Source: Pacificibacter marinus
GTDB lineage: Bacteria; Pseudomonadota; Alphaproteobacteria; Rhodobacterales; Rhodobacteraceae
NCBI RefSeq assembly: GCF_018860505.1
Contig: NZ_JAHKPU010000009.1
Location: 1 to 55,715 of the forward strand
Length of the DNA stretch: 55,715 nucleotides
Reading direction: 5' to 3'
Shown: positions 1 through 55,715 of the stretch, in pieces
How positions within the stretch are numbered: the stretch's first letter is position 1
How the letters are laid out: each line of letters begins with the position of its first letter
Notes under the pieces: generated by a model
Seen by the model: only the letters and a program-made list of their open reading frames with translations
Databases searched by the model: none
What the model was told of the DNA's origin: nothing
Translations under genes and position numbers: made by a program

Positions 1-353
1 GACACTTAGAAGGGCGTCCAAAGATCGCAGTTCACAGGTTCAGCTTGGATCACTACTTTGACCGAGGCGGAAGTCAAAATTTCAATGCCTCTCGTGACAT
101 TGGCTTTGCCAATGCACTGCCGGTAATAGATGGGCGGGGGCGATATCTGGGCAACATCTTCATCGAACGGCTGTGGCGTTCATTGAAGCAAGAGGCCGTC
201 TACCTGCACGAATTACAGGATGGCTTCCAAGCCAAACGGGTGATTAAAGACTGGATCAGCTTCTACAACTCTGAGCGACCGCACACGGCTCTCGACAAGC
301 GAACCCCAGACAACGCATTCTTTGACACAGAACGAACCCAGAAGGCGGCATGA
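1..353 (+). pseudogene. IS3-family transposase (OrfB) 3' remnant
   Basis: The reading frame is open from the window edge and ends at 353. The C-terminal half matches the integrase core of IS3-type OrfB proteins: DGRGRY, then FIERLWRSLKQE, which carries the last acidic residue of the DDE triad, then FYNSERPHTALDKRTPD. Upstream of DGRGRY the expected block around the second catalytic Asp (NTDQGSQFTS in relatives) is garbled into FDRGGSQNFNAS, so the gene appears to carry small indels or a frameshift. The 5' part lies outside the window, so full truncation cannot be judged. It is probably not functional. Confidence 0.75.
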
Positions 354-375
354 AATCAACCCGATTACATCTTAG

Positions 376-410
376 CTGAACCGCAAAACTGTCCGAATAA
401 GTGGGACCAC
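376..410. repeat. Probable right end (terminal inverted repeat) of the IS3 remnant
   Basis: About 25 nt after the transposase stop lies ACCGCAAAACTGTCC followed by GAATAAGTGGGACCAC. IS3-family elements commonly end in a TGTCC-type terminal sequence shortly after orfB, and the base composition turns strongly AT-rich just beyond. The matching left end is outside the window, so the exact boundary and any target-site duplication cannot be seen. Confidence 0.4.
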
Positions 411-649
411 TTTATCTGCGGTCAAATGTGTTATTGTATATGCGCTAAAACCCTTAAAATCTGAATCAACCTTCATGCAATCGGCATTTTATCCACATAA
501 CCTGAATTAAATTCACTTGAAATCAGTACCTTAAAATTTTTATCAAAAATCGATATAAAATTATTTAAAATTCACCAATTTACCTGCCGTTATCTCCTCT
601 GAGCCATGTTGTTTCTACGATGAATAAACGACGCATTAAGGAGGCAGAG
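411..649. other. AT-rich intergenic region upstream of the EAL gene
   Basis: No coding region is supported here. The stretch is much more AT-rich than its surroundings. It contains one perfect DnaA-box-type 9-mer (TTATCCACA, 489-497) and must hold the promoter of the EAL gene. I could not pick a convincing -35/-10 pair. The junction between IS remnant and host DNA is near its left edge. Confidence 0.4.
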
Positions 650-1477
650 ATGACCAATTCTATTTCACTACAGGGCGGCTTTGACAGCCCATTATCTGCC
701 GCGATAACAGAACGCGATCGAAACACCATGCAAATGGTGCGCGACGCGATCAAAGCAAAGCAGGTCATGTTAGCATATCAACCCATCGTACAAACGCTGC
801 GGCCAGATCGCCCTGCGTTTTACGAGGGATTACTACGCGTTTTGGACAAGAATGGTCGCGTCATACCTGCACGCGAATTTATCGAAATTTCTGAAACGTC
901 AGAAACAGGACGCGAGCTTGACTGTTTAGCCATAGAAGCTGGCTTGCAAACCCTGTTCGAGCAGCCCGATATGCGCTTATCTATAAATATGTCAGCGCGA
1001 TCCATCGGTTATCCACGTTGGAAAGAAACATTGATGAACGGACTGGCGAAAGATGAAACCATCGCCGAACGCTTGATTCTAGAAATCACTGAAAGTTCGG
1101 CAATGATTATGCCCGACACGGTCAGCTTTTTCATGACCGAACTGCAGGCCAAAGGTATATCATTTGCATTGGATGATTTCGGCGCTGGATATACTGCTTT
1201 TCGATATTTTAAAGATTTCTATTTCGACATGGTCAAAATCGATGGAGCATTTATCCGTGACATTGCAAATACGCCAGACAACCAAGTACTGACTCAAGCG
1301 CTTATCTCAATCGCTCGACATTTTGATATGTATACCGTTGCAGAGTTCGTCGAAACGAAGGAAGATGCGGATTACCTTTCTTCCATTGGGGTCGACTGCT
1401 TACAGGGGCATTATTTCGGCGCGGCGACAATCGATCCTCTGTGGAAACACCACTCTGCACATAAAATTGCCAGCTAA
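650..1477 (+). CDS. EAL-domain cyclic-di-GMP phosphodiesterase
   Basis: A 275-residue protein that is almost entirely one EAL domain, with no GGDEF, sensor or membrane segment. It probably hydrolyses c-di-GMP to pGpG in the cytoplasm. The signature reads EGL (59-61) instead of EAL. The residues that bind metal and substrate are still visible: Glu59, Arg63, Asn113 (SINMS), Glu145 (LEITES), Asp175-Asp176 (DDFGAGY), Lys196 (VKID), Glu232 and Glu235 (AEFVE) and Gln252 (QGHYFG), so activity is likely. The start at 650 is chosen because AAGGAGG lies just upstream of it. An in-frame ATG at 620 precedes that ribosome site. It is a single gene beside an IS remnant. Confidence 0.85.
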   Translation: MTNSISLQGGFDSPLSAAITERDRNTMQMVRDAIKAKQVMLAYQPIVQTLRPDRPAFYEGLLRVLDKNGRVIPAREFIEISETSETGRELDCLAIEAGLQTLFEQPDMRLSINMSARSIGYPRWKETLMNGLAKDETIAERLILEITESSAMIMPDTVSFFMTELQAKGISFALDDFGAGYTAFRYFKDFYFDMVKIDGAFIRDIANTPDNQVLTQALISIARHFDMYTVAEFVETKEDADYLSSIGVDCLQGHYFGAATIDPLWKHHSAHKIAS

Positions 1478-1626
1478 ACTGGATTTTTATAGCAAGTAAG
1501 GCGACCAGACCATTGATTATGATGCAGTCGCGGCATAGTCTTGAGTCGGGGAGTGCGCAACTTTATTGCAAAAAATACGCCTTACAGGCAATCTCCCTCT
1601 AAATATTTAGGAGAGATAGCACTATC

Positions 1627-2802
1627 ATGACAAATGTCGTAATCGCCTCAGCCGCTCGCACCGCTGTTGGCAGCTTTGCCGGCTCTTTTGCCAATACGCA
1701 AGCACATGACCTTGGTGCCGCAGTCCTTGAAGCCCTAGTCGCACGCGCTGGTATTGAGAAAAACGAAGTCTCTGAAACCATTCTAGGCCAAGTTTTGACT
1801 GCAGGCCAAGGCCAAAATCCCGCTCGCCAAGCACATATCCTTGCTGGTTTGCCACAAGAATCCTCGGCATGGAGCATCAATCAAGTCTGTGGATCTGGTC
1901 TACGCACTGTCGCATTGGCAACTCAACATATTATGCTTGGAGATGCAGATATTGTTTGCGCTGGTGGACAAGAAAACATGTCCTTGTCTCCCCATGTCGC
2001 CAACCTTCGCGCGGGTCATAAGATGGGCGATATGCAGTTCATCGACTCGATGATCAAAGACGGCTTGTGGGACGCATTTAACGGCTATCACATGGGCATC
2101 ACCGCTGAAAACGTTGCCAAGAAATGGGAAATTTCACGCGAAATGCAAGACGCCTTTGCTGTGGCATCGCAGAACAAAGCGGAAGCTGCGCAGCTGGCTG
2201 GTAAATTTGTAGATGAAATTATTCCATTCGCGGTCAAAACCCGTCGTAGCGAAACCATTGTAGACGCGGATGAATACATCCGTCACGGCGCGACACTTGA
2301 GAATATGCAAAAACTGCGCCCTGCGTTTGATCGTGAAGGCACCGTGACAGCAGGCAACGCTTCTGGTCTCAACGATGGCGCGGCTGGTGTTTTGCTAATG
2401 TCAGCCGAAAATGCCGCCAAACGCGGCATCGAACCACTTGCTCGGATTGCATCCTATGCAACAGCGGGTCTGGATCCCTCCATCATGGGCGCAGGTCCAA
2501 TTCGTGCCTCACAAAAAGCGCTTGAGAAAGCTGGCTGGAAAGCGGCAGATCTAGATCTTGTTGAAGCGAATGAGGCTTTTGCAGCGCAAGCTTGTGCCGT
2601 GAACAAAGACATGGGCTGGAACCCAGAGATTGTGAACGTTAATGGCGGCGCAATCGCGATTGGCCATCCAATCGGTGCCTCTGGGGCGCGCATCCTCAAC
2701 ACCTTGCTGTTCGAAATGCAACGCCGCGATGCGAAAAAAGGTCTCGCGACACTTTGCATAGGGGGCGGCATGGGCGTCGCTCTGTGCGTTGAGCGCGATT
2801 AA
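1627..2802 (+). CDS. phaA: Acetyl-CoA acetyltransferase (beta-ketothiolase)
   Basis: Condenses two acetyl-CoA to acetoacetyl-CoA, the first step of poly-3-hydroxybutyrate synthesis. At 391 residues it has the normal thiolase length. The acyl-accepting cysteine is Cys88 (VCGSG), the catalytic His is His347 (GHPIG) and the second catalytic cysteine is Cys377 (CIGGGMG). The substrate-loop motif NEAFAAQ is present around residue 315. AGGAGAG precedes the start. phaB follows 77 bp downstream on the same strand, which points to polymer synthesis rather than fatty-acid degradation. No synthase (phaC) is in the window. Confidence 0.95.
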
Positions 2803-2810
2803 CAATGACA

Positions 2811-2846
2811 TTCACTGCGCAACCGTTTTGCGCAGTGAAACTTTTT
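2811..2846 (+). terminator. Perfect 12-bp hairpin with T-tract between phaA and phaB
   Basis: TTCACTGCGCAA (2811-2822) and TTGCGCAGTGAA (2828-2839) are exact reverse complements around a 5-nt loop, followed by ACTTTTT. It begins 8 nt after the phaA stop and ends about 35 nt before the phaB start. By structure it is an intrinsic terminator or attenuator, or a 3' mRNA-stabilising hairpin. Confidence 0.75.
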
Positions 2847-2879
2847 AAAAATTGAAACTTACTCGCCGAGGAGGGCACA

Positions 2880-3602
2880 ATGGCTAGAGTTGCACTTGTT
2901 ACAGGAGGCACACGCGGAATTGGCGCTGCTATCTCGACAAAATTAAAAGCTGAAGGCTACGAGGTTGCAGCGAGTTTTGCCGGCAATGAAGACGCCGCCG
3001 CAACATTTACAGCCGAAACAGGCATTCAAACATTTAAGTGGAATGTCGCGGACTATGATGCCTCAACAGCAGGAATCGCCGCCGTTGAAGCAGCCTTAGG
3101 TCCAATTGACGTTGTTGTTGCAAACGCGGGTATCACACGCGATGCGCCGTTTCACAAAATGACACCCGAGCAATGGCACGAGGTGATTGATACGAATCTC
3201 ACAGGCGTCTTCAACACAGTTCACCCTGTATGGCCAGGTATGCGTGAACGCAAATTTGGACGCGTGATCGTTATTTCGTCGATCAATGGTCAAAAAGGTC
3301 AGTTCGCACAGGTGAACTATGCCGCGACCAAAGCGGGAGATCTGGGTATTGTAAAATCACTGGCCCAAGAAGGCGCCCGCGCAGGCATCACAGCGAATGC
3401 GATTTGCCCCGGCTACATCGCGACCGAAATGGTTATGGCAATCCCCGAAGAGATTCGGAACAAAATCGTCGCGGGTATCCCTGCGGGTCGCCTTGGCGAG
3501 CCAGAAGAAATCGCGCGCTGCGTCGCGTTCTTGGCAAGTGATGATGCGGGCTTCATGAACGGGTCTACGATTTCCGCGAATGGCGCACAGTTTTTCGTTT
3601 AA
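2880..3602 (+). CDS. phaB: Acetoacetyl-CoA reductase (NADPH)
   Basis: Short-chain dehydrogenase of 240 residues that reduces acetoacetyl-CoA to (R)-3-hydroxybutyryl-CoA for polyhydroxybutyrate synthesis. The Rossmann motif is GGTRGIG at residues 9-15. The SDR catalytic residues are Ser134, Tyr147 and Lys151 (YAATK). NAG is at 82-84. GFMNGSTISANGAQFF at the C-terminus is typical of PhaB. GAGGAGG lies just before the ATG. It is paired with phaA, but a strong hairpin between them suggests its expression may be uncoupled in part. Confidence 0.93.
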   Translation: MARVALVTGGTRGIGAAISTKLKAEGYEVAASFAGNEDAAATFTAETGIQTFKWNVADYDASTAGIAAVEAALGPIDVVVANAGITRDAPFHKMTPEQWHEVIDTNLTGVFNTVHPVWPGMRERKFGRVIVISSINGQKGQFAQVNYAATKAGDLGIVKSLAQEGARAGITANAICPGYIATEMVMAIPEEIRNKIVAGIPAGRLGEPEEIARCVAFLASDDAGFMNGSTISANGAQFFV

Positions 3603-3624
3603 GTGAAAAGCCGCGTAATAATTT

Positions 3625-3649
3625 GGGTCGCCTAAGGGCGGCCCTTTTT
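3625..3649 (+). terminator. Rho-independent terminator after phaB
   Basis: GGGTCGCC and GGGCGGCCC pair, with one G-U, around a short TAA loop and are followed directly by TTTTT. It lies about 22 nt past the phaB stop and closes the pha unit. Confidence 0.75.
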
Positions 3650-3686
3650 GTTGACCTGCATATATTAAGCGGACATAGATCGAATT

Positions 3687-4550
3687 ATGTCTCAACGCTC
3701 CGCAACCTTCATTGGATTCATCGCTATTATACTGTGGTCGATGCTCGCACTTTTCACAGTCGGCACAGATCCTGTGCCGCCCTTCCAATTGAATGCGCTC
3801 TGTTTTTCAATCGGCGGTATCATTGGACTGGCGTGGATTGCGACAACCAAAAGTTGGGCTGATCTTAAGGGCGTCCCCCTGTCGGTGTATGGCTTTGGCA
3901 CGCTAGGCCTGTTTGGTTATCACTTTCTTTATTTCTCAGCCCTGCGCGCAGCGCCACCAGCGGAAGCTGGGCTAATCGCCTATCTTTGGCCTTTGCTGAT
4001 CGTTTTGTTTTCAGGACTGTTGCCTGGCGAGCGCCTACGCTTGCTCCATATTGTTGGGGCAGTCATATCTTTCGTTGGCGCCAGCTTGATTGTCGCAGCA
4101 GGTGCCGAATTCGAAATTGAGAGCCTACTCGGATATGGGCTGGCACTGGCCTGTGCGTTTACGTGGTCCGCCTATTCCGTTTTGTCGCGGCGGCTTGGCG
4201 ACATTCCGACAGCTTCTGTCACTGTGTTTTGTTTGGCAACAGCCCTGCTATCAGCCATCGCGCATGTATTTTTGGAAACCACAGCTTGGCCAACCGCACC
4301 TATAGGGTGGCTGTCCATCTTGGCGCTTGGAATGGGGCCTGTCGGAGCAGCGTTTTATGTCTGGGATATCGGGGTTAAGCACGGAAATATTCAAATTTTA
4401 GGCACTGCATCCTATGCTGCACCACTGATGTCCACACTTATACTGGTTGTATTTGGCGTCACTGATCCAAAGGGATCACTTATCTTTTCAGCTGTTTTAA
4501 TCACGTTAGGCGCCGGCTTGGCAGCATATGCGAGCCGCCAAACCGATTAA
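3687..4550 (+). CDS. DMT/EamA-family exporter, YddG-like
   Basis: Integral membrane protein of 287 residues with about ten hydrophobic segments arranged as two EamA repeats. The N-terminus (ATFIGFIAIILWS), the YLWPLLIVLFSGLL segment and the HGNIQILGTASY segment resemble YddG-type aromatic amino acid exporters of the drug/metabolite transporter superfamily. The substrate cannot be read from sequence, so amino acid or metabolite efflux is an inference. It stands alone between the phaB terminator and a convergent small gene, with only a few bases between the two stop codons. Confidence 0.8.
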   Translation: MSQRSATFIGFIAIILWSMLALFTVGTDPVPPFQLNALCFSIGGIIGLAWIATTKSWADLKGVPLSVYGFGTLGLFGYHFLYFSALRAAPPAEAGLIAYLWPLLIVLFSGLLPGERLRLLHIVGAVISFVGASLIVAAGAEFEIESLLGYGLALACAFTWSAYSVLSRRLGDIPTASVTVFCLATALLSAIAHVFLETTAWPTAPIGWLSILALGMGPVGAAFYVWDIGVKHGNIQILGTASYAAPLMSTLILVVFGVTDPKGSLIFSAVLITLGAGLAAYASRQTD

Positions 4551-4555
4551 AAAAT

Positions 4556-4720
4556 CTATGCCGACAGGCGTGAAATTTCTTCTTTGAGACGGAGTTTTTG
4601 TTTCTTCATCGCTGCAACCTTAAGGGCATCGATACTTGGTGAACGTTGGGCACTTTCAACGGCATCAGCAAGGTTTTGGTGTTTTTTCTTCAACTCATGG
4701 ATGTGGGAACTCAATGTCAT
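4556..4720 (-). CDS. YdcH/DUF465 family small protein
   Basis: A 54-residue, highly charged helical protein (LSSHIHELKKKHQNLADAVE ... KKQKLRLKEEISRL) of the DUF465/YdcH family, whose members form short helical hairpins and have no settled function. The start at 4720 is chosen because GAGAGAGGA lies about 6 nt upstream. An in-frame ATG further upstream (4780) would add residues unlike the family. It converges with the DMT transporter gene. Confidence 0.8.
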   Translation of the reverse strand: MTLSSHIHELKKKHQNLADAVESAQRSPSIDALKVAAMKKQKLRLKEEISRLSA

Positions 4721-4858
4721 TTCAAATCCTCTCTCTCGTGTTGACTGGCTCATTTTAAAGCCACACAAAGAGTGCAGCATATTTTTTGAGTCTTGTCACC
4801 TATCTGTTACGAAACATGTCAGTGAGCTGATATTGGCACGCAAAACCTTGCCAATTTC

Positions 4859-5617
4859 TTAATCATCCCAGCGCAAAGCCGCTGAATGTCGCAAAATAGA
4901 TAACGCTTTTTCGCTGTAACTGTCGCCATCTCGTTCGTGACGCGGCCCATCATGCATGCGCAAAGGGGCCTCGAGCACGAAATCGGCACGCCCCAGTTTG
5001 CGCGCTTGAACGATGACCAAACGTGCACAACGGCCTGCCCGTGCTTGAATAGGACGCACCCGAACTGAACCAAGACGCCCTTGGAGCGCAGACAGAATAT
5101 CAAGCAAACGGTCTGCCTTTTGGATCATGGTGAAATATCCACGCGGACCAAGCCTGCGAGATGCGACATCGACCCAAGTGTCCAAAGGTGTTTCACCGCT
5201 GACCGCGACATCCCGTCCCAAATCGTCGGATGCTGTGGATTTTTCTTTCAGGTAATAGGGTGGATTTGCGATAACATGGTCAAAGCGACGGTCGCGCACA
5301 TGCAAAGGCAAAGCACGAATGTCAGCCTCGACAACTTCCATTTCAGCGTTGTTTTCTGCTGCATTTCGACGCGCCAGATCTGCATAATAAGGCTGAACTT
5401 CAACACCAACAAAGGTCATGCCCTTTACACGCGCATTGAGACAAAGCGAGGCTGCACCTGCACCGCAACCAAGTTCTAAAACGGATTGACCCACCTCACC
5501 TGGGGTGGCAGCAGCCAAAAGAACAGGATCAACCCCTGCACGGTAACCTCGCGCAGGCTGCCTAAGCTGCACCTGTCCCATCAAAAATGCGTCAACAGTC
5601 TCGGACCGGTCCGTCAC
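4859..5617 (-). CDS. Class I SAM methyltransferase, tRNA1(Val) (adenine37-N6)-methyltransferase-like
   Basis: A 252-residue Rossmann-fold methyltransferase. The SAM motif LELGCGAG is at 47-54, the acidic ribose-binding Glu is in VGVEVQ (about 70-75), and NPPY is at 118-121. NPPY is the signature of N6-adenine and related amino-methyltransferases and is found in YfiC/TrmN6, so a tRNA base target is likely but not proven. Its ATG overlaps the stop of the upstream DUF2007 gene by 4 nt, so the two are probably translationally coupled. Confidence 0.8.
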   Translation of the reverse strand: MTDRSETVDAFLMGQVQLRQPARGYRAGVDPVLLAAATPGEVGQSVLELGCGAGAASLCLNARVKGMTFVGVEVQPYYADLARRNAAENNAEMEVVEADIRALPLHVRDRRFDHVIANPPYYLKEKSTASDDLGRDVAVSGETPLDTWVDVASRRLGPRGYFTMIQKADRLLDILSALQGRLGSVRVRPIQARAGRCARLVIVQARKLGRADFVLEAPLRMHDGPRHERDGDSYSEKALSILRHSAALRWDD

Positions 5618-5832
5618 TCAGGCTCCAACTCGAATTCATTATCGATAAGAATTTGACGCGCTTCAGCAAGATCATCATCAAGCACCATGAGACGGCGCGG
5701 CAATATGCCAACGGATCCTTCTAGCACGCTCATATGGACGTCCATTTCAAAGCAGTTTATATCGTCGCCAGCAAGCAGTGCTTTGGCATAGATGATTTTC
5801 ATCGGGTCAGTTGTGCGTAAGAGCTGTTTCAT
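5614..5832 (-). CDS. DUF2007 family protein
   Basis: A 72-residue cytoplasmic protein matching the DUF2007 pattern: an N-terminal MKQLLRTTDPMKIIYAKALL strand-helix segment, a central EMDVHMSVLEGSVG segment and a C-terminal acidic helix. The family is labelled a putative signal-transducing domain but has no firm function. It is divergent from ispB (52 nt between starts) and overlaps the downstream methyltransferase start. This pairing is seen in related alphaproteobacteria as far as I recall. Confidence 0.8.
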   Translation of the reverse strand: MKQLLRTTDPMKIIYAKALLAGDDINCFEMDVHMSVLEGSVGILPRRLMVLDDDLAEARQILIDNEFELEPE

Positions 5833-5884
5833 GTTTCCGATTTAACGGCAGACTGTATGATTTGTCGAGTGAAGGACCTGAAGA

Positions 5885-6883
5885 ATGAGCCTTGATAACG
5901 CAACTGTTAAGCCACACGAAAAATTGGCTGCGGCACTCGCCTCAGAATTGGCAGAGGTCAACACGCTCATCAAAGATCGCATGGCTTCCAAACATGCACC
6001 GCGCATTCCTGAAGTGACCGCGCATTTGGTTGAGGCAGGCGGCAAACGTTTACGCCCGATGCTGACACTCGCGGCAGCCAAAGCCTGCGGATATGACGGC
6101 CCCTATCACATTCATCTCGCCGCCACTGTCGAGTTCATTCATACGGCCACATTGCTGCATGACGATGTTGTTGATGAAAGCGCCCAGCGTCGTGGTCGCC
6201 CGACCGCGAACCTGTTGTGGGACAATAAATCATCGGTGCTTGTGGGCGACTATCTGTTCGCACGCTCATTTCAACTGATGACTGAATGTAATTCTATGCG
6301 TGTGATGCATATTTTGTCTGGCGCCTCAGCTACGATTGCCGAAGGTGAAGTGTTGCAGCTGACAGCAGCGCAAGATTTGGCCACGACGGAAGACATCTAT
6401 CTGCAAGTTGTGCGCGGCAAAACTGCTGCGCTGTTTTCAGCTGCGACAGAAGTCGGCGGCGTGATTGCCGAAGCTGATCCCAAGATTACTCAAGCCCTGT
6501 ACAACTATGGTGACGCCTTAGGCATATCGTTCCAAATCGTTGACGATCTGTTGGACTATGAGGGCACAGGCGAGACAGGTAAGAACGTTGGTGACGATTT
6601 CCGCGAACGCAAGCTAACGTTGCCCGTAATCAAGGCCGTGGCCAAGGCTGATGAGGCCGAGCGCGCGTTTTGGGTCAAAACCATCGAAAAGGGCAAGCAA
6701 GATGATGGCGATCTAGAGCACGCCATCATCTTGCTTAAAAAGCACGACACATTGGCCGCGACACGTCTTGAGGCACTGAACTGGGCTGAAAAAGCCAAAA
6801 CAGCGTTGATCACACTGCCAGACAGTGACATTCGCCAAATGTTGAGTGACATCGCGGATTACGTTGTCGCGCGTCTGCGCTGA
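5885..6883 (+). CDS. ispB: All-trans polyprenyl diphosphate synthase (octa/decaprenyl)
   Basis: Elongates farnesyl diphosphate with isopentenyl diphosphate to make the ubiquinone side chain. The 332-residue length fits long-chain trans-prenyltransferases. The first aspartate-rich motif is DDVVD at 93-97 and the second is DDLLD at 220-224. GGKRLRPML at about 52-60 is the substrate-binding lysine/arginine region. Chain length (C40 or C50) cannot be told by eye; C50 is usual in this order. ubiA, which uses this product, lies about 22 kb away in the same window. It converges on ispE with a 9-nt gap. Confidence 0.92.
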   Translation: MSLDNATVKPHEKLAAALASELAEVNTLIKDRMASKHAPRIPEVTAHLVEAGGKRLRPMLTLAAAKACGYDGPYHIHLAATVEFIHTATLLHDDVVDESAQRRGRPTANLLWDNKSSVLVGDYLFARSFQLMTECNSMRVMHILSGASATIAEGEVLQLTAAQDLATTEDIYLQVVRGKTAALFSAATEVGGVIAEADPKITQALYNYGDALGISFQIVDDLLDYEGTGETGKNVGDDFRERKLTLPVIKAVAKADEAERAFWVKTIEKGKQDDGDLEHAIILLKKHDTLAATRLEALNWAEKAKTALITLPDSDIRQMLSDIADYVVARLR

Positions 6884-6892
6884 AATATCGGG

Positions 6893-7720
6893 TTAAGCAG
6901 GCAAGGTGCTCGCCGCCTTCACCCACCACCAAGGATTGCTTTGCGCAATCTGTGCCGCTGCGGCTTCAGCTTTAAACCGGTCTGGATAAATCGCAAAGCA
7001 GGTCGCCCCTGAGCCAGACATCCGCGTTAGCAAGACCTCGGGCGAAAGTGCCAAAGCCACCAGAACTGCGGCCACTTCGGGGGCAAGTTTCGCAGCTGGG
7101 CTTTGCAAATCATTGCGCTGCGTGCCCAGCCAATCTGTAAAGGCAAGACTGTCAGGCCAGTGCGGCAGCTCTTTGGGCATTGGATCATTATCTTTACGCG
7201 CCAACTGCGCAAAGACCGCAGGCGTCGACACTTCGACCCCGGGGTTGACCAAAACAAGATGCAACGATGGCAGTTTAACCGGCGTTAAGACATCACCAAT
7301 GCCCTGCATGCGTGTCGATTTAGACGCCAGACACACAGGCACATCGGCACCAAGCAGTAAAACATGATCGGAAGTCATCTGGGGACCACCAAGGCGCATT
7401 GCTGCGCGAATCGTCGCCGCAGCATCCGCGGATCCGCCCCCTATGCCTGAGGACGGCGGAAGATGTTTATCCAACGACAACTCCATCGGAAAACCGCAAG
7501 CTGTTGCCGCCTTCACGACCAAATTACTATCCCCCAAAGGCACGCCCTGCGCAAATGGCCCCGTGACCGTAAGGCGCGTTTTATCGGCGACCTCTGCCGT
7601 GATCTGATCGCCAACGTCCACAAAAGCGACAAGACTATCAAGCATGTGATAGCCATCATGACGCTGTCTTGTCACATGAAGTGACAGATTGATTTTTGCT
7701 GGCGCAAAGACTTTAACCAT
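6893..7720 (-). CDS. ispE: 4-diphosphocytidyl-2-C-methyl-D-erythritol kinase
   Basis: GHMP-family kinase of the MEP isoprenoid pathway, 275 residues. Lys9 lies in the AKINLSL motif near the N-terminus. The ATP loop is PPSSGIGGGSADAAAT (88-103), Asp125 in LGADVPVCL is the likely catalytic base, and GSGATCFAIY is the third GHMP motif. Its ATG lies within the last 8 nt of the TPR gene upstream, so it is probably translated by coupling with that gene. The MEP product feeds ispB, which faces it. Confidence 0.93.
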   Translation of the reverse strand: MVKVFAPAKINLSLHVTRQRHDGYHMLDSLVAFVDVGDQITAEVADKTRLTVTGPFAQGVPLGDSNLVVKAATACGFPMELSLDKHLPPSSGIGGGSADAAATIRAAMRLGGPQMTSDHVLLLGADVPVCLASKSTRMQGIGDVLTPVKLPSLHLVLVNPGVEVSTPAVFAQLARKDNDPMPKELPHWPDSLAFTDWLGTQRNDLQSPAAKLAPEVAAVLVALALSPEVLLTRMSGSGATCFAIYPDRFKAEAAAAQIAQSNPWWWVKAASTLPA

Positions 7721-9410
7721 CGGTAGGTGTCCGCGTTGGCTCTAGCCCCTCTTCGATCAAAACACGGTCCAATCCGATGGACAGCTTTAAACGTATGCGT
7801 TCCGCATCTTTTTCAGTTGGATCAAAGGACAACGCACGGTTCCACTGAAAGCGCGCCTCACGCGTGCGACCAACGGCCCAATACACATCCCCCAAGTGGT
7901 CATTCAAAATGGGATCAACGGGCAAAAGCGCTGTCGCCTTTTCCATGGGCGCCACGGCCCCCTCATAATCACGCAGACGGAACAATCCCCACGCCAAACT
8001 GTCGGTGATATACCCGTCATCTGGGCGCGCAGCCACAGCGGCGCGGATCATACTCATAGCCTCATCGAGGTTCTCGTTCATTTCAAGAAATGAATACCCC
8101 ATGTAATTCAAAACCTGCGGTTGGCCCGGTTTCAATTCAAGCGCATGACGGAAATCGGCTTCGGCTTTGGCCCATTGATCATCTCGCTCATAGGCGATGC
8201 CCCGCGTGAACAGCAAAGGCCACTCGGCGGCTGTAAATTCAGTCACCTTAGACAGCGCGGTTGAATAGGCCTCGATCGCCTCATCATACATTTCTTCGCG
8301 CCGCATCGCATCGCCCAGTGCCGTATAGACCTCGGGCATATCCCTATGGGTTTTGGATAGGGCACGCAAAACCTCAAGCTCTGCATCCGATTTCCCCTCA
8401 GCACGCAACGCGGCAGCGCGGCCCAATTCAGCCATGTAAAATGTAGGCGATGCGGGGTCGATGACGCCATAGACTTGTGTGGCCAGATCGTAATGTTGCA
8501 AACGTTCCAGAATGCTTGCAACCCTCAGCGCGTAATCTGCTTTATCAGGCCGCAATTCCAACGCGACACGCGCGTATAAAAGCGTGTAACCATCGTCAAA
8601 CCCGCCATTTACAGCATCTGTGACAGAACTAAAGACTTCGGCGATACCATCTTGTGCATTGGTCACAATATCAAACGGCACGCTTTCGCCAGATGCCAAC
8701 TGGGCGTCAAGCGCAAGCACTTGTGGGTCGCGGGTCGGCCCGAACGCATCCCGTAGCAAGACGCGCGCATCATCATTGCGTTCTAATTGGCTGAGCATTT
8801 GCGCACGAGCGAAAACCACACCCCCAGTTTGCGGCATAGATGGATCGGACAATAACGCCAAGCCACTTTCAAAGTCGCCCACCAAAGCCAAGGCCAAAGC
8901 ATGACTATAGGGGCCAAAGACTTGAAAACCATCATCACCTTTTGAAAAATCGTCAAACAGCTCCAGCGCTTCGCTCATCTGCCCCTTGCCCACATGGGCC
9001 CAAGCACGGCTCAACCCATCAACGATAGACGAAACGCCCTCGCCTGCATCGATGATGGTCAACAGCTTATCCCAGTCGCCAGCTTCAACATAACGGCTAA
9101 ACAAGATCATCGCGGCAGTTTGGCTGGTCGGATCAATATCCTTGAGCATCGTCGCATAGCCAAGAGCATCGTCAAATGCGCCGACTGAAATTTTGGCTGC
9201 GATTAAGGTTTCCAATAAATCTGGGTTGCGCGGATCAGAGACAAGAGATTGGTTCGCATACTGAGCTTGTTCTTGGTAATCACGTTCCATCACAGCCTGA
9301 CGCGTCGCCAAGTAAGACCCTGCATCAGCGAAACTCGCCGTGGTCGAAGACAGTGTCAGACCAACGGACAGGCCCATGGCGGCAAGTTTTAAAATCGCGA
9401 ACTGTTTCAC
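7713..9410 (-). CDS. Secreted/periplasmic TPR-repeat protein
   Basis: About 565 residues: an N-terminal signal peptide (hydrophobic core about residues 5-28, ending near ASFADA) followed by tetratricopeptide repeats along almost the whole chain. The clearest are the C-terminal ones, such as PEVYTALGDAMRREEMYDEA, PQVLNYMGYSFLEMNENLDE and PILNDHLGDVYWAVGRTREA. The start is set at the GTG (9410) that follows AGGGAG by 6 nt; ATG codons at 9416 and 9434 are alternatives. It is probably a scaffold in the envelope. It is coupled to ispE by an 8-nt overlap, but nothing suggests a role in isoprenoid synthesis. Confidence 0.82.
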   Translation of the reverse strand: MKQFAILKLAAMGLSVGLTLSSTTASFADAGSYLATRQAVMERDYQEQAQYANQSLVSDPRNPDLLETLIAAKISVGAFDDALGYATMLKDIDPTSQTAAMILFSRYVEAGDWDKLLTIIDAGEGVSSIVDGLSRAWAHVGKGQMSEALELFDDFSKGDDGFQVFGPYSHALALALVGDFESGLALLSDPSMPQTGGVVFARAQMLSQLERNDDARVLLRDAFGPTRDPQVLALDAQLASGESVPFDIVTNAQDGIAEVFSSVTDAVNGGFDDGYTLLYARVALELRPDKADYALRVASILERLQHYDLATQVYGVIDPASPTFYMAELGRAAALRAEGKSDAELEVLRALSKTHRDMPEVYTALGDAMRREEMYDEAIEAYSTALSKVTEFTAAEWPLLFTRGIAYERDDQWAKAEADFRHALELKPGQPQVLNYMGYSFLEMNENLDEAMSMIRAAVAARPDDGYITDSLAWGLFRLRDYEGAVAPMEKATALLPVDPILNDHLGDVYWAVGRTREARFQWNRALSFDPTEKDAERIRLKLSIGLDRVLIEEGLEPTRTPTDG

Positions 9411-9470
9411 ACGCATCTCCCTATGTGTTGACATAAGCCTAGCGCGCACATTCGGGGGCTGCAATGGATC

Positions 9471-9490
9471 GGGGGCCCGCAAAGGCCCCC
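9471..9490. other. GC-rich hairpin between ETF-QO and TPR genes
   Basis: GGGGGCC and GGCCCCC form a 7-bp stem with a 6-nt loop, about 35 nt past the ETF-QO stop on the minus strand. There is no T-tract, so it may be a weak or Rho-assisted terminator or a 3' stabilising hairpin. Confidence 0.4.
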
Positions 9491-9526
9491 TAAACTGTTC
9501 AATTAAACTATGTCGCGGCAAAACGC

Positions 9527-11179
9527 TTACATATTAGGATAATTCGGCCCATCCCCGCCCTGCGGTACGGTCCATGTGATATTTTGACTCGCTTCTTTAA
9601 TGTCGCATGTTTTGCAATGCACACAGTTTTGGAAGTTCACAACAAACTTGGGATCTTGGCCTTCTTCCGTCAGATATTCGTAAACACCTGCGGGGCAGTA
9701 ACGCGCGGCCGGGCCGCCGAAGATGTTATAGTCTGTTGAAACAGCAACAGCCGGATCTGCCAATTGCAAATGGCTTGGCTGGCTTTCCTCGTGATTGGTT
9801 GCTGCGAAAGACACGTTCGTCAAGCGATCAAAGGACAACACACCATCCGGTTTTGGATAGTCAATCATCGGGTAATCGCTGGCTTTACCCGTGCTTGCCG
9901 CATCAGATTTACCGTGTTTCACTGTACCAAACAGTGACGTCCCAAGGATCGTGTTGCACCACATATCAAAGCCCCCCAGCGCCAATGACGGGAACAAGCC
10001 TAACTTGGACCAGAGCGGTTTTACATTACGCACTTTTTTCAGGTCTTTGCCAACAGCGCCGCTGCGCAGCTCAGACTCGTACGCTTCAAGTGTATCGCCA
10101 GACCGCCCCTCTTTAAGCGCTGAAACAACAGCCTCAGCAGCCGCTTTGCCTGACAGCATTGCGTTATGATTGCCTTTGATACGCGGCACGTTCACCAAAC
10201 CGACGGAACAGCCCAGAAGCGCCCCCCCGGGGAAGGCCGCTTTTGGCATCGATTGATAACCGCCTTCGGAAATCGCGCGCGCGCCATAGGCCACGCGCTT
10301 ACCACCTTTAAGCAATTCAGCGATCATCGGATGATGTTTGAACTGTTGGAATTCCATATAGGGGAATAGGTTCGGGTTCTTATAGTTCAAGTGAACCACG
10401 AAGCCGATAAACATCTGATTGTTTTCAGCATGATACACGAAAGCACCGCCACCAGCTTTGCCGCCTAAGGGCCAACCCATTGTATGGGTCACTGTGCCCT
10501 CGACGTGTTTGGATGGGTCGATTTCCCAAATTTCTTTCATGCCAAGGCCGTGCTTTTGCACGTCGCGCCCAGCAGACAGGTCGTATTTCGCGATGACCTC
10601 TTTAGACAAAGACCCTCGCACGCCTTCAGACAGCAGCACGTATTTGCCATGCAATTCCATGCCCGGTTCTGAATCAGGGCCAAGCGTGCCATCCGCCTCA
10701 AGACCAAACACACCCGCGACCACGCCTTTAACTTCGCCGTTGTCGCCATAAATGAGTTCAGAACACGACATGCCGGGGAAAATTTCGACGCCCAATTCTT
10801 CGGCCTGCTCAGCCATCCAACGACAAACATTGCCCATCGACACGATGTAATTGCCATGATTGTTCATCAAAGGTGGCATAGGAAAGTTGGGAATGCGGAT
10901 TTGACCAGCGGCACCGAGCATATAGAAGTTGTCGGTTTTCACAGGCGTATTCAGCGGTGCGCCTTTGGCTTTCCAATCAGGAATCAATGCATCAAGGCCG
11001 CTTGGATCAAGCACAGCGCCTGACAAAATATGCGCGCCCACTTCTGAGCCTTTTTCCAAAACAACAACGTTTAGGTCAGCATCGAGCTGCTTCAATCGGA
11101 TCGCGGCGGATAGACCAGCAGGCCCCGCCCCAACGATAACGACGTCATATTCCATCGCTTCGCGCTCAATATTTGACAT
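9527..11179 (-). CDS. Electron transfer flavoprotein-ubiquinone oxidoreductase
   Basis: Membrane-associated FAD and 4Fe-4S enzyme that passes electrons from ETF, fed by acyl-CoA dehydrogenases, to ubiquinone. The N-terminal FAD motif is DVVIVGAGPAGLSAA. The C-terminal cluster domain has the four cysteines in YCPAG and NCVHCKTCDI, followed by TWTVPQGGDGPNYPNM, which is diagnostic. About 550 residues is the usual length. The start at 11179 (MSNIERE) is chosen because GAGGGAG precedes it. It fits functionally with the acyl-CoA dehydrogenase at 17460-19169, although the two are not adjacent. Confidence 0.95.
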   Translation of the reverse strand: MSNIEREAMEYDVVIVGAGPAGLSAAIRLKQLDADLNVVVLEKGSEVGAHILSGAVLDPSGLDALIPDWKAKGAPLNTPVKTDNFYMLGAAGQIRIPNFPMPPLMNNHGNYIVSMGNVCRWMAEQAEELGVEIFPGMSCSELIYGDNGEVKGVVAGVFGLEADGTLGPDSEPGMELHGKYVLLSEGVRGSLSKEVIAKYDLSAGRDVQKHGLGMKEIWEIDPSKHVEGTVTHTMGWPLGGKAGGGAFVYHAENNQMFIGFVVHLNYKNPNLFPYMEFQQFKHHPMIAELLKGGKRVAYGARAISEGGYQSMPKAAFPGGALLGCSVGLVNVPRIKGNHNAMLSGKAAAEAVVSALKEGRSGDTLEAYESELRSGAVGKDLKKVRNVKPLWSKLGLFPSLALGGFDMWCNTILGTSLFGTVKHGKSDAASTGKASDYPMIDYPKPDGVLSFDRLTNVSFAATNHEESQPSHLQLADPAVAVSTDYNIFGGPAARYCPAGVYEYLTEEGQDPKFVVNFQNCVHCKTCDIKEASQNITWTVPQGGDGPNYPNM

Positions 11180-11276
11180 AAAATTGCTCCCTCGATCAGT
11201 CAATCGTTTGACCTTCCTATCCTTTAAAAGTGGGCATGGTCAATTTCTGGAAGGCCATTTTGTCCTTTATCAGCAA

Positions 11277-12218
11277 TTATTTTTTGAACAATTGCCGCAA
11301 AGCAGCATAAAGCACCAAGACGCAGACGATAGATGCATAGCCATCCACCGCATAATGCCAGCCCGTATAGACCGACAAAAACAAAATCGTCACGGCAAAA
11401 GCAATCGCGACAGGCGCAAATAACCAGCTGCGCTCTGTCATATAAACCGCCCAAACTACGGCAATAGCCACATGCATAGACGGAAACGCGGAAATGGCCG
11501 CCCCGCCGGTATTCATGCCATCATCTGTAACAAGCGCCTCCCAAAGCCGCGTTTGTAAAACGTCCACAGAGGTTCCGGGGAATGTTAAATCTTTGAGCGA
11601 TGCAATCATCGGCGCAAAAGCGTCACCACCATAAAAGCGATCAATGTAAATTGGCCCCACAGATGAAAACGCCGTGGCGATCACATTACCGATCACGATC
11701 CAAGCCAAAGCGTAGAGCACCAAAAACCGCGCCTTACGGTTCGGATCTTGATCACTCAACGCCAAAAACGCTGGAAATGAAAAGGCAAAAGCCCCCCAAA
11801 AACCTGAATAGGTCCGCACGGCACCATCCGTATCGATGTAAGCGCTCAACCGATGCGACAGTTCCCACGGCGCCACGCCGCCATGCAATGCCAGATCCCA
11901 TTGCGCAAACATCCCATCAGCCCAATAAGGCACCAATACGGGAATGGCCCCCTTCATCACAGTGTAACCACACACCAAGGCAATCGTGGCGATAAACCCA
12001 TATAGCGCCTCAGAAATACGCGTGGGGTGACGCACAACGTAGTAAATAAGAATGGGCGACAACCACAAAACCCATGGGCCAGCGCCCATATATTTAATCA
12101 GTTCGATGGCCAAGAAACCGATTACGGCCAGATGATCAAAGGAAAACCCATAAAGCACCACGGTCGTGGCAATAGCAAAGACAAGATAAAGAATGGAAAA
12201 TCTCGCAAAAACAGTCAT
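11277..12218 (-). CDS. PAP2-superfamily integral membrane protein
   Basis: A 313-residue protein with about seven to eight membrane segments. The phosphatase signature is split as usual: SAFPSMHVA in the second block and [11 protein letters not shown] in the third, giving the catalytic His pair and Asp. Overall form resembles the PAP2_3 (inositolphosphotransferase/Aur1-like) group, so lipid phosphate transfer or hydrolysis is plausible. The substrate is unknown. It is divergent from greA. Confidence 0.75.
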
Positions 12219-12440
12219 TTGATCTTGGCTCGCTCAGGATTGTTTACGTTTGATCGAAGTATTGTTCGCGAATGCGGCACAATTATGGAAAACAACACGG
12301 ATTTTTTCCGCCGCTCGCGCCTCGTCAGCCGTGTCTGCTCTTGCAATCTGGGCGCGTTCGGGGTCTGGTGTTTGAACCAAATCAACAACCAGACGCACAG
12401 CACTTTTTGTTGTGACGTCTTTTTCGTGCGAATGAGTGCT

Positions 12441-12911
12441 ATGGAAAAAATTCTAATGACCCGCGCAGGCCACGCCGCGCTGAGTGCTGAGCTCAAAAAC
12501 CTCACATCAGTTGAGCGCCCTGCAATCATTCAAGCGATTGCAGAAGCGCGCGAACATGGCGATTTGTCAGAAAACGCTGAGTATCATTCAGCACGAGAGA
12601 AACACAGCTTCATCGAGGGCCGCGTTAAAGAGCTCGAAGGCATCTTGTCTTTGTCTCAAATCATCGACCCCCAAAGCCTGTCAGGCTCTGTTAAATTTTC
12701 TGCGACGGTTACGATTGTTGACGAAGACACCGATGAAGAAAAAACCTATCAAATCGTCGGCGAACACGAAGCTGACATTGAAAACGGTTTGCTGAACATC
12801 AAGTCGCCAATCGCACGCGCTTTGATTTCCAAAGAAGAAGGCGATAGCGTCGACGTTCGCACCCCCGGGGGCTTGAAAAGCTACGAGATTCTCAAAGTTG
12901 AATACATTTAG
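12441..12911 (+). CDS. greA: Transcription elongation factor GreA
   Basis: A 156-residue protein of exactly the usual GreA length. It has an N-terminal coiled coil whose tip carries the acidic residues of [17 protein letters not shown], followed by the globular FKBP-like C-terminal domain ending in [13 protein letters not shown]. It binds the RNA polymerase secondary channel and stimulates transcript cleavage. The frame is open far upstream (to 12027), but that part overlaps the PAP2 gene on the other strand and has no GreA similarity. MEKIL at 12441 matches the family start. An ATG at 12432 is an alternative. The ribosome site is weak. Confidence 0.93.
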
Positions 12912-12955
12912 TCCGCAAGGGCTGTCTGCTTAAAATATTTCGCTGGGAGGCCACT

Positions 12956-13963
12956 TTGGCTCAAGACGGCAAACAAACCATCGAACTTGGCGTGTACACC
13001 CGCCCAGAAGATGATGCGCGCATCACGACGATTGAAATTATAGCTGGCACGTTGTCCATTATCTGGTTGGCAATGACAGCTGGTTTTTTCATCGTTGTCG
13101 ACGGCGGTGACAACGAGTCTGACTTTGACAGCATCCACTTTGTCATGATGCTGATCGCTATTTTTATGCCGATCGCCATGATTTGGGTCGGCGCACTTGC
13201 CGTGCGTGCCTCTCGGACGATGCGAGATGAAAGCAGGCGTTTGCAGGCTGCTATTTCTGCAATGCGCCAAAGTTATCTTTCTGGTCAAGGCAGCGGTGCC
13301 TCTGCATCGGTTGAAAAAAAGCTCGAAGAAATCGTGGCAGCGCAGCGCAAAACGCAGACGACGCTGGCAACCTTTACCTCAACCCGCCCCCAAGAGACCC
13401 CACCCGAAGACAGACTTGCGATTGCATCGCCGGTCTTGGCCGAAGACCAAGCCTCATTGGCGTTGGGGACGCCATCAGAAAATCTGGCACCGCCCTTGTC
13501 TGTTGCAGACTTTATCCGCGCGATGAACTTTCCCGAAACGGCCGAAGACAAAGAAGGCTTTCGCGCCCTACGTCGTGCATTGACTGATCGAAAAGTCAGC
13601 CAGCTTATTCACGCCGCACAGGACATTCTGACCCTGCTCAGTCAAGACGGCATTTATATGGACGACTTGCGCCCAGACCGTGCCAAGCCAGAAATCTGGC
13701 GCCACTTTGCCAAAGGCGAACGCGGTCGCGTTGTGGCGTCTTTGGGCGGCGTGCGTGATCGATCCAGTTTGGCGCTGGCCTCAGGGCGGATGAAACAAGA
13801 CGCTATTTTCCGCGATGCAGTACACCATTTCTTGCGCAAATTCGATAAAACCTTTGCCGAATTCGAAGCCACAGCTACGGACGAAGAAATCGCCGCTTTG
13901 TCGGATTCACGCACGGCACGCGCCTTTATGCTATTGGGTCGTGTCGCAGGGACTTTTGACTAG
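12956..13963 (+). CDS. Conserved hypothetical membrane protein with coiled coil
   Basis: About 335 residues of unknown function. Two hydrophobic segments (about 27-46 and 63-84) are followed by a basic, helical, probably coiled-coil stretch (SRTMRDESRRLQAAISAMRQ, about 88-107), a low-complexity acidic/proline linker (about 135-175) and a conserved cytoplasmic C-terminal domain (ADFIRAMNFPETAEDKEGFR onward). The start is TTG at 12956, 6 nt after GGGAGG; no ATG fits this ribosome site. It follows greA by 44 nt and may be co-transcribed. The C-terminal domain looks conserved in Rhodobacterales but I cannot name it. Confidence 0.75.
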   Translation: MAQDGKQTIELGVYTRPEDDARITTIEIIAGTLSIIWLAMTAGFFIVVDGGDNESDFDSIHFVMMLIAIFMPIAMIWVGALAVRASRTMRDESRRLQAAISAMRQSYLSGQGSGASASVEKKLEEIVAAQRKTQTTLATFTSTRPQETPPEDRLAIASPVLAEDQASLALGTPSENLAPPLSVADFIRAMNFPETAEDKEGFRALRRALTDRKVSQLIHAAQDILTLLSQDGIYMDDLRPDRAKPEIWRHFAKGERGRVVASLGGVRDRSSLALASGRMKQDAIFRDAVHHFLRKFDKTFAEFEATATDEEIAALSDSRTARAFMLLGRVAGTFD

Positions 13964-14043
13964 ATCGATACAAATCGCCCCCCCCTTACGATACCACTGG
14001 CGATCAGATCGACCATTGATTCAGATACTTTTGGAAACAGACC

Positions 14044-14760
14044 ATGCAGCAGCCCAATCACCGCAGGCCGTTCACTCAAGGCGTTTTAGACAGTCTGCCA
14101 TTTTTTATCGTCATCGTGCCATTCGGGGTCTTGTTTGGCGTTATTGCCACCGAAGCCGGCATGAATTTGGCCCAAGTTATGGGCTTTTCCATACTGGTCA
14201 TTGCTGGGGCGTCGCAACTGACTGCGTTACAGCTTTTGACAGATCACGCCCCGACCTTGATCGTTATCGTTACAGCCTTGGCCGTGAACCTGCGCATGGC
14301 AATGTATTCAGCATCCCTCGCGCCGCACCTTGGTGCCGCCCCGTTGTGGAAACGCGCTTTTGCCGCCTACGTCCTTTTCGATCAACCCTATGCCCTATCG
14401 ACCATTGAATTCGAGAAACGCCCCAACCTCAGCACCGCAGACAAGCTGAGCTATTTTTTTGGTGCAGGTGTACCGTTGGGGCTAACTTGGTACATGGCCA
14501 CGTTTGGCGGAGCCGTTCTAGGAGAAAAAATCCCTGCCGATCTTGGTGTTGATTTCGCCGTGCCCATCACTTTTCTAGCGGTTGTCGCGCCTATGCTTAA
14601 ATCGTTGGCTCATGTCGCCGCGGCGACGACCTCCGTCGTCTTAGTGCTTGCGCTTAGTTTTATGCCTTACGGCACAGGCCTATTGGTGGCGGCTATCGCA
14701 GCGCTTGTGGTGGGCTCACTGGTCGAAACATGGGTTGAAACGCAAAGGAACACAAAATGA
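14044..14760 (+). CDS. azlC: AzlC family branched-chain amino acid exporter, large subunit
   Basis: A 238-residue membrane protein with the AzlC N-terminal block (FTQGVLDSLPFFIVIVPFGV, then FGVIATEAG) and the AGASQLTALQLL segment. With AzlD it forms a two-component exporter of branched-chain amino acids and analogues such as azaleucine. Its stop overlaps the azlD start (ATGA), as is normal for this pair. The exported compound in this organism is unknown. Confidence 0.9.
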   Translation: MQQPNHRRPFTQGVLDSLPFFIVIVPFGVLFGVIATEAGMNLAQVMGFSILVIAGASQLTALQLLTDHAPTLIVIVTALAVNLRMAMYSASLAPHLGAAPLWKRAFAAYVLFDQPYALSTIEFEKRPNLSTADKLSYFFGAGVPLGLTWYMATFGGAVLGEKIPADLGVDFAVPITFLAVVAPMLKSLAHVAAATTSVVLVLALSFMPYGTGLLVAAIAALVVGSLVETWVETQRNTK

Positions 14761-15086
14761 TTGAGGCCAGCACCGCACAGATCTGGATCATCATCATTGC
14801 GATGGGGATCGGAACATATGTGATCCGGTTTTCATTCTTGGGATTGATCGGAAATCGAGACCTACCGAGCTGGCTCTTAAAAATGCTCAGGTTCACGCCT
14901 GTAGCAGTTTTACCAGGAGTGGTTGCGCCTATGCTGATCGGCAGTAACGCTGCGCATTCCGCAGACCCGCTGAGGTTGTCAGCGGCCATGGTCACACTTG
15001 TTGTGGGCTTGTTGACCCGCAATGTACTCTACGCGATTATTGCAGGTTTGGGTGTCTTTTTTGGTCTGGGCGCTTTGATCGGCTGA
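14757..15086 (+). CDS. azlD: AzlD domain protein, small exporter subunit
   Basis: A 109-residue protein with four hydrophobic segments. The IRFSFLGLIGNRDLPSWLLK block and the LRFTPVAVLPGVVAP segment are typical of AzlD. It is translationally coupled to azlC by a 4-nt overlap. Its TGA stop abuts the stop of the convergent lipoprotein gene, giving TGATCA with no intergenic space. Confidence 0.88.
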   Translation: MIEASTAQIWIIIIAMGIGTYVIRFSFLGLIGNRDLPSWLLKMLRFTPVAVLPGVVAPMLIGSNAAHSADPLRLSAAMVTLVVGLLTRNVLYAIIAGLGVFFGLGALIG

Positions 15087-15731
15087 TCAGTTGAGCCGCA
15101 AGTGCGGCGCATCTACGAAGTGACCGTTTTGTGCCGGAGAATCGTCAGAATGGGATATGGTTGTGACATTTGGCAATTCATCAAACCATGTCATCACCTT
15201 TTTGGGGAACATGGTTTGCGGCGCATCTTCAAATCCGGGCAGGCCTGCCAAAATGTCCGTAATGCTATCCGCACATTGCGCCTTAGCCACAGCACCATAC
15301 GCTTGGATCCGCGCCAAAGCCAATTCTGCAACCTCGGGGCTAACCAGAACGGTTTGCTCGACCACATCGTAGGTCACACGAGCATGGTAATCGATGTAGA
15401 ATGCGACGGCGGCATCTGACATGCCAAAGATCACATCGTTGCGTTCAGGCAGATGCGGGTGATTGAATGTGCCTGCAGGGTCAAACATAGCGCGTTGGGA
15501 CGGCGCATTGACCATCAAGCCAGAATGCGCACCCGCACCAGATCGGGCACCAACAACTGTGAAAAGCGTGATCGCGCTTGGCCCATCGTGACGATAGACA
15601 GAGCGAGAAACTTCGGAATCGGGCGCCCAAACAGGCTCAGCCGCACCGCAAGCCGTCAAAACAACCGCTGCTAGAAACAACACCCCTAGCCGCAGACCGC
15701 GCAACGATCCACTCCCCACACGTTTACTCAT
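15087..15731 (-). CDS. Predicted lipoprotein of unknown function
   Basis: A 214-residue protein with a positively charged N-terminus, a hydrophobic core and a lipobox LTAC at about residues 25-28, so it is probably attached to the envelope. The mature part has no motif I recognise. A conserved-looking segment SLRGLRLGV is only part of the signal. It starts 2 nt after the stop of the 44-residue oxidase subunit IV gene, so the two are very likely co-transcribed. A role near the aa3 oxidase is only a guess from that position. Confidence 0.75.
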   Translation of the reverse strand: MSKRVGSGSLRGLRLGVLFLAAVVLTACGAAEPVWAPDSEVSRSVYRHDGPSAITLFTVVGARSGAGAHSGLMVNAPSQRAMFDPAGTFNHPHLPERNDVIFGMSDAAVAFYIDYHARVTYDVVEQTVLVSPEVAELALARIQAYGAVAKAQCADSITDILAGLPGFEDAPQTMFPKKVMTWFDELPNVTTISHSDDSPAQNGHFVDAPHLRLN

Positions 15732-15733
15732 AC

Positions 15734-15868
15734 TTAGGTTCTGAAGATCGCGAGGAAAACCAACACGAGAATCGAGAAAACGCCAACGCGCGTTGACCAC
15801 TTCATGAAGCCTTCAAAAGACTGTTCTTGAACGGAAATATCCATTTCACCGTGTTTATGTTCGGACAT
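15734..15868 (-). CDS. aa3-type cytochrome c oxidase subunit IV (bacterial small subunit)
   Basis: A 44-residue peptide too short for most gene finders: MSEHKHGEMDIS, then VQEQSFEGFMKWSTRVGV, then one membrane helix (FSILVLVFLAIF) and a short RT tail. This is the pattern of the small proteobacterial COX subunit IV family (PF07835): a hydrophilic N-terminus with EGEMDI/E..F.GF.K and one transmembrane helix. In Paracoccus and Rhodobacter this subunit packs against the oxidase core without a known catalytic role. No other oxidase subunits are nearby. It is followed 2 nt later by the lipoprotein gene. Confidence 0.85.
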   Translation of the reverse strand: MSEHKHGEMDISVQEQSFEGFMKWSTRVGVFSILVLVFLAIFRT

Positions 15869-15952
15869 GTTCTTTGATCCTTATCGCTATTTTTGGAATG
15901 AATTAAAGGAAATGCACGCCTGTGTCACCTGCTCTTCGCATCCTGTGTGAAC

Positions 15953-16429
15953 TTATGTCTCACTGTTGCTTTCCAGATCGTCGACCAAACGAAACCCAAT
16001 ACGCCTTGCAGCGACTTCTGGCTTTTGCTTTGGCAAGGCGCGCAGCATGACGTTCAATTGGGTCACGTGTTGCACAAGCTGGGTTTTGGTGCCCGCCTCG
16101 TCTGATCCATAGAATGTGACGAGATCCGGATCAAAAAATCCCATACCCTCGATGCGCAACGCGCCTGTGCTAGACCCCGTATAGCCCATTGCAATTTCGT
16201 GCTCACCATCGAGTTGTTCTTCGAAATTTTTGATATACAAAATCAAACGCTCATAGGCCCATTCCGCAGGGCTTTTTTGATCGACAGGTTTGCGAGACAA
16301 GACTGCCGGAAGGGGCTTTTGCTCAGGCGATTGAGGGGCGTCCGGATCGCTGTGAACCACCCGCGCACGCGGCATTGCAGCGGCTTCTGCAGCTTCGGCC
16401 GACGTTTGAATTTGATCTGTGTCGTTCAT
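15953..16429 (-). CDS. DUF6173-type conserved protein
   Basis: A 158-residue soluble protein. The first 50 residues are low-complexity and disordered-looking. The rest forms a compact domain beginning SPAEWAYERLILYIKNFEEQ and containing EIAMGYTGSSTGALRIEGMGFFDPDLVTFYG, which I associate with the DUF6173 family common in Rhodobacterales. Function is unknown. Its ATG overlaps the stop of the MBL hydrolase gene upstream, making it the third gene of the acyl-CoA dehydrogenase operon. Confidence 0.7.
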   Translation of the reverse strand: MNDTDQIQTSAEAAEAAAMPRARVVHSDPDAPQSPEQKPLPAVLSRKPVDQKSPAEWAYERLILYIKNFEEQLDGEHEIAMGYTGSSTGALRIEGMGFFDPDLVTFYGSDEAGTKTQLVQHVTQLNVMLRALPKQKPEVAARRIGFRLVDDLESNSET

Positions 16430-17463
16430 TTTGAATCCTTACGTTGCCATGCAATTGCACCATCCTCACGCAGGCTGCGCGTGACAAGCCCATTGTGATA
16501 CAAATGCACGCAATGCGCCATGGCTTCAACCATAGCCAATCCGTATTCGCCACCTTTGATCTCGCGCTTAAACAAGGGCATGAAACACTCGCAAGCTGCA
16601 TACGGTATTTCCAAAAACACAAGCAAGCGATCCAGCGCTGAGTGATGATTGGCAATCAATTGCGCAAGTCGCGCGGGCAATCCCATATAGGGCAACTTAT
16701 GTCCCGTCAGCACCAACTGACTGCCCAGCGCATGGTTTTGGAACGCAGCACAAGAGTGCATCCACTCGCCCACAGGGTCAGCAAAAGGTTCTGTGGCACT
16801 GACGCCAAGGTTGGGCGAGATTGATCCCAAAAGTTGATCGCCGCCCAAAACAAGCGCCTGATCTCGTGACCAAAACGTCGCGTGCTCTGGCGCATGGCCA
16901 TCGCCACAGTGCACGTCCCAAAGACGCCCGCCGATAGTTATTTCGTCGCCTTCTTTGATCCGCGTATATCCCAAAGGCAGGGGACCAACGACATCAGCGG
17001 TGTTGAATGGACGCTCGGCTATTCGCTTTGACAGAATATCCGGAGCCATACCGCAGGACCGCCAAAAGGCGATCATTTCAGGCGTTGGCGCGTCTTGCAC
17101 ATCAAGTTGCAACATACGGGCCATCAAATAAGCGTTGCGCGTCATCACAAGCTCTGCGCCATGCTCGGTCGCAAACCAGCCAGCCAACCCCACGTGATCT
17201 AAATGGTGATGCGTGACAATCAATCGTTTGACCGGCTTAGCGCTCAATGGTCCAGACAAAAGTTCGGCCCACAGACGGCGGGACAGCTTTGTGTCTACGC
17301 CTGTATCCACCACCGTCCAACCATCGCCGTCGTCCAAAATGTAGACGTTCACATGGTTCAAGGCGATCGGCAAAGGCATCCGCGCCCAAAAGACGCCCTG
17401 CGCCACCTCGATCACTTCGCCCTGTTTTGGGGCTTCAAATGGCATACGTATAGGTGCGGTCAT
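16426..17463 (-). CDS. Metallo-beta-lactamase-fold hydrolase
   Basis: A 345-residue protein with the zinc motif HHHLDH at 85-90, preceded by VVDTGVD (about 51-57), and later HCGDGHAPEHATFW and VLGGDQLLGSISPN, which supply the remaining metal ligands. The C-terminal 100 residues resemble the winged-helix extension of MBL proteins acting on acyl-CoA or glutathione thioesters. A thioesterase role alongside the coupled dehydrogenase is plausible but unproven. Its start overlaps the dehydrogenase stop by 4 nt and its stop overlaps the DUF6173 gene. Confidence 0.85.
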   Translation of the reverse strand: MTAPIRMPFEAPKQGEVIEVAQGVFWARMPLPIALNHVNVYILDDGDGWTVVDTGVDTKLSRRLWAELLSGPLSAKPVKRLIVTHHHLDHVGLAGWFATEHGAELVMTRNAYLMARMLQLDVQDAPTPEMIAFWRSCGMAPDILSKRIAERPFNTADVVGPLPLGYTRIKEGDEITIGGRLWDVHCGDGHAPEHATFWSRDQALVLGGDQLLGSISPNLGVSATEPFADPVGEWMHSCAAFQNHALGSQLVLTGHKLPYMGLPARLAQLIANHHSALDRLLVFLEIPYAACECFMPLFKREIKGGEYGLAMVEAMAHCVHLYHNGLVTRSLREDGAIAWQRKDSK

Positions 17464-19169
17464 CCAGCGCTAAGCTCATCCATAGAAAAGGCATAAAGGT
17501 CAGTCGCACCCTGGCGTGCCTGTGTCAACAAGGCGCCATGCTCAGGCAAAAGCCGTCGAATGTAGAAGGCCGCCAATTTGGTACGTTTGCCTTCGCCCTC
17601 TTCTGCGATGGCAGCCTTGAGGTGATAGTGCCCCCCCAAGACGCGTGCAAACGCTCGCAAAAACGGGACAGCGCCAGCAAAGCGATCATTCAACGGCAAG
17701 GCGATCATGGCCTCAACACCTTCGCGTAACGTTTCTGCGGCACTCCAAACCTCTTTGGCCAAACTGGGCATTTGCCCCCGAGCAGCTTCTGCAAAGCTTT
17801 CGATTTCATCTAAAATCGCAAAGGCTGCATCGCCGCCATCATTGAGTTTTCTTGACACCAAATCCATCGCCTGAATACCGTTAGTTCCCTCATAGATCGA
17901 CGTGATCCGCGCATCGCGTGCATATTGCGCAGCCCCTGTTTCCTCAATGTAGCCCATGCCGCCATGAACCTGAACACCCATCTGCGCCACTTCATGCCCT
18001 ATATCCGTCCCAAAGGCTTTGGCGATGGGAAGCAAAAAGGCACCTCTCGCGGCCAGATCGGCATCATCAAGCGCCATATCAAGCGCAACGCCGCAAGCCA
18101 GCGCGATTGAGCGCGCGACAAAAGTTTCAGCGCGCATTGTCGCCAACATCCGTCGCACATCCGCGTGGTCGCAAATAGCACCATTTTCGCCAGCCAGAGG
18201 CACGCCTTGCACACGATCTTGTGCATAGCTCAGCGCGCGTTGCGTTGCCGCTTCAGCCACGCCAACACCTTGGGCCGCGACGCCCAAACGCGCATTGTTC
18301 ATCATCGTGAACATGCACTTGATGCCTTCGTGTTCGCGTCCGATCAGCCAGCCCTTAGCACCGTTATAGTCCATCACGCAGGTCGGTGACCCGTGTATGC
18401 CAAGCTTGTGTTCAAGACTGACAACGCTGACTGCATTCGCCTCGCCCAGACTGCCATCCGCATTAGGAACGATTTTAGGCACCATGAACAGAGAAATCCC
18501 TTTCGTGCCCTCAACCCCATCCGGCAATCGCGCGAGCACCAGATGGCAAATGTTTTCGGCGAAATCACTATCCCCCCAAGAGATGAAAATCTTTTGCCCT
18601 GTAATAGAATAAGTGCCGTCCGAATTGCGTGTTGCTTTGCTGCGCAATGCACCAACATCTGATCCCGCACCAGCTTCCGTCAGGTTCATCGTGCCGCACC
18701 ATGACCCATCCATCAATTTGGGCAAATAGAGCGCTTTGATCTCGTCGCTGGCGTGATGCTCAAGCGCCTCAATCTGACCTTGTGACATCAAAGGATTGAG
18801 AGACAGCGACAGACAGGCCCCAGACAGCATATCATTCACAGCCGTCCCAATAGACAATGGCAATCCCATGCCCCCGTTCTCTGGCGAAGCCAACATACCG
18901 ATCCAACCGCCTTTGGCGAGAGTTGCGAAACCATCTGCAAACCCAGGCGATGTTCTCACAGTACCGTTTTCCAATGTGGCGCCCTGCTGATCACCGCCAC
19001 GATCCAATGGCGCGATCACATCACTGGCAAGCTTTGCCGCCTCAGACAAAATTGCTGCGGCAACGTCTAAATCAACACTGGCAAAGCGTTCCATGTCAGA
19101 CAGACGCCCAAAGTCAACAACCTTGTCCAGAATGAACTGAAACTCATCGGCGGGCGCGCGATATGGCAT
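17460..19169 (-). CDS. Acyl-CoA dehydrogenase with C-terminal extension, DmdC-like
   Basis: A 569-residue flavoprotein with the full acyl-CoA dehydrogenase fold plus the extra C-terminal domain typical of the DmdC (3-methylmercaptopropionyl-CoA dehydrogenase) and long-chain groups. The N-terminus MPYRAPADEFQFIL, the FAD block CGTMNLTEAGAGSDVGALRS and the catalytic Glu at about 427 (IYEGTNGIQ) are clear. The start follows AGGAGATCC. Family members act on DMSP-derived or ordinary acyl-CoAs, and substrate cannot be decided here. No dmdD-like hydratase is adjacent. It heads an overlapping three-gene unit with an MBL hydrolase and a DUF6173 protein. Confidence 0.88.
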   Translation of the reverse strand: MPYRAPADEFQFILDKVVDFGRLSDMERFASVDLDVAAAILSEAAKLASDVIAPLDRGGDQQGATLENGTVRTSPGFADGFATLAKGGWIGMLASPENGGMGLPLSIGTAVNDMLSGACLSLSLNPLMSQGQIEALEHHASDEIKALYLPKLMDGSWCGTMNLTEAGAGSDVGALRSKATRNSDGTYSITGQKIFISWGDSDFAENICHLVLARLPDGVEGTKGISLFMVPKIVPNADGSLGEANAVSVVSLEHKLGIHGSPTCVMDYNGAKGWLIGREHEGIKCMFTMMNNARLGVAAQGVGVAEAATQRALSYAQDRVQGVPLAGENGAICDHADVRRMLATMRAETFVARSIALACGVALDMALDDADLAARGAFLLPIAKAFGTDIGHEVAQMGVQVHGGMGYIEETGAAQYARDARITSIYEGTNGIQAMDLVSRKLNDGGDAAFAILDEIESFAEAARGQMPSLAKEVWSAAETLREGVEAMIALPLNDRFAGAVPFLRAFARVLGGHYHLKAAIAEEGEGKRTKLAAFYIRRLLPEHGALLTQARQGATDLYAFSMDELSAG

Positions 19170-19299
19170 GTGGATCTCCTGGGCGTGCCATCCTTGGCCC
19201 GACGACAAGCGTCAAGGGGAAGGCTGATATAAATGAACTGTGCACTTAACTGTACTCAACCTCACGGCCGCGACCAATCTGAACGCTGCGTCATAACTT

Positions 19300-19872
19300 T
19301 TAAGCGCGTCCAAATTCAGCAGACAAAAGCGCTGCACTGACACCCAAGGTTTCTAAAGCAGCGGCCCATTTTTGATCACCGCTCAGATCAAAAACGATTC
19401 GACTGTCCGCATCACAGGTCAGCCAAGCGTTTTGCGCAATCTCCGCATCGAGTTGCCCGGGTGACCACCCCGCATACCCCAAGCACAACAGGCGCTGATT
19501 TGGCCCATTGCCCTGTGCAATATCACGCAGAATGTCTTTCGAGGCCGTCATGGAAAACGTATCATCAACTGGCAAAGATGTATCGCCATCGCAGTAGTCC
19601 GTACTGTGCAACACAAAACCGCGCGCCATTTCAACTGGACCGCCATAGCACACATCCAAAACATCCATCGTCTCACTGGGCGAGATATCCAATTGTTCAA
19701 AAACATCTTTGGCGGAAATTTGCGTCGACACCTTGTTGATGATCAGCCCCATCGAGCCTTCATCAGAATGCGCGCATAAATAAACCAAGCCCCCCTCAAA
19801 ACGAGTGTCTTGCAATCCGGGCATCGCGATCAAAAGCTTGCCGGTGAGGTCATGTGATAGTGTTTGAGCCAT
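19300..19872 (-). CDS. YqgE/AlgH family protein (DUF179)
   Basis: A 190-residue protein with the family landmarks: LTGKLLIAMPGLQDTRFEGG near the N-terminus, GSMGLIINK at about 40-48, VCYGGPVE at about 73-80 and the LCLGYAGWSPGQLDAEI block at about 130-146. The biochemical function of the family is not established. It stands between the acyl-CoA dehydrogenase (same strand) and the divergent DsbD-N-like gene, with 131 nt between divergent starts. Confidence 0.9.
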   Translation of the reverse strand: MAQTLSHDLTGKLLIAMPGLQDTRFEGGLVYLCAHSDEGSMGLIINKVSTQISAKDVFEQLDISPSETMDVLDVCYGGPVEMARGFVLHSTDYCDGDTSLPVDDTFSMTASKDILRDIAQGNGPNQRLLCLGYAGWSPGQLDAEIAQNAWLTCDADSRIVFDLSGDQKWAAALETLGVSAALLSAEFGRA

Positions 19873-20003
19873 AAGATCAACTCACCCGATCTGGGCCGTA
19901 AGCGCAAGAGGATGACGATGGAAAAGGGACGATTTGAGCGACCCACGCGTATCTCTCTCAAATGTGAGTTTCCCGTCAGCACCTTCGAGGCTATATCATC
20001 CTC

Positions 20004-20819
20004 ATGAAATTCAAATCCGCCCCCAGCCTTTTCGCACTCTCATTTGTCGCAGGTCTAAGCCTGTCAGGCCTCTCGGCCGTGGCCGATGAACCTATTGGAA
20101 CAATGGCAGAGGTGACCCTTTTGCCAGGGTGGGGCATGAGCAACGGCCACTACATGGCCGCGTTGCGCGTCAAACTGGCCCCCGGCTGGCATACCTATTG
20201 GCGTGCTCCCGGTGCGGCGGGCATCCCCCCGCAATTCGACTGGACTGGCTCGCAAAATATCTCTGGTGCGCATTTTCACTGGCCGGTGCCTGACATCTAC
20301 GAACAAAACGATATGCGTTTTCTCGGCTATGAAAACGAATTGATCTTGCCGATCGAATTCGCGACGTCAGACACAGGCACCCTCATCGTTAATGGCGAAA
20401 TCATGATGGGTGTTTGTGAAGACGTCTGCATGCCCTACACCGCCCGTTTTCAAGGCGCGTTTGATATGGCGGCAGCGGCAGCCAATACCAGCAAAATTGA
20501 AACAGCCCTGAACAATCAGCCTAAACATTTGTCGGGGGTGCGCTGCGCAGCTGCCGCCATCGACGACGGGATGAAAATCACCACTACCCTGCAAGCGCCC
20601 CATTTAGGTGATTTGGAAATGGCCGTGGTTGAACATCCAGACTCAAGCGTTTGGGTATCGGAATCGATGCACACACGGACTGGTCGCACTGTCACAATTG
20701 AAAGCGAAATGGTCCCACCAGAGGCCGCGCCATTCTTCGTGGACCGCTCGCAACTGCGCATCACTCTCATCGGAGCAGGCGGCAAAGCCTATGAAGCACA
20801 GGGCTGCACAGGCTCTTAA
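20004..20819 (+). CDS. Periplasmic DsbD alpha-domain-like protein
   Basis: A 271-residue protein with a signal peptide (cleavage near AVADEP, about residue 27) and an Ig-like domain resembling the N-terminal, periplasmic domain of DsbD (PF11412). GWHTYWRAPGAAGIPP (61-76) and GVCEDVCMPY (137-145; Cys138 and Cys142) are the recognisable parts. In DsbD this domain passes electrons between the membrane domain and periplasmic thiol proteins. Here there is no membrane or thioredoxin domain, so it is a stand-alone module. A thiol-redox or cytochrome-maturation role is inferred. Confidence 0.8.
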   Translation: MKFKSAPSLFALSFVAGLSLSGLSAVADEPIGTMAEVTLLPGWGMSNGHYMAALRVKLAPGWHTYWRAPGAAGIPPQFDWTGSQNISGAHFHWPVPDIYEQNDMRFLGYENELILPIEFATSDTGTLIVNGEIMMGVCEDVCMPYTARFQGAFDMAAAAANTSKIETALNNQPKHLSGVRCAAAAIDDGMKITTTLQAPHLGDLEMAVVEHPDSSVWVSESMHTRTGRTVTIESEMVPPEAAPFFVDRSQLRITLIGAGGKAYEAQGCTGS

Positions 20820-20873
20820 TTCATTTTTACAGCACGGTGATGCACCAATAAACCAAAATCATTTTGCCGCGAT

Positions 20874-21416
20874 CTATTTGCGGCGCATGTGCTCATCAAG
20901 TCGCGGCAGAATTTGCACGAAATTGCAGGGTTTGTGACGGTAATCAAGCTGGAGCTTTAAAATTTCGTTCCATGCATCCTTGCAAGCCCCCGTTGATCCG
21001 GGCAAAGCAAATAAATACGTCCCCTTAGCAACCCCCCCCGTCGCGCGACTTTGCACAGCAGAGGTCCCAATTTTTTGCATCGACACGATCGTGAACACAG
21101 TTCCGAAAGCGTCGATTTCTTTCTCATACACATCACGGTGCGCCTCGACAGTTACATCGCGACCTGTCAGCCCCGTGCCGCCCGTTGAGATCACAACATC
21201 AACATCAGCGCGCTCGATCCACGCCGTTAGTTGGTCACGAATGAGAGGGCGGTCATCGGTGATGATGGCACGATCCGCTATGACATGCCCCGCCTCTTCG
21301 ATCATCTTGACCAAAGTTGCACCTGATTTGTCGTCATCCAACCCGCGCGTGTCAGAGACGGTCAAAACGGCGATGCGCACTGGGATAAATTCCAAAGAAG
21401 TATCGAGTGTGGACAT
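20874..21416 (-). CDS. moaB: Molybdenum cofactor biosynthesis protein MoaB/Mog family
   Basis: A 180-residue MoCF-domain protein that adenylates molybdopterin before metal insertion, or a close paralogue. VRIAVLTVSDTRG (13-25), DDDKSG (27-32) and the MPT-binding STGGTGLTGRDVT (77-89) are clear, as are LPGSTGACKDAW near the C-terminus. The start is set at 21416; the frame is open upstream but that overlaps the UDG-like gene. It follows the UDG-like gene by 25 nt. Its partners moaD, moaE and modABC are elsewhere in the window. Confidence 0.9.
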   Translation of the reverse strand: MSTLDTSLEFIPVRIAVLTVSDTRGLDDDKSGATLVKMIEEAGHVIADRAIITDDRPLIRDQLTAWIERADVDVVISTGGTGLTGRDVTVEAHRDVYEKEIDAFGTVFTIVSMQKIGTSAVQSRATGGVAKGTYLFALPGSTGACKDAWNEILKLQLDYRHKPCNFVQILPRLDEHMRRK

Positions 21417-21441
21417 GCGTATTCTCGCTTGTGTTAATAAT

Positions 21442-22230
21442 TCAGGTGAGGTTCGCAAGCTTGGCACGCAGATCCAAAAGGTCCGCCCAAGCCTCACGTT
21501 TGGCAATGGGGGTGCGCAACAGGTCACGCGGCGACATCATCGGCAAAACGGGCTTGCCCAACACAGTCTGCCAATTGCCCCGTAAGCGGGTGATCCCTGC
21601 GCGCCCTAAAACGGTCATGCAGGCGGCGTTGCCCATCAGCACAACCACATCTGGATTGGCCAGCTCGATATGCTTAAGTAAAAATGGCTTGAGCATCGCA
21701 ATCTCTGTGGGACTTGGGTCGCGGTTTTCAGGTGGCCGCCATGGCAGCGCCGTCGTAATATACAGACCCTTGATAACATCCTCGGCTGCGCGATCCAGAT
21801 CAATAGCGGCAAACATTTTGTCAAACAATGCGCCGACAGGCCCCGTGAAAGGCTTACCCTCAATATCATCTTCGCGACTAGGACTGTCCCCGACAACCAT
21901 GACCCGCGCACCGACATTGCCGTCTTGAAACACAAGATTACGCGCCCCACGACGCAGGTCGCACAACTCAAAGCCCATCAGGGCCGATTTCAAATCATCA
22001 ATCGAGGTGACGCCGCTGACAGCTTTTTGCGCTTCATCAACAGAATCAACCTCTGGGGCCTTAACCGGCGCAGGCGGCGTTTTCGCATCGACGGCTGCGG
22101 CAGGTTTGGGCATCGTTTGTGGCGTTTCATAACGATTCACAGGGGTTTCGCCGATGGCTTCGCTCACGCCAAGCTCGACTTGCCACTCTAACAGAGCATA
22201 CGCATCCCAATAATCGATCTGAGTCTCCAT
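21442..22230 (-). CDS. Uracil-DNA glycosylase superfamily protein, family-4-like but degenerate
   Basis: A 262-residue protein with an Ala/Pro-rich linker (about 40-70) and a UDG fold. Motif 1 reads VGDSPSREDDIEGKPFTGPVG, against GEAPGxxED in family 4. The central block is LPWRPPENRDPSPTEI. Family 4 enzymes bind a 4Fe-4S cluster with four cysteines, but only two Cys are present in the whole domain. The C-terminal motif expected as HPA/HPS reads MSPRDLLR, so the catalytic-loop His is a Ser. It may be an altered glycosylase or a non-enzymatic relative. It lies upstream of moaB and diverges from pyrB. Confidence 0.75.
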   Translation of the reverse strand: METQIDYWDAYALLEWQVELGVSEAIGETPVNRYETPQTMPKPAAAVDAKTPPAPVKAPEVDSVDEAQKAVSGVTSIDDLKSALMGFELCDLRRGARNLVFQDGNVGARVMVVGDSPSREDDIEGKPFTGPVGALFDKMFAAIDLDRAAEDVIKGLYITTALPWRPPENRDPSPTEIAMLKPFLLKHIELANPDVVVLMGNAACMTVLGRAGITRLRGNWQTVLGKPVLPMMSPRDLLRTPIAKREAWADLLDLRAKLANLT

Positions 22231-22363
22231 ACCCGTAAGCTACGCGTCCTTTGCACGAAGGTAAATCGCAAGAAAGCGCCAACGCAGCATTGCCGCACCC
22301 TTCGCGAGTTTCTATAAGCACTTCAGCGGCATTCTATCGTCGCAAAGCATTCACGGGGGCACC

Positions 22364-23326
22364 ATGGCATTTCGGCAAAAACACCTTCTCGGCATCGAGC
22401 CCCTGCACCCCACAGAGATCACCACGATTTTAGATGTGGCTGACAGCTATGTTGACCTCAACCGCCAAGCCCACAAACATTCCGATGCTCTGGCGGGAAT
22501 GACCCAAATCAACATGTTTTTCGAGAATTCCACCCGCACGCAAAGCTCATTCGAATTGGCAGGCAAGCGCTTGGGCGCGGACGTAATGAACATGTCAATG
22601 CAGGCGTCATCGATTAAAAAGGGCGAAACCCTGATCGATACGGCATTGACGTTGAACGCCATGCACCCAGACCTGCTGGTCGTGCGCCATCCACATTCGG
22701 GCGCTGTTGATTTGCTGGCTGAAAAGGTCAATTGCGCGGTCTTGAACGCAGGCGATGGCAAACATGAGCATCCGACGCAAGCTTTGCTGGATGCCTTAAC
22801 CATTCGCCGTGCCAAAGGGCGCCTGCATCGCCTGTCCATCGCGATTTGTGGTGACATTGCCCATTCCCGCGTTGCGCGATCGAACTTGATTTTACTGGGC
22901 AAAATGGAAAACCGTGTACGCCTTGTTGGTCCACCGACTTTGATTCCGACTGGCATGAACGAGCTTGGCTGTGAGGTCTATGAAGACATGGAAGAAGGGC
23001 TTAAAGACGTCGATGTCGTGATGATGTTACGCCTGCAAAAAGAACGCATGGATGGTGGCTTTATTCCGTCCGAACGTGAATACTTTCACCGTTATGGTTT
23101 GGACGCAGCCAAACTGGCCCACGCCAAACCCGACGCGATTGTCATGCACCCCGGCCCTATGAATCGCGGTGTCGAAATTGACGGCAGTATTGCGGACGAC
23201 ATCAACAGGTCGGTCATTCAAGAACAGGTCGAAATGGGCGTAGCCGTGCGCATGGCCGCGATGGATTTGTTGGTGCGTAATTTGCGTGCTGAAAAAGCTG
23301 CGAACCATGATGGTGTGATGGCATGA
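22364..23326 (+). CDS. pyrB: Aspartate carbamoyltransferase catalytic subunit
   Basis: Joins carbamoyl phosphate and aspartate in pyrimidine synthesis. At 320 residues, it has the carbamoyl-phosphate loop FENSTRT (53-59; STRT 56-59), HPTQ at 136-139 and [12 protein letters not shown] near the C-terminus. There is no pyrI regulatory subunit nearby. Downstream, by ATGA overlap, is a tail-anchored hypothetical protein and then a dihydroorotase-like gene, which recalls the dodecameric PyrB-PyrC' holoenzymes of Pseudomonas. Confidence 0.95.
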
Positions 23327-23874
23327 GCGCCGCGCTCGACATAACAACAGCCCCACATCGTTCGGTTTGGATTTTTGCGATTGATCTACCTGACAGTGAA
23401 ATTGATGCGTTTTCTCACGAAACAGACAACGGCAATGAGGGTCGCAACTGGCCACTGGGTGACGCGCTCGGCGTGACGCCCTATCCAGATCAGGATTTTG
23501 TCGAAGTCCTAGATTTGGAAGCCCTGCGCGCTTACGGGTTTTCCAATTACCTGACCGAAGGCAATGGGGTGGACATCGGCGATGACGCATCAATGCTGGA
23601 CGCATTGACCGGGCATATTTTGTTGGTGTTTTCCCAAGGTGTTGAAAATGCCCAGACCGCATTTGTGCCACAAGCGCCTCTGAGCTTCGTTGCACGCTAT
23701 AGTCAAGTGACGGAACATTCCTTGCATGAACCTTTGACCAGCGATGCAGCCAAAGGGCAATTGCCCCAAGGCAAGGCGCCAAAATCAGATGCCCGCATCG
23801 GCGGTATGGTGGCGACCTTTGTTTTGATTTTCTTGTTTATCTTTGTCGGCGTGTTCGTCTGGATGGCTGGATGA
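23323..23874 (+). CDS. Conserved hypothetical protein with C-terminal membrane helix
   Basis: A 183-residue protein whose start overlaps the pyrB stop (ATGA). The N-terminal 120 residues form a soluble domain ([17 protein letters not shown], then NWPLGDALG and [15 protein letters not shown]). A low-complexity stretch follows, and then one hydrophobic segment ([19 protein letters not shown]) at the very C-terminus, which makes it a tail-anchored protein with its domain in the cytoplasm. I do not recognise the family. Its place between pyrB and the dihydroorotase-like gene suggests a link with pyrimidine synthesis or membrane tethering, but this is only positional. Confidence 0.75.
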
Positions 23875-23953
23875 TGACACAGCGCTCACCCGACCAATCG
23901 ATCTGCATCTGCCCACATGACTGCACACTCCGATTCTGCATAAGAGGCCGCAT

Positions 23954-25228
23954 ATGAGTATCTTTATCAACGCCCGTCTCATCGATCCTGAAACACTCAC
24001 CGACACGCTTGGCTGGCTGCATGTCGAAAATGGCGCGATTGCGGCGATCGGAACCGGTACAGCCCCAACTGACCTTTTGGGCGAGATCATCGATTGTGCT
24101 GGCAAATGTTTGGCCCCTGGGATTGTCGATCTTGGGGTAAAAGTGTCTGAACCGGGCGAACGTCACAAAGAAAGTTTTGCCTCGGCAGGTCGCGCGGCCG
24201 CCGCTGGCGGTGTCACAACAATGGTGACCCGCCCCGACACATTAAGCGCGATTGATACGCCTGAAGTTCTGGAATTCGTGGAACGCCGCGCCGCAACGGA
24301 TGCTATTGTGAACGTCAAACATATGTCTGCATTGACCAAAGATCGCGCGGGCAAAGAGATGGTCGAAATCGGCTTTATGAAAGATGCAGGTGTGGTGGCC
24401 TTTTCCGATTGCGATCATGTGGTAGAAAACACCAAAGTTCTGCAACGCTGCATGACCTATGCGCGCTCTCTCGGTGTTCTTGTGATTGGCCATCCACAAG
24501 AACCGACATTGACCAAAGGCGCGGCAGCCACATCTGGTAAATTCGCATCCTTGCGTGGTCTGCCTGCCGTGTCGCCAATGGCCGAGCGCATGGCCGTGGA
24601 CCGTGATATCGCTTTGGTGGAAATGACAGGTGTGAAATATCACTTTGATCAGCTGTCCACTGCGCGCGCTCTTCCCGCTTTGGAACGCGCTAAAAATAAT
24701 GGGCTTGATATCACCGCGGGGGTTTCGATCCATCACCTGACATTGAATGAATATGATGTCGGAGACTACCGCACGTTTTTCAAAGTCAAACCGCCGCTTC
24801 GTTCAGAAGACGACCGTTTGGCTATGGTCGAAGCTGTAGCCTCAGGCCTGATTGATATCATTTCATCGATGCACACACCGCAAGATGAAGAAAGCAAGCG
24901 CCTGCCATTTGAGGAAGCCGCCTCTGGCGCTGTGGCCCTTGAAACGCTGTTGCCTGCGGCGATGCGCTTGGTGCACGCAGGTCAACTGACGCTGCCGGAA
25001 CTGTTTCGCGCGATGTCTTTGAACCCCGCCAACCGTCTTGGTCTGGAGTGTGGGCGTTTGACTATCGGCGCGCCTGCGGATCTGGTTTTGTTCGATCCCG
25101 ATGCGCCTTTTGTGTTGGATCGCTTTAAATTGCAGTCCAAATCCAAGAACACCCCATTTGATGGGGCGCGGATGCAGGGCAAGATCAAAGGCACATGGGT
25201 GGCAGGCGCCCGCGTTTTCAACGCCTAA
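23954..25228 (+). CDS. pyrC: Dihydroorotase-like protein, probably non-catalytic (PyrC'/PyrX type)
   Basis: A 424-residue amidohydrolase-fold protein resembling class I dihydroorotase (PGIVDLGVKVSEPGERHKES, AAAAGGVTTMV, LRSEDDRLAMVEAV, FEEAASGAVALETLLPA). The metal ligands are largely gone: the HxHxR motif is Gly61-Val-Lys63-Val-Ser65, YHxCHxST has Gln233 for His, and ATDHAPH reads SSMHTPQ with Met306 for the catalytic Asp. His180 remains. In Pseudomonas an inactive homologue (PyrC') is needed to assemble PyrB, so a structural role beside pyrB is likely. Catalysis would then need another dihydroorotase outside the window. Confidence 0.85.
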   Translation: MSIFINARLIDPETLTDTLGWLHVENGAIAAIGTGTAPTDLLGEIIDCAGKCLAPGIVDLGVKVSEPGERHKESFASAGRAAAAGGVTTMVTRPDTLSAIDTPEVLEFVERRAATDAIVNVKHMSALTKDRAGKEMVEIGFMKDAGVVAFSDCDHVVENTKVLQRCMTYARSLGVLVIGHPQEPTLTKGAAATSGKFASLRGLPAVSPMAERMAVDRDIALVEMTGVKYHFDQLSTARALPALERAKNNGLDITAGVSIHHLTLNEYDVGDYRTFFKVKPPLRSEDDRLAMVEAVASGLIDIISSMHTPQDEESKRLPFEEAASGAVALETLLPAAMRLVHAGQLTLPELFRAMSLNPANRLGLECGRLTIGAPADLVLFDPDAPFVLDRFKLQSKSKNTPFDGARMQGKIKGTWVAGARVFNA

Positions 25229-25254
25229 CTCCGTTTCACAATTAGGATAAACAC

Positions 25255-25845
25255 ATGACGATGTTCTTGCTGCTTTTCACCGCTGCCTTGGCTTATCTTC
25301 TTGGGTCAATCCCTTTTGGCATCGTCATGGCAAAGCTCTTTGGACTGGGGGATCTACGTGCCATCGGGTCGGGAAACATCGGTGCGACGAACGTTCTGCG
25401 CACAGGCAATAAGCTGGCGGCATTTTTCACGCTTTTGGGCGATAGCGGCAAAGGGGCTGCGGCGGTGCTGCTGGCACGGGCACTGATTGGCGAAGAGGGC
25501 GCTGGCACGGCTGCGCTTTTTGCGATGCTCGGGCATCTTTACCCTGTATTTTTAAAATTCAAAGGCGGCAAAGGCGTCGCGACATTCTTAGGCACGCTGT
25601 TGGCCTTGTCATTTCCCGTAGGCTTGGCCGCTTGCGCGACCTGGCTGGTGACGGCTGTGATCTTTCGATACTCAAGCCTGTCCGCACTGGTCGCCGCTTT
25701 GTTTGCACCAATTTACACCATTCTTTTTTATCACCAGCACGGCGCGATTTTAGTGGGTATATTGTCAGCTTTGATATTCTATAAACACCGCGAAAACATT
25801 GCGCGCTTGCGCGCTGGTAACGAGACAAAAATCGGTCAAAAGTAA
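25255..25845 (+). CDS. plsY: Glycerol-3-phosphate acyltransferase PlsY
   Basis: A 196-residue inner-membrane enzyme that acylates glycerol-3-phosphate with acyl phosphate, the first step of phospholipid synthesis. The three PlsY motifs are present: [27 protein letters not shown] and [12 protein letters not shown], along with [12 protein letters not shown]-type membrane segments and a final [10 protein letters not shown]. It follows the dihydroorotase-like gene by 26 nt, a conserved arrangement in the group. Confidence 0.95.
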
Positions 25846-25858
25846 CGAGGAACTTATT

Positions 25859-26242
25859 ATGGATTTTCAAACTGCAGTCAAAACCTGCTTCAATAAATAT
25901 GCGACATTTTCAGGCCGTGCGAGCCGGTCTGAATATTGGTGGTGGACCCTGTTCATCATCGTCGCCAGTATCATTTTGCAAGCGGTGGATTTTGCCATTG
26001 GCTTTGGCGATTGGGGCTTGCTCAGCAACATTTTTAGCCTTGCGACGATTGTTCCATCCATTGCCGTGGCCGCGCGTCGTCTGCACGATGTAAACAAATC
26101 AGGCTGGTGGCAACTGTTAGTGATTGTCCCACTGGTCGGCTGGATCATTTTGCTGATCTGGGTCATCAAAAAAGGCAGCACAGATGTGAATCGTTTCGGT
26201 CCTGCTGTCGTGACTGTCAGCGATTTTGTTTCTGCAGACTAA
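25859..26242 (+). CDS. DUF805 family membrane protein
   Basis: A 127-residue membrane protein with about three to four hydrophobic segments. The family signature is GRASRSEYWWW near the N-terminus, followed by ARRLHDVNKSGWWQLLVIVP and KKGSTDVNRFGP at the C-terminus. Function is unknown for the family. The start at 25859 follows GAGGAAC; the longer frame upstream overlaps plsY. It is the last gene before a strong terminator. Confidence 0.88.
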   Translation: MDFQTAVKTCFNKYATFSGRASRSEYWWWTLFIIVASIILQAVDFAIGFGDWGLLSNIFSLATIVPSIAVAARRLHDVNKSGWWQLLVIVPLVGWIILLIWVIKKGSTDVNRFGPAVVTVSDFVSAD

Positions 26243-26266
26243 ATAAATCACATCGCAAAACACGCA

Positions 26267-26297
26267 AAAGCCCCGCACGTCGTGCGGGGCTTTTTTT
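26267..26297. terminator. Bidirectional terminator between DUF805 gene and gshA
   Basis: AAAAGCCCCGCAC and GTGCGGGGCTTTT form a perfect stem around a minimal loop, flanked by A-runs on one side and T-runs on the other. It can end transcription from both convergent genes. Confidence 0.9.
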
Positions 26298-26316
26298 ATA
26301 ACCGCATCACAGTTGA

Positions 26317-27687
26317 TTAATAAGAATACTCGCCAAAAACACGTGTCGCGTCGCCGTTCCATTCGCCCTCAAATTTGGCGATCAATTCATCTGCTGGCGC
26401 TTGGCCTGAATCCAAGCTGTCTTTGAGAGCATTAAGGAAATGGGTTTCATTGGCAACCAAGCCACCAGCACCTTCGCGCGCACGCGCCACAAGACCCGCT
26501 TCGGAAATCGCTACCGTCTCGCGTGCCAGATCCATCATTTTAACGCCTTGCACTTCGGCTTGCAGACCATCGACGGAGGCTGCAACACGCAGCTCTTCGC
26601 GGAATTCTGGCGTCCAGTCTTTGGCAATATCCCATGAGGCATCCAGCGCGGATTGGTCATACATCATGCCAACCCAGTAAGCTGGCAGCGCACATAAGCG
26701 ACGCCAAGGGCCGCCATCGGCACCACGCATTTCCATGTATTGCTTGATCCGCGCCTCAGGAAAGATCGTTGTCAGGTGATCGGCCCAATCAGACATCGTC
26801 GGCTTTTCACCAGGCAAAGCTGGCAGTTCACCTTTGAGGAAGTCACGGAAGGACATGCCCAGCGCGTTGATATATTTGCCATCACGGTACACAAAGTACA
26901 TGGGCACATCGAGGGCGAAATCGGCATAGCGTTCAAAGCTCATGCCGTCCTCAAACACAAAAGGCAACATGCCGGTGCGACTGTCGTCCAAGTGACGCCA
27001 AATCCGTGAACGCCATGATTTATGGCCATTAAGTTTGCCTTCAAAGAAAGGCGAATTGGCGAAAAGCGCCGTGGCCACGGGCTGCAACGCCAAAGCCACA
27101 CGGAACTTTTGCACCATGTCCGCTTCAGAGGCAAAATCAAGGTTCACCTGAACAGTACAGGTGCGGCGCATCATTTGAGTGCCTGCGGTGCCAACGGTGC
27201 CCATATAGGCGTCCATCAACTTGTAACGCCCTTTGGGCATCAACGGCATGTCGTCATGCGTCCAATGTGGAGCCGCGCCCAGACCAATGAATTTTGCGCC
27301 GATTTCATCAGCCACGGTTTGCACCTCGTGCAGGTGCGTATGCACCTCGCCGCAAGTTTGGTGGATGTTGTCCAAAGGCGCACCAGACAATTCAAGCTGA
27401 CCACCAGGTTCCAAGGACACATTCGCCCCCTCTTTGGTCAAACCAATCAGGTGTTCGCCCTCAAAAACAGGGTTCCATTGATACTTGTCTTGCAGACCTT
27501 CAAGGATCGCTTTGATCGAGCGGTCACCATCATAGGGAATGGGCTTGAGCGTGTCTTTACAGTAGCCGAATTTCTCATGCTCTGTGCCGATCTTCCAATC
27601 TTGCTCGGGCTTACAGCCTTCGGCAAAATAATTGACCAAGTCATCATAGCTTTCGATCAGGCCGCCGCCGGATTGTGGAATGGACAT
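26317..27687 (-). CDS. gshA: Glutamate-cysteine ligase, plant/alphaproteobacterial type
   Basis: Makes gamma-glutamylcysteine, the first step of glutathione synthesis. The 456-residue length and motifs are of the plant-type (GshA/GCL2) group: WKIGTEHEKFGY near the N-terminus, EPGGQLELSGAPLDNIHQTC, the FLGLGAAPHWTHDDMPLMPKGRY-like block and TCTVQVNLDFASEADMVQKF. GGAGACC lies upstream of the ATG. It is third in a run of rsmE, a membrane protein gene and gshA. Confidence 0.94.
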   Translation of the reverse strand: MSIPQSGGGLIESYDDLVNYFAEGCKPEQDWKIGTEHEKFGYCKDTLKPIPYDGDRSIKAILEGLQDKYQWNPVFEGEHLIGLTKEGANVSLEPGGQLELSGAPLDNIHQTCGEVHTHLHEVQTVADEIGAKFIGLGAAPHWTHDDMPLMPKGRYKLMDAYMGTVGTAGTQMMRRTCTVQVNLDFASEADMVQKFRVALALQPVATALFANSPFFEGKLNGHKSWRSRIWRHLDDSRTGMLPFVFEDGMSFERYADFALDVPMYFVYRDGKYINALGMSFRDFLKGELPALPGEKPTMSDWADHLTTIFPEARIKQYMEMRGADGGPWRRLCALPAYWVGMMYDQSALDASWDIAKDWTPEFREELRVAASVDGLQAEVQGVKMMDLARETVAISEAGLVARAREGAGGLVANETHFLNALKDSLDSGQAPADELIAKFEGEWNGDATRVFGEYSY

Positions 27688-27746
27688 ATCGGGTCTCCGG
27701 TGGAGTTAAATAAGGTCTCTACAGTTGTGCGAACCGCCCCGCGAAG

Positions 27747-28256
27747 TCAATGCAGAGCAAGTGTGCGTTTTCGCCATATCACCACTGGCGATTTTGGCGT
27801 TTCCTTGATTTGCCTCAACATGCGTTCGGTTTCGATGCCATCAAGCGAAACAAACACGTCGAACAACTTTTCGGCATCCACCGCATTCAGCGGGATTGTC
27901 AGCGGGATTTGCCCCGAGGCTTCCAATTGCCAATGCGCGATACCTTTACCTGCGGGAATCAAAATCACCGATGTGAGCATTTCAATTTCCACCTGCCCGC
28001 CTGTGTAGGCAGTCAAATAACTGATAATACCCTCATCGATTTCAACAACACCAACCCCCTGCCCGCGCGAGGCAAAGCGGGCGCGCTGAAACGCGGCAAA
28101 GGCCAGAAATATACAAATAAGCGCAAGGCCAATGGCAAGCCAACGCATAAATCCAAAACTCGACATCGCCCACCACAGGCTCAAGACCATCAACCCCAAG
28201 GCAGCGATCACTTCACGCAGGCCCCAGATTTGCTCTCTCACTTCAGGGCGGATCAT
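27747..28256 (-). CDS. Hypothetical two-helix membrane protein
   Basis: A 169-residue protein of unknown function. Two hydrophobic segments (about 14-33 and 39-56) are followed by a soluble cytoplasmic domain (GQGVGVVEIDEGIISYLTAY ... LRQIKETPKSPVVIWRK). The start at 28256 has GGGAG about 7 nt upstream, and the ATG overlaps the rsmE stop (ATGA), so translation is probably coupled. It lies between rsmE and gshA. No known family motif is seen. Confidence 0.75.
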   Translation of the reverse strand: MIRPEVREQIWGLREVIAALGLMVLSLWWAMSSFGFMRWLAIGLALICIFLAFAAFQRARFASRGQGVGVVEIDEGIISYLTAYTGGQVEIEMLTSVILIPAGKGIAHWQLEASGQIPLTIPLNAVDAEKLFDVFVSLDGIETERMLRQIKETPKSPVVIWRKRTLALH

Positions 28257-28978
28257 GACCAATCTCCCAGTTGTTGTTGCCAGACGGTCATCGCCGCCAC
28301 CGCTGCGGTGTCAGCGCGTAAAATACGTGGTCCCAAAGACACAGGATGCGCATAGGGCAAGGCATGTAGTTTTTGCCGCTCCGCATCCGAAAACCCACCC
28401 TCAGGTCCAATCAGAATCGCCCATTTTTCGCCTTGAACAGCCCCCAAAACCTCAGCTATGCCAACAAGTGCCTCGTCGCAGAACATGATCTGTCGCGTCT
28501 CATCCCACTCTGCCAGCAAGCGATCAAGTTTGTGTAAATCGGTCACCTCGGGCACATAGGTCCCCCCGCATTGCTCTGCCGCTTCCAAAGCATGGGCTTG
28601 CAATCGGTCTTGGCGAATGCGTTCAGAATTGGTGAAATCCGTGTTCACAGGGATAATCTTGGCAGCCCCCATTTCAGCGGCTTTTTCAACAATAAAATCC
28701 GTACGGGCCTTTTTGATTGGCGCAAAAATGAGCCACAAATCGGGGGGCATTTGCAAAGGTTTGCTTTGTGCATGACAGATCAAAGCCCCGCCACGTTTGT
28801 TCGCGGTGGTGACCTCGGCCTGATATTCACCATCCACACCGTTGAACAGCGCGACAAATGCACCGATTTGCAACCGCATGACCGCAAAAAGGTAATTAGA
28901 CTGGTCCTTATCGAGGGGAACAGTTTGCCCTTGGGACAAAGGGTGATCTACAAAGAGTCTGACTTTAGCTTGAACCAT
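28253..28978 (-). CDS. rsmE: 16S rRNA (uracil1498-N3)-methyltransferase
   Basis: A 241-residue SPOUT-class enzyme: an N-terminal PUA-like domain (VRLFVDHPLSQGQTVPLDKD) and a C-terminal knotted SAM-binding domain with KKARTDFIVEKAAEMGAAKI, LIGPEGGFSDAE and the final SLGPRILRADTAAVAAM, all typical of RsmE. The start at 28978 is chosen by alignment to the family N-terminus. Only 11 nt separate it from the ubiA start on the other strand, so the two promoters must overlap coding DNA or one start is misplaced. Confidence 0.92.
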   Translation of the reverse strand: MVQAKVRLFVDHPLSQGQTVPLDKDQSNYLFAVMRLQIGAFVALFNGVDGEYQAEVTTANKRGGALICHAQSKPLQMPPDLWLIFAPIKKARTDFIVEKAAEMGAAKIIPVNTDFTNSERIRQDRLQAHALEAAEQCGGTYVPEVTDLHKLDRLLAEWDETRQIMFCDEALVGIAEVLGAVQGEKWAILIGPEGGFSDAERQKLHALPYAHPVSLGPRILRADTAAVAAMTVWQQQLGDWS

Positions 28979-28989
28979 GGACAATACAT

Positions 28990-29970
28990 ATGACCGACAA
29001 AGCCCAAGCACCAGACCCGCAAGACGAAGAAATGTCAGGACAGGTTGCGGACGCCGTCAAAGGCAACTGGGTTGACAGCCGCGCCCCCGCTTGGACACGG
29101 CCCTATTTGCGCCTATCACGCGCGGATCGCCCCATTGGCACATGGCTTTTATTACTACCTTGCTGGTGGGGCGCGCTTTTGGCCGCGTCTATCACAGGGC
29201 AGCTAACGTTGCGTATAGTTTGGGTGTTGATCGGTTGCGCGGCTGGAGCTTGGCTGATGCGCGGTGCCGGATGCACATGGAACGACATCACAGACCGCGA
29301 TTTGGATGCCGCAGTCGCACGGACCAAAAGCCGCCCCATCCCATCGGGGCAAGTCACCACCAAACAAGCCGCCATATGGATGGCACTGCAATGCCTGCTG
29401 TCCTTAGGTATTTTGTTGAGTTTTGGCACACTCGCGATTGTATTGGGGATTGTCTCTTTGATCCCTGTGGCGATTTATCCTTTTGCCAAACGCTTTACGT
29501 GGTGGCCGCAGGTGTTTTTGGGTGTCGCCTTCAACTGGGGCGCTTTGCTGGCCTATGCTGCCGTCGCAGGCGAGTTAACCGCTGCGCCTGTGTTCTTATA
29601 TCTATCTGGTATCGCTTGGACGCTGTTTTACGACACGATCTATGCACATCAAGACAAAGAGGATGACGCCCTGATTGGTATAAAATCCACCGCGCGTCTT
29701 TTTGGCGATAACACGGCTGTTTGGCTTAAACGTTTCATTGTTGTGTCCGTTGTGTTGTTTGCCGGCGCCGTGATCGAAGCACTGATCGATGGATCGATTT
29801 TGTCTATACTGGTGGCGATTGGCGGCGCTTGGGCTATGGGCTGGCACATGACTTGGCAGTTGAGCAGACTTGACATTGACGACCCAGAAAAATGCATGGT
29901 GTTGTTTCGCTCAAACCGTGACACTGGACTGTTGGCTGCGCTGTTTCTTGCCATCTCTGTCTTCCTGTGA
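28990..29970 (+). CDS. ubiA: 4-hydroxybenzoate polyprenyltransferase
   Basis: Integral membrane enzyme that attaches the IspB-made polyprenyl chain to 4-hydroxybenzoate in ubiquinone synthesis. The 326-residue protein has a hydrophilic N-terminus of about 40 residues, then about eight or nine helices. The first aspartate-rich motif is NDITDRDLD (98-106), and the second is in YDTIYAHQDKEDD (about 212-224). No clear ribosome site precedes the ATG at 28990; an internal ATG at residue 15 is an alternative start. Divergent from rsmE. Confidence 0.92.
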   Translation: MTDKAQAPDPQDEEMSGQVADAVKGNWVDSRAPAWTRPYLRLSRADRPIGTWLLLLPCWWGALLAASITGQLTLRIVWVLIGCAAGAWLMRGAGCTWNDITDRDLDAAVARTKSRPIPSGQVTTKQAAIWMALQCLLSLGILLSFGTLAIVLGIVSLIPVAIYPFAKRFTWWPQVFLGVAFNWGALLAYAAVAGELTAAPVFLYLSGIAWTLFYDTIYAHQDKEDDALIGIKSTARLFGDNTAVWLKRFIVVSVVLFAGAVIEALIDGSILSILVAIGGAWAMGWHMTWQLSRLDIDDPEKCMVLFRSNRDTGLLAALFLAISVFL

Positions 29971-30033
29971 TTGCAGCTTAGGCTCAGACGTCCTAAGACA
30001 TTCACCAAATGCGATAAAATCGGACAGCAGCTC

Positions 30034-31926
30034 ATGCGCCTTTCCTCTATACTTCCCATCCTCGGCGCCTTCAGCGGTGCTGCACTCTTGTCCGTCGGGG
30101 CAGCGGCCATTAGTGCGAATGCGATTCAACGCACATCGCAGAAAGCTGTATCCACTCAGCTTGAGCTTGAAGGCTTTGAATGGGTTGACGTTGATGCTGA
30201 TGGCTTGCAGGTCATTTTAACAGGCGATGCACCAAACGAGGCCGCACAACTTGCTGCCCAGCGCACCGCAGGTCATGTGGTCGATGCAGCGCGCATCATG
30301 AATGTGATGACCATTGCAGAGCAGGACGCGACACCCGCTCCGCGCTTTTCCATTGAAATCCTACGCAATGATCAAGGCATTTCCTTGATTGGTTTGGTTC
30401 CAACGGCTTGGGATCGTGAAGAATTTATAGAGACGCTGAAAAAGGCTGGCGGCACCGGTTCTGTTGCAGATTTGTTGGAACATGCCGACTACACAGTGCC
30501 CGAAGATTGGGATGCGGTCATGCAATATGGCGTCGCGGCGATCAAACAATTGCAGCGGTCCAAGATTTCTTTATCCGCAGACCGTATCGACATCACGGCT
30601 TTGGCGGACAGTAAAGAACAACAAGCAAGACTTGAGCGATCCTTGAACGCGAGCGCCCCCAAAGACGTGGAAGCTTTGATCAACATTTCATCCCCACGGC
30701 CAGTGATCACGCCGTTTACAGCGCGCTTCTTGATCGATGAAGATGGCGCCCGCTTTGACGCCTGTACAGCTGAAACCCCCCAAGGCCACGCACGCTTGCT
30801 TGCGGCGGCTAAGGCATTGGGGGTTGAAAATCCAACTTGTGTAGTGGGCTTAGGCGCGCCGACCACAGCATGGGCCAGCGCAGTTGAAACTGGCATGCGT
30901 GCGGTTGAGCAACTTGGCGGCGGCTCTATCACGTTTTCCGACACTGATGTGTCGTTGATCGCGCCCGAAGGTACCAGCACCTCGACGCTTGATCGTGTTG
31001 CTGGTGACTTGGAAGCGACTTTTCCTGATACATTTTCGCTGCATGCCAGCGTGCCGCCAAGCGCGAACAATGAGGCCAGTGACGAACAACCAGAATTCGT
31101 CGTGCTGCGGTCCCCCGAAGGACAAGTGCAATTACGTGGGCGCATCACGACCGAACGCAATCGCATCGCAACCGAGGCTTTGGCCAGCGCAACATTCGGG
31201 TCACAAGCGGTCTATTCCGCGATGCGTGTCGACGACAACCTGCCACGCAACTGGGCCACCCGTGTTATGGCCTCTATTGATGCGCTCGGTCACCTCAACC
31301 AAGGCTCTGTCACCGTCACCGAAGACCTCATCTCTGTGCGCGGTGAAACAGGTGACCCCACCGCCAAAGCAGAAATCACGGGACTTTTGGCGTCTCGATT
31401 GGGCGATTCACAAACCTATGACATCACTGTGAATTACGTTCGAAAACTGGACCCCATTCTCAACCTGCCAACGCCGCAAAAATGTGTTGATGCTGCCAAC
31501 CAAGCCATCTCTAGCGGTAAAATCGAATTCGCACCGGGTTCCACCGATGTTGATGACAGCGCCAGTGACACGCTTGACCGGATCGCAAAGGCACTTAGCG
31601 ACTGTGAAGATATGCAAATGGAAATTGGCGGTCACACTGACAGCCAGGGCGGCGAAGAAATGAACCAGCAACTCAGCCAAGCGCGAGCCAATTCGGTACT
31701 GGACGCCTTGCTGGCGCGCCGCGTCACAGGGGTCAGATTCACCGCCAAAGGCTACGGCGAAATCGAACCGATCGCTGATAATGATACAGCCGAGGGTCGC
31801 GACGCAAACCGTCGGATTTCCTTCAAACTCATAGGCGAGCCTGCGACAGAAGACACGCCAAACGACGACAACACATCACCGGACACCAGCGCCGCACCAG
31901 AGACAAACGAGGAAAACAATGAATAG
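30034..31926 (+). CDS. OmpA-family protein with BON-like domains
   Basis: A 630-residue envelope protein. A signal sequence or anchor (ILPILGAFSGAALLSVGAAA) is followed by repeated BON-like modules (for example LEGFEWVDVDADGLQVILTG and RSPEGQVQLRGRITTERNRI) and a C-terminal OmpA peptidoglycan-binding domain (IEFAPGSTDVDDSASDTLDR, then GHTDSQGGEEMNQQLSQARA). The peptidoglycan-contacting Asp and Arg positions are present in HTDSQG and NRRISF. An acidic Thr/Asn-rich tail ends it. The frame continues upstream to 29971 but the signal supports 30034. It overlaps the next small gene by 8 nt. Confidence 0.85.
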   Translation: MRLSSILPILGAFSGAALLSVGAAAISANAIQRTSQKAVSTQLELEGFEWVDVDADGLQVILTGDAPNEAAQLAAQRTAGHVVDAARIMNVMTIAEQDATPAPRFSIEILRNDQGISLIGLVPTAWDREEFIETLKKAGGTGSVADLLEHADYTVPEDWDAVMQYGVAAIKQLQRSKISLSADRIDITALADSKEQQARLERSLNASAPKDVEALINISSPRPVITPFTARFLIDEDGARFDACTAETPQGHARLLAAAKALGVENPTCVVGLGAPTTAWASAVETGMRAVEQLGGGSITFSDTDVSLIAPEGTSTSTLDRVAGDLEATFPDTFSLHASVPPSANNEASDEQPEFVVLRSPEGQVQLRGRITTERNRIATEALASATFGSQAVYSAMRVDDNLPRNWATRVMASIDALGHLNQGSVTVTEDLISVRGETGDPTAKAEITGLLASRLGDSQTYDITVNYVRKLDPILNLPTPQKCVDAANQAISSGKIEFAPGSTDVDDSASDTLDRIAKALSDCEDMQMEIGGHTDSQGGEEMNQQLSQARANSVLDALLARRVTGVRFTAKGYGEIEPIADNDTAEGRDANRRISFKLIGEPATEDTPNDDNTSPDTSAAPETNEENNE

Positions 31927-32245
31927 AATAGAACTTATCATCGCAACGGCGATCGTTCTTTTCATCGCCTTTTTGATGGGTTGGTTTACGCATTGGGTGA
32001 TCCATCGCTTCGTACGTGTGGGTGACGCCGACATGTCTGACCTCGACACAATGGCGCAGCAATTACATGAAGCCGAAGAACAACGCGACCAAGCCGTGAC
32101 CTATTACCAGCAGCGCGAAGCCGAGATGAGCAATCATCAGACGCAAACCGAAGCAGAGCTACGCGCCGCCATGGAGGGCCTGCGTGAAGCCCGCCATGAG
32201 GCCGAAGAACTACGCGCCTACATTGATCGCAATTCTGCTGAATAG
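31919..32245 (+). CDS. Small membrane-anchored coiled-coil protein
   Basis: A 108-residue protein with one N-terminal membrane helix (ELIIATAIVLFIAFLMGWFT) and a long, charged helical tail (about 45-105, for example EAEEQRDQAVTYYQQREAEM and MEGLREARHEAEELRAYI) predicted to be a coiled coil. I do not recognise a named family. Its start lies inside the last codons of the OmpA/BON gene, so the two are translationally coupled and may act together at the envelope. Confidence 0.75.
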   Translation: MNRIELIIATAIVLFIAFLMGWFTHWVIHRFVRVGDADMSDLDTMAQQLHEAEEQRDQAVTYYQQREAEMSNHQTQTEAELRAAMEGLREARHEAEELRAYIDRNSAE

Positions 32246-32299
32246 AGCCAAGATTGTATCATAGGAAATGTGACAGGGCCGTCAGGTTACGGCTGTGGC

Positions 32300-32743
32300 T
32301 TACCAACGCGTTAAAGCATCTTCGTCACTGTCTTTTGCAGACACCCATTGTGCCACAGTCCCGTCTCGGCTGATTTCTTTTTTCCAAAAAGGCGCGCGGG
32401 ATTTTAGGTAATCCATAAGATACTCGGCGGCCTCAAAGGCCTCGACCCGATGCCGCCCCGCTGTTGCCACCATCATGATTTGCTCACCCACATGCAGCTT
32501 GCCATAGCGGTGAATTACCAAACAATCGGTCAGCGCCCAACGCATTGCTGCCTCATCTGCAATCTTAGCAATCGCCCGTTCGCACATGCCAGGATAGTGT
32601 TCAATTTCGAGGCAATCCAGAACGCCTGTGTCATCGCGAACAAGCCCCGTAAACGTCACCGTGGCGCCAGTGTTGGCCGCTTGCCCAAATCCTGCCAGTT
32701 CTGCCGCAAGATCGAAATCATCAGATTGAACACGAACTTTCAT
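32300..32743 (-). CDS. moaE: Molybdopterin synthase catalytic subunit
   Basis: A 147-residue subunit that adds dithiolene sulfur, delivered by MoaD, to cyclic pyranopterin phosphate. ATVTFTGLVRDDTGVLDCLE, HRYGKLHVGEQIMMVATAG, the AAEYLMDYLKSRAPFWKKE block with the active-site lysines, and the following W of VAQWV are all present. It follows moaD by 3 nt and is the last gene of the uvrC-pgsA-moaD-moaE run. Confidence 0.95.
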   Translation of the reverse strand: MKVRVQSDDFDLAAELAGFGQAANTGATVTFTGLVRDDTGVLDCLEIEHYPGMCERAIAKIADEAAMRWALTDCLVIHRYGKLHVGEQIMMVATAGRHRVEAFEAAEYLMDYLKSRAPFWKKEISRDGTVAQWVSAKDSDEDALTRW

Positions 32744-32746
32744 TGC

Positions 32747-32995
32747 TTATCCGCCTGTCATCGGTGGGAAAAAGGCGACCTCGCGCACGCCAGCCAAAGG
32801 CGCATCAAAGTCAACGAGTTCTTGATCCACAGCCACGCGTAAAGACTCCAAATCCGCAAACGCAAGATCATAGCGCTCTTCGCGGGCTTTCAATTCATTC
32901 ACGAGATCCATCACGGTTTCGGCCGTGGTTTCGATTTGCTCAGACGGTAAGCCGATGCGTTCACGCACCCATGCAAAATAGACAACATCAATCAT
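32747..32995 (-). CDS. moaD: Molybdopterin synthase sulfur carrier subunit
   Basis: An 82-residue ubiquitin-like protein ending in the required Gly-Gly (PPMTGG), which is adenylated by MoeB and thiocarboxylated. The family blocks IDVVYFAWVRERIG, LRVAVDQELVDFDAPL and EVAFFPPMTGG are visible. The start is set at the ATG at 32995, which overlaps the pgsA stop (TGATG); a GTG one codon earlier is possible. Confidence 0.93.
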   Translation of the reverse strand: MIDVVYFAWVRERIGLPSEQIETTAETVMDLVNELKAREERYDLAFADLESLRVAVDQELVDFDAPLAGVREVAFFPPMTGG

Positions 32996-33660
32996 CACGC
33001 ATCCTCAGATAAAAATGGCATGGCTTTGCGCAAATAATCGACTCCCGTGATCACCGTCAAACACGCCGCGATCCACAGTAAAATGATCCCGCCGTTGTAG
33101 GACAAGATCGTTCCATAATAACTGAAACGTAATCCTGTTTCGTCAGATAACTCGCCGGCCATAATGGCATCAATCGTCGCGCCATCCATGCCGAATGAGC
33201 CCATGCCAAGGTAATGCGAAAACACCCCAAAAGAAAACAGCACCGCAATGGCGACCATCTGGGCCGTGGTTTTCCATTTGGCCAATTTTGTCACTTTCAA
33301 CAACCCCGCCGTTTCCCCCAAAAATTCGCGCAATCCAGACACAAATGTCTCGCGCAACAAAATGAAGGCGGCTGGCAAAATGATTAAGGGATTAGGACCA
33401 AAGTTCATCGCCAAAACTGCAATCGCTGTGATCACCATCGCCTTATCAGCAATGGGGTCCAGCATGGTGCCGAACTTGCTCATTTGGTTCCACTTGCGCG
33501 CCAGATAGCCATCGAACCAATCGGTGATGGATGCGCCAGCAAACAGGATCAAAGCCACCCAATCTGAAAAGGGGTGCGGCAAAAAAATAAAGGCGATCGC
33601 GACGGCAGGCGCGCAAAGCAGCCTGAAGACGGTGAGAATATTAGGGATGTTCCATGTCAT
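32995..33660 (-). CDS. pgsA: CDP-diacylglycerol-glycerol-3-phosphate 3-phosphatidyltransferase
   Basis: Membrane enzyme of phosphatidylglycerol synthesis, 221 residues. The CDP-alcohol phosphotransferase motif is complete: DWFDGYLARKWN, then GTMLDPIADK, with the DxxDGxxAR and GxxxDxxxD spacing. The N-terminus NIPNILTVFRLLCAPAVAI is typical of PgsA. It lies 18 nt after uvrC and overlaps moaD. Confidence 0.95.
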   Translation of the reverse strand: MTWNIPNILTVFRLLCAPAVAIAFIFLPHPFSDWVALILFAGASITDWFDGYLARKWNQMSKFGTMLDPIADKAMVITAIAVLAMNFGPNPLIILPAAFILLRETFVSGLREFLGETAGLLKVTKLAKWKTTAQMVAIAVLFSFGVFSHYLGMGSFGMDGATIDAIMAGELSDETGLRFSYYGTILSYNGGIILLWIAACLTVITGVDYLRKAMPFLSEDA

Positions 33661-33678
33661 AAGACTACCTTTACCTGT

Positions 33679-35559
33679 TCAATCGCCTTCATGGAAGAAG
33701 TCATAAATAGTTTGGGCCACCTTACTCGAAATTCCGTCTACTGCGGTCAGATCGGCCAAATTGGCATTGGCCACAGCTTTCGCGGACCCAAAATGCGCCA
33801 ACAGCGCCCGTTTTCGGGTCGCGCCAACACCGGGCACACCGTCCAGCGGATTGGCAATCAGCGCCTTGGACCGTTTGGCGCGGTGCGTGCCGATCGCAAA
33901 CCTGTGTACTTCATCACGGATACGCTGAATGAAATACAACACTGGATCGTTGCGCTGCAACGCTATGGGGCGCTTGCCCGTGCGATAGAATTCCTCTTTG
34001 CCGTGGTCGCGAAACTCGCCTTTCGCCACGCCGACCATCGCGATATCAGCCACACCCAGATCGTCCATGATTTCTTGCACCGCAGACACCTGCCCCGCGC
34101 CGCCATCGATCAAAAGCAGACTGGGCCAAGTGTCGCCTTTACGCTCGGGGTCATCTTTCAACAAGCGCTGGAACCGGCGCGTCAGCACCTCTTTCATCAT
34201 GCCAAAGTCATCACCTGGGGTCAGCGTATCGTCTTTGATGTTGAACTTGCGGTACTGGGATTTGATAAACCCGTCTGGCCCCGCGACAACCATTGCCCCA
34301 ACAGCGTGTGCGCCTTGGATATGAGAGTTGTCATAGGCTTCGATACGCGTGGGCACCTGCGGCAAATCAAAAGCCTCGGCGACCCCTTTGAGCAAACGGG
34401 CCTGCGCGGCACTCTCGGACACTTTGCGTCCAAGGCTTTCACGCGCATTGCGCAGAGCAAAGCTGACAAGATCAGCTTTTTCGCCCCGTTGCGGGACTAT
34501 AATTTCGACCTTTTGACCCAGCTTGTCAGTGAAGGCTTCTTGCAGCAATTCGCGGTCTTCTATGTCATGCGACAGGATGAGTTGCTTTGGCGGTTCTTTT
34601 TGGTCGTAGAACTGCCCCAAAAAAGCGGTCAAAACCTCGCTTGCATTATTGTCAGCTGCGACACGTGGATAGAAATCTTGGTTGCCCCAGTTCTGATTGG
34701 CGCGGATGAAAAACACCTGAACGCAGGCCTGCCCGCCATCCATATGCAAACCGATCACATCCGCCTCGGTCACGGTACGCGGGTTGATTCCTTGGGCGGT
34801 TTGCACTTGGGTCATCGCCTTGATGCGGTCGCGCAAGGCTGCCGCGCGTTCAAATTCCATATCGTCAGACGCGGCTTGCATCTGCGCCGCCAGACGTTGC
34901 TGCATGCCCTTGTCTTTGCCTTGCAAAAACTTTTCCGCATCCGACACCATCTCAAGGTAATCCTCTTTCGAGATTTTGCCGACGCAAGGCGCGGTACAGC
35001 GTTTGATTTGATATTGCAGACAAGGCCGCGTGCGCCCTTCAAATTCACTGTTGGAACAATTGCGCAACAAGAACACCCGTTCAAGCTGGTGCAGAGTGCG
35101 GTTCACAGCACCCGCAGACGCGAAGGGGCCATAATAGGCAGCTTTGCGGGATTTCTTACCGCGATGCTTTGAGATTTGTGGGAACTCGTGATCCTTGGTG
35201 ACCATAATGTTCGGAAAGCTTTTGTCATCGCGCAACAGCACATTGTAGCGCGGCTTCAATTGTTTGATCAGGTTCTGCTCAAGCAGCAAAGCTTCTGTTT
35301 CAGTGCGCGTGGTCAAGAACATCATCTGGCTGGTTTCAGAGATCATCCGCGCGATGCGTGCACTATGCCCGTGGGGACGCGCATAGCTTGATACACGATT
35401 CTTCAGGTGCCGTGCTTTGCCAACATAAAGCACGTTATGTTCAGCATCGAGCATCCGGTACACCCCCGGCGATCCATCAATCTGGCGCAGATATCCTTCG
35501 ATAACCTTATGGCCTTTAGGGATGCCCTTGATGGGATGAGATGGGGTGTCTTCAGTCAT
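33679..35559 (-). CDS. uvrC: Excinuclease ABC subunit C
   Basis: Dual-incision nuclease of nucleotide excision repair, about 626 residues. The GIY-YIG domain begins SPGVYRMLDAEHNVLYVGKA. The UVR motif lies near the middle (EFERAAALRDRIKAM), and the RNase H-like domain has EAYDNSHIQGAHAVGAMVV and LLIDGGAGQVSA. The C-terminal helix-hairpin-helix repeat is VPGVGATRKRALLAHFGSAK and VDGISSKVAQTIYDF. The start at 35559 follows AAGAGA. I saw no alphaproteobacterial LexA box (GTTC/GAAC pairs) upstream. Confidence 0.96.
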   Translation of the reverse strand: MTEDTPSHPIKGIPKGHKVIEGYLRQIDGSPGVYRMLDAEHNVLYVGKARHLKNRVSSYARPHGHSARIARMISETSQMMFLTTRTETEALLLEQNLIKQLKPRYNVLLRDDKSFPNIMVTKDHEFPQISKHRGKKSRKAAYYGPFASAGAVNRTLHQLERVFLLRNCSNSEFEGRTRPCLQYQIKRCTAPCVGKISKEDYLEMVSDAEKFLQGKDKGMQQRLAAQMQAASDDMEFERAAALRDRIKAMTQVQTAQGINPRTVTEADVIGLHMDGGQACVQVFFIRANQNWGNQDFYPRVAADNNASEVLTAFLGQFYDQKEPPKQLILSHDIEDRELLQEAFTDKLGQKVEIIVPQRGEKADLVSFALRNARESLGRKVSESAAQARLLKGVAEAFDLPQVPTRIEAYDNSHIQGAHAVGAMVVAGPDGFIKSQYRKFNIKDDTLTPGDDFGMMKEVLTRRFQRLLKDDPERKGDTWPSLLLIDGGAGQVSAVQEIMDDLGVADIAMVGVAKGEFRDHGKEEFYRTGKRPIALQRNDPVLYFIQRIRDEVHRFAIGTHRAKRSKALIANPLDGVPGVGATRKRALLAHFGSAKAVANANLADLTAVDGISSKVAQTIYDFFHEGD

Positions 35560-35855
35560 GCTCAATCTCTTATGATTCCCACAGTAGCTGCAACCTTATG
35601 GCATCGAGGGCAAGAGGAAACAAATCCACCATTTCTGTGGATAAGTCTGCTGATAACTCTCAGTGGACGCCACTTTTTCCTTTGTTTCAGGCGATTTCCT
35701 CCGACTGCCTTAAAAATAGGCAAAAAACTAAACCATTGAAATGCAATGTTATTTTTTACGACCATTGGTCAAATCATTGAATTTATTTACATTTTGGTCA
35801 TATTTGGCTCAGAAGACACCCACAAGTGCACAACTTTAATCTGAATCGGGCCAAA
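35560..35855. promoter_or_regulatory. AT-rich intergenic region upstream of uvrC with a DnaA-box-type site
   Basis: About 296 nt with no supported gene, lying upstream of uvrC and downstream of the SDR gene, both on the minus strand. It is AT-rich in its right half (35740-35810). It holds a perfect DnaA-type 9-mer, TGTGGATAA, at 35636-35644. It must contain the uvrC-pgsA-moaDE promoter, but I cannot assign -35/-10 elements. Confidence 0.45.
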
Positions 35856-36647
35856 TTATCCCCGAGGCGCCCCATCCACATCAATCGTCTGCCACCCCAA
35901 ATGTTGACCGCCGTCGGTGCAAATCAACTGTCCCGTCACACTAGGGGCGTCCCAAAAGTACCCCAAGGCAACGTTAATATCGTCTGGATTGGACCCGCGT
36001 CCCAAAACTGTTGCACTGCGCTGCTGCGCAAAGGCTTCGGCCGTTTGGTGCGTGCCTTGTAATGTTGGACCAGGCCCAATTGCATTCACACGCACGCGCG
36101 GCGCCAACGCACGCGCAGCCGTCTGCGTAAACGCCCAAAGGCCCATTTTGGCAATGGTATAGCTCATAAAATCGGGAGTTAGCTTGCGCACACGTTGATC
36201 AATTATATTGACCACCAAGGCCTGCGCCATCGCTTCACCCCGCTCATCAACCAAAGCCTCTGGCACTTGCGTGGCAAAATTTTGCGTTAACACCACAGGC
36301 GCGCGCAAATTGCTTTCGATATGACGATCCCAACTGTCACGGGTCGCGGTCTCGATGGTGTCCTGTTCAAAAATAGAGGCGTTGTTGACCAGCAAAGTCA
36401 AAGGCCCGCCCAGTGCTTGCGATGCACGCGGCACCAAGGCTTGCATATCAGCCTCGATCAACAAATCCGCTTGCAGCGCCTCGGCTTTGACGCCCAGAGT
36501 ATGCAACTGGCTGACGACCTCTTCTGCGCCATCGCGCGAACTGGAATAATGCACAGCGACATCAAACTCGCGTTGCCCAAGGTATAACGCCATAGCACGA
36601 CCAATACGTTGACCCGCGCCTGTGACCAATGCTTTTCGCCTATGCAT
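35856..36647 (-). CDS. Pteridine-reductase-like short-chain dehydrogenase (FolM/PTR1 type)
   Basis: A 263-residue SDR. The cofactor motif is TGAGQRIGRA, followed by the HYSSS segment typical of NADPH-using pteridine reductases. LLVNNASIF replaces the usual NNAG block. The catalytic Ser of classic SDRs is an Asp (VVNIIDQR), followed by YTIAK: this Asp-Tyr-Lys set is a hallmark of PTR1/FolM proteins, which reduce dihydropterins or dihydrofolate. Start 36647 has AAGGAGG 5 nt upstream. Exact substrate is an inference. Confidence 0.8.
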   Translation of the reverse strand: MHRRKALVTGAGQRIGRAMALYLGQREFDVAVHYSSSRDGAEEVVSQLHTLGVKAEALQADLLIEADMQALVPRASQALGGPLTLLVNNASIFEQDTIETATRDSWDRHIESNLRAPVVLTQNFATQVPEALVDERGEAMAQALVVNIIDQRVRKLTPDFMSYTIAKMGLWAFTQTAARALAPRVRVNAIGPGPTLQGTHQTAEAFAQQRSATVLGRGSNPDDINVALGYFWDAPSVTGQLICTDGGQHLGWQTIDVDGAPRG

Positions 36648-36670
36648 CACGCCTCCTTACAGCAAGACAT

Positions 36671-37651
36671 TTACGATGAGAGTAAAACTCTCAAGACATA
36701 AGCAACATATAGCCCGCTAAAGACAAATCCCCAGAACCGCGTGATATCAATACGCTTGAAGACAAAAACACCCAGCAAAAGCGATGCCGCCAGCATGATC
36801 CAAATGTCAAAAGACATCAGCTCGGTTCCGACGGGCAAGTTACCCACAAGACTGGACACGCCAATGATGCCAAGCAGATTGAACATATTTGACCCGATGA
36901 CATTGCCAAAGGCCACATCAGCTTGTTTGCGCAGCGCGGCCATAACTGTGGTGGCCAATTCAGGCAAGGATGTGCCAATGGCCACGAGCGTCAAGCCAAT
37001 AATTTCATCGGACACGCCGTAGGCAGTCGCGATGTTTGTTGATGCATCGACCAATAGCTTGGCGCCCAAAGGCAAACCAATCAGACCTGCGACCAAAAAG
37101 GCGATAATTTTCCACCAAGGAAGATCAGGGTCAGCCCCTTCCAAATCTTCGATGACGATCTCGTCGCAGGCTTCTTTTACCGCATCAGCCGCAGCCGTGT
37201 CACGACGGTGGCAGCGCGCCTGAAACACGGCATATCCAAGCATAGCCGCCAAAGCAGCCAATAAAATCAAACCTGAAACCCAAGTGAACGTCCCGAAACT
37301 GGCCAAACCAATAAACAAAGCCGTGCCTGCGATCATTTGTAGATAGCTAGAACGTGTGGAATTGTCTGTCACATGTAACGTGGTGATCAGCGCAGGAATG
37401 CCCAAAACCAGCAAGATATTGGCAGTATTTGAGCCGATCACATTGCCCAGAGCCAATCCCGGTACACCCTCGTGAATGGCAGAGACTGAGATCAGTAATT
37501 CTGGCGCAGAGGTCCCGAAGGCCACGACCGTTAAGCTGACGATCAAAGCAGGAATACCGATCCGCAGCGATAAGTTGACAGCACCTCGCACCAATGCGTC
37601 GCCCGCAAGCAACAATAGAACCAAGCCAACGCAGGCAAGAATAAAATCCAT
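36671..37651 (-). CDS. Calcium/sodium antiporter (CaCA family, YrbG-like)
   Basis: A 326-residue membrane protein with the two inverted alpha repeats of the CaCA family. The first has FGTSAPELLISV and NVIGSNTANILLVLG. The second has IGTSLPELATTV and NVIGSNMFNLLGIIG. An acidic loop (about 148-170, EACDEIVIEDLEGADPD) separates the halves. It exchanges Ca2+, or another cation, for Na+ or H+. Its ATG overlaps the stop of the small zinc-ribbon-like gene upstream. Confidence 0.9.
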   Translation of the reverse strand: MDFILACVGLVLLLLAGDALVRGAVNLSLRIGIPALIVSLTVVAFGTSAPELLISVSAIHEGVPGLALGNVIGSNTANILLVLGIPALITTLHVTDNSTRSSYLQMIAGTALFIGLASFGTFTWVSGLILLAALAAMLGYAVFQARCHRRDTAAADAVKEACDEIVIEDLEGADPDLPWWKIIAFLVAGLIGLPLGAKLLVDASTNIATAYGVSDEIIGLTLVAIGTSLPELATTVMAALRKQADVAFGNVIGSNMFNLLGIIGVSSLVGNLPVGTELMSFDIWIMLAASLLLGVFVFKRIDITRFWGFVFSGLYVAYVLRVLLSS

Positions 37652-37818
37652 CAACGCTTTCCTTTTTCGCAGGCACAGGGGCCCTTGCCGATCTTATACC
37701 GACCGCATGTTTTGCAAGTCAGTGCCTTGAGTTTGTCTTGTCCGGGAAACCGAAACTTCCCCACGAGGGCTAACACCATCATACCAACAAGAAACAGGGT
37801 GATTATTTTGAAAATCAC
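37651..37818 (-). CDS. Small membrane protein with C-terminal cysteine (zinc-ribbon-like) motif
   Basis: A 55-residue protein: one membrane helix (IFKIITLFLVGMMVLALVG), then FRFPGQDKLKALTCKTCGRYKIGKGPCACEKG. The four cysteines in CxxC and CxC spacing may bind zinc. I recognise the pattern as conserved in Rhodobacterales but not its function. The GTG at 37818, just after the S49 peptidase stop, is the preferred start. An ATG at 37857 inside the peptidase gene would add 13 residues. It lies between the peptidase and the Ca/Na antiporter, with overlaps on both sides. Confidence 0.65.
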   Translation of the reverse strand: MIFKIITLFLVGMMVLALVGKFRFPGQDKLKALTCKTCGRYKIGKGPCACEKGKR

Positions 37819-37819
37819 G

Positions 37820-38614
37820 TCATAAACCGAACCGCGCCCAAAGTACGTGTTCCTCAACAGATGATGTCAGCGCAGAACTCAGTTGCGCGCCAAAGCGTGA
37901 CAGAAGCGGCTTTTTCGGGCCGTAGACAGACAGTTGGACTTTATCGCCGTAGATATCCTTCATCATGGGCACAAGATGTCCGATCCCGTCAGCCAAGCCG
38001 AGAGACACACCAGTTGTGCCGGTCCAGAACGAGCCGTCAAACAATTCAGTCTCGGTACTCAAACGCCCCTCTCGTGAGGCGCGCACATGTGCGACAAAGG
38101 CATCATGAATTTCGACCTGCAGCGATTTGATGCGTTTCACATCAGCTGCATTTTCTGGCTTGAACGGGTCCATCTGGCTTTTGGATTTACCAGCAGTATA
38201 GACGCGGCGCTCAACACCATGCTTTTCGATCAGCTTGTCAAAACCAAACCCAGCCGAGATCACGCCGATAGATCCAACGATAGAACTGTGATCGACAAAG
38301 ATTTTATCAGCCGCACAGGCCAACCAATAGCCGCCTGAGGCAGCGACATCTTCGACGAAAGCGTAAACAGGGATTTCTTTTTCCGCCGCCAATCGACGAA
38401 TACGCGCGGCAATCAGCGAGGATTGCACCGGCGATCCACCCGGGGAATTGATTGACAGAGCCACCGCGTCAGGCTTGCCGCGCCTGAACGCACGCTCGAT
38501 AGCTGAGGCTATAGATTGATCATTCAGCCCGCCTTGACGGGTCATAATCGCACCATTTAACCGCACCACACTCACGCGTGGAGCAGACTTCACAAAAGGG
38601 ATCCATTTTTTCAT
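37820..38614 (-). CDS. S49 family signal-peptide peptidase (SppA/SohB-like)
   Basis: A 264-residue serine protease of the short SppA/SohB group. VSVVRLNGAIM begins the domain, NSPGGSPVQSSLIAARI is the oxyanion region, the catalytic Ser lies in VEDVAASGGYWLACAAD, and the general-base Lys is in the GKSKSQMDPFKP stretch. There is no obvious membrane helix, unlike SohB. The start at 38614 is set by the hydrophilic MKKWIPFVK N-terminus; the ribosome site is weak. It probably degrades leftover signal peptides. Confidence 0.88.
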   Translation of the reverse strand: MKKWIPFVKSAPRVSVVRLNGAIMTRQGGLNDQSIASAIERAFRRGKPDAVALSINSPGGSPVQSSLIAARIRRLAAEKEIPVYAFVEDVAASGGYWLACAADKIFVDHSSIVGSIGVISAGFGFDKLIEKHGVERRVYTAGKSKSQMDPFKPENAADVKRIKSLQVEIHDAFVAHVRASREGRLSTETELFDGSFWTGTTGVSLGLADGIGHLVPMMKDIYGDKVQLSVYGPKKPLLSRFGAQLSSALTSSVEEHVLWARFGL

Positions 38615-38630
38615 AAGTTGGATGTAAAGA

Positions 38631-38659
38631 CGCCCAGCCCTACAAACAAGGGCTGGGCG
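38631..38659 (-). terminator. Hairpin between znuA and the S49 peptidase gene
   Basis: CGCCCAGCCCT and AGGGCTGGGCG form a perfect 11-bp stem with a 7-nt loop. On the minus strand it is followed by TCTTTACAT. It lies 16 nt past the znuA stop and 17 nt before the peptidase start, so it probably ends znuA transcription. Confidence 0.65.
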
Positions 38660-38674
38660 CAAGGTAACGTGGAA

Positions 38675-39820
38675 TTATCTGCAGGCATCAAAGCTGTCAG
38701 CCACGCCTTGAATCAGTTTTCCATAAAAATCAGAACCAAGATCGATGTCTCGACCCAAAGGATCGATCACACCACTATGTGCTGATGTGCCTTCCAAAAT
38801 CGTTTTCACAAGCCCCGCATTAAACTGTGGTTCCGCAAAGACGCAATCGACACCTTCATCTTTGATCATGTGCTGCAACTCTGAAATACGCGCAGGGCTT
38901 GGTGCCGCCCCATCGCTCAAAGAGATCGCACCCGCGGCGTTCAGGTCAAAACGTGATTCAAAGTAGTGATAGGCATCATGGAACACGACAAATTTGAGAT
39001 CGTGTTCATCTGCCAATTGCTCTTGCAGACGCTCAGTCAGTGCGGTCAGTTGAACAGCTCCTTCAGCGGCGTTTGCAGCATATGTCTGTGCATTTTCGGC
39101 ATCAAGATCACTTAGAGTTTTGGCGATAACATCCAACCATGCAATAGCGTTTTGTGGGTCGAGCCATGCGTGCGGGTCCAGTCCAGTGTGGTCATGACCT
39201 TCATGTCCTTCATCCGCCGCGTGATCGTCATGATCGTGATCGTCGTGATCCTCATCCGCCGCATGGTCCTCATGATCGTGGTCGTCGTGATCCTGATCCG
39301 CCGCGTGGTCGTCATGATCGTGGTCGTCGTGATCCTGATCCGTCGCGTGATCGTCATGATCGTGGTCATCATGATCTTCATCTGCCGCATGGTCGTCATG
39401 ATCGTGGTCATCATGGCTTTCATGCCCATCATGATCAGCATGATCAGCATGATCGTGCGCTTCGAAGGTCGCTCCTTGACGGAACTCAAGCTTGATGCTC
39501 GCCTCTTCCTCAATCAACGGCACAGACACCGCATTAGGGGCCAGCGTATCAATCGCGCCCCCCAACCAAGGCGTCAAAGCATTGCCAGACCAAAACACCA
39601 CACCAGCCTGCTGCAAGTTTCTCGCTTCAGAAGGGCGCATGGCATAGCTATGTGGTGATGCGCTCTGGTCCATTAAAAGGGTTGGCTCACCCAAATCACC
39701 CATCACTTGTGCAACCAAAGAGTGAATAGGCGCAATGTCGGTGGCAACGGTTGGCACCTGCGCCATCACGGGTGAGGTAGAAAGCATTAAGGCCGCGAAA
39801 GCGGAGATGTAGCGTGTCAT
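38675..39820 (-). CDS. znuA: Zinc ABC transporter periplasmic binding protein
   Basis: A 381-residue cluster A-I binding protein that captures Zn2+ for ZnuBC. The signal peptide ends near VMAQVP. Metal ligands are expected in DIAPIHSL, HAWLDPQNA and VFHDAYHYFESRF, plus EPQFNAG near the C-terminus. Between residues about 130 and 215 lies a His/Asp-rich loop built from five 14-residue repeats. The start at 39820 follows AGGATG; an ATG at 39829 is an alternative. It is divergent from zur across two predicted Zur operators. Confidence 0.95.
   Translation of the reverse strand: MTRYISAFAALMLSTSPVMAQVPTVATDIAPIHSLVAQVMGDLGEPTLLMDQSASPHSYAMRPSEARNLQQAGVVFWSGNALTPWLGGAIDTLAPNAVSVPLIEEEASIKLEFRQGATFEAHDHADHADHDGHESHDDHDHDDHAADEDHDDHDHDDHATDQDHDDHDHDDHAADQDHDDHDHEDHAADEDHDDHDHDDHAADEGHEGHDHTGLDPHAWLDPQNAIAWLDVIAKTLSDLDAENAQTYAANAAEGAVQLTALTERLQEQLADEHDLKFVVFHDAYHYFESRFDLNAAGAISLSDGAAPSPARISELQHMIKDEGVDCVFAEPQFNAGLVKTILEGTSAHSGVIDPLGRDIDLGSDFYGKLIQGVADSFDACR
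39210..39419. repeat. Five 42-bp tandem repeats within znuA
   Basis: Five contiguous 42-bp units (39210, 39252, 39294, 39336 and 39378) encode the 14-residue unit DHDDHDHDDHAADE with few changes (ATDQ, AADQ and one HED). The DNA copies differ at only a few positions each, which points to recent duplication or conversion. Confidence 0.9.
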
Positions 39821-39831
39821 GTTAATCATCC

Positions 39832-39846
39832 TGTTATACTATAACA
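39832..39846. promoter_or_regulatory. Predicted Zur operator 1 (znuA-proximal)
   Basis: TGTTATACTATAACA is a perfect 15-bp palindrome apart from its central base. It lies 11 nt upstream of the znuA start, in the divergent znuA-zur region. It matches the TGTTATAnTATAACA form that I associate with alphaproteobacterial Zur sites. Confidence 0.8.
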
Positions 39847-39859
39847 CCCGCTTGATATA

Positions 39860-39874
39860 TGTCATAATATAACA
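39860..39874. promoter_or_regulatory. Predicted Zur operator 2 (zur-proximal)
   Basis: TGTCATAATATAACA differs from operator 1 at one arm position and the central base. The two centres are 28 bp apart. An outer TGATAT/ATATCA pair flanks this site. It would cover the zur-znuCB promoter. Confidence 0.75.
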
Positions 39875-39910
39875 TATCAACCCCAAATAATAAGACAGTA
39901 AGGAGTGCCC

Positions 39911-40408
39911 ATGCCCCTCAACAGCGACCCCATCGGATTCGCCCACCACGATCACGCCACTTGCGTCACCGATGCCGTGGCCTCAGTGGAAGCACGTTGT
40001 ATCGCTGCCGGGTTGCAGTTCACACCTGTGCGCAAACGCGTGCTCGAAATCTTGCTCGAAGAACACCGTGCTCTTGGAGCTTACGAAATTCTAGATCGCT
40101 TGCGTGACGAAGGACTTGGGTCTCAGCCCCCCGTTGCCTACCGCGCCTTGGACTTTCTCACCAAACATGATTTCGTGCACAAGATCGAACGCCTCAATGC
40201 TTTTATCGCCTGTGCGCACCCGCATGAGGTTCACACCCCTGCATTCCTAATCTGCCGCGACTGTAATGCTGTGGCCGAAGCCGAAACCAATTTGACACAA
40301 GGCCGCTTGGCAAAAATTGCATCTGCCACAGGGTTTATCATTGAACGCGCTATTTTAGAGGCCGAAGGTCTTTGCCCCAATTGTATCCCCAAAAGCGAAC
40401 CAGCCTGA
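39911..40408 (+). CDS. zur: Zinc uptake regulator, Fur family
   Basis: A 165-residue repressor of zinc uptake. The N-terminal winged helix has LQFTPVRKRVLEILLEEHRALGAYEI and PVAYRALDFL. The dimer domain has HPHEVHTP, and the structural zinc cysteines are CRDC and CPNC. The start at 39911 has AAGGAG 5 nt upstream. Its stop overlaps the znuC start by 1 nt. It probably binds the two palindromes just upstream, giving autoregulation and control of znuA. Confidence 0.93.
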   Translation: MPLNSDPIGFAHHDHATCVTDAVASVEARCIAAGLQFTPVRKRVLEILLEEHRALGAYEILDRLRDEGLGSQPPVAYRALDFLTKHDFVHKIERLNAFIACAHPHEVHTPAFLICRDCNAVAEAETNLTQGRLAKIASATGFIIERAILEAEGLCPNCIPKSEPA

Positions 40409-41196
40409 TGTCCGACACTCTTATATCTCTCAAAAACGTCTGTGTTCATATCGGGGCGAAAGTCGCGCTTCATGATGTAAATTTGGCGATCAAATCTGGC
40501 GAAATCGTTACTGTTGTCGGCCCGAACGGGTCGGGCAAATCCACCCTATTGCGCACGCTCGTGAGCGCGATCAAACCCACGGGCGGCCAGATCACCCGCA
40601 TGCCAAATTTGCGAATCGGCTACGTGCCGCAAAAGCTGCACATCGATCCGACACTGCCGCTCACCGTGCGTCGCTTCCTCAGTCTTCCGCGCCGCGTCAA
40701 TGACGCAGTGGCCGAAAAAGCGCTGAATGATGCCGGTGCAGGTGATCTTGGCAAACGCCAAATGACTGGCCTATCTGGCGGGCAATTTCAACGCGTTTTG
40801 CTGGCGCGCGCCTTACTCAATAATCCGCATATTTTAATTTTGGATGAGGCGACACAAGGCCTCGATCAACCAGGCTCTGCTGATTTTTACGCCCAAATCG
40901 CACAAGTCCGCCAAAACTTCGGCTGTGCCGTGCTGATGGTCAGCCATGAATTGCATGTTGTGATGGCCGCCTCGGATCGCGTGATCTGCTTGAACGGTCA
41001 TATTTGCTGTGAAGGTGCCCCCGAAATTGTGGCCTCCGCCCCTGAATATCGCGCCCTGTTTGGCTCTGGCACCCAAGGTGCTTTGGCCCTGTACCGCCAT
41101 GAGCATTCACACACACATGATGAAACCTGCGCGCATGATCACGCGCAAAGCCATCACAACGAAAACAGCCACGACAACTCTGAGGCCACGTTATGA
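40408..41196 (+). CDS. znuC: Zinc ABC transporter ATP-binding protein
   Basis: A 262-residue ABC ATPase. Walker A is GPNGSGKST, the signature is LSGGQFQRV and Walker B is LILDEATQG, followed by the MVSHELH switch. The last 35 residues are rich in His and Asp (HEHSHTHDETCAHDHAQSHH), a cytoplasmic metal-binding tail common in ZnuC. The start overlaps the zur stop (TGATG) and the stop overlaps znuB (ATGA). Confidence 0.95.
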   Translation: MSDTLISLKNVCVHIGAKVALHDVNLAIKSGEIVTVVGPNGSGKSTLLRTLVSAIKPTGGQITRMPNLRIGYVPQKLHIDPTLPLTVRRFLSLPRRVNDAVAEKALNDAGAGDLGKRQMTGLSGGQFQRVLLARALLNNPHILILDEATQGLDQPGSADFYAQIAQVRQNFGCAVLMVSHELHVVMAASDRVICLNGHICCEGAPEIVASAPEYRALFGSGTQGALALYRHEHSHTHDETCAHDHAQSHHNENSHDNSEATL

Positions 41197-41996
41197 CCCT
41201 GTTTGATGACTTTATGGTCCGCGCCACCCTTGCTGGACTTGGCGTGGTTTTGGCCGCAGCCCCTTTAGGCTGTTTTGTCGTCTGGCGGCGCATGGCCTAT
41301 TTCGGCGATGCCACCGCCCATGCCTCGATCTTGGGTGTGGCGCTGGCTTTGGCCTTCAACGTGTCCATTTTGGGTGGCGTATTGTCCGTTGCATTGATTA
41401 TGGCTTTGACCGTCTCCGCCTTAGGCGGGCGTGGTTATGCGATGGACACGCTGCTTGGCGTTATGGCGCACAGCTCGTTGGCGTTCGGCCTTGTGGCGGT
41501 CTCGTTCATTGACGGCGTGCGTGTTGATTTGATGGCCTATCTGTTTGGCGACATTTTGGCAGTTGGGCGTGTGGATCTGCTGGTGATTTGGGGCGGTGCG
41601 GCTTTGGTCTTGCTATTGCTGCTTGCACGTTGGTCAGCGCTTTTGACCTCGACATTGAACCCTGATTTAGCGAGTGCTGCGGGCATTTCGCCACGTCGCG
41701 AACAACTCATCCTATCTATTGCACTTGCCATGGTTGTTGCCGTCGCGATCAAAGTGGTCGGCGTTCTGCTCATCGCTGCGATGTTGTTGATTCCGGCAGC
41801 CGCCGCACGCCCCTTTGCGCGCACGCCCGAACGCATGGCCTTGATCGCAGTCGTGATAGGCGCTGTGTCGGTCTTATCGGGTATCCAATTGGCATTTCAA
41901 TTTGATTCCCCAACAGGGCCGACCATTGTATGCGTCGCAGCCGTGTTGTTTTGCGCCGCCAGCGTATTGGATTATCTACGCCCGAACCGCGCATAA
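41193..41996 (+). CDS. znuB: Zinc ABC transporter permease
   Basis: A 267-residue ABC-3 family permease with about seven membrane segments. VVWRRMAYFGDATAHASILGVALAL and the KVVGVLLIAAMLLIPAAAARP segment are typical of ZnuB. It is coupled to znuC by a 4-nt overlap and converges on modC with a 2-nt gap and no visible terminator. Confidence 0.94.
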   Translation: MTLFDDFMVRATLAGLGVVLAAAPLGCFVVWRRMAYFGDATAHASILGVALALAFNVSILGGVLSVALIMALTVSALGGRGYAMDTLLGVMAHSSLAFGLVAVSFIDGVRVDLMAYLFGDILAVGRVDLLVIWGGAALVLLLLLARWSALLTSTLNPDLASAAGISPRREQLILSIALAMVVAVAIKVVGVLLIAAMLLIPAAAARPFARTPERMALIAVVIGAVSVLSGIQLAFQFDSPTGPTIVCVAAVLFCAASVLDYLRPNRA

Positions 41997-41998
41997 GT

Positions 41999-43072
41999 TT
42001 AAGTATCTGAGGCGATAGCCACAGTTTTCACGATTGCAAAACATGGGACGCCAACATCCAATGCCATCGCAGCAACTGACCGTCGCGTCACCCGTGCAAG
42101 CACAGCGCCTGCACGGGTCGACACCGTGACAATGGCGCTGGATGCACCGGTATGCTGGACCGCCTCGACCCTGCCCGCAACGATATTAAGTGCGGACAGC
42201 CCCGAGGGCCGCGTTGTCGCCAACATGACATCAGAGGCAGGCAATCGCACTCGCAGATTCGTGCCTATGTTCGCCGTCACATGCGGCAAGAAATACGAAT
42301 CGCCGCTCGCATCAAGTTCTGTCAAACCGTCTTGGTGATGCGCTCTGATTCGCACATTCAAAACCGCCCCGACTTGACCAACGCCCATGGGCATCGTGGT
42401 TGGATCGGCCAAAACATCGAGCGCGGGGCCTTTGCGAAGAACCTTGCCCGCTTCAAGCGCAACCACAGTGGTGGCCAAGCGCGCGACCTCATTGGCGGAA
42501 TGACTAACATAGATGATCGGAATACCGGTCTCGTCACGGATACGTTCAAAATAAGGCAGGATCTCGGCTTTGCGCGCAGCGTCCAAGGATGCCAAAGGCT
42601 CATCAGCAAGGATCAATTGCGGGTCGGCTAAAAGCGCCCGCCCGATGGCAACCCGTTGTTTTTCACCGCCCGATAATCCAAGCGGCCTGCGATCAAGCAG
42701 ATTGCCAATGCCCAACATTTCGATGACCCGCTCACGCTGCGCCTTGTCCATGCTACGTTTTGCAGCTCTCTCGCCATACTCCAGATTGCGTGCAACAGTG
42801 AGATGCGGAAAGAGGCGGCTATCTTGGAAAATATACCCCAATTTACGCTTGTAAGCGGGCATAAAAATGCCTGCACCACTGTCTTGCAGCACCTGCTCGT
42901 CGATGGAAATTTTGGCATTATCTGGCCGCATCAATCCAGCAACGGCATTGATGATCGTACTTTTGCCTGAGCCTGAGCGCCCATACAAAACAGTTAAGCC
43001 TTTAGGCGCTTCAAAGGACACGTCCAACGCGAAACCGTCAAAGCTGTGCTGTATCGAAATAGACAGACTCAT
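41999..43072 (-). CDS. modC: Molybdate ABC transporter ATP-binding protein
   Basis: A 357-residue ATPase with Walker A GRSGSGKST, signature LSGGEKQRV, Walker B LILADEPLASLD and a C-terminal TOBE/Mop domain (SALNIVAGRVEAVQHTGASS and on), which binds molybdate. The long open frame upstream (to 43360) overlaps modB and is ignored. The start at 43072 overlaps the modB stop. With modA and modB it takes up molybdate for the cofactor made by MoaB, MoaD and MoaE. Confidence 0.94.
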   Translation of the reverse strand: MSLSISIQHSFDGFALDVSFEAPKGLTVLYGRSGSGKSTIINAVAGLMRPDNAKISIDEQVLQDSGAGIFMPAYKRKLGYIFQDSRLFPHLTVARNLEYGERAAKRSMDKAQRERVIEMLGIGNLLDRRPLGLSGGEKQRVAIGRALLADPQLILADEPLASLDAARKAEILPYFERIRDETGIPIIYVSHSANEVARLATTVVALEAGKVLRKGPALDVLADPTTMPMGVGQVGAVLNVRIRAHHQDGLTELDASGDSYFLPHVTANIGTNLRVRLPASDVMLATTRPSGLSALNIVAGRVEAVQHTGASSAIVTVSTRAGAVLARVTRRSVAAMALDVGVPCFAIVKTVAIASDT

Positions 43073-43764
43073 ACGCCAGTCATCCGCTTCATAGTCCGAC
43101 GCGCCAGCACTTCTGATAAGAGCAAGGCCCCCATTGCCAAAACGACCGACACCAGAACAAGTCGCAGTGCCGCGTCTTCCTGACCCGGCACCTGTAATAA
43201 CGCGTAGATGGCCGAAGGCACCGTTTGCGTTTGCCCCGGAATCGCGGACACAAATGTAATCGTCGCGCCAAATTCGCCCAAGGATTTGGCAAACCCCAAC
43301 ACCGTCCCGGCCAGAATGCCGGGCACAGATAGGGGCAAGGTGATGGTCAAGAAAATCCACACAGGCGACGCCCCCAAAGTGGCCCCTGCCTGTTCCAATT
43401 TTGGATCAACAGCCTCCAACGACAATCGGATCGCCCGCACCATCAAAGGAAAGGCCATAATGGCCGCAGCCAGTGCGGCCCCTGTCCAGCGAAAGGCGAA
43501 AACAAGACCCCAATCTTGCAAAAAGGCCCCGACAGGCCCACGCGTGCCAAAGACCACGAGTAGCACATATCCCGTCACCACGGGCGGCAAGACCAAAGGC
43601 AAATGCACCAGCCCGTTCAAAAATTGTTTGCCGAAAAAATCCCAACGCGCCAATGCATAGGCGGCAGTTAGAGCCAAAGGCAGACTGAACAGAGTTGCCA
43701 CGAAAGACACTTTGATCGACAGCGCTATCGCTTGCCATTCTGCGGGCGAAAAGTCCAAAAGCAT
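43069..43764 (-). CDS. modB: Molybdate ABC transporter permease
   Basis: A 231-residue permease with about five membrane segments. The ABC permease loop (EAA motif) is EQAGATLGASPVWIFLTITLP, followed by GFAKSLGEFGATITFVS, which is characteristic of ModB. The start overlaps the modA stop (TGATG) and the stop overlaps modC. Confidence 0.95.
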   Translation of the reverse strand: MLLDFSPAEWQAIALSIKVSFVATLFSLPLALTAAYALARWDFFGKQFLNGLVHLPLVLPPVVTGYVLLVVFGTRGPVGAFLQDWGLVFAFRWTGAALAAAIMAFPLMVRAIRLSLEAVDPKLEQAGATLGASPVWIFLTITLPLSVPGILAGTVLGFAKSLGEFGATITFVSAIPGQTQTVPSAIYALLQVPGQEDAALRLVLVSVVLAMGALLLSEVLARRTMKRMTGV

Positions 43765-44537
43765 CAGTGGTCCACGTTCCCGAACCCATGCTCATCAAAA
43801 ATCGTGCGGGCCTCTGGTGACGCAAGATATGCAGCGAATTCAGAGGCTGCCGCTGTCGCGGGCGCAATCACAGCGGCGGGATAAACGATGGGAGCATGGC
43901 TGGCCTGAGGAAAGCGCGCAACGACAGACACGCGCGTCTCGCTTAACGCATCGGTTGCGTAGACAATCCCCAATGGAGCCTCCCCCCGCGCCACCAAAGC
44001 CAAGGCACTTCGCACATTATCTGTTTGTGCAACATGCGTCGATAGGCTGTCCCAAAGCCCCAAACTAACCAATGCCGACTTGCCGTAAATGCCCGCGGGC
44101 ACGGCCTCGACAAACCCCATCGCCATAGGGCCTGTTTCAAGTAGATCTGCAAAATCGATGTCATCGATGGACGTTTGGGGCATGTCAGCATCTTTAGGTG
44201 CGATCAGCACAAGTTGGTTGGTCAACAAGGCGACGCGACTATCTGCTTCTAGCAGACCTTCAATGGCAAGTTGATCCATCCATTCGGTGTTGGCACTGAT
44301 AAAGACATTGGCGGGTGCGCCCCGTTCGATTTGACGCGCAAGGGCGGACGAGCTTGCGAAAGACAGCAGTATCTTATGATCAGATACGTGTTCGAACTCT
44401 ACCGCAACATCATCCAAAGCCGATTTAAGACTGGCGGCTGCGAACACTGTCACAGTCTCAGCCTGCGCGGCCCCCAGCCCTACCACCAGAACACAGGCAG
44501 CGCCTTGGATCACAGAGCGGATGAAACGTTTGGGCAT
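43764..44537 (-). CDS. modA: Molybdate ABC transporter periplasmic binding protein
   Basis: A 257-residue binding protein with a signal peptide (MPKRFIRSVIQG ... GAAQA). The mature start TVTVFAAASLKSALDDVA is the classic ModA motif, and SFASSSALARQIERGAPANVFISAN supplies the oxyanion-binding serines. The start at 44537 has GAGGGA upstream and a proper signal sequence. Longer alternatives reach 44585. I did not find a convincing ModE site upstream. Confidence 0.94.
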   Translation of the reverse strand: MPKRFIRSVIQGAACVLVVGLGAAQAETVTVFAAASLKSALDDVAVEFEHVSDHKILLSFASSSALARQIERGAPANVFISANTEWMDQLAIEGLLEADSRVALLTNQLVLIAPKDADMPQTSIDDIDFADLLETGPMAMGFVEAVPAGIYGKSALVSLGLWDSLSTHVAQTDNVRSALALVARGEAPLGIVYATDALSETRVSVVARFPQASHAPIVYPAAVIAPATAAASEFAAYLASPEARTIFDEHGFGNVDH

Positions 44538-44822
44538 AGGGTCCCTCATCAAGTTGCGCGGCCTCATTGCCTTCCCATACATCACAAGCCAAAGAGCTGC
44601 AAAGCAAGGCCTATTTACAAATGGTCTAGATCAACGTCGCGAAAACACCTGAATTTAGGTTCGTGTTTTAAGACCCAAGATCGTCACGCCAACAAAATTT
44701 GAAGCTTTCGCCCTATGAATCGTCATGTCTGCGCAGTAACATTACGCCTATACCTATCATCAAGACGAACACTTCACTCTTTTACTTTTCCTGCTTTGCA
44801 GCTGCTGAGGACGCATTCGAAG

Positions 44823-45029
44823 ATGAAACAAGTGCCTAAAGAAACGACCGACGACGCCTTAATCCGTGAATTTTTGGAAAAAGGCGGCAACATCAGCAAG
44901 GGTAAAACCAAGCCTATGCCAAATGAACTGCGCATCAGCAACAACGCGTGGAACAACAAGCTGACCAAAGAGGAAAAAGCATCTTTGGCCGCGCCAACCG
45001 GACCGGTTCCTAAAAGCCCAAAAAAATAA
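44823..45029 (+). CDS. Small conserved basic protein
   Basis: A 68-residue, lysine-rich protein (MKQVPKETTDDALIREFLEK, then GGNISKGKTKPMPNELRISN and NNAWNNKLTKEE). The pattern is one I associate with a conserved Rhodobacterales family of unknown function. The start at 44823 is preferred because the preceding 36 residues in frame look non-coding; GAGGA lies about 10 nt upstream. It stands between the divergent mod operon and a bidirectional terminator. Confidence 0.7.
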   Translation: MKQVPKETTDDALIREFLEKGGNISKGKTKPMPNELRISNNAWNNKLTKEEKASLAAPTGPVPKSPKK

Positions 45030-45090
45030 AAGCACGACATCTCAGCGCGAGATTGAGTGCCAACCACATCCGCCAGATTTACGAATAGAA

Positions 45091-45119
45091 AAAGCCGAGC
45101 ATTTGACCGCTCGGCTTTT
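45091..45119. terminator. Bidirectional terminator between the small basic protein and the DEAD-box gene
   Basis: AAAGCCGAGC and GCTCGGCTTT form a perfect 10-bp stem with an 8-nt loop, flanked by A-rich and T-rich runs. It separates two convergent genes. Confidence 0.88.
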
Positions 45120-45143
45120 GAATTTTAGACCTTCGTGCGCATC

Positions 45144-47204
45144 TTAGCCTTTGCGTTTTGGGGCCGCAGCACCACCCTTAGGCTTGCCGTATTTCGCAGC
45201 AGGTTTACCGCCAGGCTTGCCGCCACCGCTGGGTTTACCAGCATAAGGCTTGCCGCCACCCGGTTTTCCACCGCCAGCAGGTTTCTTGCTGTACACACGT
45301 TTGGAAGGATCGCCTGCCCCAGCAGCAAATGATTTCTTCTCGTAAGGCTTTTTCGCTTTGTCGCTCACAGCGCCATCGCGAGTTGGGTCTTCGAACTTTT
45401 TCTTAAACGGCTTCTTCTCGTATGGTTTCTTATTGCCATCTGAGGATTTCGCATAAGGCTTCTTGTCGCCATACGGTTTCTTGTCACCGTATTCTTTTTT
45501 CTCATAAGGCTTTTTGTCGCCAAATGATTTCTTTTCATACGGCTTTTTATCACCGTAAGATTTCTTTTCGTAGGGCTTTTTCTCGTAAGGTTTTTTGCCG
45601 CCACCAGACCGATCACCACCCAAATCAGGCATGGTTGCCAGACGGGTCGCTTTCACATTTTCTTCCAAGATACCGTTATCGAGTGCAGCCTCGAAACCAT
45701 CTGCGGCAGCTTCTTTCAACTCAACAAAGCTCTGCGTGTCGCGAATACGGATCGCCCCGATAGAGGTTTTGTCGATGTTGCCAGCGCGACAAACCAACGG
45801 CAAAAGCCAACGCGGCTCTGCACGGTCATCACGACCAACAGACAGCGCGAACCAAACGGATTTTCCAAAATCTTCACGTGGGGCGCGCTCTGGTCGCTCG
45901 CCTGGTTTGGGTGCAGGACCAAGCTCCTCTGGCGCAGAGACACCAGCGCGGTACAAACGCAAGTACGCGGCAGCGATTTTCTCTGGCGAATGTGTTTCTA
46001 ACATTTTGGCCGCAAATACAGCTTCTTTTTCAGACGGTTCAGCCATCAAGGCCTCGTCTGTCAAAAGCTTCTCTTCATCTTTCGCCAAAATCATCTCGGC
46101 GCTTGGCGCCTCAACCCATTCCGCCTGCAATTTGGCCCAACCAAGCAAACGTGTGGCCTTGCTTTTCATTTTAGGTGGAACAATCAGCGCAGAAATCCCT
46201 TTGCGCCCAGCGCGGCCGGTACGGCCAGAACGGTGCAACAAAGTTTCCGCATTGGTTGGCAACTCAGCATGGATAACCAATTCCAAGTTCGGCAAATCGA
46301 TCCCGCGTGCAGCAACGTCAGTCGCCACACAGACACGAGCGCGACCATCACGCATGGCTTGCAAAGCGTGGCTACGCTCAGATTGGCTCAATTCACCAGA
46401 CAGGCAGACAACCGAGAAACCACGATTGGCAAAACGGGCTGTCAGACGCGCCACAGACGCCCGCGTATTGGCAAACACGATGGCGTTTTCCGCATCGTGG
46501 TAGCGCAACATATTGATAATTGCGTTTTCTTCGTCCCGTGGAGACACGGACAACGCTTGGTAAGAAATATCAGCATGCTGCTTCGCGCCACCTGTGGTGT
46601 TCACACGCACAGCATCACGTTGGTATTGTTTCGCAAGCTTGGCGATCATAGCAGGCACAGTGGCCGAGAACATCAACGTACGACGGTCTTCAGGCGCTTC
46701 GCCCAGCATGAATTCCAAATCTTCGCGGAAGCCAAGATCCAGCATTTCATCGGCTTCATCAAGAATAATCGCGCGCAAGCCCGACATATCCAAAGAGCCA
46801 CGTTGAATGTGATCGCGCAAACGACCTGGTGTGCCGACAACGATATGCGCGCCACGCTCAAGGGTGCGGCGTTCATCACGATAATCCATCCCACCCACAC
46901 AAGAGGCCAATTTCGCACCCGCTTTGGCGTAGAGCCATTCAAGCTCGCGTTTGACTTGAAAGGCCAATTCGCGCGTTGGCGCGATGACCAAAGCCATCGG
47001 CGCTTCGGCGCGATCAAAGCGTTCTGCTTCACCCAAAAGAGTGTGGGCAATCGCCAAACCGAACCCGACAGTTTTACCGGACCCTGTTTGCGCAGAGACC
47101 AAAAGATCCGCGTCTTGCAACGCAGGATCGTTCACTGCCTCTTGAACTGGCGTGAGGGTGTCATAGCCGCGCTCGGCAAGGGCGTCGGAAAGGGCTGTAA
47201 TCAT
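45144..47204 (-). CDS. DEAD-box RNA helicase with long basic repeat tail
   Basis: A 686-residue helicase. The core has TPVQ, AQTGSGKT (38-45), PTRELA, TPGRLRD, LDEADEML, FSAT and HRSGRTGRAG. A DbpA-like RNA-binding domain follows (VGRDDRAEPRWLLPLVCRAG, IGAIRIRDTQSFVELK). The last about 150 residues are low-complexity: repeated KKPYEKK, KSFGDKKPYEKK and YGDKKPY units, then a Gly/Lys/Pro-rich end. Such tails bind RNA without sequence preference in cold-shock helicases such as DeaD. The start at 47204 lacks a strong ribosome site; the frame is open to 47306. Confidence 0.92.
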   Translation of the reverse strand: MITALSDALAERGYDTLTPVQEAVNDPALQDADLLVSAQTGSGKTVGFGLAIAHTLLGEAERFDRAEAPMALVIAPTRELAFQVKRELEWLYAKAGAKLASCVGGMDYRDERRTLERGAHIVVGTPGRLRDHIQRGSLDMSGLRAIILDEADEMLDLGFREDLEFMLGEAPEDRRTLMFSATVPAMIAKLAKQYQRDAVRVNTTGGAKQHADISYQALSVSPRDEENAIINMLRYHDAENAIVFANTRASVARLTARFANRGFSVVCLSGELSQSERSHALQAMRDGRARVCVATDVAARGIDLPNLELVIHAELPTNAETLLHRSGRTGRAGRKGISALIVPPKMKSKATRLLGWAKLQAEWVEAPSAEMILAKDEEKLLTDEALMAEPSEKEAVFAAKMLETHSPEKIAAAYLRLYRAGVSAPEELGPAPKPGERPERAPREDFGKSVWFALSVGRDDRAEPRWLLPLVCRAGNIDKTSIGAIRIRDTQSFVELKEAAADGFEAALDNGILEENVKATRLATMPDLGGDRSGGGKKPYEKKPYEKKSYGDKKPYEKKSFGDKKPYEKKEYGDKKPYGDKKPYAKSSDGNKKPYEKKPFKKKFEDPTRDGAVSDKAKKPYEKKSFAAGAGDPSKRVYSKKPAGGGKPGGGKPYAGKPSGGGKPGGKPAAKYGKPKGGAAAPKRKG
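45190..45600. repeat. Low-complexity coding repeats in the helicase tail
   Basis: The DNA here is a run of related units, about 15-30 bp each, encoding KKPYEKK and GDKKPY blocks (the densest part is 45410-45600), followed by Gly/Lys/Pro-rich units toward the stop codon. The repeats are imperfect and their number could vary between strains. Confidence 0.75.
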
Positions 47205-47692
47205 GGGAGATGCGTGTCCGTATTGGGCAATCGCCGCGTACGCGGAAAGACCGGAGGTAAGAAAGATGCCCTGATAAGGCAAGAATACGTGTTTGTATAG
47301 GGGCAAAGCATGTCATCGGCTTAACATCGCTATACGGTTATGTGTGGATGGAATACTCGGTTCTAGACCAAACAAAGGACTTCGCTTCTTAAAATAGTGT
47401 TGACAACTTTGACCGCGCCGCCCTGCCCCGATTTCAAATCTGCGCATCCACCCGTAGATGTCCTGCTTGAGGCAGTCGATGCAGCAGGCAAGCCCTGCAA
47501 AATCGCTTGAATTGCAATGAAAACTCTCTTGAAGCGAAATCGCGTCAGAAAATGAACTGGCTGCAAGGTCATTCATCTGCACTTGCGGCGCCTCAGAATA
47601 AATAGAACTTATTCTGAAAGTTAGAATAATGAATTTGATTTATAAAGCAATTTCAACGCTAATACATTTGAACAACGAAAAGGATCGCTCCG
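47205..47692. promoter_or_regulatory. Long intergenic region between the helicase and monooxygenase genes
   Basis: About 490 nt between two divergent genes. I find no convincing gene. A short minus-strand frame at 47313-47582 has no motif or ribosome site. The right end is AT-rich and carries a perfect inverted repeat that is listed separately. A long leader for the helicase, whose cold-shock relatives have one, is possible. Confidence 0.5.
47593..47617. promoter_or_regulatory. Perfect 9-bp inverted repeat, probable LysR operator
   Basis: TCAGAATAA and TTATTCTGA are exact reverse complements around a 7-nt spacer, with a third half-site-like TTAGAATAA at 47621-47629. It lies about 75 nt upstream of the monooxygenase start. 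The size and T/A-flanked dyad fit a LysR-type binding site. Confidence 0.65.
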
Positions 47693-48901
47693 ATGACAAC
47701 AGCACTTGACGTAAAAACACCAGAAACCTCAAGCGCACCACTGCCGGAGACGGATTCTTCAAAACTAACGGAAACTACAGAGTTCAAACATCTCTTAAAA
47801 ACCATTGCCGAACGTCGCGGCGAAATAGAACAAAAACGACACGTCCCCAAAGACATCATCGGACTGATGAAAAAGGCACGAATTTTTCGATCAGCCACAC
47901 CAACACGCTTTGGCGGCGATGCGATTGCCCCGCATCATTTTTTGAAAATGGTCGACAAAATTGGCACTGTTGATGGATCTGCAGCTTGGGTTTCTGCGTT
48001 TGGCTCAGCCAACACATATACAGCCGCCCTACCCGTCGAAGCGCAAGAAATCATGTATGCGAACGGACCTGATCAAGTGTTCGCGGGTGGATTGCACCCT
48101 GTGCAAAAGGCCACACGCGTAGACGGTGGTTGGTCTGTCTCAGGTCGTTGGAAGTTTGCGTCCGGCTGCATGGGCGCCGATTGGATTGGCGTCGGCATAG
48201 AAGGCAGCCCTCAGGGTAATGAGCCGAATGCCCCGCCCACCGTGATGATGGCCGTAGCACCAGCGGATGAAGTAGAGATCATAGAATGCTGGGACGTTTC
48301 AGGCATGCAAGGCACAGGCAGTCATGACACCACAGTCACCGACAAATTCTATTCTGACACATGGATCTGTGAACGCGGTGCCCCTGGGCTCTTTGACGAG
48401 CCTCTGTACCGGTATCCTGCGATGGCGTACCAAGCGCAAGTTCACGCTGCCTGCAACCTCGGTCTGGCCCGTGCGGCAATCGAACATGCAAAATCCGTAT
48501 CGGGCGCTGCAAAACTTATGGCAGGACATGCCCGTCTTTGTGACCGCGGGTATTTTTTGACAGGAATAGCAGAGGCAGAAGCAGCCTTGCGTGGTGCACG
48601 GGCATTTTTCTACGAAGCTGCGGAAGAGGCTTGGGATTATCTGCTACAAGGAGACCCTGTCCCGCTTGAACACATCAATTTATTGCGCTTGAGCGCTTCA
48701 AACGCGGCCAAATCCGGCGCTCAAATTGTACAGAAATGCTACACGATTTCGGGTATGGGTGTGATCGCAAAAGGGAACCCAATGCAGCGTTATCTGCGCG
48801 ATGCAATGGTTGTGACCCAACATGCGGCAGTGACTGATATGACGATTGAAAATGCAGGGCGGGTACTGGCAGGCCTAGATGCACCTCGTGGATATCCTTA
48901 A
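47693..48901 (+). CDS. Two-component flavin-dependent monooxygenase, oxygenase subunit (acyl-CoA dehydrogenase fold)
   Basis: A 402-residue protein of the class D flavin monooxygenase group (HsaA/C2-hydroxylase-like, Acyl-CoA_dh_2). It uses reduced flavin supplied by a separate reductase to hydroxylate, usually, an aromatic substrate. KKARIFRSATPTRFGGD is the N-terminal block. The middle has VSGRWKFASGCMGADWIGVG, then WDVSGMQGTGSHDTTV. The C-terminus has GMGVIAKGNPMQRYLRDAMVVTQHA, where the His is typical of the group. AAGGATC precedes the start. The flavin reductase is two genes downstream. Substrate unknown. Confidence 0.82.
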   Translation: MTTALDVKTPETSSAPLPETDSSKLTETTEFKHLLKTIAERRGEIEQKRHVPKDIIGLMKKARIFRSATPTRFGGDAIAPHHFLKMVDKIGTVDGSAAWVSAFGSANTYTAALPVEAQEIMYANGPDQVFAGGLHPVQKATRVDGGWSVSGRWKFASGCMGADWIGVGIEGSPQGNEPNAPPTVMMAVAPADEVEIIECWDVSGMQGTGSHDTTVTDKFYSDTWICERGAPGLFDEPLYRYPAMAYQAQVHAACNLGLARAAIEHAKSVSGAAKLMAGHARLCDRGYFLTGIAEAEAALRGARAFFYEAAEEAWDYLLQGDPVPLEHINLLRLSASNAAKSGAQIVQKCYTISGMGVIAKGNPMQRYLRDAMVVTQHAAVTDMTIENAGRVLAGLDAPRGYP

Positions 48902-48949
48902 AGCGCAGCTTAAACACTTTCCACTTTCCTTACGGGTTGGACAACCTTC

Positions 48950-49888
48950 ATGAGAAACTTCAACTCTAGCCATTTCGACCTGAACCTCATCAAGGTTTTT
49001 CTTGCGATTTGGGAGATGCAAAGCCTTACAGATGTAGCAGAGCGCCTTGGCCTGACACAGCCCGCGGTCAGTCATTCGTTGCGTAGATTGCGGGATCAGT
49101 TTTCCGACCCCCTTTTTCAACGTGTTGGAAATCAGATGTTGCCAACAGCAACCGCGACACGACTACATGGCCCGTTTGAGGCAGCACTGTCGCTGCTGGA
49201 ACAAACGGTACAGGACACTCACAGTTTCGTACCCGAAACCACTACACGCCGTTTTCGTATCGCGATGACGGACACGGGTGAGTTTTTCTCTATGCCGCGC
49301 ATTCTAGCTGCCTTGGAAAAAGCCGCCCCCGAAGCGAGCATCACATCCGTTCGCATTGATCCATCTGAGATCGCAAGCGCATTGCGCAGTGGCCATGTGG
49401 ATCTGGCCATAGGTTATCTACCGAAACTAGACACAGCACAGTGCCAAGGGGATCTGTTGCTCAAAGATTACTTGGTATGCCTGATGCGCGACAACCATCC
49501 CGCACTGACGCAAGAGTGGTCGGAAGAGAGTTTCGCGCGTTTATCATTTGTCGATGTCAGCCGTGCGGCCACTGGATACCAAATGGCACAAGACAGTTTT
49601 AAGCAGCGCGGCCTGCGTATAAACGCAAAAGCCCGCCTTGATCATTTTACGGTCGTTCCAGAAGTCGTACGGCAAACAGACTTTGTCGCAATTTTTCCGC
49701 ATTCCATCTTTATTCGCCTTGAGGGGCGCGGAGGATTTTTTGCCCGCGACCTTCCGTTCGAGTTGCCATCCTATGACATCAAACTTTGGGTGCATTCCAG
49801 CTTTGCTGAAGACCCAGCATTACTTTGGCTTCGCACACTTATTCAGACGGCCCTCAAATCACCGGAGATCATTTCACATGACCATTAG
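48950..49888 (+). CDS. LysR-type transcriptional regulator
   Basis: A 312-residue regulator. The N-terminal winged helix-turn-helix (about 7-66) reads DLNLIKVFLAIWEMQSLTDV, then AERLGLTQPAVSHSLRRLRD. A C-terminal substrate-binding effector domain follows. It lies between the monooxygenase and its reductase and is transcribed with them; its stop overlaps the reductase start by 11 nt. It is the likely activator of this unit through the inverted repeat at 47593-47617. Confidence 0.92.
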   Translation: MRNFNSSHFDLNLIKVFLAIWEMQSLTDVAERLGLTQPAVSHSLRRLRDQFSDPLFQRVGNQMLPTATATRLHGPFEAALSLLEQTVQDTHSFVPETTTRRFRIAMTDTGEFFSMPRILAALEKAAPEASITSVRIDPSEIASALRSGHVDLAIGYLPKLDTAQCQGDLLLKDYLVCLMRDNHPALTQEWSEESFARLSFVDVSRAATGYQMAQDSFKQRGLRINAKARLDHFTVVPEVVRQTDFVAIFPHSIFIRLEGRGGFFARDLPFELPSYDIKLWVHSSFAEDPALLWLRTLIQTALKSPEIISHDH

Positions 49889-50369
49889 CACCGATCTATT
49901 TCGCCAAACCATGTCCCTTTTTCCAGGGGCTGTGACACTTGTCACAGTGGGGCAAGGCGATGGTCGACGCGGCATAACGGCCACGGCTGTGTGCTCTGTT
50001 ACCGACACGCCACCAAGCCTTTTGGTTTGCGTCAACCGCACAACGGACACCTGCTCAGAGATTACTCGACTGAAAAGCTTTAGTGTGCAGCTTCTTGATC
50101 ATACTTCCGACGATATCGCCCTCGCTTTTGCAGGTGTCGCAGGACTACAGGGCGCTCAAAAGTTTTCCGTTGGGGCATGGGAAGAAACCGATCGTGGTTT
50201 GCCGCAACTGACCACCGCCGTTGCCTCAGTGTGTTGTGAGGTGAGTTCTTACAACGACGTCGGAAGTCACAGAGTATTCATCGGTGAAATTATAGACTCT
50301 GCCCTCGAAGTTGGTGATGCTTTGATTTATGCGCGCGCCCAGTTTGGACGCGCACAAGCAACACTTTAA
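49878..50369 (+). CDS. Flavin reductase family protein
   Basis: A 163-residue FMN-binding split-barrel reductase (HpaC-like). LFRQTMSLFPGAVTLVTVGQ, GITATAVCSVTDTPPSLLVC and the GSHRVFIGEI segment, where GDH is usual, are the family blocks. It supplies reduced flavin to the monooxygenase. The start at 49878 is inside the end of the LysR gene, with GGAG about 10 nt upstream. The frame extends far upstream but that overlaps the LysR gene. Confidence 0.88.
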   Translation: MTISTDLFRQTMSLFPGAVTLVTVGQGDGRRGITATAVCSVTDTPPSLLVCVNRTTDTCSEITRLKSFSVQLLDHTSDDIALAFAGVAGLQGAQKFSVGAWEETDRGLPQLTTAVASVCCEVSSYNDVGSHRVFIGEIIDSALEVGDALIYARAQFGRAQATL

Positions 50370-50402
50370 AAGACGGCATCAAAATGGTTGCAGCGGCACA
50401 GC

Positions 50403-51158
50403 CTAGTCCAAAGCCGCTGCGGCCGCATCACTGGCTAGCGTGAGAAACACTGCGTCCGAACCTTCGATCACAAAAGACAAACGCGCAAGCCAACGCTTAC
50501 TGGCACAGCGATCAGCGGTAAAAATGCCAACAGGCACGTCCGCCGCTTGCGCAGCAGACACCAAACGCTCGATCAAAACGTCAACAGTATCATCACTGGC
50601 ATGAGCTGCAGCATCCACGCCAAGATCACCGGGGCCAATAAAAACCAGATCAATCCCTGCAACAGCTAGAATTTCTTCGACATTCTCAACCGCCTGAAGC
50701 GTCTCAAGTTGAATTGCCACAAAAGTTTCCTTGCGCGCGCGTTCAATCGATCCAGATATGTTGCGCAGGTAGGATGCGGCGCGTCCAGGCCCTGCGCCGC
50801 GTGCACCATGCGGAGCAAATCGAGCAGCTTTCACAACGGCTTTTGCCTCTGCAGCGGATGAGATATGCGGTACAAGAACACCGCAAGCACCAGCATCAAG
50901 AGCAGCCGAAATATTTTGCGGCAAATTGCTGCGCACGCGCACGATTGCTGGGATGCGAGCCACGTCCGCCGCCCGCAACATATCCGTCAACAGCCCGTCT
51001 GAAATTGGACTATGCTCCGTATCGATGCAGATAAAATCGGGCTTTGCACCTGCCACGATTTCGACAGACACAGGTGTCGGAATGGCGACAAAAGGCCCAC
51101 GTAAAGGAACGCGTTTTGTAACGGCATCACGCAAATCGTAAAGCTGCGCTAAACTCAT
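50403..51158 (-). CDS. HpcH/HpaI family aldolase
   Basis: A 251-residue class II aldolase of the 2-oxo-3-hydroxy acid type. CIDTEHSP, RVRSN, GVLVPHISSAAEAKAVVKAA, RGAGPGRA, the metal ligand Glu in IQLETLQAVENVE and Asp in IGPGDLG are all present. Such enzymes split 4-hydroxy-2-oxoacids to pyruvate and an aldehyde, or act on malyl/citramalyl-like substrates. Its start overlaps the V4R-protein stop (ATGA). It converges on the flavin reductase gene. Confidence 0.88.
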   Translation of the reverse strand: MSLAQLYDLRDAVTKRVPLRGPFVAIPTPVSVEIVAGAKPDFICIDTEHSPISDGLLTDMLRAADVARIPAIVRVRSNLPQNISAALDAGACGVLVPHISSAAEAKAVVKAARFAPHGARGAGPGRAASYLRNISGSIERARKETFVAIQLETLQAVENVEEILAVAGIDLVFIGPGDLGVDAAAHASDDTVDVLIERLVSAAQAADVPVGIFTADRCASKRWLARLSFVIEGSDAVFLTLASDAAAAALD

Positions 51159-51661
51159 TCTTTCGTGCCCTTTGCAATCCGTGCTTCAAACCGACACACA
51201 TCAGCGCCCATTGCTGCACATGTTGTTTCAGTGACGCATGTTGGTGCGCCAAAAATCATCCCTGATACTGCTGTCAACATTCCGACAATAAGGGCACAGA
51301 CAGGCACATCCGAGGCCCCATACCCTGCCGCAAAGGGAGAATTTCGAACCGTCACATCGAGGCTATCTTCTGTTAAAACCGTATCCCAATCGCCCCAACC
51401 CAATTGGCCTGACGTTTCACGGATCACACCAAGCAGTGCTTCTGAGGCCCCCGCTCCTGCGTCTTTATAGCTTTGCGCCGATTTCCCACCATTTGTGAAC
51501 ACCGAACGGATCATCGCCTCGAACACCGCTGGGCGTTGCTCTGGCGCCATCTCTAGAACGATCCCCATGACCGCCTCTGGTTTGATGAAAATATAACGCA
51601 TATCGCCATCGAAATAGGTGCCAGCCGTGGCATCATAAGAAAGTCTGTCGCGAAAACTCAT
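51155..51661 (-). CDS. Stand-alone V4R (4-vinyl reductase) domain protein
   Basis: A 168-residue protein. The N-terminal part (RLSYDATAGTYFDGDMRYIF) leads into an all-round V4R-like domain, with the end signature CVTETTCAAMGADVCRFEA, whose cysteines are typical of V4R proteins and may bind zinc. V4R domains bind small ligands in regulators such as XylR/PoxR and act in bacteriochlorophyll synthesis. Here it stands alone, upstream of and coupled to an aldolase, with the TRAP genes further upstream. The start at 51661 follows AAAGGAC. Function unknown. Confidence 0.75.
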   Translation of the reverse strand: MSFRDRLSYDATAGTYFDGDMRYIFIKPEAVMGIVLEMAPEQRPAVFEAMIRSVFTNGGKSAQSYKDAGAGASEALLGVIRETSGQLGWGDWDTVLTEDSLDVTVRNSPFAAGYGASDVPVCALIVGMLTAVSGMIFGAPTCVTETTCAAMGADVCRFEARIAKGTKE

Positions 51662-51694
51662 TGGTTTGTCCTTTTTGTACATGGGGCAGCTTGC

Positions 51695-53008
51695 TTACAT
51701 CAGCGAAGGAATAAAGGTCGCTAAAGATGGCACTAAGATCACCAAACCGATTAGCAAAAACACACATAGAATATAGGGCAAGGCCGCTTTCGCCACTTCT
51801 GGCAATGTCGTTCCGGGAGGACTGACGCCATGCATCACAAACAACAGCAATCCAAAAGGTGGCGTTGTAAAGGAAACTTCAAGCATCAAAAGCATGATCA
51901 GTCCCCACCAAATCATGTCGAAATCCAAAGACAGCGCAAGCGGGACAAAAAGAGGCAGCGTGATGAGCATCATCGACACCTGATCCATAAACATTCCAAG
52001 AACGAGCAGGATCAACGCCATCACCAAGAGTGTCTGAGTTGGTCCCATTTCGAGCGCCGTAGCCCAGCGAACTAAGCCAGATGAAGCACCTGAGAACGCC
52101 AAAAGCTGTGCGAAAGTCGACGACGCAGTGATCAAAAGGAACGTCATTCCCGTCACACGGGCCGCATCAGCAATCGCGGTCCTAACGGCTTTGAAATCGA
52201 GAGCTTTGAACAGCAATGCAAGAGCGGCCACAGCAACAATTCCAAGAGCACCACTTTCAGTGGGTGTCGCAAAACCAGTTAAGATTGATCCCACAACCGC
52301 CATCATAATCACGACCATCGGCAAAATATCTCGGCAAAAAATACCAACGCGCTTGGACAAAGGCACAGGTTCAAAATCGTAAGACGGCGCAGCATCGGGA
52401 TCAATTTTGACCTGAACGAAAATTAAGATTGAATAGAAAATTGCGAGAACGAGCCCCGGAAGTAAGCCAGCCACAAGAAGACCGCCAATATCAATCCCCG
52501 CCAAGGACCCAAAGAGCACGGCCAATGTTGATGGCGGAATGATCACAGCCAAGCCACCCGACCCAAGAATGGGGCCTATGGCCATATGCTTTTTGTACCC
52601 GCGCTTCATCATCTCGGGCACCATTAACGTGCCGAGCATCCCTGTATTGGCAAGCGATGATCCAGACAAAGCAGCAAACACAGTCCCTGACGTGATCGTC
52701 AGATAGGACAATCGCGCAGGCAAGCGGCCAATCAGGACGTCAATCGCATCCAAAACACGGCGTGCAAGACCTGAGTGAAAGAACAACGATCCCATAACAA
52801 GAAAGAGTGGGACGGGCGCCAAGGCATAGGTCGAGACCGCCATCGTCCCATTTGAGAGCATCTGGTCGATACCACGCGCCCCCCCCATGAATAAAAATAC
52901 GCCGACCACGTTGATCAAAAAGAAGCCAAGCGCCACAGGCAATCCGATGCCCATTGAAAAGATGAGGCCACCGATGAGGATCGCAATCGAAATGCTCCAG
53001 TCCATCAT
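51695..53008 (-). CDS. TRAP transporter large permease (DctM type)
   Basis: A 437-residue membrane protein with about twelve hydrophobic segments. PLFLVMGSLFFHSGLARRV, SGSSLANTGMLGTLMVPEM, GYKKHMAIGPILGSGGLAVIIPPS and the FATPTESGALGIVAVAAL segment are typical of DctM. It couples Na+ entry to solute uptake. The start at 53008 follows AAGGA. It lies 11 nt after dctQ and is followed by the V4R gene 33 nt on, so these are probably one transcript. Confidence 0.93.
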   Translation of the reverse strand: MMDWSISIAILIGGLIFSMGIGLPVALGFFLINVVGVFLFMGGARGIDQMLSNGTMAVSTYALAPVPLFLVMGSLFFHSGLARRVLDAIDVLIGRLPARLSYLTITSGTVFAALSGSSLANTGMLGTLMVPEMMKRGYKKHMAIGPILGSGGLAVIIPPSTLAVLFGSLAGIDIGGLLVAGLLPGLVLAIFYSILIFVQVKIDPDAAPSYDFEPVPLSKRVGIFCRDILPMVVIMMAVVGSILTGFATPTESGALGIVAVAALALLFKALDFKAVRTAIADAARVTGMTFLLITASSTFAQLLAFSGASSGLVRWATALEMGPTQTLLVMALILLVLGMFMDQVSMMLITLPLFVPLALSLDFDMIWWGLIMLLMLEVSFTTPPFGLLLFVMHGVSPPGTTLPEVAKAALPYILCVFLLIGLVILVPSLATFIPSLM

Positions 53009-53019
53009 ATCAAAATTCC

Positions 53020-53532
53020 TTACATTCCTGCGTGCGCTTCGGGAGCAGCACCAAAGAAGCTTTCGCCGCGCGCAATAAAGGACAGGAACTGAGCGCCCCC
53101 AAATCCGAAACCAAGCGGCATTGAGGCATAGAGCGCCCACATCGGAGCATCAAAACTGCGCACCTCGTAGGTGCCTTCGATGATCGACGTGACGAAGCTC
53201 TTTCCTGAATACCATGCGAGGTAGAAGCAAATCAGAGCTGAGATGATATGCAGCATGAACTCCCAAGCTTTGCGAACGTTGTTTGGAAGGTAGGTCAAGA
53301 CCACTTCGACACTGACATGCCCTCGTGTCATCACAAGATAGGGAAGGCACAAAAACGTCACATAAAGCATCGAGTATTCGACGGAATTAACCGCCCATAC
53401 AAACATCGGAAGGCCAAAGTTTCGGGACAACACATCATATGTGACAATCAAAACAATCGCGACAATGAAAAGGCATGCGAGACGAAACAACAGGTTCGAC
53501 ACCGCATCGAGGCATCTGAACATCAAAGACAT
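53020..53532 (-). CDS. TRAP transporter small permease (DctQ type)
   Basis: A 170-residue protein with four membrane segments. The YDVLSRNFGLPMFVWAVNSVEY motif and LPYLVMTRGHVSVEVV are characteristic of DctQ. AAAGGAC precedes the ATG. It follows the binding-protein gene after a 91-nt gap that contains a hairpin, and it precedes the large permease. Confidence 0.9.
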   Translation of the reverse strand: MSLMFRCLDAVSNLLFRLACLFIVAIVLIVTYDVLSRNFGLPMFVWAVNSVEYSMLYVTFLCLPYLVMTRGHVSVEVVLTYLPNNVRKAWEFMLHIISALICFYLAWYSGKSFVTSIIEGTYEVRSFDAPMWALYASMPLGFGFGGAQFLSFIARGESFFGAAPEAHAGM

Positions 53533-53586
53533 GACAGTGTCCTTTCAAGTGGGAATTTATCGGCGAACAATACGAGCATTCAAAAT

Positions 53587-53612
53587 GGCGGGATCAATCA
53601 TCAGACCCCGCC
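53587..53612 (-). terminator. Hairpin between TRAP binding-protein and permease genes
   Basis: GGCGGGATC and GACCCCGCC can form a 9-bp stem with one G-U wobble around an 8-nt loop, and ATTTTG follows on the minus strand. It lies 11 nt past the dctP stop. Partial termination or 3' protection here would give more binding protein than permease. Confidence 0.6.
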
Positions 53613-53623
53613 AAGAGACGATT

Positions 53624-54616
53624 TTAGAAGTCTGTAAAGAAGACCGCCTTGAGTTCATCATGCATTGTCGGGTCACGATCTTTCAGGCGCTGCCAAGAAA
53701 TATCATATGCTTTTTCAAGAAAGATTTGACGCTGCTCACCGGTCAACTCGATATTCTCGATGCCTCCCTCCAAAAGAATTTGGCTCTCGGATTCGTTCAG
53801 CGCAATACTCGCCTCATAGGAAGATATTTCGTGATCGATCGCGGCTTGATTGACAATTTCCTTTGCTTCGTCAGACAAACCATCCCAGCTATCCAAGTTC
53901 ATAGACACCAGAACGTCTGTCTGAAAGAAGCCTGGATTCACACGGTATTTCAGAAACTTATCCCAGCCGAAATCACGAAGCCCCGTAACTGGAAAAGCGG
54001 TTCCATCAACGACCCCACGCTCTAAAGATGTGTACACCTCGCTTGCACTTTGAACGACATTCGTCGCGCCAAGCTCTTCTAGAAATGATCTAAATAAGGG
54101 CGACGAACGCATACGAATGCCATCTAAATGTAGCTGACCATTCTCATCTGCACCCGGTTTTTCAGTCGTCCACAAAAAGAAGTTTGCACCACCGTCAACA
54201 TGCGCCAGCACATGGGCATTGCCTTTTTCGTGGAAAGGCTTGTTGACCAATTCCATACCGCCAGCGGCCCTAAGCGTCATTGGATCAAGATTGGATCCAG
54301 CAAAGGCTTCGCCCTCTGGAACGAGATTTAGATACAGACCTGCGGGCAGCAGGAACATATCAGCGATACCGTTCTTTTGCGCCTCGCCCATCCGCTCTGC
54401 AGGGATAGTTTCGGGTCCTCCAATGACCTGAATTTGAACAACACCTTCGCCGCGCTCATTCACAAGATCAACAAAGCCTTGAAAGTTGCGCGCAAACGAT
54501 ACCTGCGCAGGCACAAATGTCACAGCACGGATTATGTCTTCGGCTTGAGCGGCCATAGATGACAATCCGAAAGCCGCTGCAGCGGCAAAGCCTTTGAGTG
54601 TTAAAAGTTTTGTCAT
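53624..54616 (-). CDS. TRAP transporter solute-binding protein (DctP type)
   Basis: A 330-residue periplasmic protein with a signal peptide (ending near MAAQAED). The family blocks are RNFQGFVDLVNERGEG, GPETIPAERMGEAQKNGIAD, and RMRSSPLFRSFLEELGATNV, whose Arg pins the carboxylate of the ligand, then ASEVYTSLERGVVDG. This predicts an organic acid ligand. The identity is unknown. It follows the GntR gene by 70 nt on the same strand. Confidence 0.92.
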   Translation of the reverse strand: MTKLLTLKGFAAAAAFGLSSMAAQAEDIIRAVTFVPAQVSFARNFQGFVDLVNERGEGVVQIQVIGGPETIPAERMGEAQKNGIADMFLLPAGLYLNLVPEGEAFAGSNLDPMTLRAAGGMELVNKPFHEKGNAHVLAHVDGGANFFLWTTEKPGADENGQLHLDGIRMRSSPLFRSFLEELGATNVVQSASEVYTSLERGVVDGTAFPVTGLRDFGWDKFLKYRVNPGFFQTDVLVSMNLDSWDGLSDEAKEIVNQAAIDHEISSYEASIALNESESQILLEGGIENIELTGEQRQIFLEKAYDISWQRLKDRDPTMHDELKAVFFTDF

Positions 54617-54686
54617 GTTTTCCTCATTGTTGGTTAAGAAACCCCACCGTTTAGTCGGTTTTTATGGGTCTATTTTTTGTTAAACG

Positions 54687-55361
54687 TTATTTTCGACGTC
54701 GATTTTGGACCGCCGGCATTTCAGACGAAACAGCTTCAAAAATCACAAGAGCCGCATCAACAAACTGTGTCATTGATTTTTGCGCAGCATCCCTGTCGCG
54801 CGCCCAGTAGCTTTCAGCCAATTTGCCCGCACCAATGCGCGCCGTGTCACGACCATTTGATAGCTTCAGCGTTGCAGCGCGGACCAAATGGACCTGCATA
54901 TGAAACCGAGACAGTGTTTCTTGCAGACGACGGTTTTGAATTCGGGACATCCAGAAATTGCGAAAGGCAATATTTGAATGCGCGGCATCTTTGGGTGTCT
55001 GTGCGGCTTGAACATCTGCAAGAAGTAACCGCAACTCCGCATCATCATCGTCGGTGGCGAATTCAATCAGGCTTGAAAACGCCAAAGGCTCCAGCGCGCG
55101 ACGGATCGCAAAAATTTCCCGTATATCTTCGACCGTAGGCGTTATGATGACATGCCCATACGGCTGCACGCTTTCAATCAAACCATCGTTTTCGAGCCGT
55201 CCAAGCGCTTCGCGCACAGGCGTTCTGGAAACATCCCTTTCACGCGCAATGGTCGCTTCCACCAAGCGGTCGCCAGCCTGAAGGCGGTCTGCCGAAAGAT
55301 CCGACAGCAAATCATCATAAACACGCTGAACAAGGGACTGCGTCATACTTTTCTGAGACAT
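54687..55361 (-). CDS. GntR-family regulator with FCD domain
   Basis: A 224-residue FadR/VanR-type repressor. The winged helix has SLVQRVYDDLLSDLSADRLQ, GDRLVEATIARERDVSRTPV and REALGRLENDGLIE. The effector-binding FCD domain follows. The His residues that bind metal in most FCD domains appear to be replaced (NIAFRNFW for xxxFHxxL, AESYW for EHxxI, TQFVDAA at the final His). The start at 55361 is preferred over a GTG at 55370. It probably controls the TRAP/V4R/aldolase genes downstream. Confidence 0.88.
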   Translation of the reverse strand: MSQKSMTQSLVQRVYDDLLSDLSADRLQAGDRLVEATIARERDVSRTPVREALGRLENDGLIESVQPYGHVIITPTVEDIREIFAIRRALEPLAFSSLIEFATDDDDAELRLLLADVQAAQTPKDAAHSNIAFRNFWMSRIQNRRLQETLSRFHMQVHLVRAATLKLSNGRDTARIGAGKLAESYWARDRDAAQKSMTQFVDAALVIFEAVSSEMPAVQNRRRK

Positions 55362-55715
55362 TGGCGTCACACCTCTTTACGACTTCTTACGGTATACCTT
55401 TAAGTTTAAAATATTTATTGCAAGGGAAATTGATGAAAAGCACTCAAATACACTATTAGTGATCATAAAATGTGCAAAAATGGATGAATTTACTGAAATT
55501 AGACCGCTTAAAGTGACGACAACTATTTTATGCAAAAAGCGATTCTGTCCTAAAAGTAGGATTTTCGATTCAGATTGTGGGAACTGAAGAGGTCCAGCGA
55601 AACTGGACAGCGCGCGAAGCTGCATTCAACACAAACGAATAGATACGAGACTGGCAGAACGACGGCCCCCTCAGGCCGCCTCAAAGCCACAGTAGTGGTC
55701 TTGCCACGGTTTAGT
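55362..55715. other. Region upstream of the GntR gene to the window edge
   Basis: About 350 nt with no firm gene. 55400-55560 is very AT-rich. GGTATACC at 55391-55398 is listed separately. The last 75 nt are GC-richer. On the minus strand they could be the end of a reading frame (TKPWQDHYCGFEAA, then stop at 55671), but too little is visible to call a gene. Confidence 0.3.
55391..55398. promoter_or_regulatory. Probable GntR operator (GGTATACC palindrome)
   Basis: A perfect 8-bp palindrome 30 nt upstream of the GntR gene. GGTATACC-centred dyads are typical of operators of FCD-type GntR repressors, so autoregulation is likely. Confidence 0.5.

Follow-up and report, generated by a model that had tools for sequence, protein, structure and literature searches.

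Nine genes in a stretch of Pacificibacter marinus DNA (the window, 55,715 nucleotides in all) probably degrade a tryptophan-derived indole acid and deliver its ring to the known isatin route, a reading drawn from gene families and genomic neighbourhoods. There is close to an even chance that the full reading holds, in which this module is one peripheral catabolic pathway that combines indole-acid uptake, oxygenation, release of pyruvate and onward passage of isatin.

RESULTS

Two facing units of intact genes

The nine genes are intact open reading frames (ORFs) with significant family matches, spanning positions 47693 to 55370. On the forward strand, an IacA-family group D flavin monooxygenase of 402 residues (47693..48901; PF08028, E 1.1e-22) is followed after 48 bases by a LysR regulator (48950..49888; PF00126/PF03466) and then by an HpaC/RutF-like flavin reductase (49878..50369; PF01613, E 1.5e-29; TIGR02296 at 111.6 bits, below its cutoff of 205.95). 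On the reverse strand, a GntR-FCD regulator (54687..55370; PF00392/PF07729) heads an operon that encodes a 4mnc-like TRAP solute-binding protein, DctP (53624..54616; PF03480), the small permease DctQ (53020..53532; PF04290), the large permease DctM (51695..53008; PF06808; TIGR00786 at 269.4 against a cutoff of 268.45, scored on the longer ORF), a free-standing V4R protein (51155..51682; PF02830, E 2.1e-15, 57 against a gathering score of 31 bits) and a class II HpcH/HpaI pyruvate aldolase (50403..51158; PF03328, E 1.3e-27). By domain search, the TRAP transporter is complete.

The units run towards each other, and the stops of the flavin reductase and aldolase genes lie 33 bases apart. The V4R and aldolase genes overlap by 4 bases, while gaps of 11 and 12 bases separate DctQ from DctM and DctM from V4R. 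We placed the DctM start at the ATG at 53008 from the sequence; the longer GTG start in the ORF list overlaps DctQ. The contig ends at 55715, so nothing past GntR is readable. As for regulatory sites, an inverted repeat 5′ of the window oxygenase is incompletely conserved in other loci; the LysR gene is retained in loci L004, L005, L006 and L030. The preliminary description had proposed these two facing units, and it is borne out: all the genes it named are intact, their family matches are significant and the layout recurs elsewhere.

The oxygenase belongs to the IacA family

By sequence relationship, the window oxygenase is a member of the IacA (indole-3-acetate monooxygenase) family. It is 38–59% identical to oxygenases within iac-like clusters, and all four homologues at 38–41% in the family sample lie in such clusters. 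Plasmids gave 38 records with an oxygenase match; 12 were examined and, excluding pLA6_001 (the same as G239), seven of the 11 counted loci, with 45–59% homologues, carry the iac Rieske gene nearby. The Rhizobium rhizoryzae oxygenase (58.7%) is followed by a V4R gene within an iac-like cluster. In a midpoint-rooted tree built from the family without HsaA or another outgroup, the window copy nests among iac-like-cluster oxygenases, and the clade that unites it with the iac copy from Rhizobium has 100/100 support. This tree requires at least two changes of genomic context; most simply, the pairing of an IacA-type oxygenase with an aldolase would have arisen twice, in Roseobacteraceae and in Caballeronia.

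A characterised IacA oxidises indole-3-lactic acid and a related IacA oxidises 3-substituted indoles at C2 (PMC7225977). The best NCBIfam models for the window oxygenase are HsaA (NF045629; 158.5 bits, cutoff 450) and 4-hydroxyphenylacetate hydroxylase (122, cutoff 650), and we rejected both functions because the scores fall well under the cutoffs. We also set aside the indole oxygenase IifC as a member of the same class, since IifC is placed in group E (PMC7225977). The predicted oxygenase structure has a mean pLDDT of 35 and is unusable. We propose that the flavin reductase supplies reduced flavin to the oxygenase.

The two units are conserved together

The layout recurs in Pacificibacter marinus F2R14 and in genome G013, and Celeribacter persicus has the same arrangement plus one additional gene. 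A close oxygenase (about 75% identity or more) was found in five genomes, and every one of them has the TRAP/V4R/aldolase unit too; the facing layout is the same in four, and in the fifth a distance of 15 kb on a single plasmid separates the units. Module proteins are 93–100% identical in L004, 56–89% in L005 and 80–95% in L006/G013, where dctM is frameshifted. An order-wide search for the oxygenase at E 1e-100 matched one of 176, the window itself. The family samples (198 or 394 genomes) draw roughly one genome from each genus; in unannotated loci a simple script called the genes, and names such as aminotransferase, tryptophan dioxygenase, kynureninase, IacE/F/I and ABC were assigned by inspection where no family search is given.

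We rejected chance neighbourhood as the main reading because all five close-oxygenase genomes retain both units. For close oxygenase homologues, the two units are not usually apart; usual separation was what the preliminary description had said would undo its single-pathway idea. The two very probably behave as one pathway or module. Co-occurrence holds for the close oxygenase, but not in the other direction: the TRAP/aldolase unit, whole or in part, also occurs without it in G358, G263 and G234, and in part in G325 and G162. In G358 a TRAP–FAD oxidase–aldolase set stands without this oxygenase. In G263, G234 and G162 an unrelated luciferase-type (LLM) flavin monooxygenase adjoins the unit and there is no close IacA-type oxygenase, so the module is not strictly bound to IacA chemistry. 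No V4R match was found in the DNA stretches fetched from G358 and G234, nor a flavin reductase match in the approximately 70 kb examined of pLA6_001. In G579, which has a V4R gene, no aldolase was matched in the vicinity and isatin hydrolase is absent. In Caballeronia SBC1/SBC2 the oxygenase is accompanied by an aldolase and an FAD oxidase, and the transporter is of the ABC type. Novosphingobium P6W has an FAD oxidase–V4R–LLM set among glycoside hydrolases.

Aldolase, V4R protein, DctP and an additional oxidase

The aldolase has PF03328 and the His, Arg and Glu/Asp motifs of the class II HpcH/HpaI pyruvate aldolase superfamily, which align with HpaI (4b5s) and which we take to be the catalytic His and Arg and the metal Glu/Asp. 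Its score against the HpaI equivalog for 4-hydroxy-2-oxoheptanedioate aldolase (TIGR02311) is 132.9 bits, so far under the cutoff of 368.8 that its substrate probably differs.

In the V4R protein, PF02830 scores above its gathering threshold, no DNA-binding or ATPase domain was matched, and Cys129, Glu152, Cys155 and Cys163, which presumably have a metal role, are invariant across seven homologues. Its weak structural model (pLDDT 59) matches the DmpR/MopR/PoxR sensor domains at low confidence, and we consider it a probable aromatic-ligand binder. V4R proteins are believed to be binders of hydrophobic ligands that signal in cis or trans (PMC2253512).

The best solved relative of DctP is 4mnc/4mni (E 1.1e-46; next best 2.4e-10). 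The ligand of 4mnc is, we assume, benzoylformate; a literature search on it returned no relevant paper among the matches listed. In L005, L031, L034 and L035 an FAD-linked 2-hydroxyacid-type oxidase is encoded between the aldolase and either V4R or DctM; D-2-hydroxyglutarate and D-lactate dehydrogenases are among its best solved relatives. The window module has no adjacent FAD oxidase (the best homologue in its own genome is 39% identical), so that only a 2-oxo acid fits there unaided.

Linkage to isatin genes

The module adjoins an isatin cluster in three relatives. On plasmid pLA6_001 isatin hydrolase is the next listed gene past the aldolase, 386 bases away; in L005 it lies 5.3 kb from the aldolase, and in the genome of L004 it is on the module's contig (60,444 bases). 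It also shares a contig with the module in G585 and G582, genomes of another family. There an LLM–flavin reductase–aldolase–V4R set neighbours genes that by eye resemble those for tryptophan dioxygenase and kynureninase, and isatin hydrolase lies 22 kb away. The two are on different contigs in G263, G358, G162 and the window's own draft genome, where isatin hydrolase (G000:C3:5294-6085) shares 68% identity with the solved enzyme 4j0n and the isatin cluster lies apart from the module. In G234 the closest copy is on another contig and a 51% paralogue is near the module.

Of the eight sampled genomes that have the module or at least its core, seven carry isatin hydrolase, compared with 66 of 394 overall (hypergeometric P-value 1.9e-5, which treats genomes as independent and uses a module set chosen after the neighbourhoods were seen). 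These eight are the seven genomes with DctP at 47% identity or more plus G162, found by its V4R; four have a partial set in the examined DNA, namely G358 and G234 (no V4R), G325 (a 3.3-kb contig with TRAP and FAD oxidase) and G162 (a 7.3-kb contig without TRAP). G394, G395, G585 and G582 lie outside the sample and are excluded from this count. The eighth genome, G013, gave no match to isatin hydrolase (E 1e-15), an indolepyruvate-oxidoreductase-like enzyme (IOR; E 1e-60) or the aryl-CoA monooxygenase (E 1e-100). In most genomes with isatin hydrolase the module is not seen, 59 of the 66 falling outside the eight; G260, of the window's genus, likewise has the isatin cluster and no close oxygenase or DctP.

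L005 also has an SDR gene and an FAH hydrolase near the module (427.9 bits against a cutoff of 500 for 2,4-didehydro-3-deoxy-L-rhamnonate hydrolase). We rejected the sugar-acid pathway that these genes suggested and leave the two as unexplained companions, because both also occur in isatin clusters L060 and L099, where no module is seen.

On balance, it is likely that the module feeds the isatin cluster. With this linkage, the substrate is likely to be an indole acid, and the lack of a ring-cleavage dioxygenase among the ORFs of 43000–55715 is no longer puzzling.

Proposed pathway

We infer the substrate and every reaction of the following scheme, whose exact chemistry has slightly less than an even chance of being correct. 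The TRAP transporter would import an aryl 2-oxo or 2-hydroxy acid, for which indole-3-pyruvate is the leading candidate; relatives with the FAD-linked oxidase would import indole-3-lactate and oxidise it to indole-3-pyruvate. The IacA-type monooxygenase and flavin reductase would then oxidise the indole ring at C2, and an SDR, whose gene is beside the oxygenase in Celeribacter and within the isatin cluster in the window's genome, would complete 3-hydroxy-2-oxindole-3-pyruvate. As a 4-hydroxy-2-oxo acid, this compound belongs to the class of substrates on which HpaI aldolases act, and it would undergo retro-aldol cleavage to pyruvate and isatin, a split that would make a ring-cleavage dioxygenase unnecessary. 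Isatin hydrolase would open isatin to isatinate, IOR would form an aryl-CoA, and a fused flavin monooxygenase/reductase would open the lower pathway. The V4R protein may serve as a small accessory that binds aromatic compounds, perhaps sensing in trans, and GntR and LysR could bring two signals to one pathway. Uptake, oxygenation and C–C cleavage to pyruvate, the short pathway first suggested for this region, are thus supported, but that outline was incomplete, missing both the oxidase and the link to isatin.

Alternative explanations

The genes could instead be two separate modules, an IacA unit for indole-3-acetate and a TRAP/V4R/aldolase unit for a non-aromatic 2,4-dihydroxy or 4-hydroxy-2-oxo acid, which we consider unlikely. 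The separate regulators, the iac genes at seven of 11 plasmid loci with oxygenase relatives, and the TRAP–FAD oxidase–aldolase sets that lack this oxygenase (G358) or have other monooxygenases (G263, G234) are consistent with such a division. Against it, both units accompany the close oxygenase in five of five genomes, Caballeronia pairs oxygenase, aldolase and FAD oxidase with a different transporter, the tree's context changes (at least two) are most simply read as separate gains of that pairing, and the window has no IacB, IacC (Rieske) or StyA match.

A kynurenine-derived acid, such as 4-(2-aminophenyl)-2,4-dioxobutanoate or its 2-hydroxy form, would be cleaved by the aldolase to pyruvate and an aminophenyl product. 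The kynurenine-type surroundings in G585 and G582 (by eye, tryptophan dioxygenase, kynureninase and a CoA ligase, with an aminotransferase nearby) and the adjacent aminotransferase read by eye in G162 point this way; yet all three have an LLM enzyme beside the aldolase rather than an IacA-type oxygenase, linkage to isatin hydrolase suggests that the indole ring enters the pathway, and the characterised IacA acts on 3-substituted indoles (PMC7225977), which makes this substrate improbable. A still dimmer prospect is a non-indole aromatic 2-oxo or 2-hydroxy acid of the mandelate or hydroxyphenyl-lactate type, on which the oxygenase would act as a phenol hydroxylase in the manner of HsaA or 4-hydroxyphenylacetate hydroxylase. 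The names of the top models and the presumed benzoylformate binder nearest to DctP favour it, while the model scores far under their cutoffs, the iac-like-cluster homologues at up to 59% identity and the missing ring-cleavage dioxygenase weigh against it. Finally, the genes might convert or detoxify an indole signal and not serve growth, the pathway being tuned by V4R as a stand-alone sensor. This fits the weak model's match to phenol-sensor domains and the cis/trans signalling ascribed to V4R proteins (PMC2253512), but dedicated uptake and a pyruvate-releasing aldolase would better suit catabolism, and we regard it as very improbable.

DISCUSSION

Two aerobic routes for indole-3-acetate, iac and iad, are described (PMC9613470), and no described aldolase route through isatin was evident among the matches listed from open-licence PubMed Central. 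Pseudomonas putida 1290, an indole-3-acetate degrader, is reported not to grow on indole-3-lactic or indole-3-pyruvic acid (PMC7225977). We tentatively suggest, at somewhat under even chances, a third logic for auxin-family indoles, in which TRAP uptake and an IacA-type oxygenase precede a V4R-aided HpcH/HpaI split to pyruvate and isatin. If true, the module would add a third route to iac and iad, show a way for marine bacteria to remove auxin precursors (tryptophan-derived acids), give an orphan V4R protein a concrete setting and define a new aldolase reaction, the retro-aldol release of isatin, with a gene marker.

Compared with the iac cluster (indole-3-acetate to catechol; IacA, IacE, IacCD, IacG), the module shares the IacA-family oxygenase and flavin reductase, and in one iac-like cluster V4R follows the oxygenase. 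It differs in having no tblastn match to IacB or the Rieske protein IacC in the window and no amidase among the ORFs of 43000–55715. Instead it has a pyruvate aldolase and a V4R protein, to which relatives add the 2-hydroxyacid-type oxidase, and it is linked to isatin rather than catechol genes. With the iad-type route (indole-3-acetate via isatin to anthranilate) it would share isatin as an intermediate; the window's genome has isatin hydrolase, and the isatin-to-anthranilate outlet has been described (PMC9613470). Unlike in that route, a substrate with three side-chain carbons is proposed, an IacA-type enzyme would carry out the first oxygenation and isatin would be released by a pyruvate aldolase. 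That aldolase keeps the family fold and catalytic motifs of the HpaI/GarL enzymes, though its score of about a third of the HpaI equivalog cutoff suggests another substrate. The V4R protein resembles other free-standing members in its PF02830 domain and Cys/Glu/Cys/Cys set, and is here attached to an aldolase operon.

Both units of the module are conserved together

All nine genes named in the preliminary description are present and intact in the window, as judged by their open reading frames and family matches. The plus-strand unit has the order oxygenase, LysR and flavin reductase, and the minus-strand unit has the order GntR, DctP, DctQ, DctM, V4R and aldolase (47693-55370 overall). Because spacing is tight and genes overlap, each unit is likely an operon. 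The window is contig C12 of its genome (55715 bases), and the contig ends just past GntR. The palindrome GGTATACC (55391-55398), upstream of gntR, is common to the loci of Pacificibacter marinus F2R14 and the sampled genome G013, is one base off in Celeribacter persicus, and is possibly a GntR operator. Adjoining the oxygenase unit on the opposite strand is, by eye, a DEAD-box helicase with a repetitive KPYEKK-type tail (45144-47306); at 38675-39829 lies a protein, ZnuA-like on visual inspection, that carries a long, repetitive insert rich in Asp and His (DHDDHDHDDH...).

A V4R scan of public species genomes returned two loci, in F2R14 (L004) and C. persicus (L005), and both have the complete arrangement, with one additional gene in the latter. 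Within the family sample, the oxygenase is found at 77% identity or higher in 3 of 394 genomes: the window's, G013 (L006), whose arrangement is identical to the window's, and G239. On the G239 plasmid pLA6_001 (Paracoccaceae bacterium La 6), some 15 kb separate the oxygenase and LysR genes from a GntR-DctPQM-V4R-FAD oxidase-aldolase unit, and no match to the flavin reductase was found in the roughly 70 kb fetched. Both units are kept in all five genomes found with a close oxygenase, which supports the single-pathway idea put forward earlier.

This co-occurrence holds in one direction, from the oxygenase to the TRAP/V4R/aldolase unit (5/5), but the reverse fails. The TRAP/aldolase unit also occurs without a close oxygenase in G358, G263 and G234, with V4R seen only in G263 among these three, and parts of it do so in G325 and G162. 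A luciferase-type monooxygenase (LLM) adjoins the unit or its parts in G263, G234 and G162. V4R is present in 4 of 398 phylum-sample genomes, counting the window's; one V4R carrier, G579, has no aldolase match and no isatin hydrolase. In G585 and G582, from another family, a GntR-LLM-flavin reductase-aldolase-V4R set adjoins tryptophan dioxygenase and kynureninase genes (by eye). A Novosphingobium P6W plasmid has FAD oxidase-V4R-LLM (L085:10565-13607) amid glycoside hydrolases and TonB receptors, where an indole connection is not obvious.

The module is linked to isatin hydrolase in several genomes

Downstream of the oxygenase in C. persicus come an SDR, an FAH hydrolase, a cupin and a cyclase-family gene, which its match to 4j0n (E 7.4e-130) identifies as isatin hydrolase. 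The enzyme is treated in PMC6117287, and its role in indole degradation is left open in PMC6221969. On pLA6_001, the gene listed directly after the aldolase, 386 bases on, encodes isatin hydrolase, and in F2R14 a single contig of 60,444 bases holds both the module and an isatin cluster. The window's genome encodes its isatin hydrolase on contig C3 (C3:5294-6085; 68% identical to 4j0n). The HxxxHxD motif is intact in this copy, and of the four named pocket residues three are kept and the fourth is changed from Phe to Trp. The neighbours of the gene are genes for indolepyruvate oxidoreductase (IOR)-like alpha and beta subunits, two CrtI-like oxidoreductases, an ABC transporter and a fused monooxygenase/reductase. 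The F2R14 copy of the latter passes the salicylyl-CoA 5-hydroxylase model (1207.9 versus 1078), and we infer that it acts on 2-aminobenzoyl-CoA.

Of the 394 genomes in the family sample, 66 encode isatin hydrolase (E 1e-100), among them 7 of the 8 with the module or its core (P = 1.9e-5, assuming independent genomes and a set of 8 picked after the neighbourhoods were seen). Two observations speak against a close tie: 59 of these 66 genomes lie outside the 8 with the module, and G260, which belongs to the window's genus, carries the isatin cluster but no close oxygenase or DctP of the module. The exception, G013, has no isatin hydrolase, IOR or aryl-CoA monooxygenase at the cutoffs used (E 1e-15, 1e-60, 1e-100), and a frameshift interrupts its dctM (L006:11691-13004), which would fit decay of a module that lacks its outlet, or else a sequencing error. 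In G585 and G582, isatin hydrolase lies 22 kb from the LLM-aldolase-V4R set. Distant DctP relatives also occur on plasmids (39-42%, n=4), and the two examined both lie within 16 kb of isatin hydrolase. The parts of the module and their linkage are solid.

Several further genes were seen around these clusters. A StyA-like styrene/indole monooxygenase gene, an SDR and an AraC gene adjoin the isatin cluster in the window's genome (L071:4508-7704, contig C3) and in F2R14 (L004:1126-4812). The F2R14 copy scores 225.8 bits against the StyA cutoff of 550, and the set may supply the isatin cluster from a second source, indole itself. A second TRAP operon adjoins the C3 cluster (L071:7805-10635), its DctP resembling the 4mnc branch by eye. 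Plasmids of Paracoccus saliphilus and Pukyongiella (L097, L098) have 4mnc-like TRAP genes close to homologues of isatin hydrolase and to thiolase and SDR genes, with additional Rieske and ligase genes in L097; these may be sets like iad, the indole-3-acetate route via isatin. One isatin hydrolase homologue (L079, G356:C13:30309-31097; 86% identical) has one in-frame TGA.

The oxygenase belongs to an iac-linked family

The oxygenase scores far under the NCBIfam cutoffs for HsaA and 4-hydroxyphenylacetate hydroxylase. Its 38-41% homologues (G042, G261, G039, G239) sit in clusters that resemble iac, the indole-3-acetate route to catechol, and contain amidase, IacB-like, Rieske and flavin reductase genes. 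Homologues appear in 38 plasmid records, of which 12 were fetched; one is pLA6_001, leaving 11 counted (45-59% identical). The iac Rieske gene is nearby in 7 of these 11 (L084, L089-L094), an aldolase and FAD oxidase in two (L086 and L096, Caballeronia SBC2 and SBC1, whose oxygenases are identical to each other), and neither in two (L087, L095). A 20-row tree places the window's oxygenase within the iac-linked family, neighbouring the Rhizobium rhizoryzae iac copy, and the aldolase label requires at least two changes of context. In the iac-like cluster of the R. rhizoryzae plasmid, V4R lies directly behind the IacA-type oxygenase (L084:5008-6778). PMC7225977 describes indole-3-lactic acid as oxidised by IacA, and P. 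putida 1290 as not growing on indole-3-lactic acid or indole-3-pyruvic acid.

A proposed route to isatin and its relation to known routes

HpaI aldolases cleave 4-hydroxy-2-oxo acids to pyruvate and a carbonyl compound. The aldolase retains the HpaI His, Arg, Glu and Asp motifs. The module's most likely substrate and reactions are proposed as follows. Indole-3-pyruvate, oxidised at C2 and hydroxylated at C3, would give 3-hydroxy-2-oxindole-3-pyruvate, a 4-hydroxy-2-oxo acid, and HpaI-type cleavage would then release pyruvate, with isatin as the carbonyl product. This scheme would employ every conserved gene except V4R. The preliminary description noted the lack of a ring-cleavage dioxygenase and hydratase; on this inferred chemistry neither would be needed, because the aldolase step would itself yield pyruvate and isatin.

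The nearest solved relative of DctP is 4mnc/4mni (E 1.1e-46), which we take to be a benzoylformate binder, and the proposed uptake substrate would fit this branch. V4R keeps its Cys129, Glu152, Cys155 and Cys163 set in seven homologues, and its weak predicted model (pLDDT 59) matches the phenol-sensor domains of DmpR, MopR and PoxR. PMC2253512 gives the binding of hydrophobic ligands, with signalling in cis or trans, as the presumed role of V4R domains.

A FAD-linked oxidase adjoins the aldolase in C. persicus, G239, G263, G358 and G234, and the solved proteins that match it best include D-2-hydroxyglutarate and D-lactate dehydrogenases as well as a glycolate oxidase. Its position and these relatives suggest that it converts a 2-hydroxy acid to the 2-oxo acid immediately ahead of the aldolase step. 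The gene is absent from the window's module and its closest relatives, F2R14 and G013, and the best homologue in the window's genome is only 39% identical.

Indole-3-acetate has two aerobic routes, according to PMC9613470: iac to catechol, and iad via isatin to anthranilic acid. The early iad steps are revised in PMC12633357. A described aldolase route through isatin was not apparent in the literature searched, judged mostly from listings. The module most likely serves auxin-family indole catabolism, as a variant of the known routes. The module shares its oxygenase family with iac and its outlet, isatin, with iad, but its gene set as a whole differs from both.
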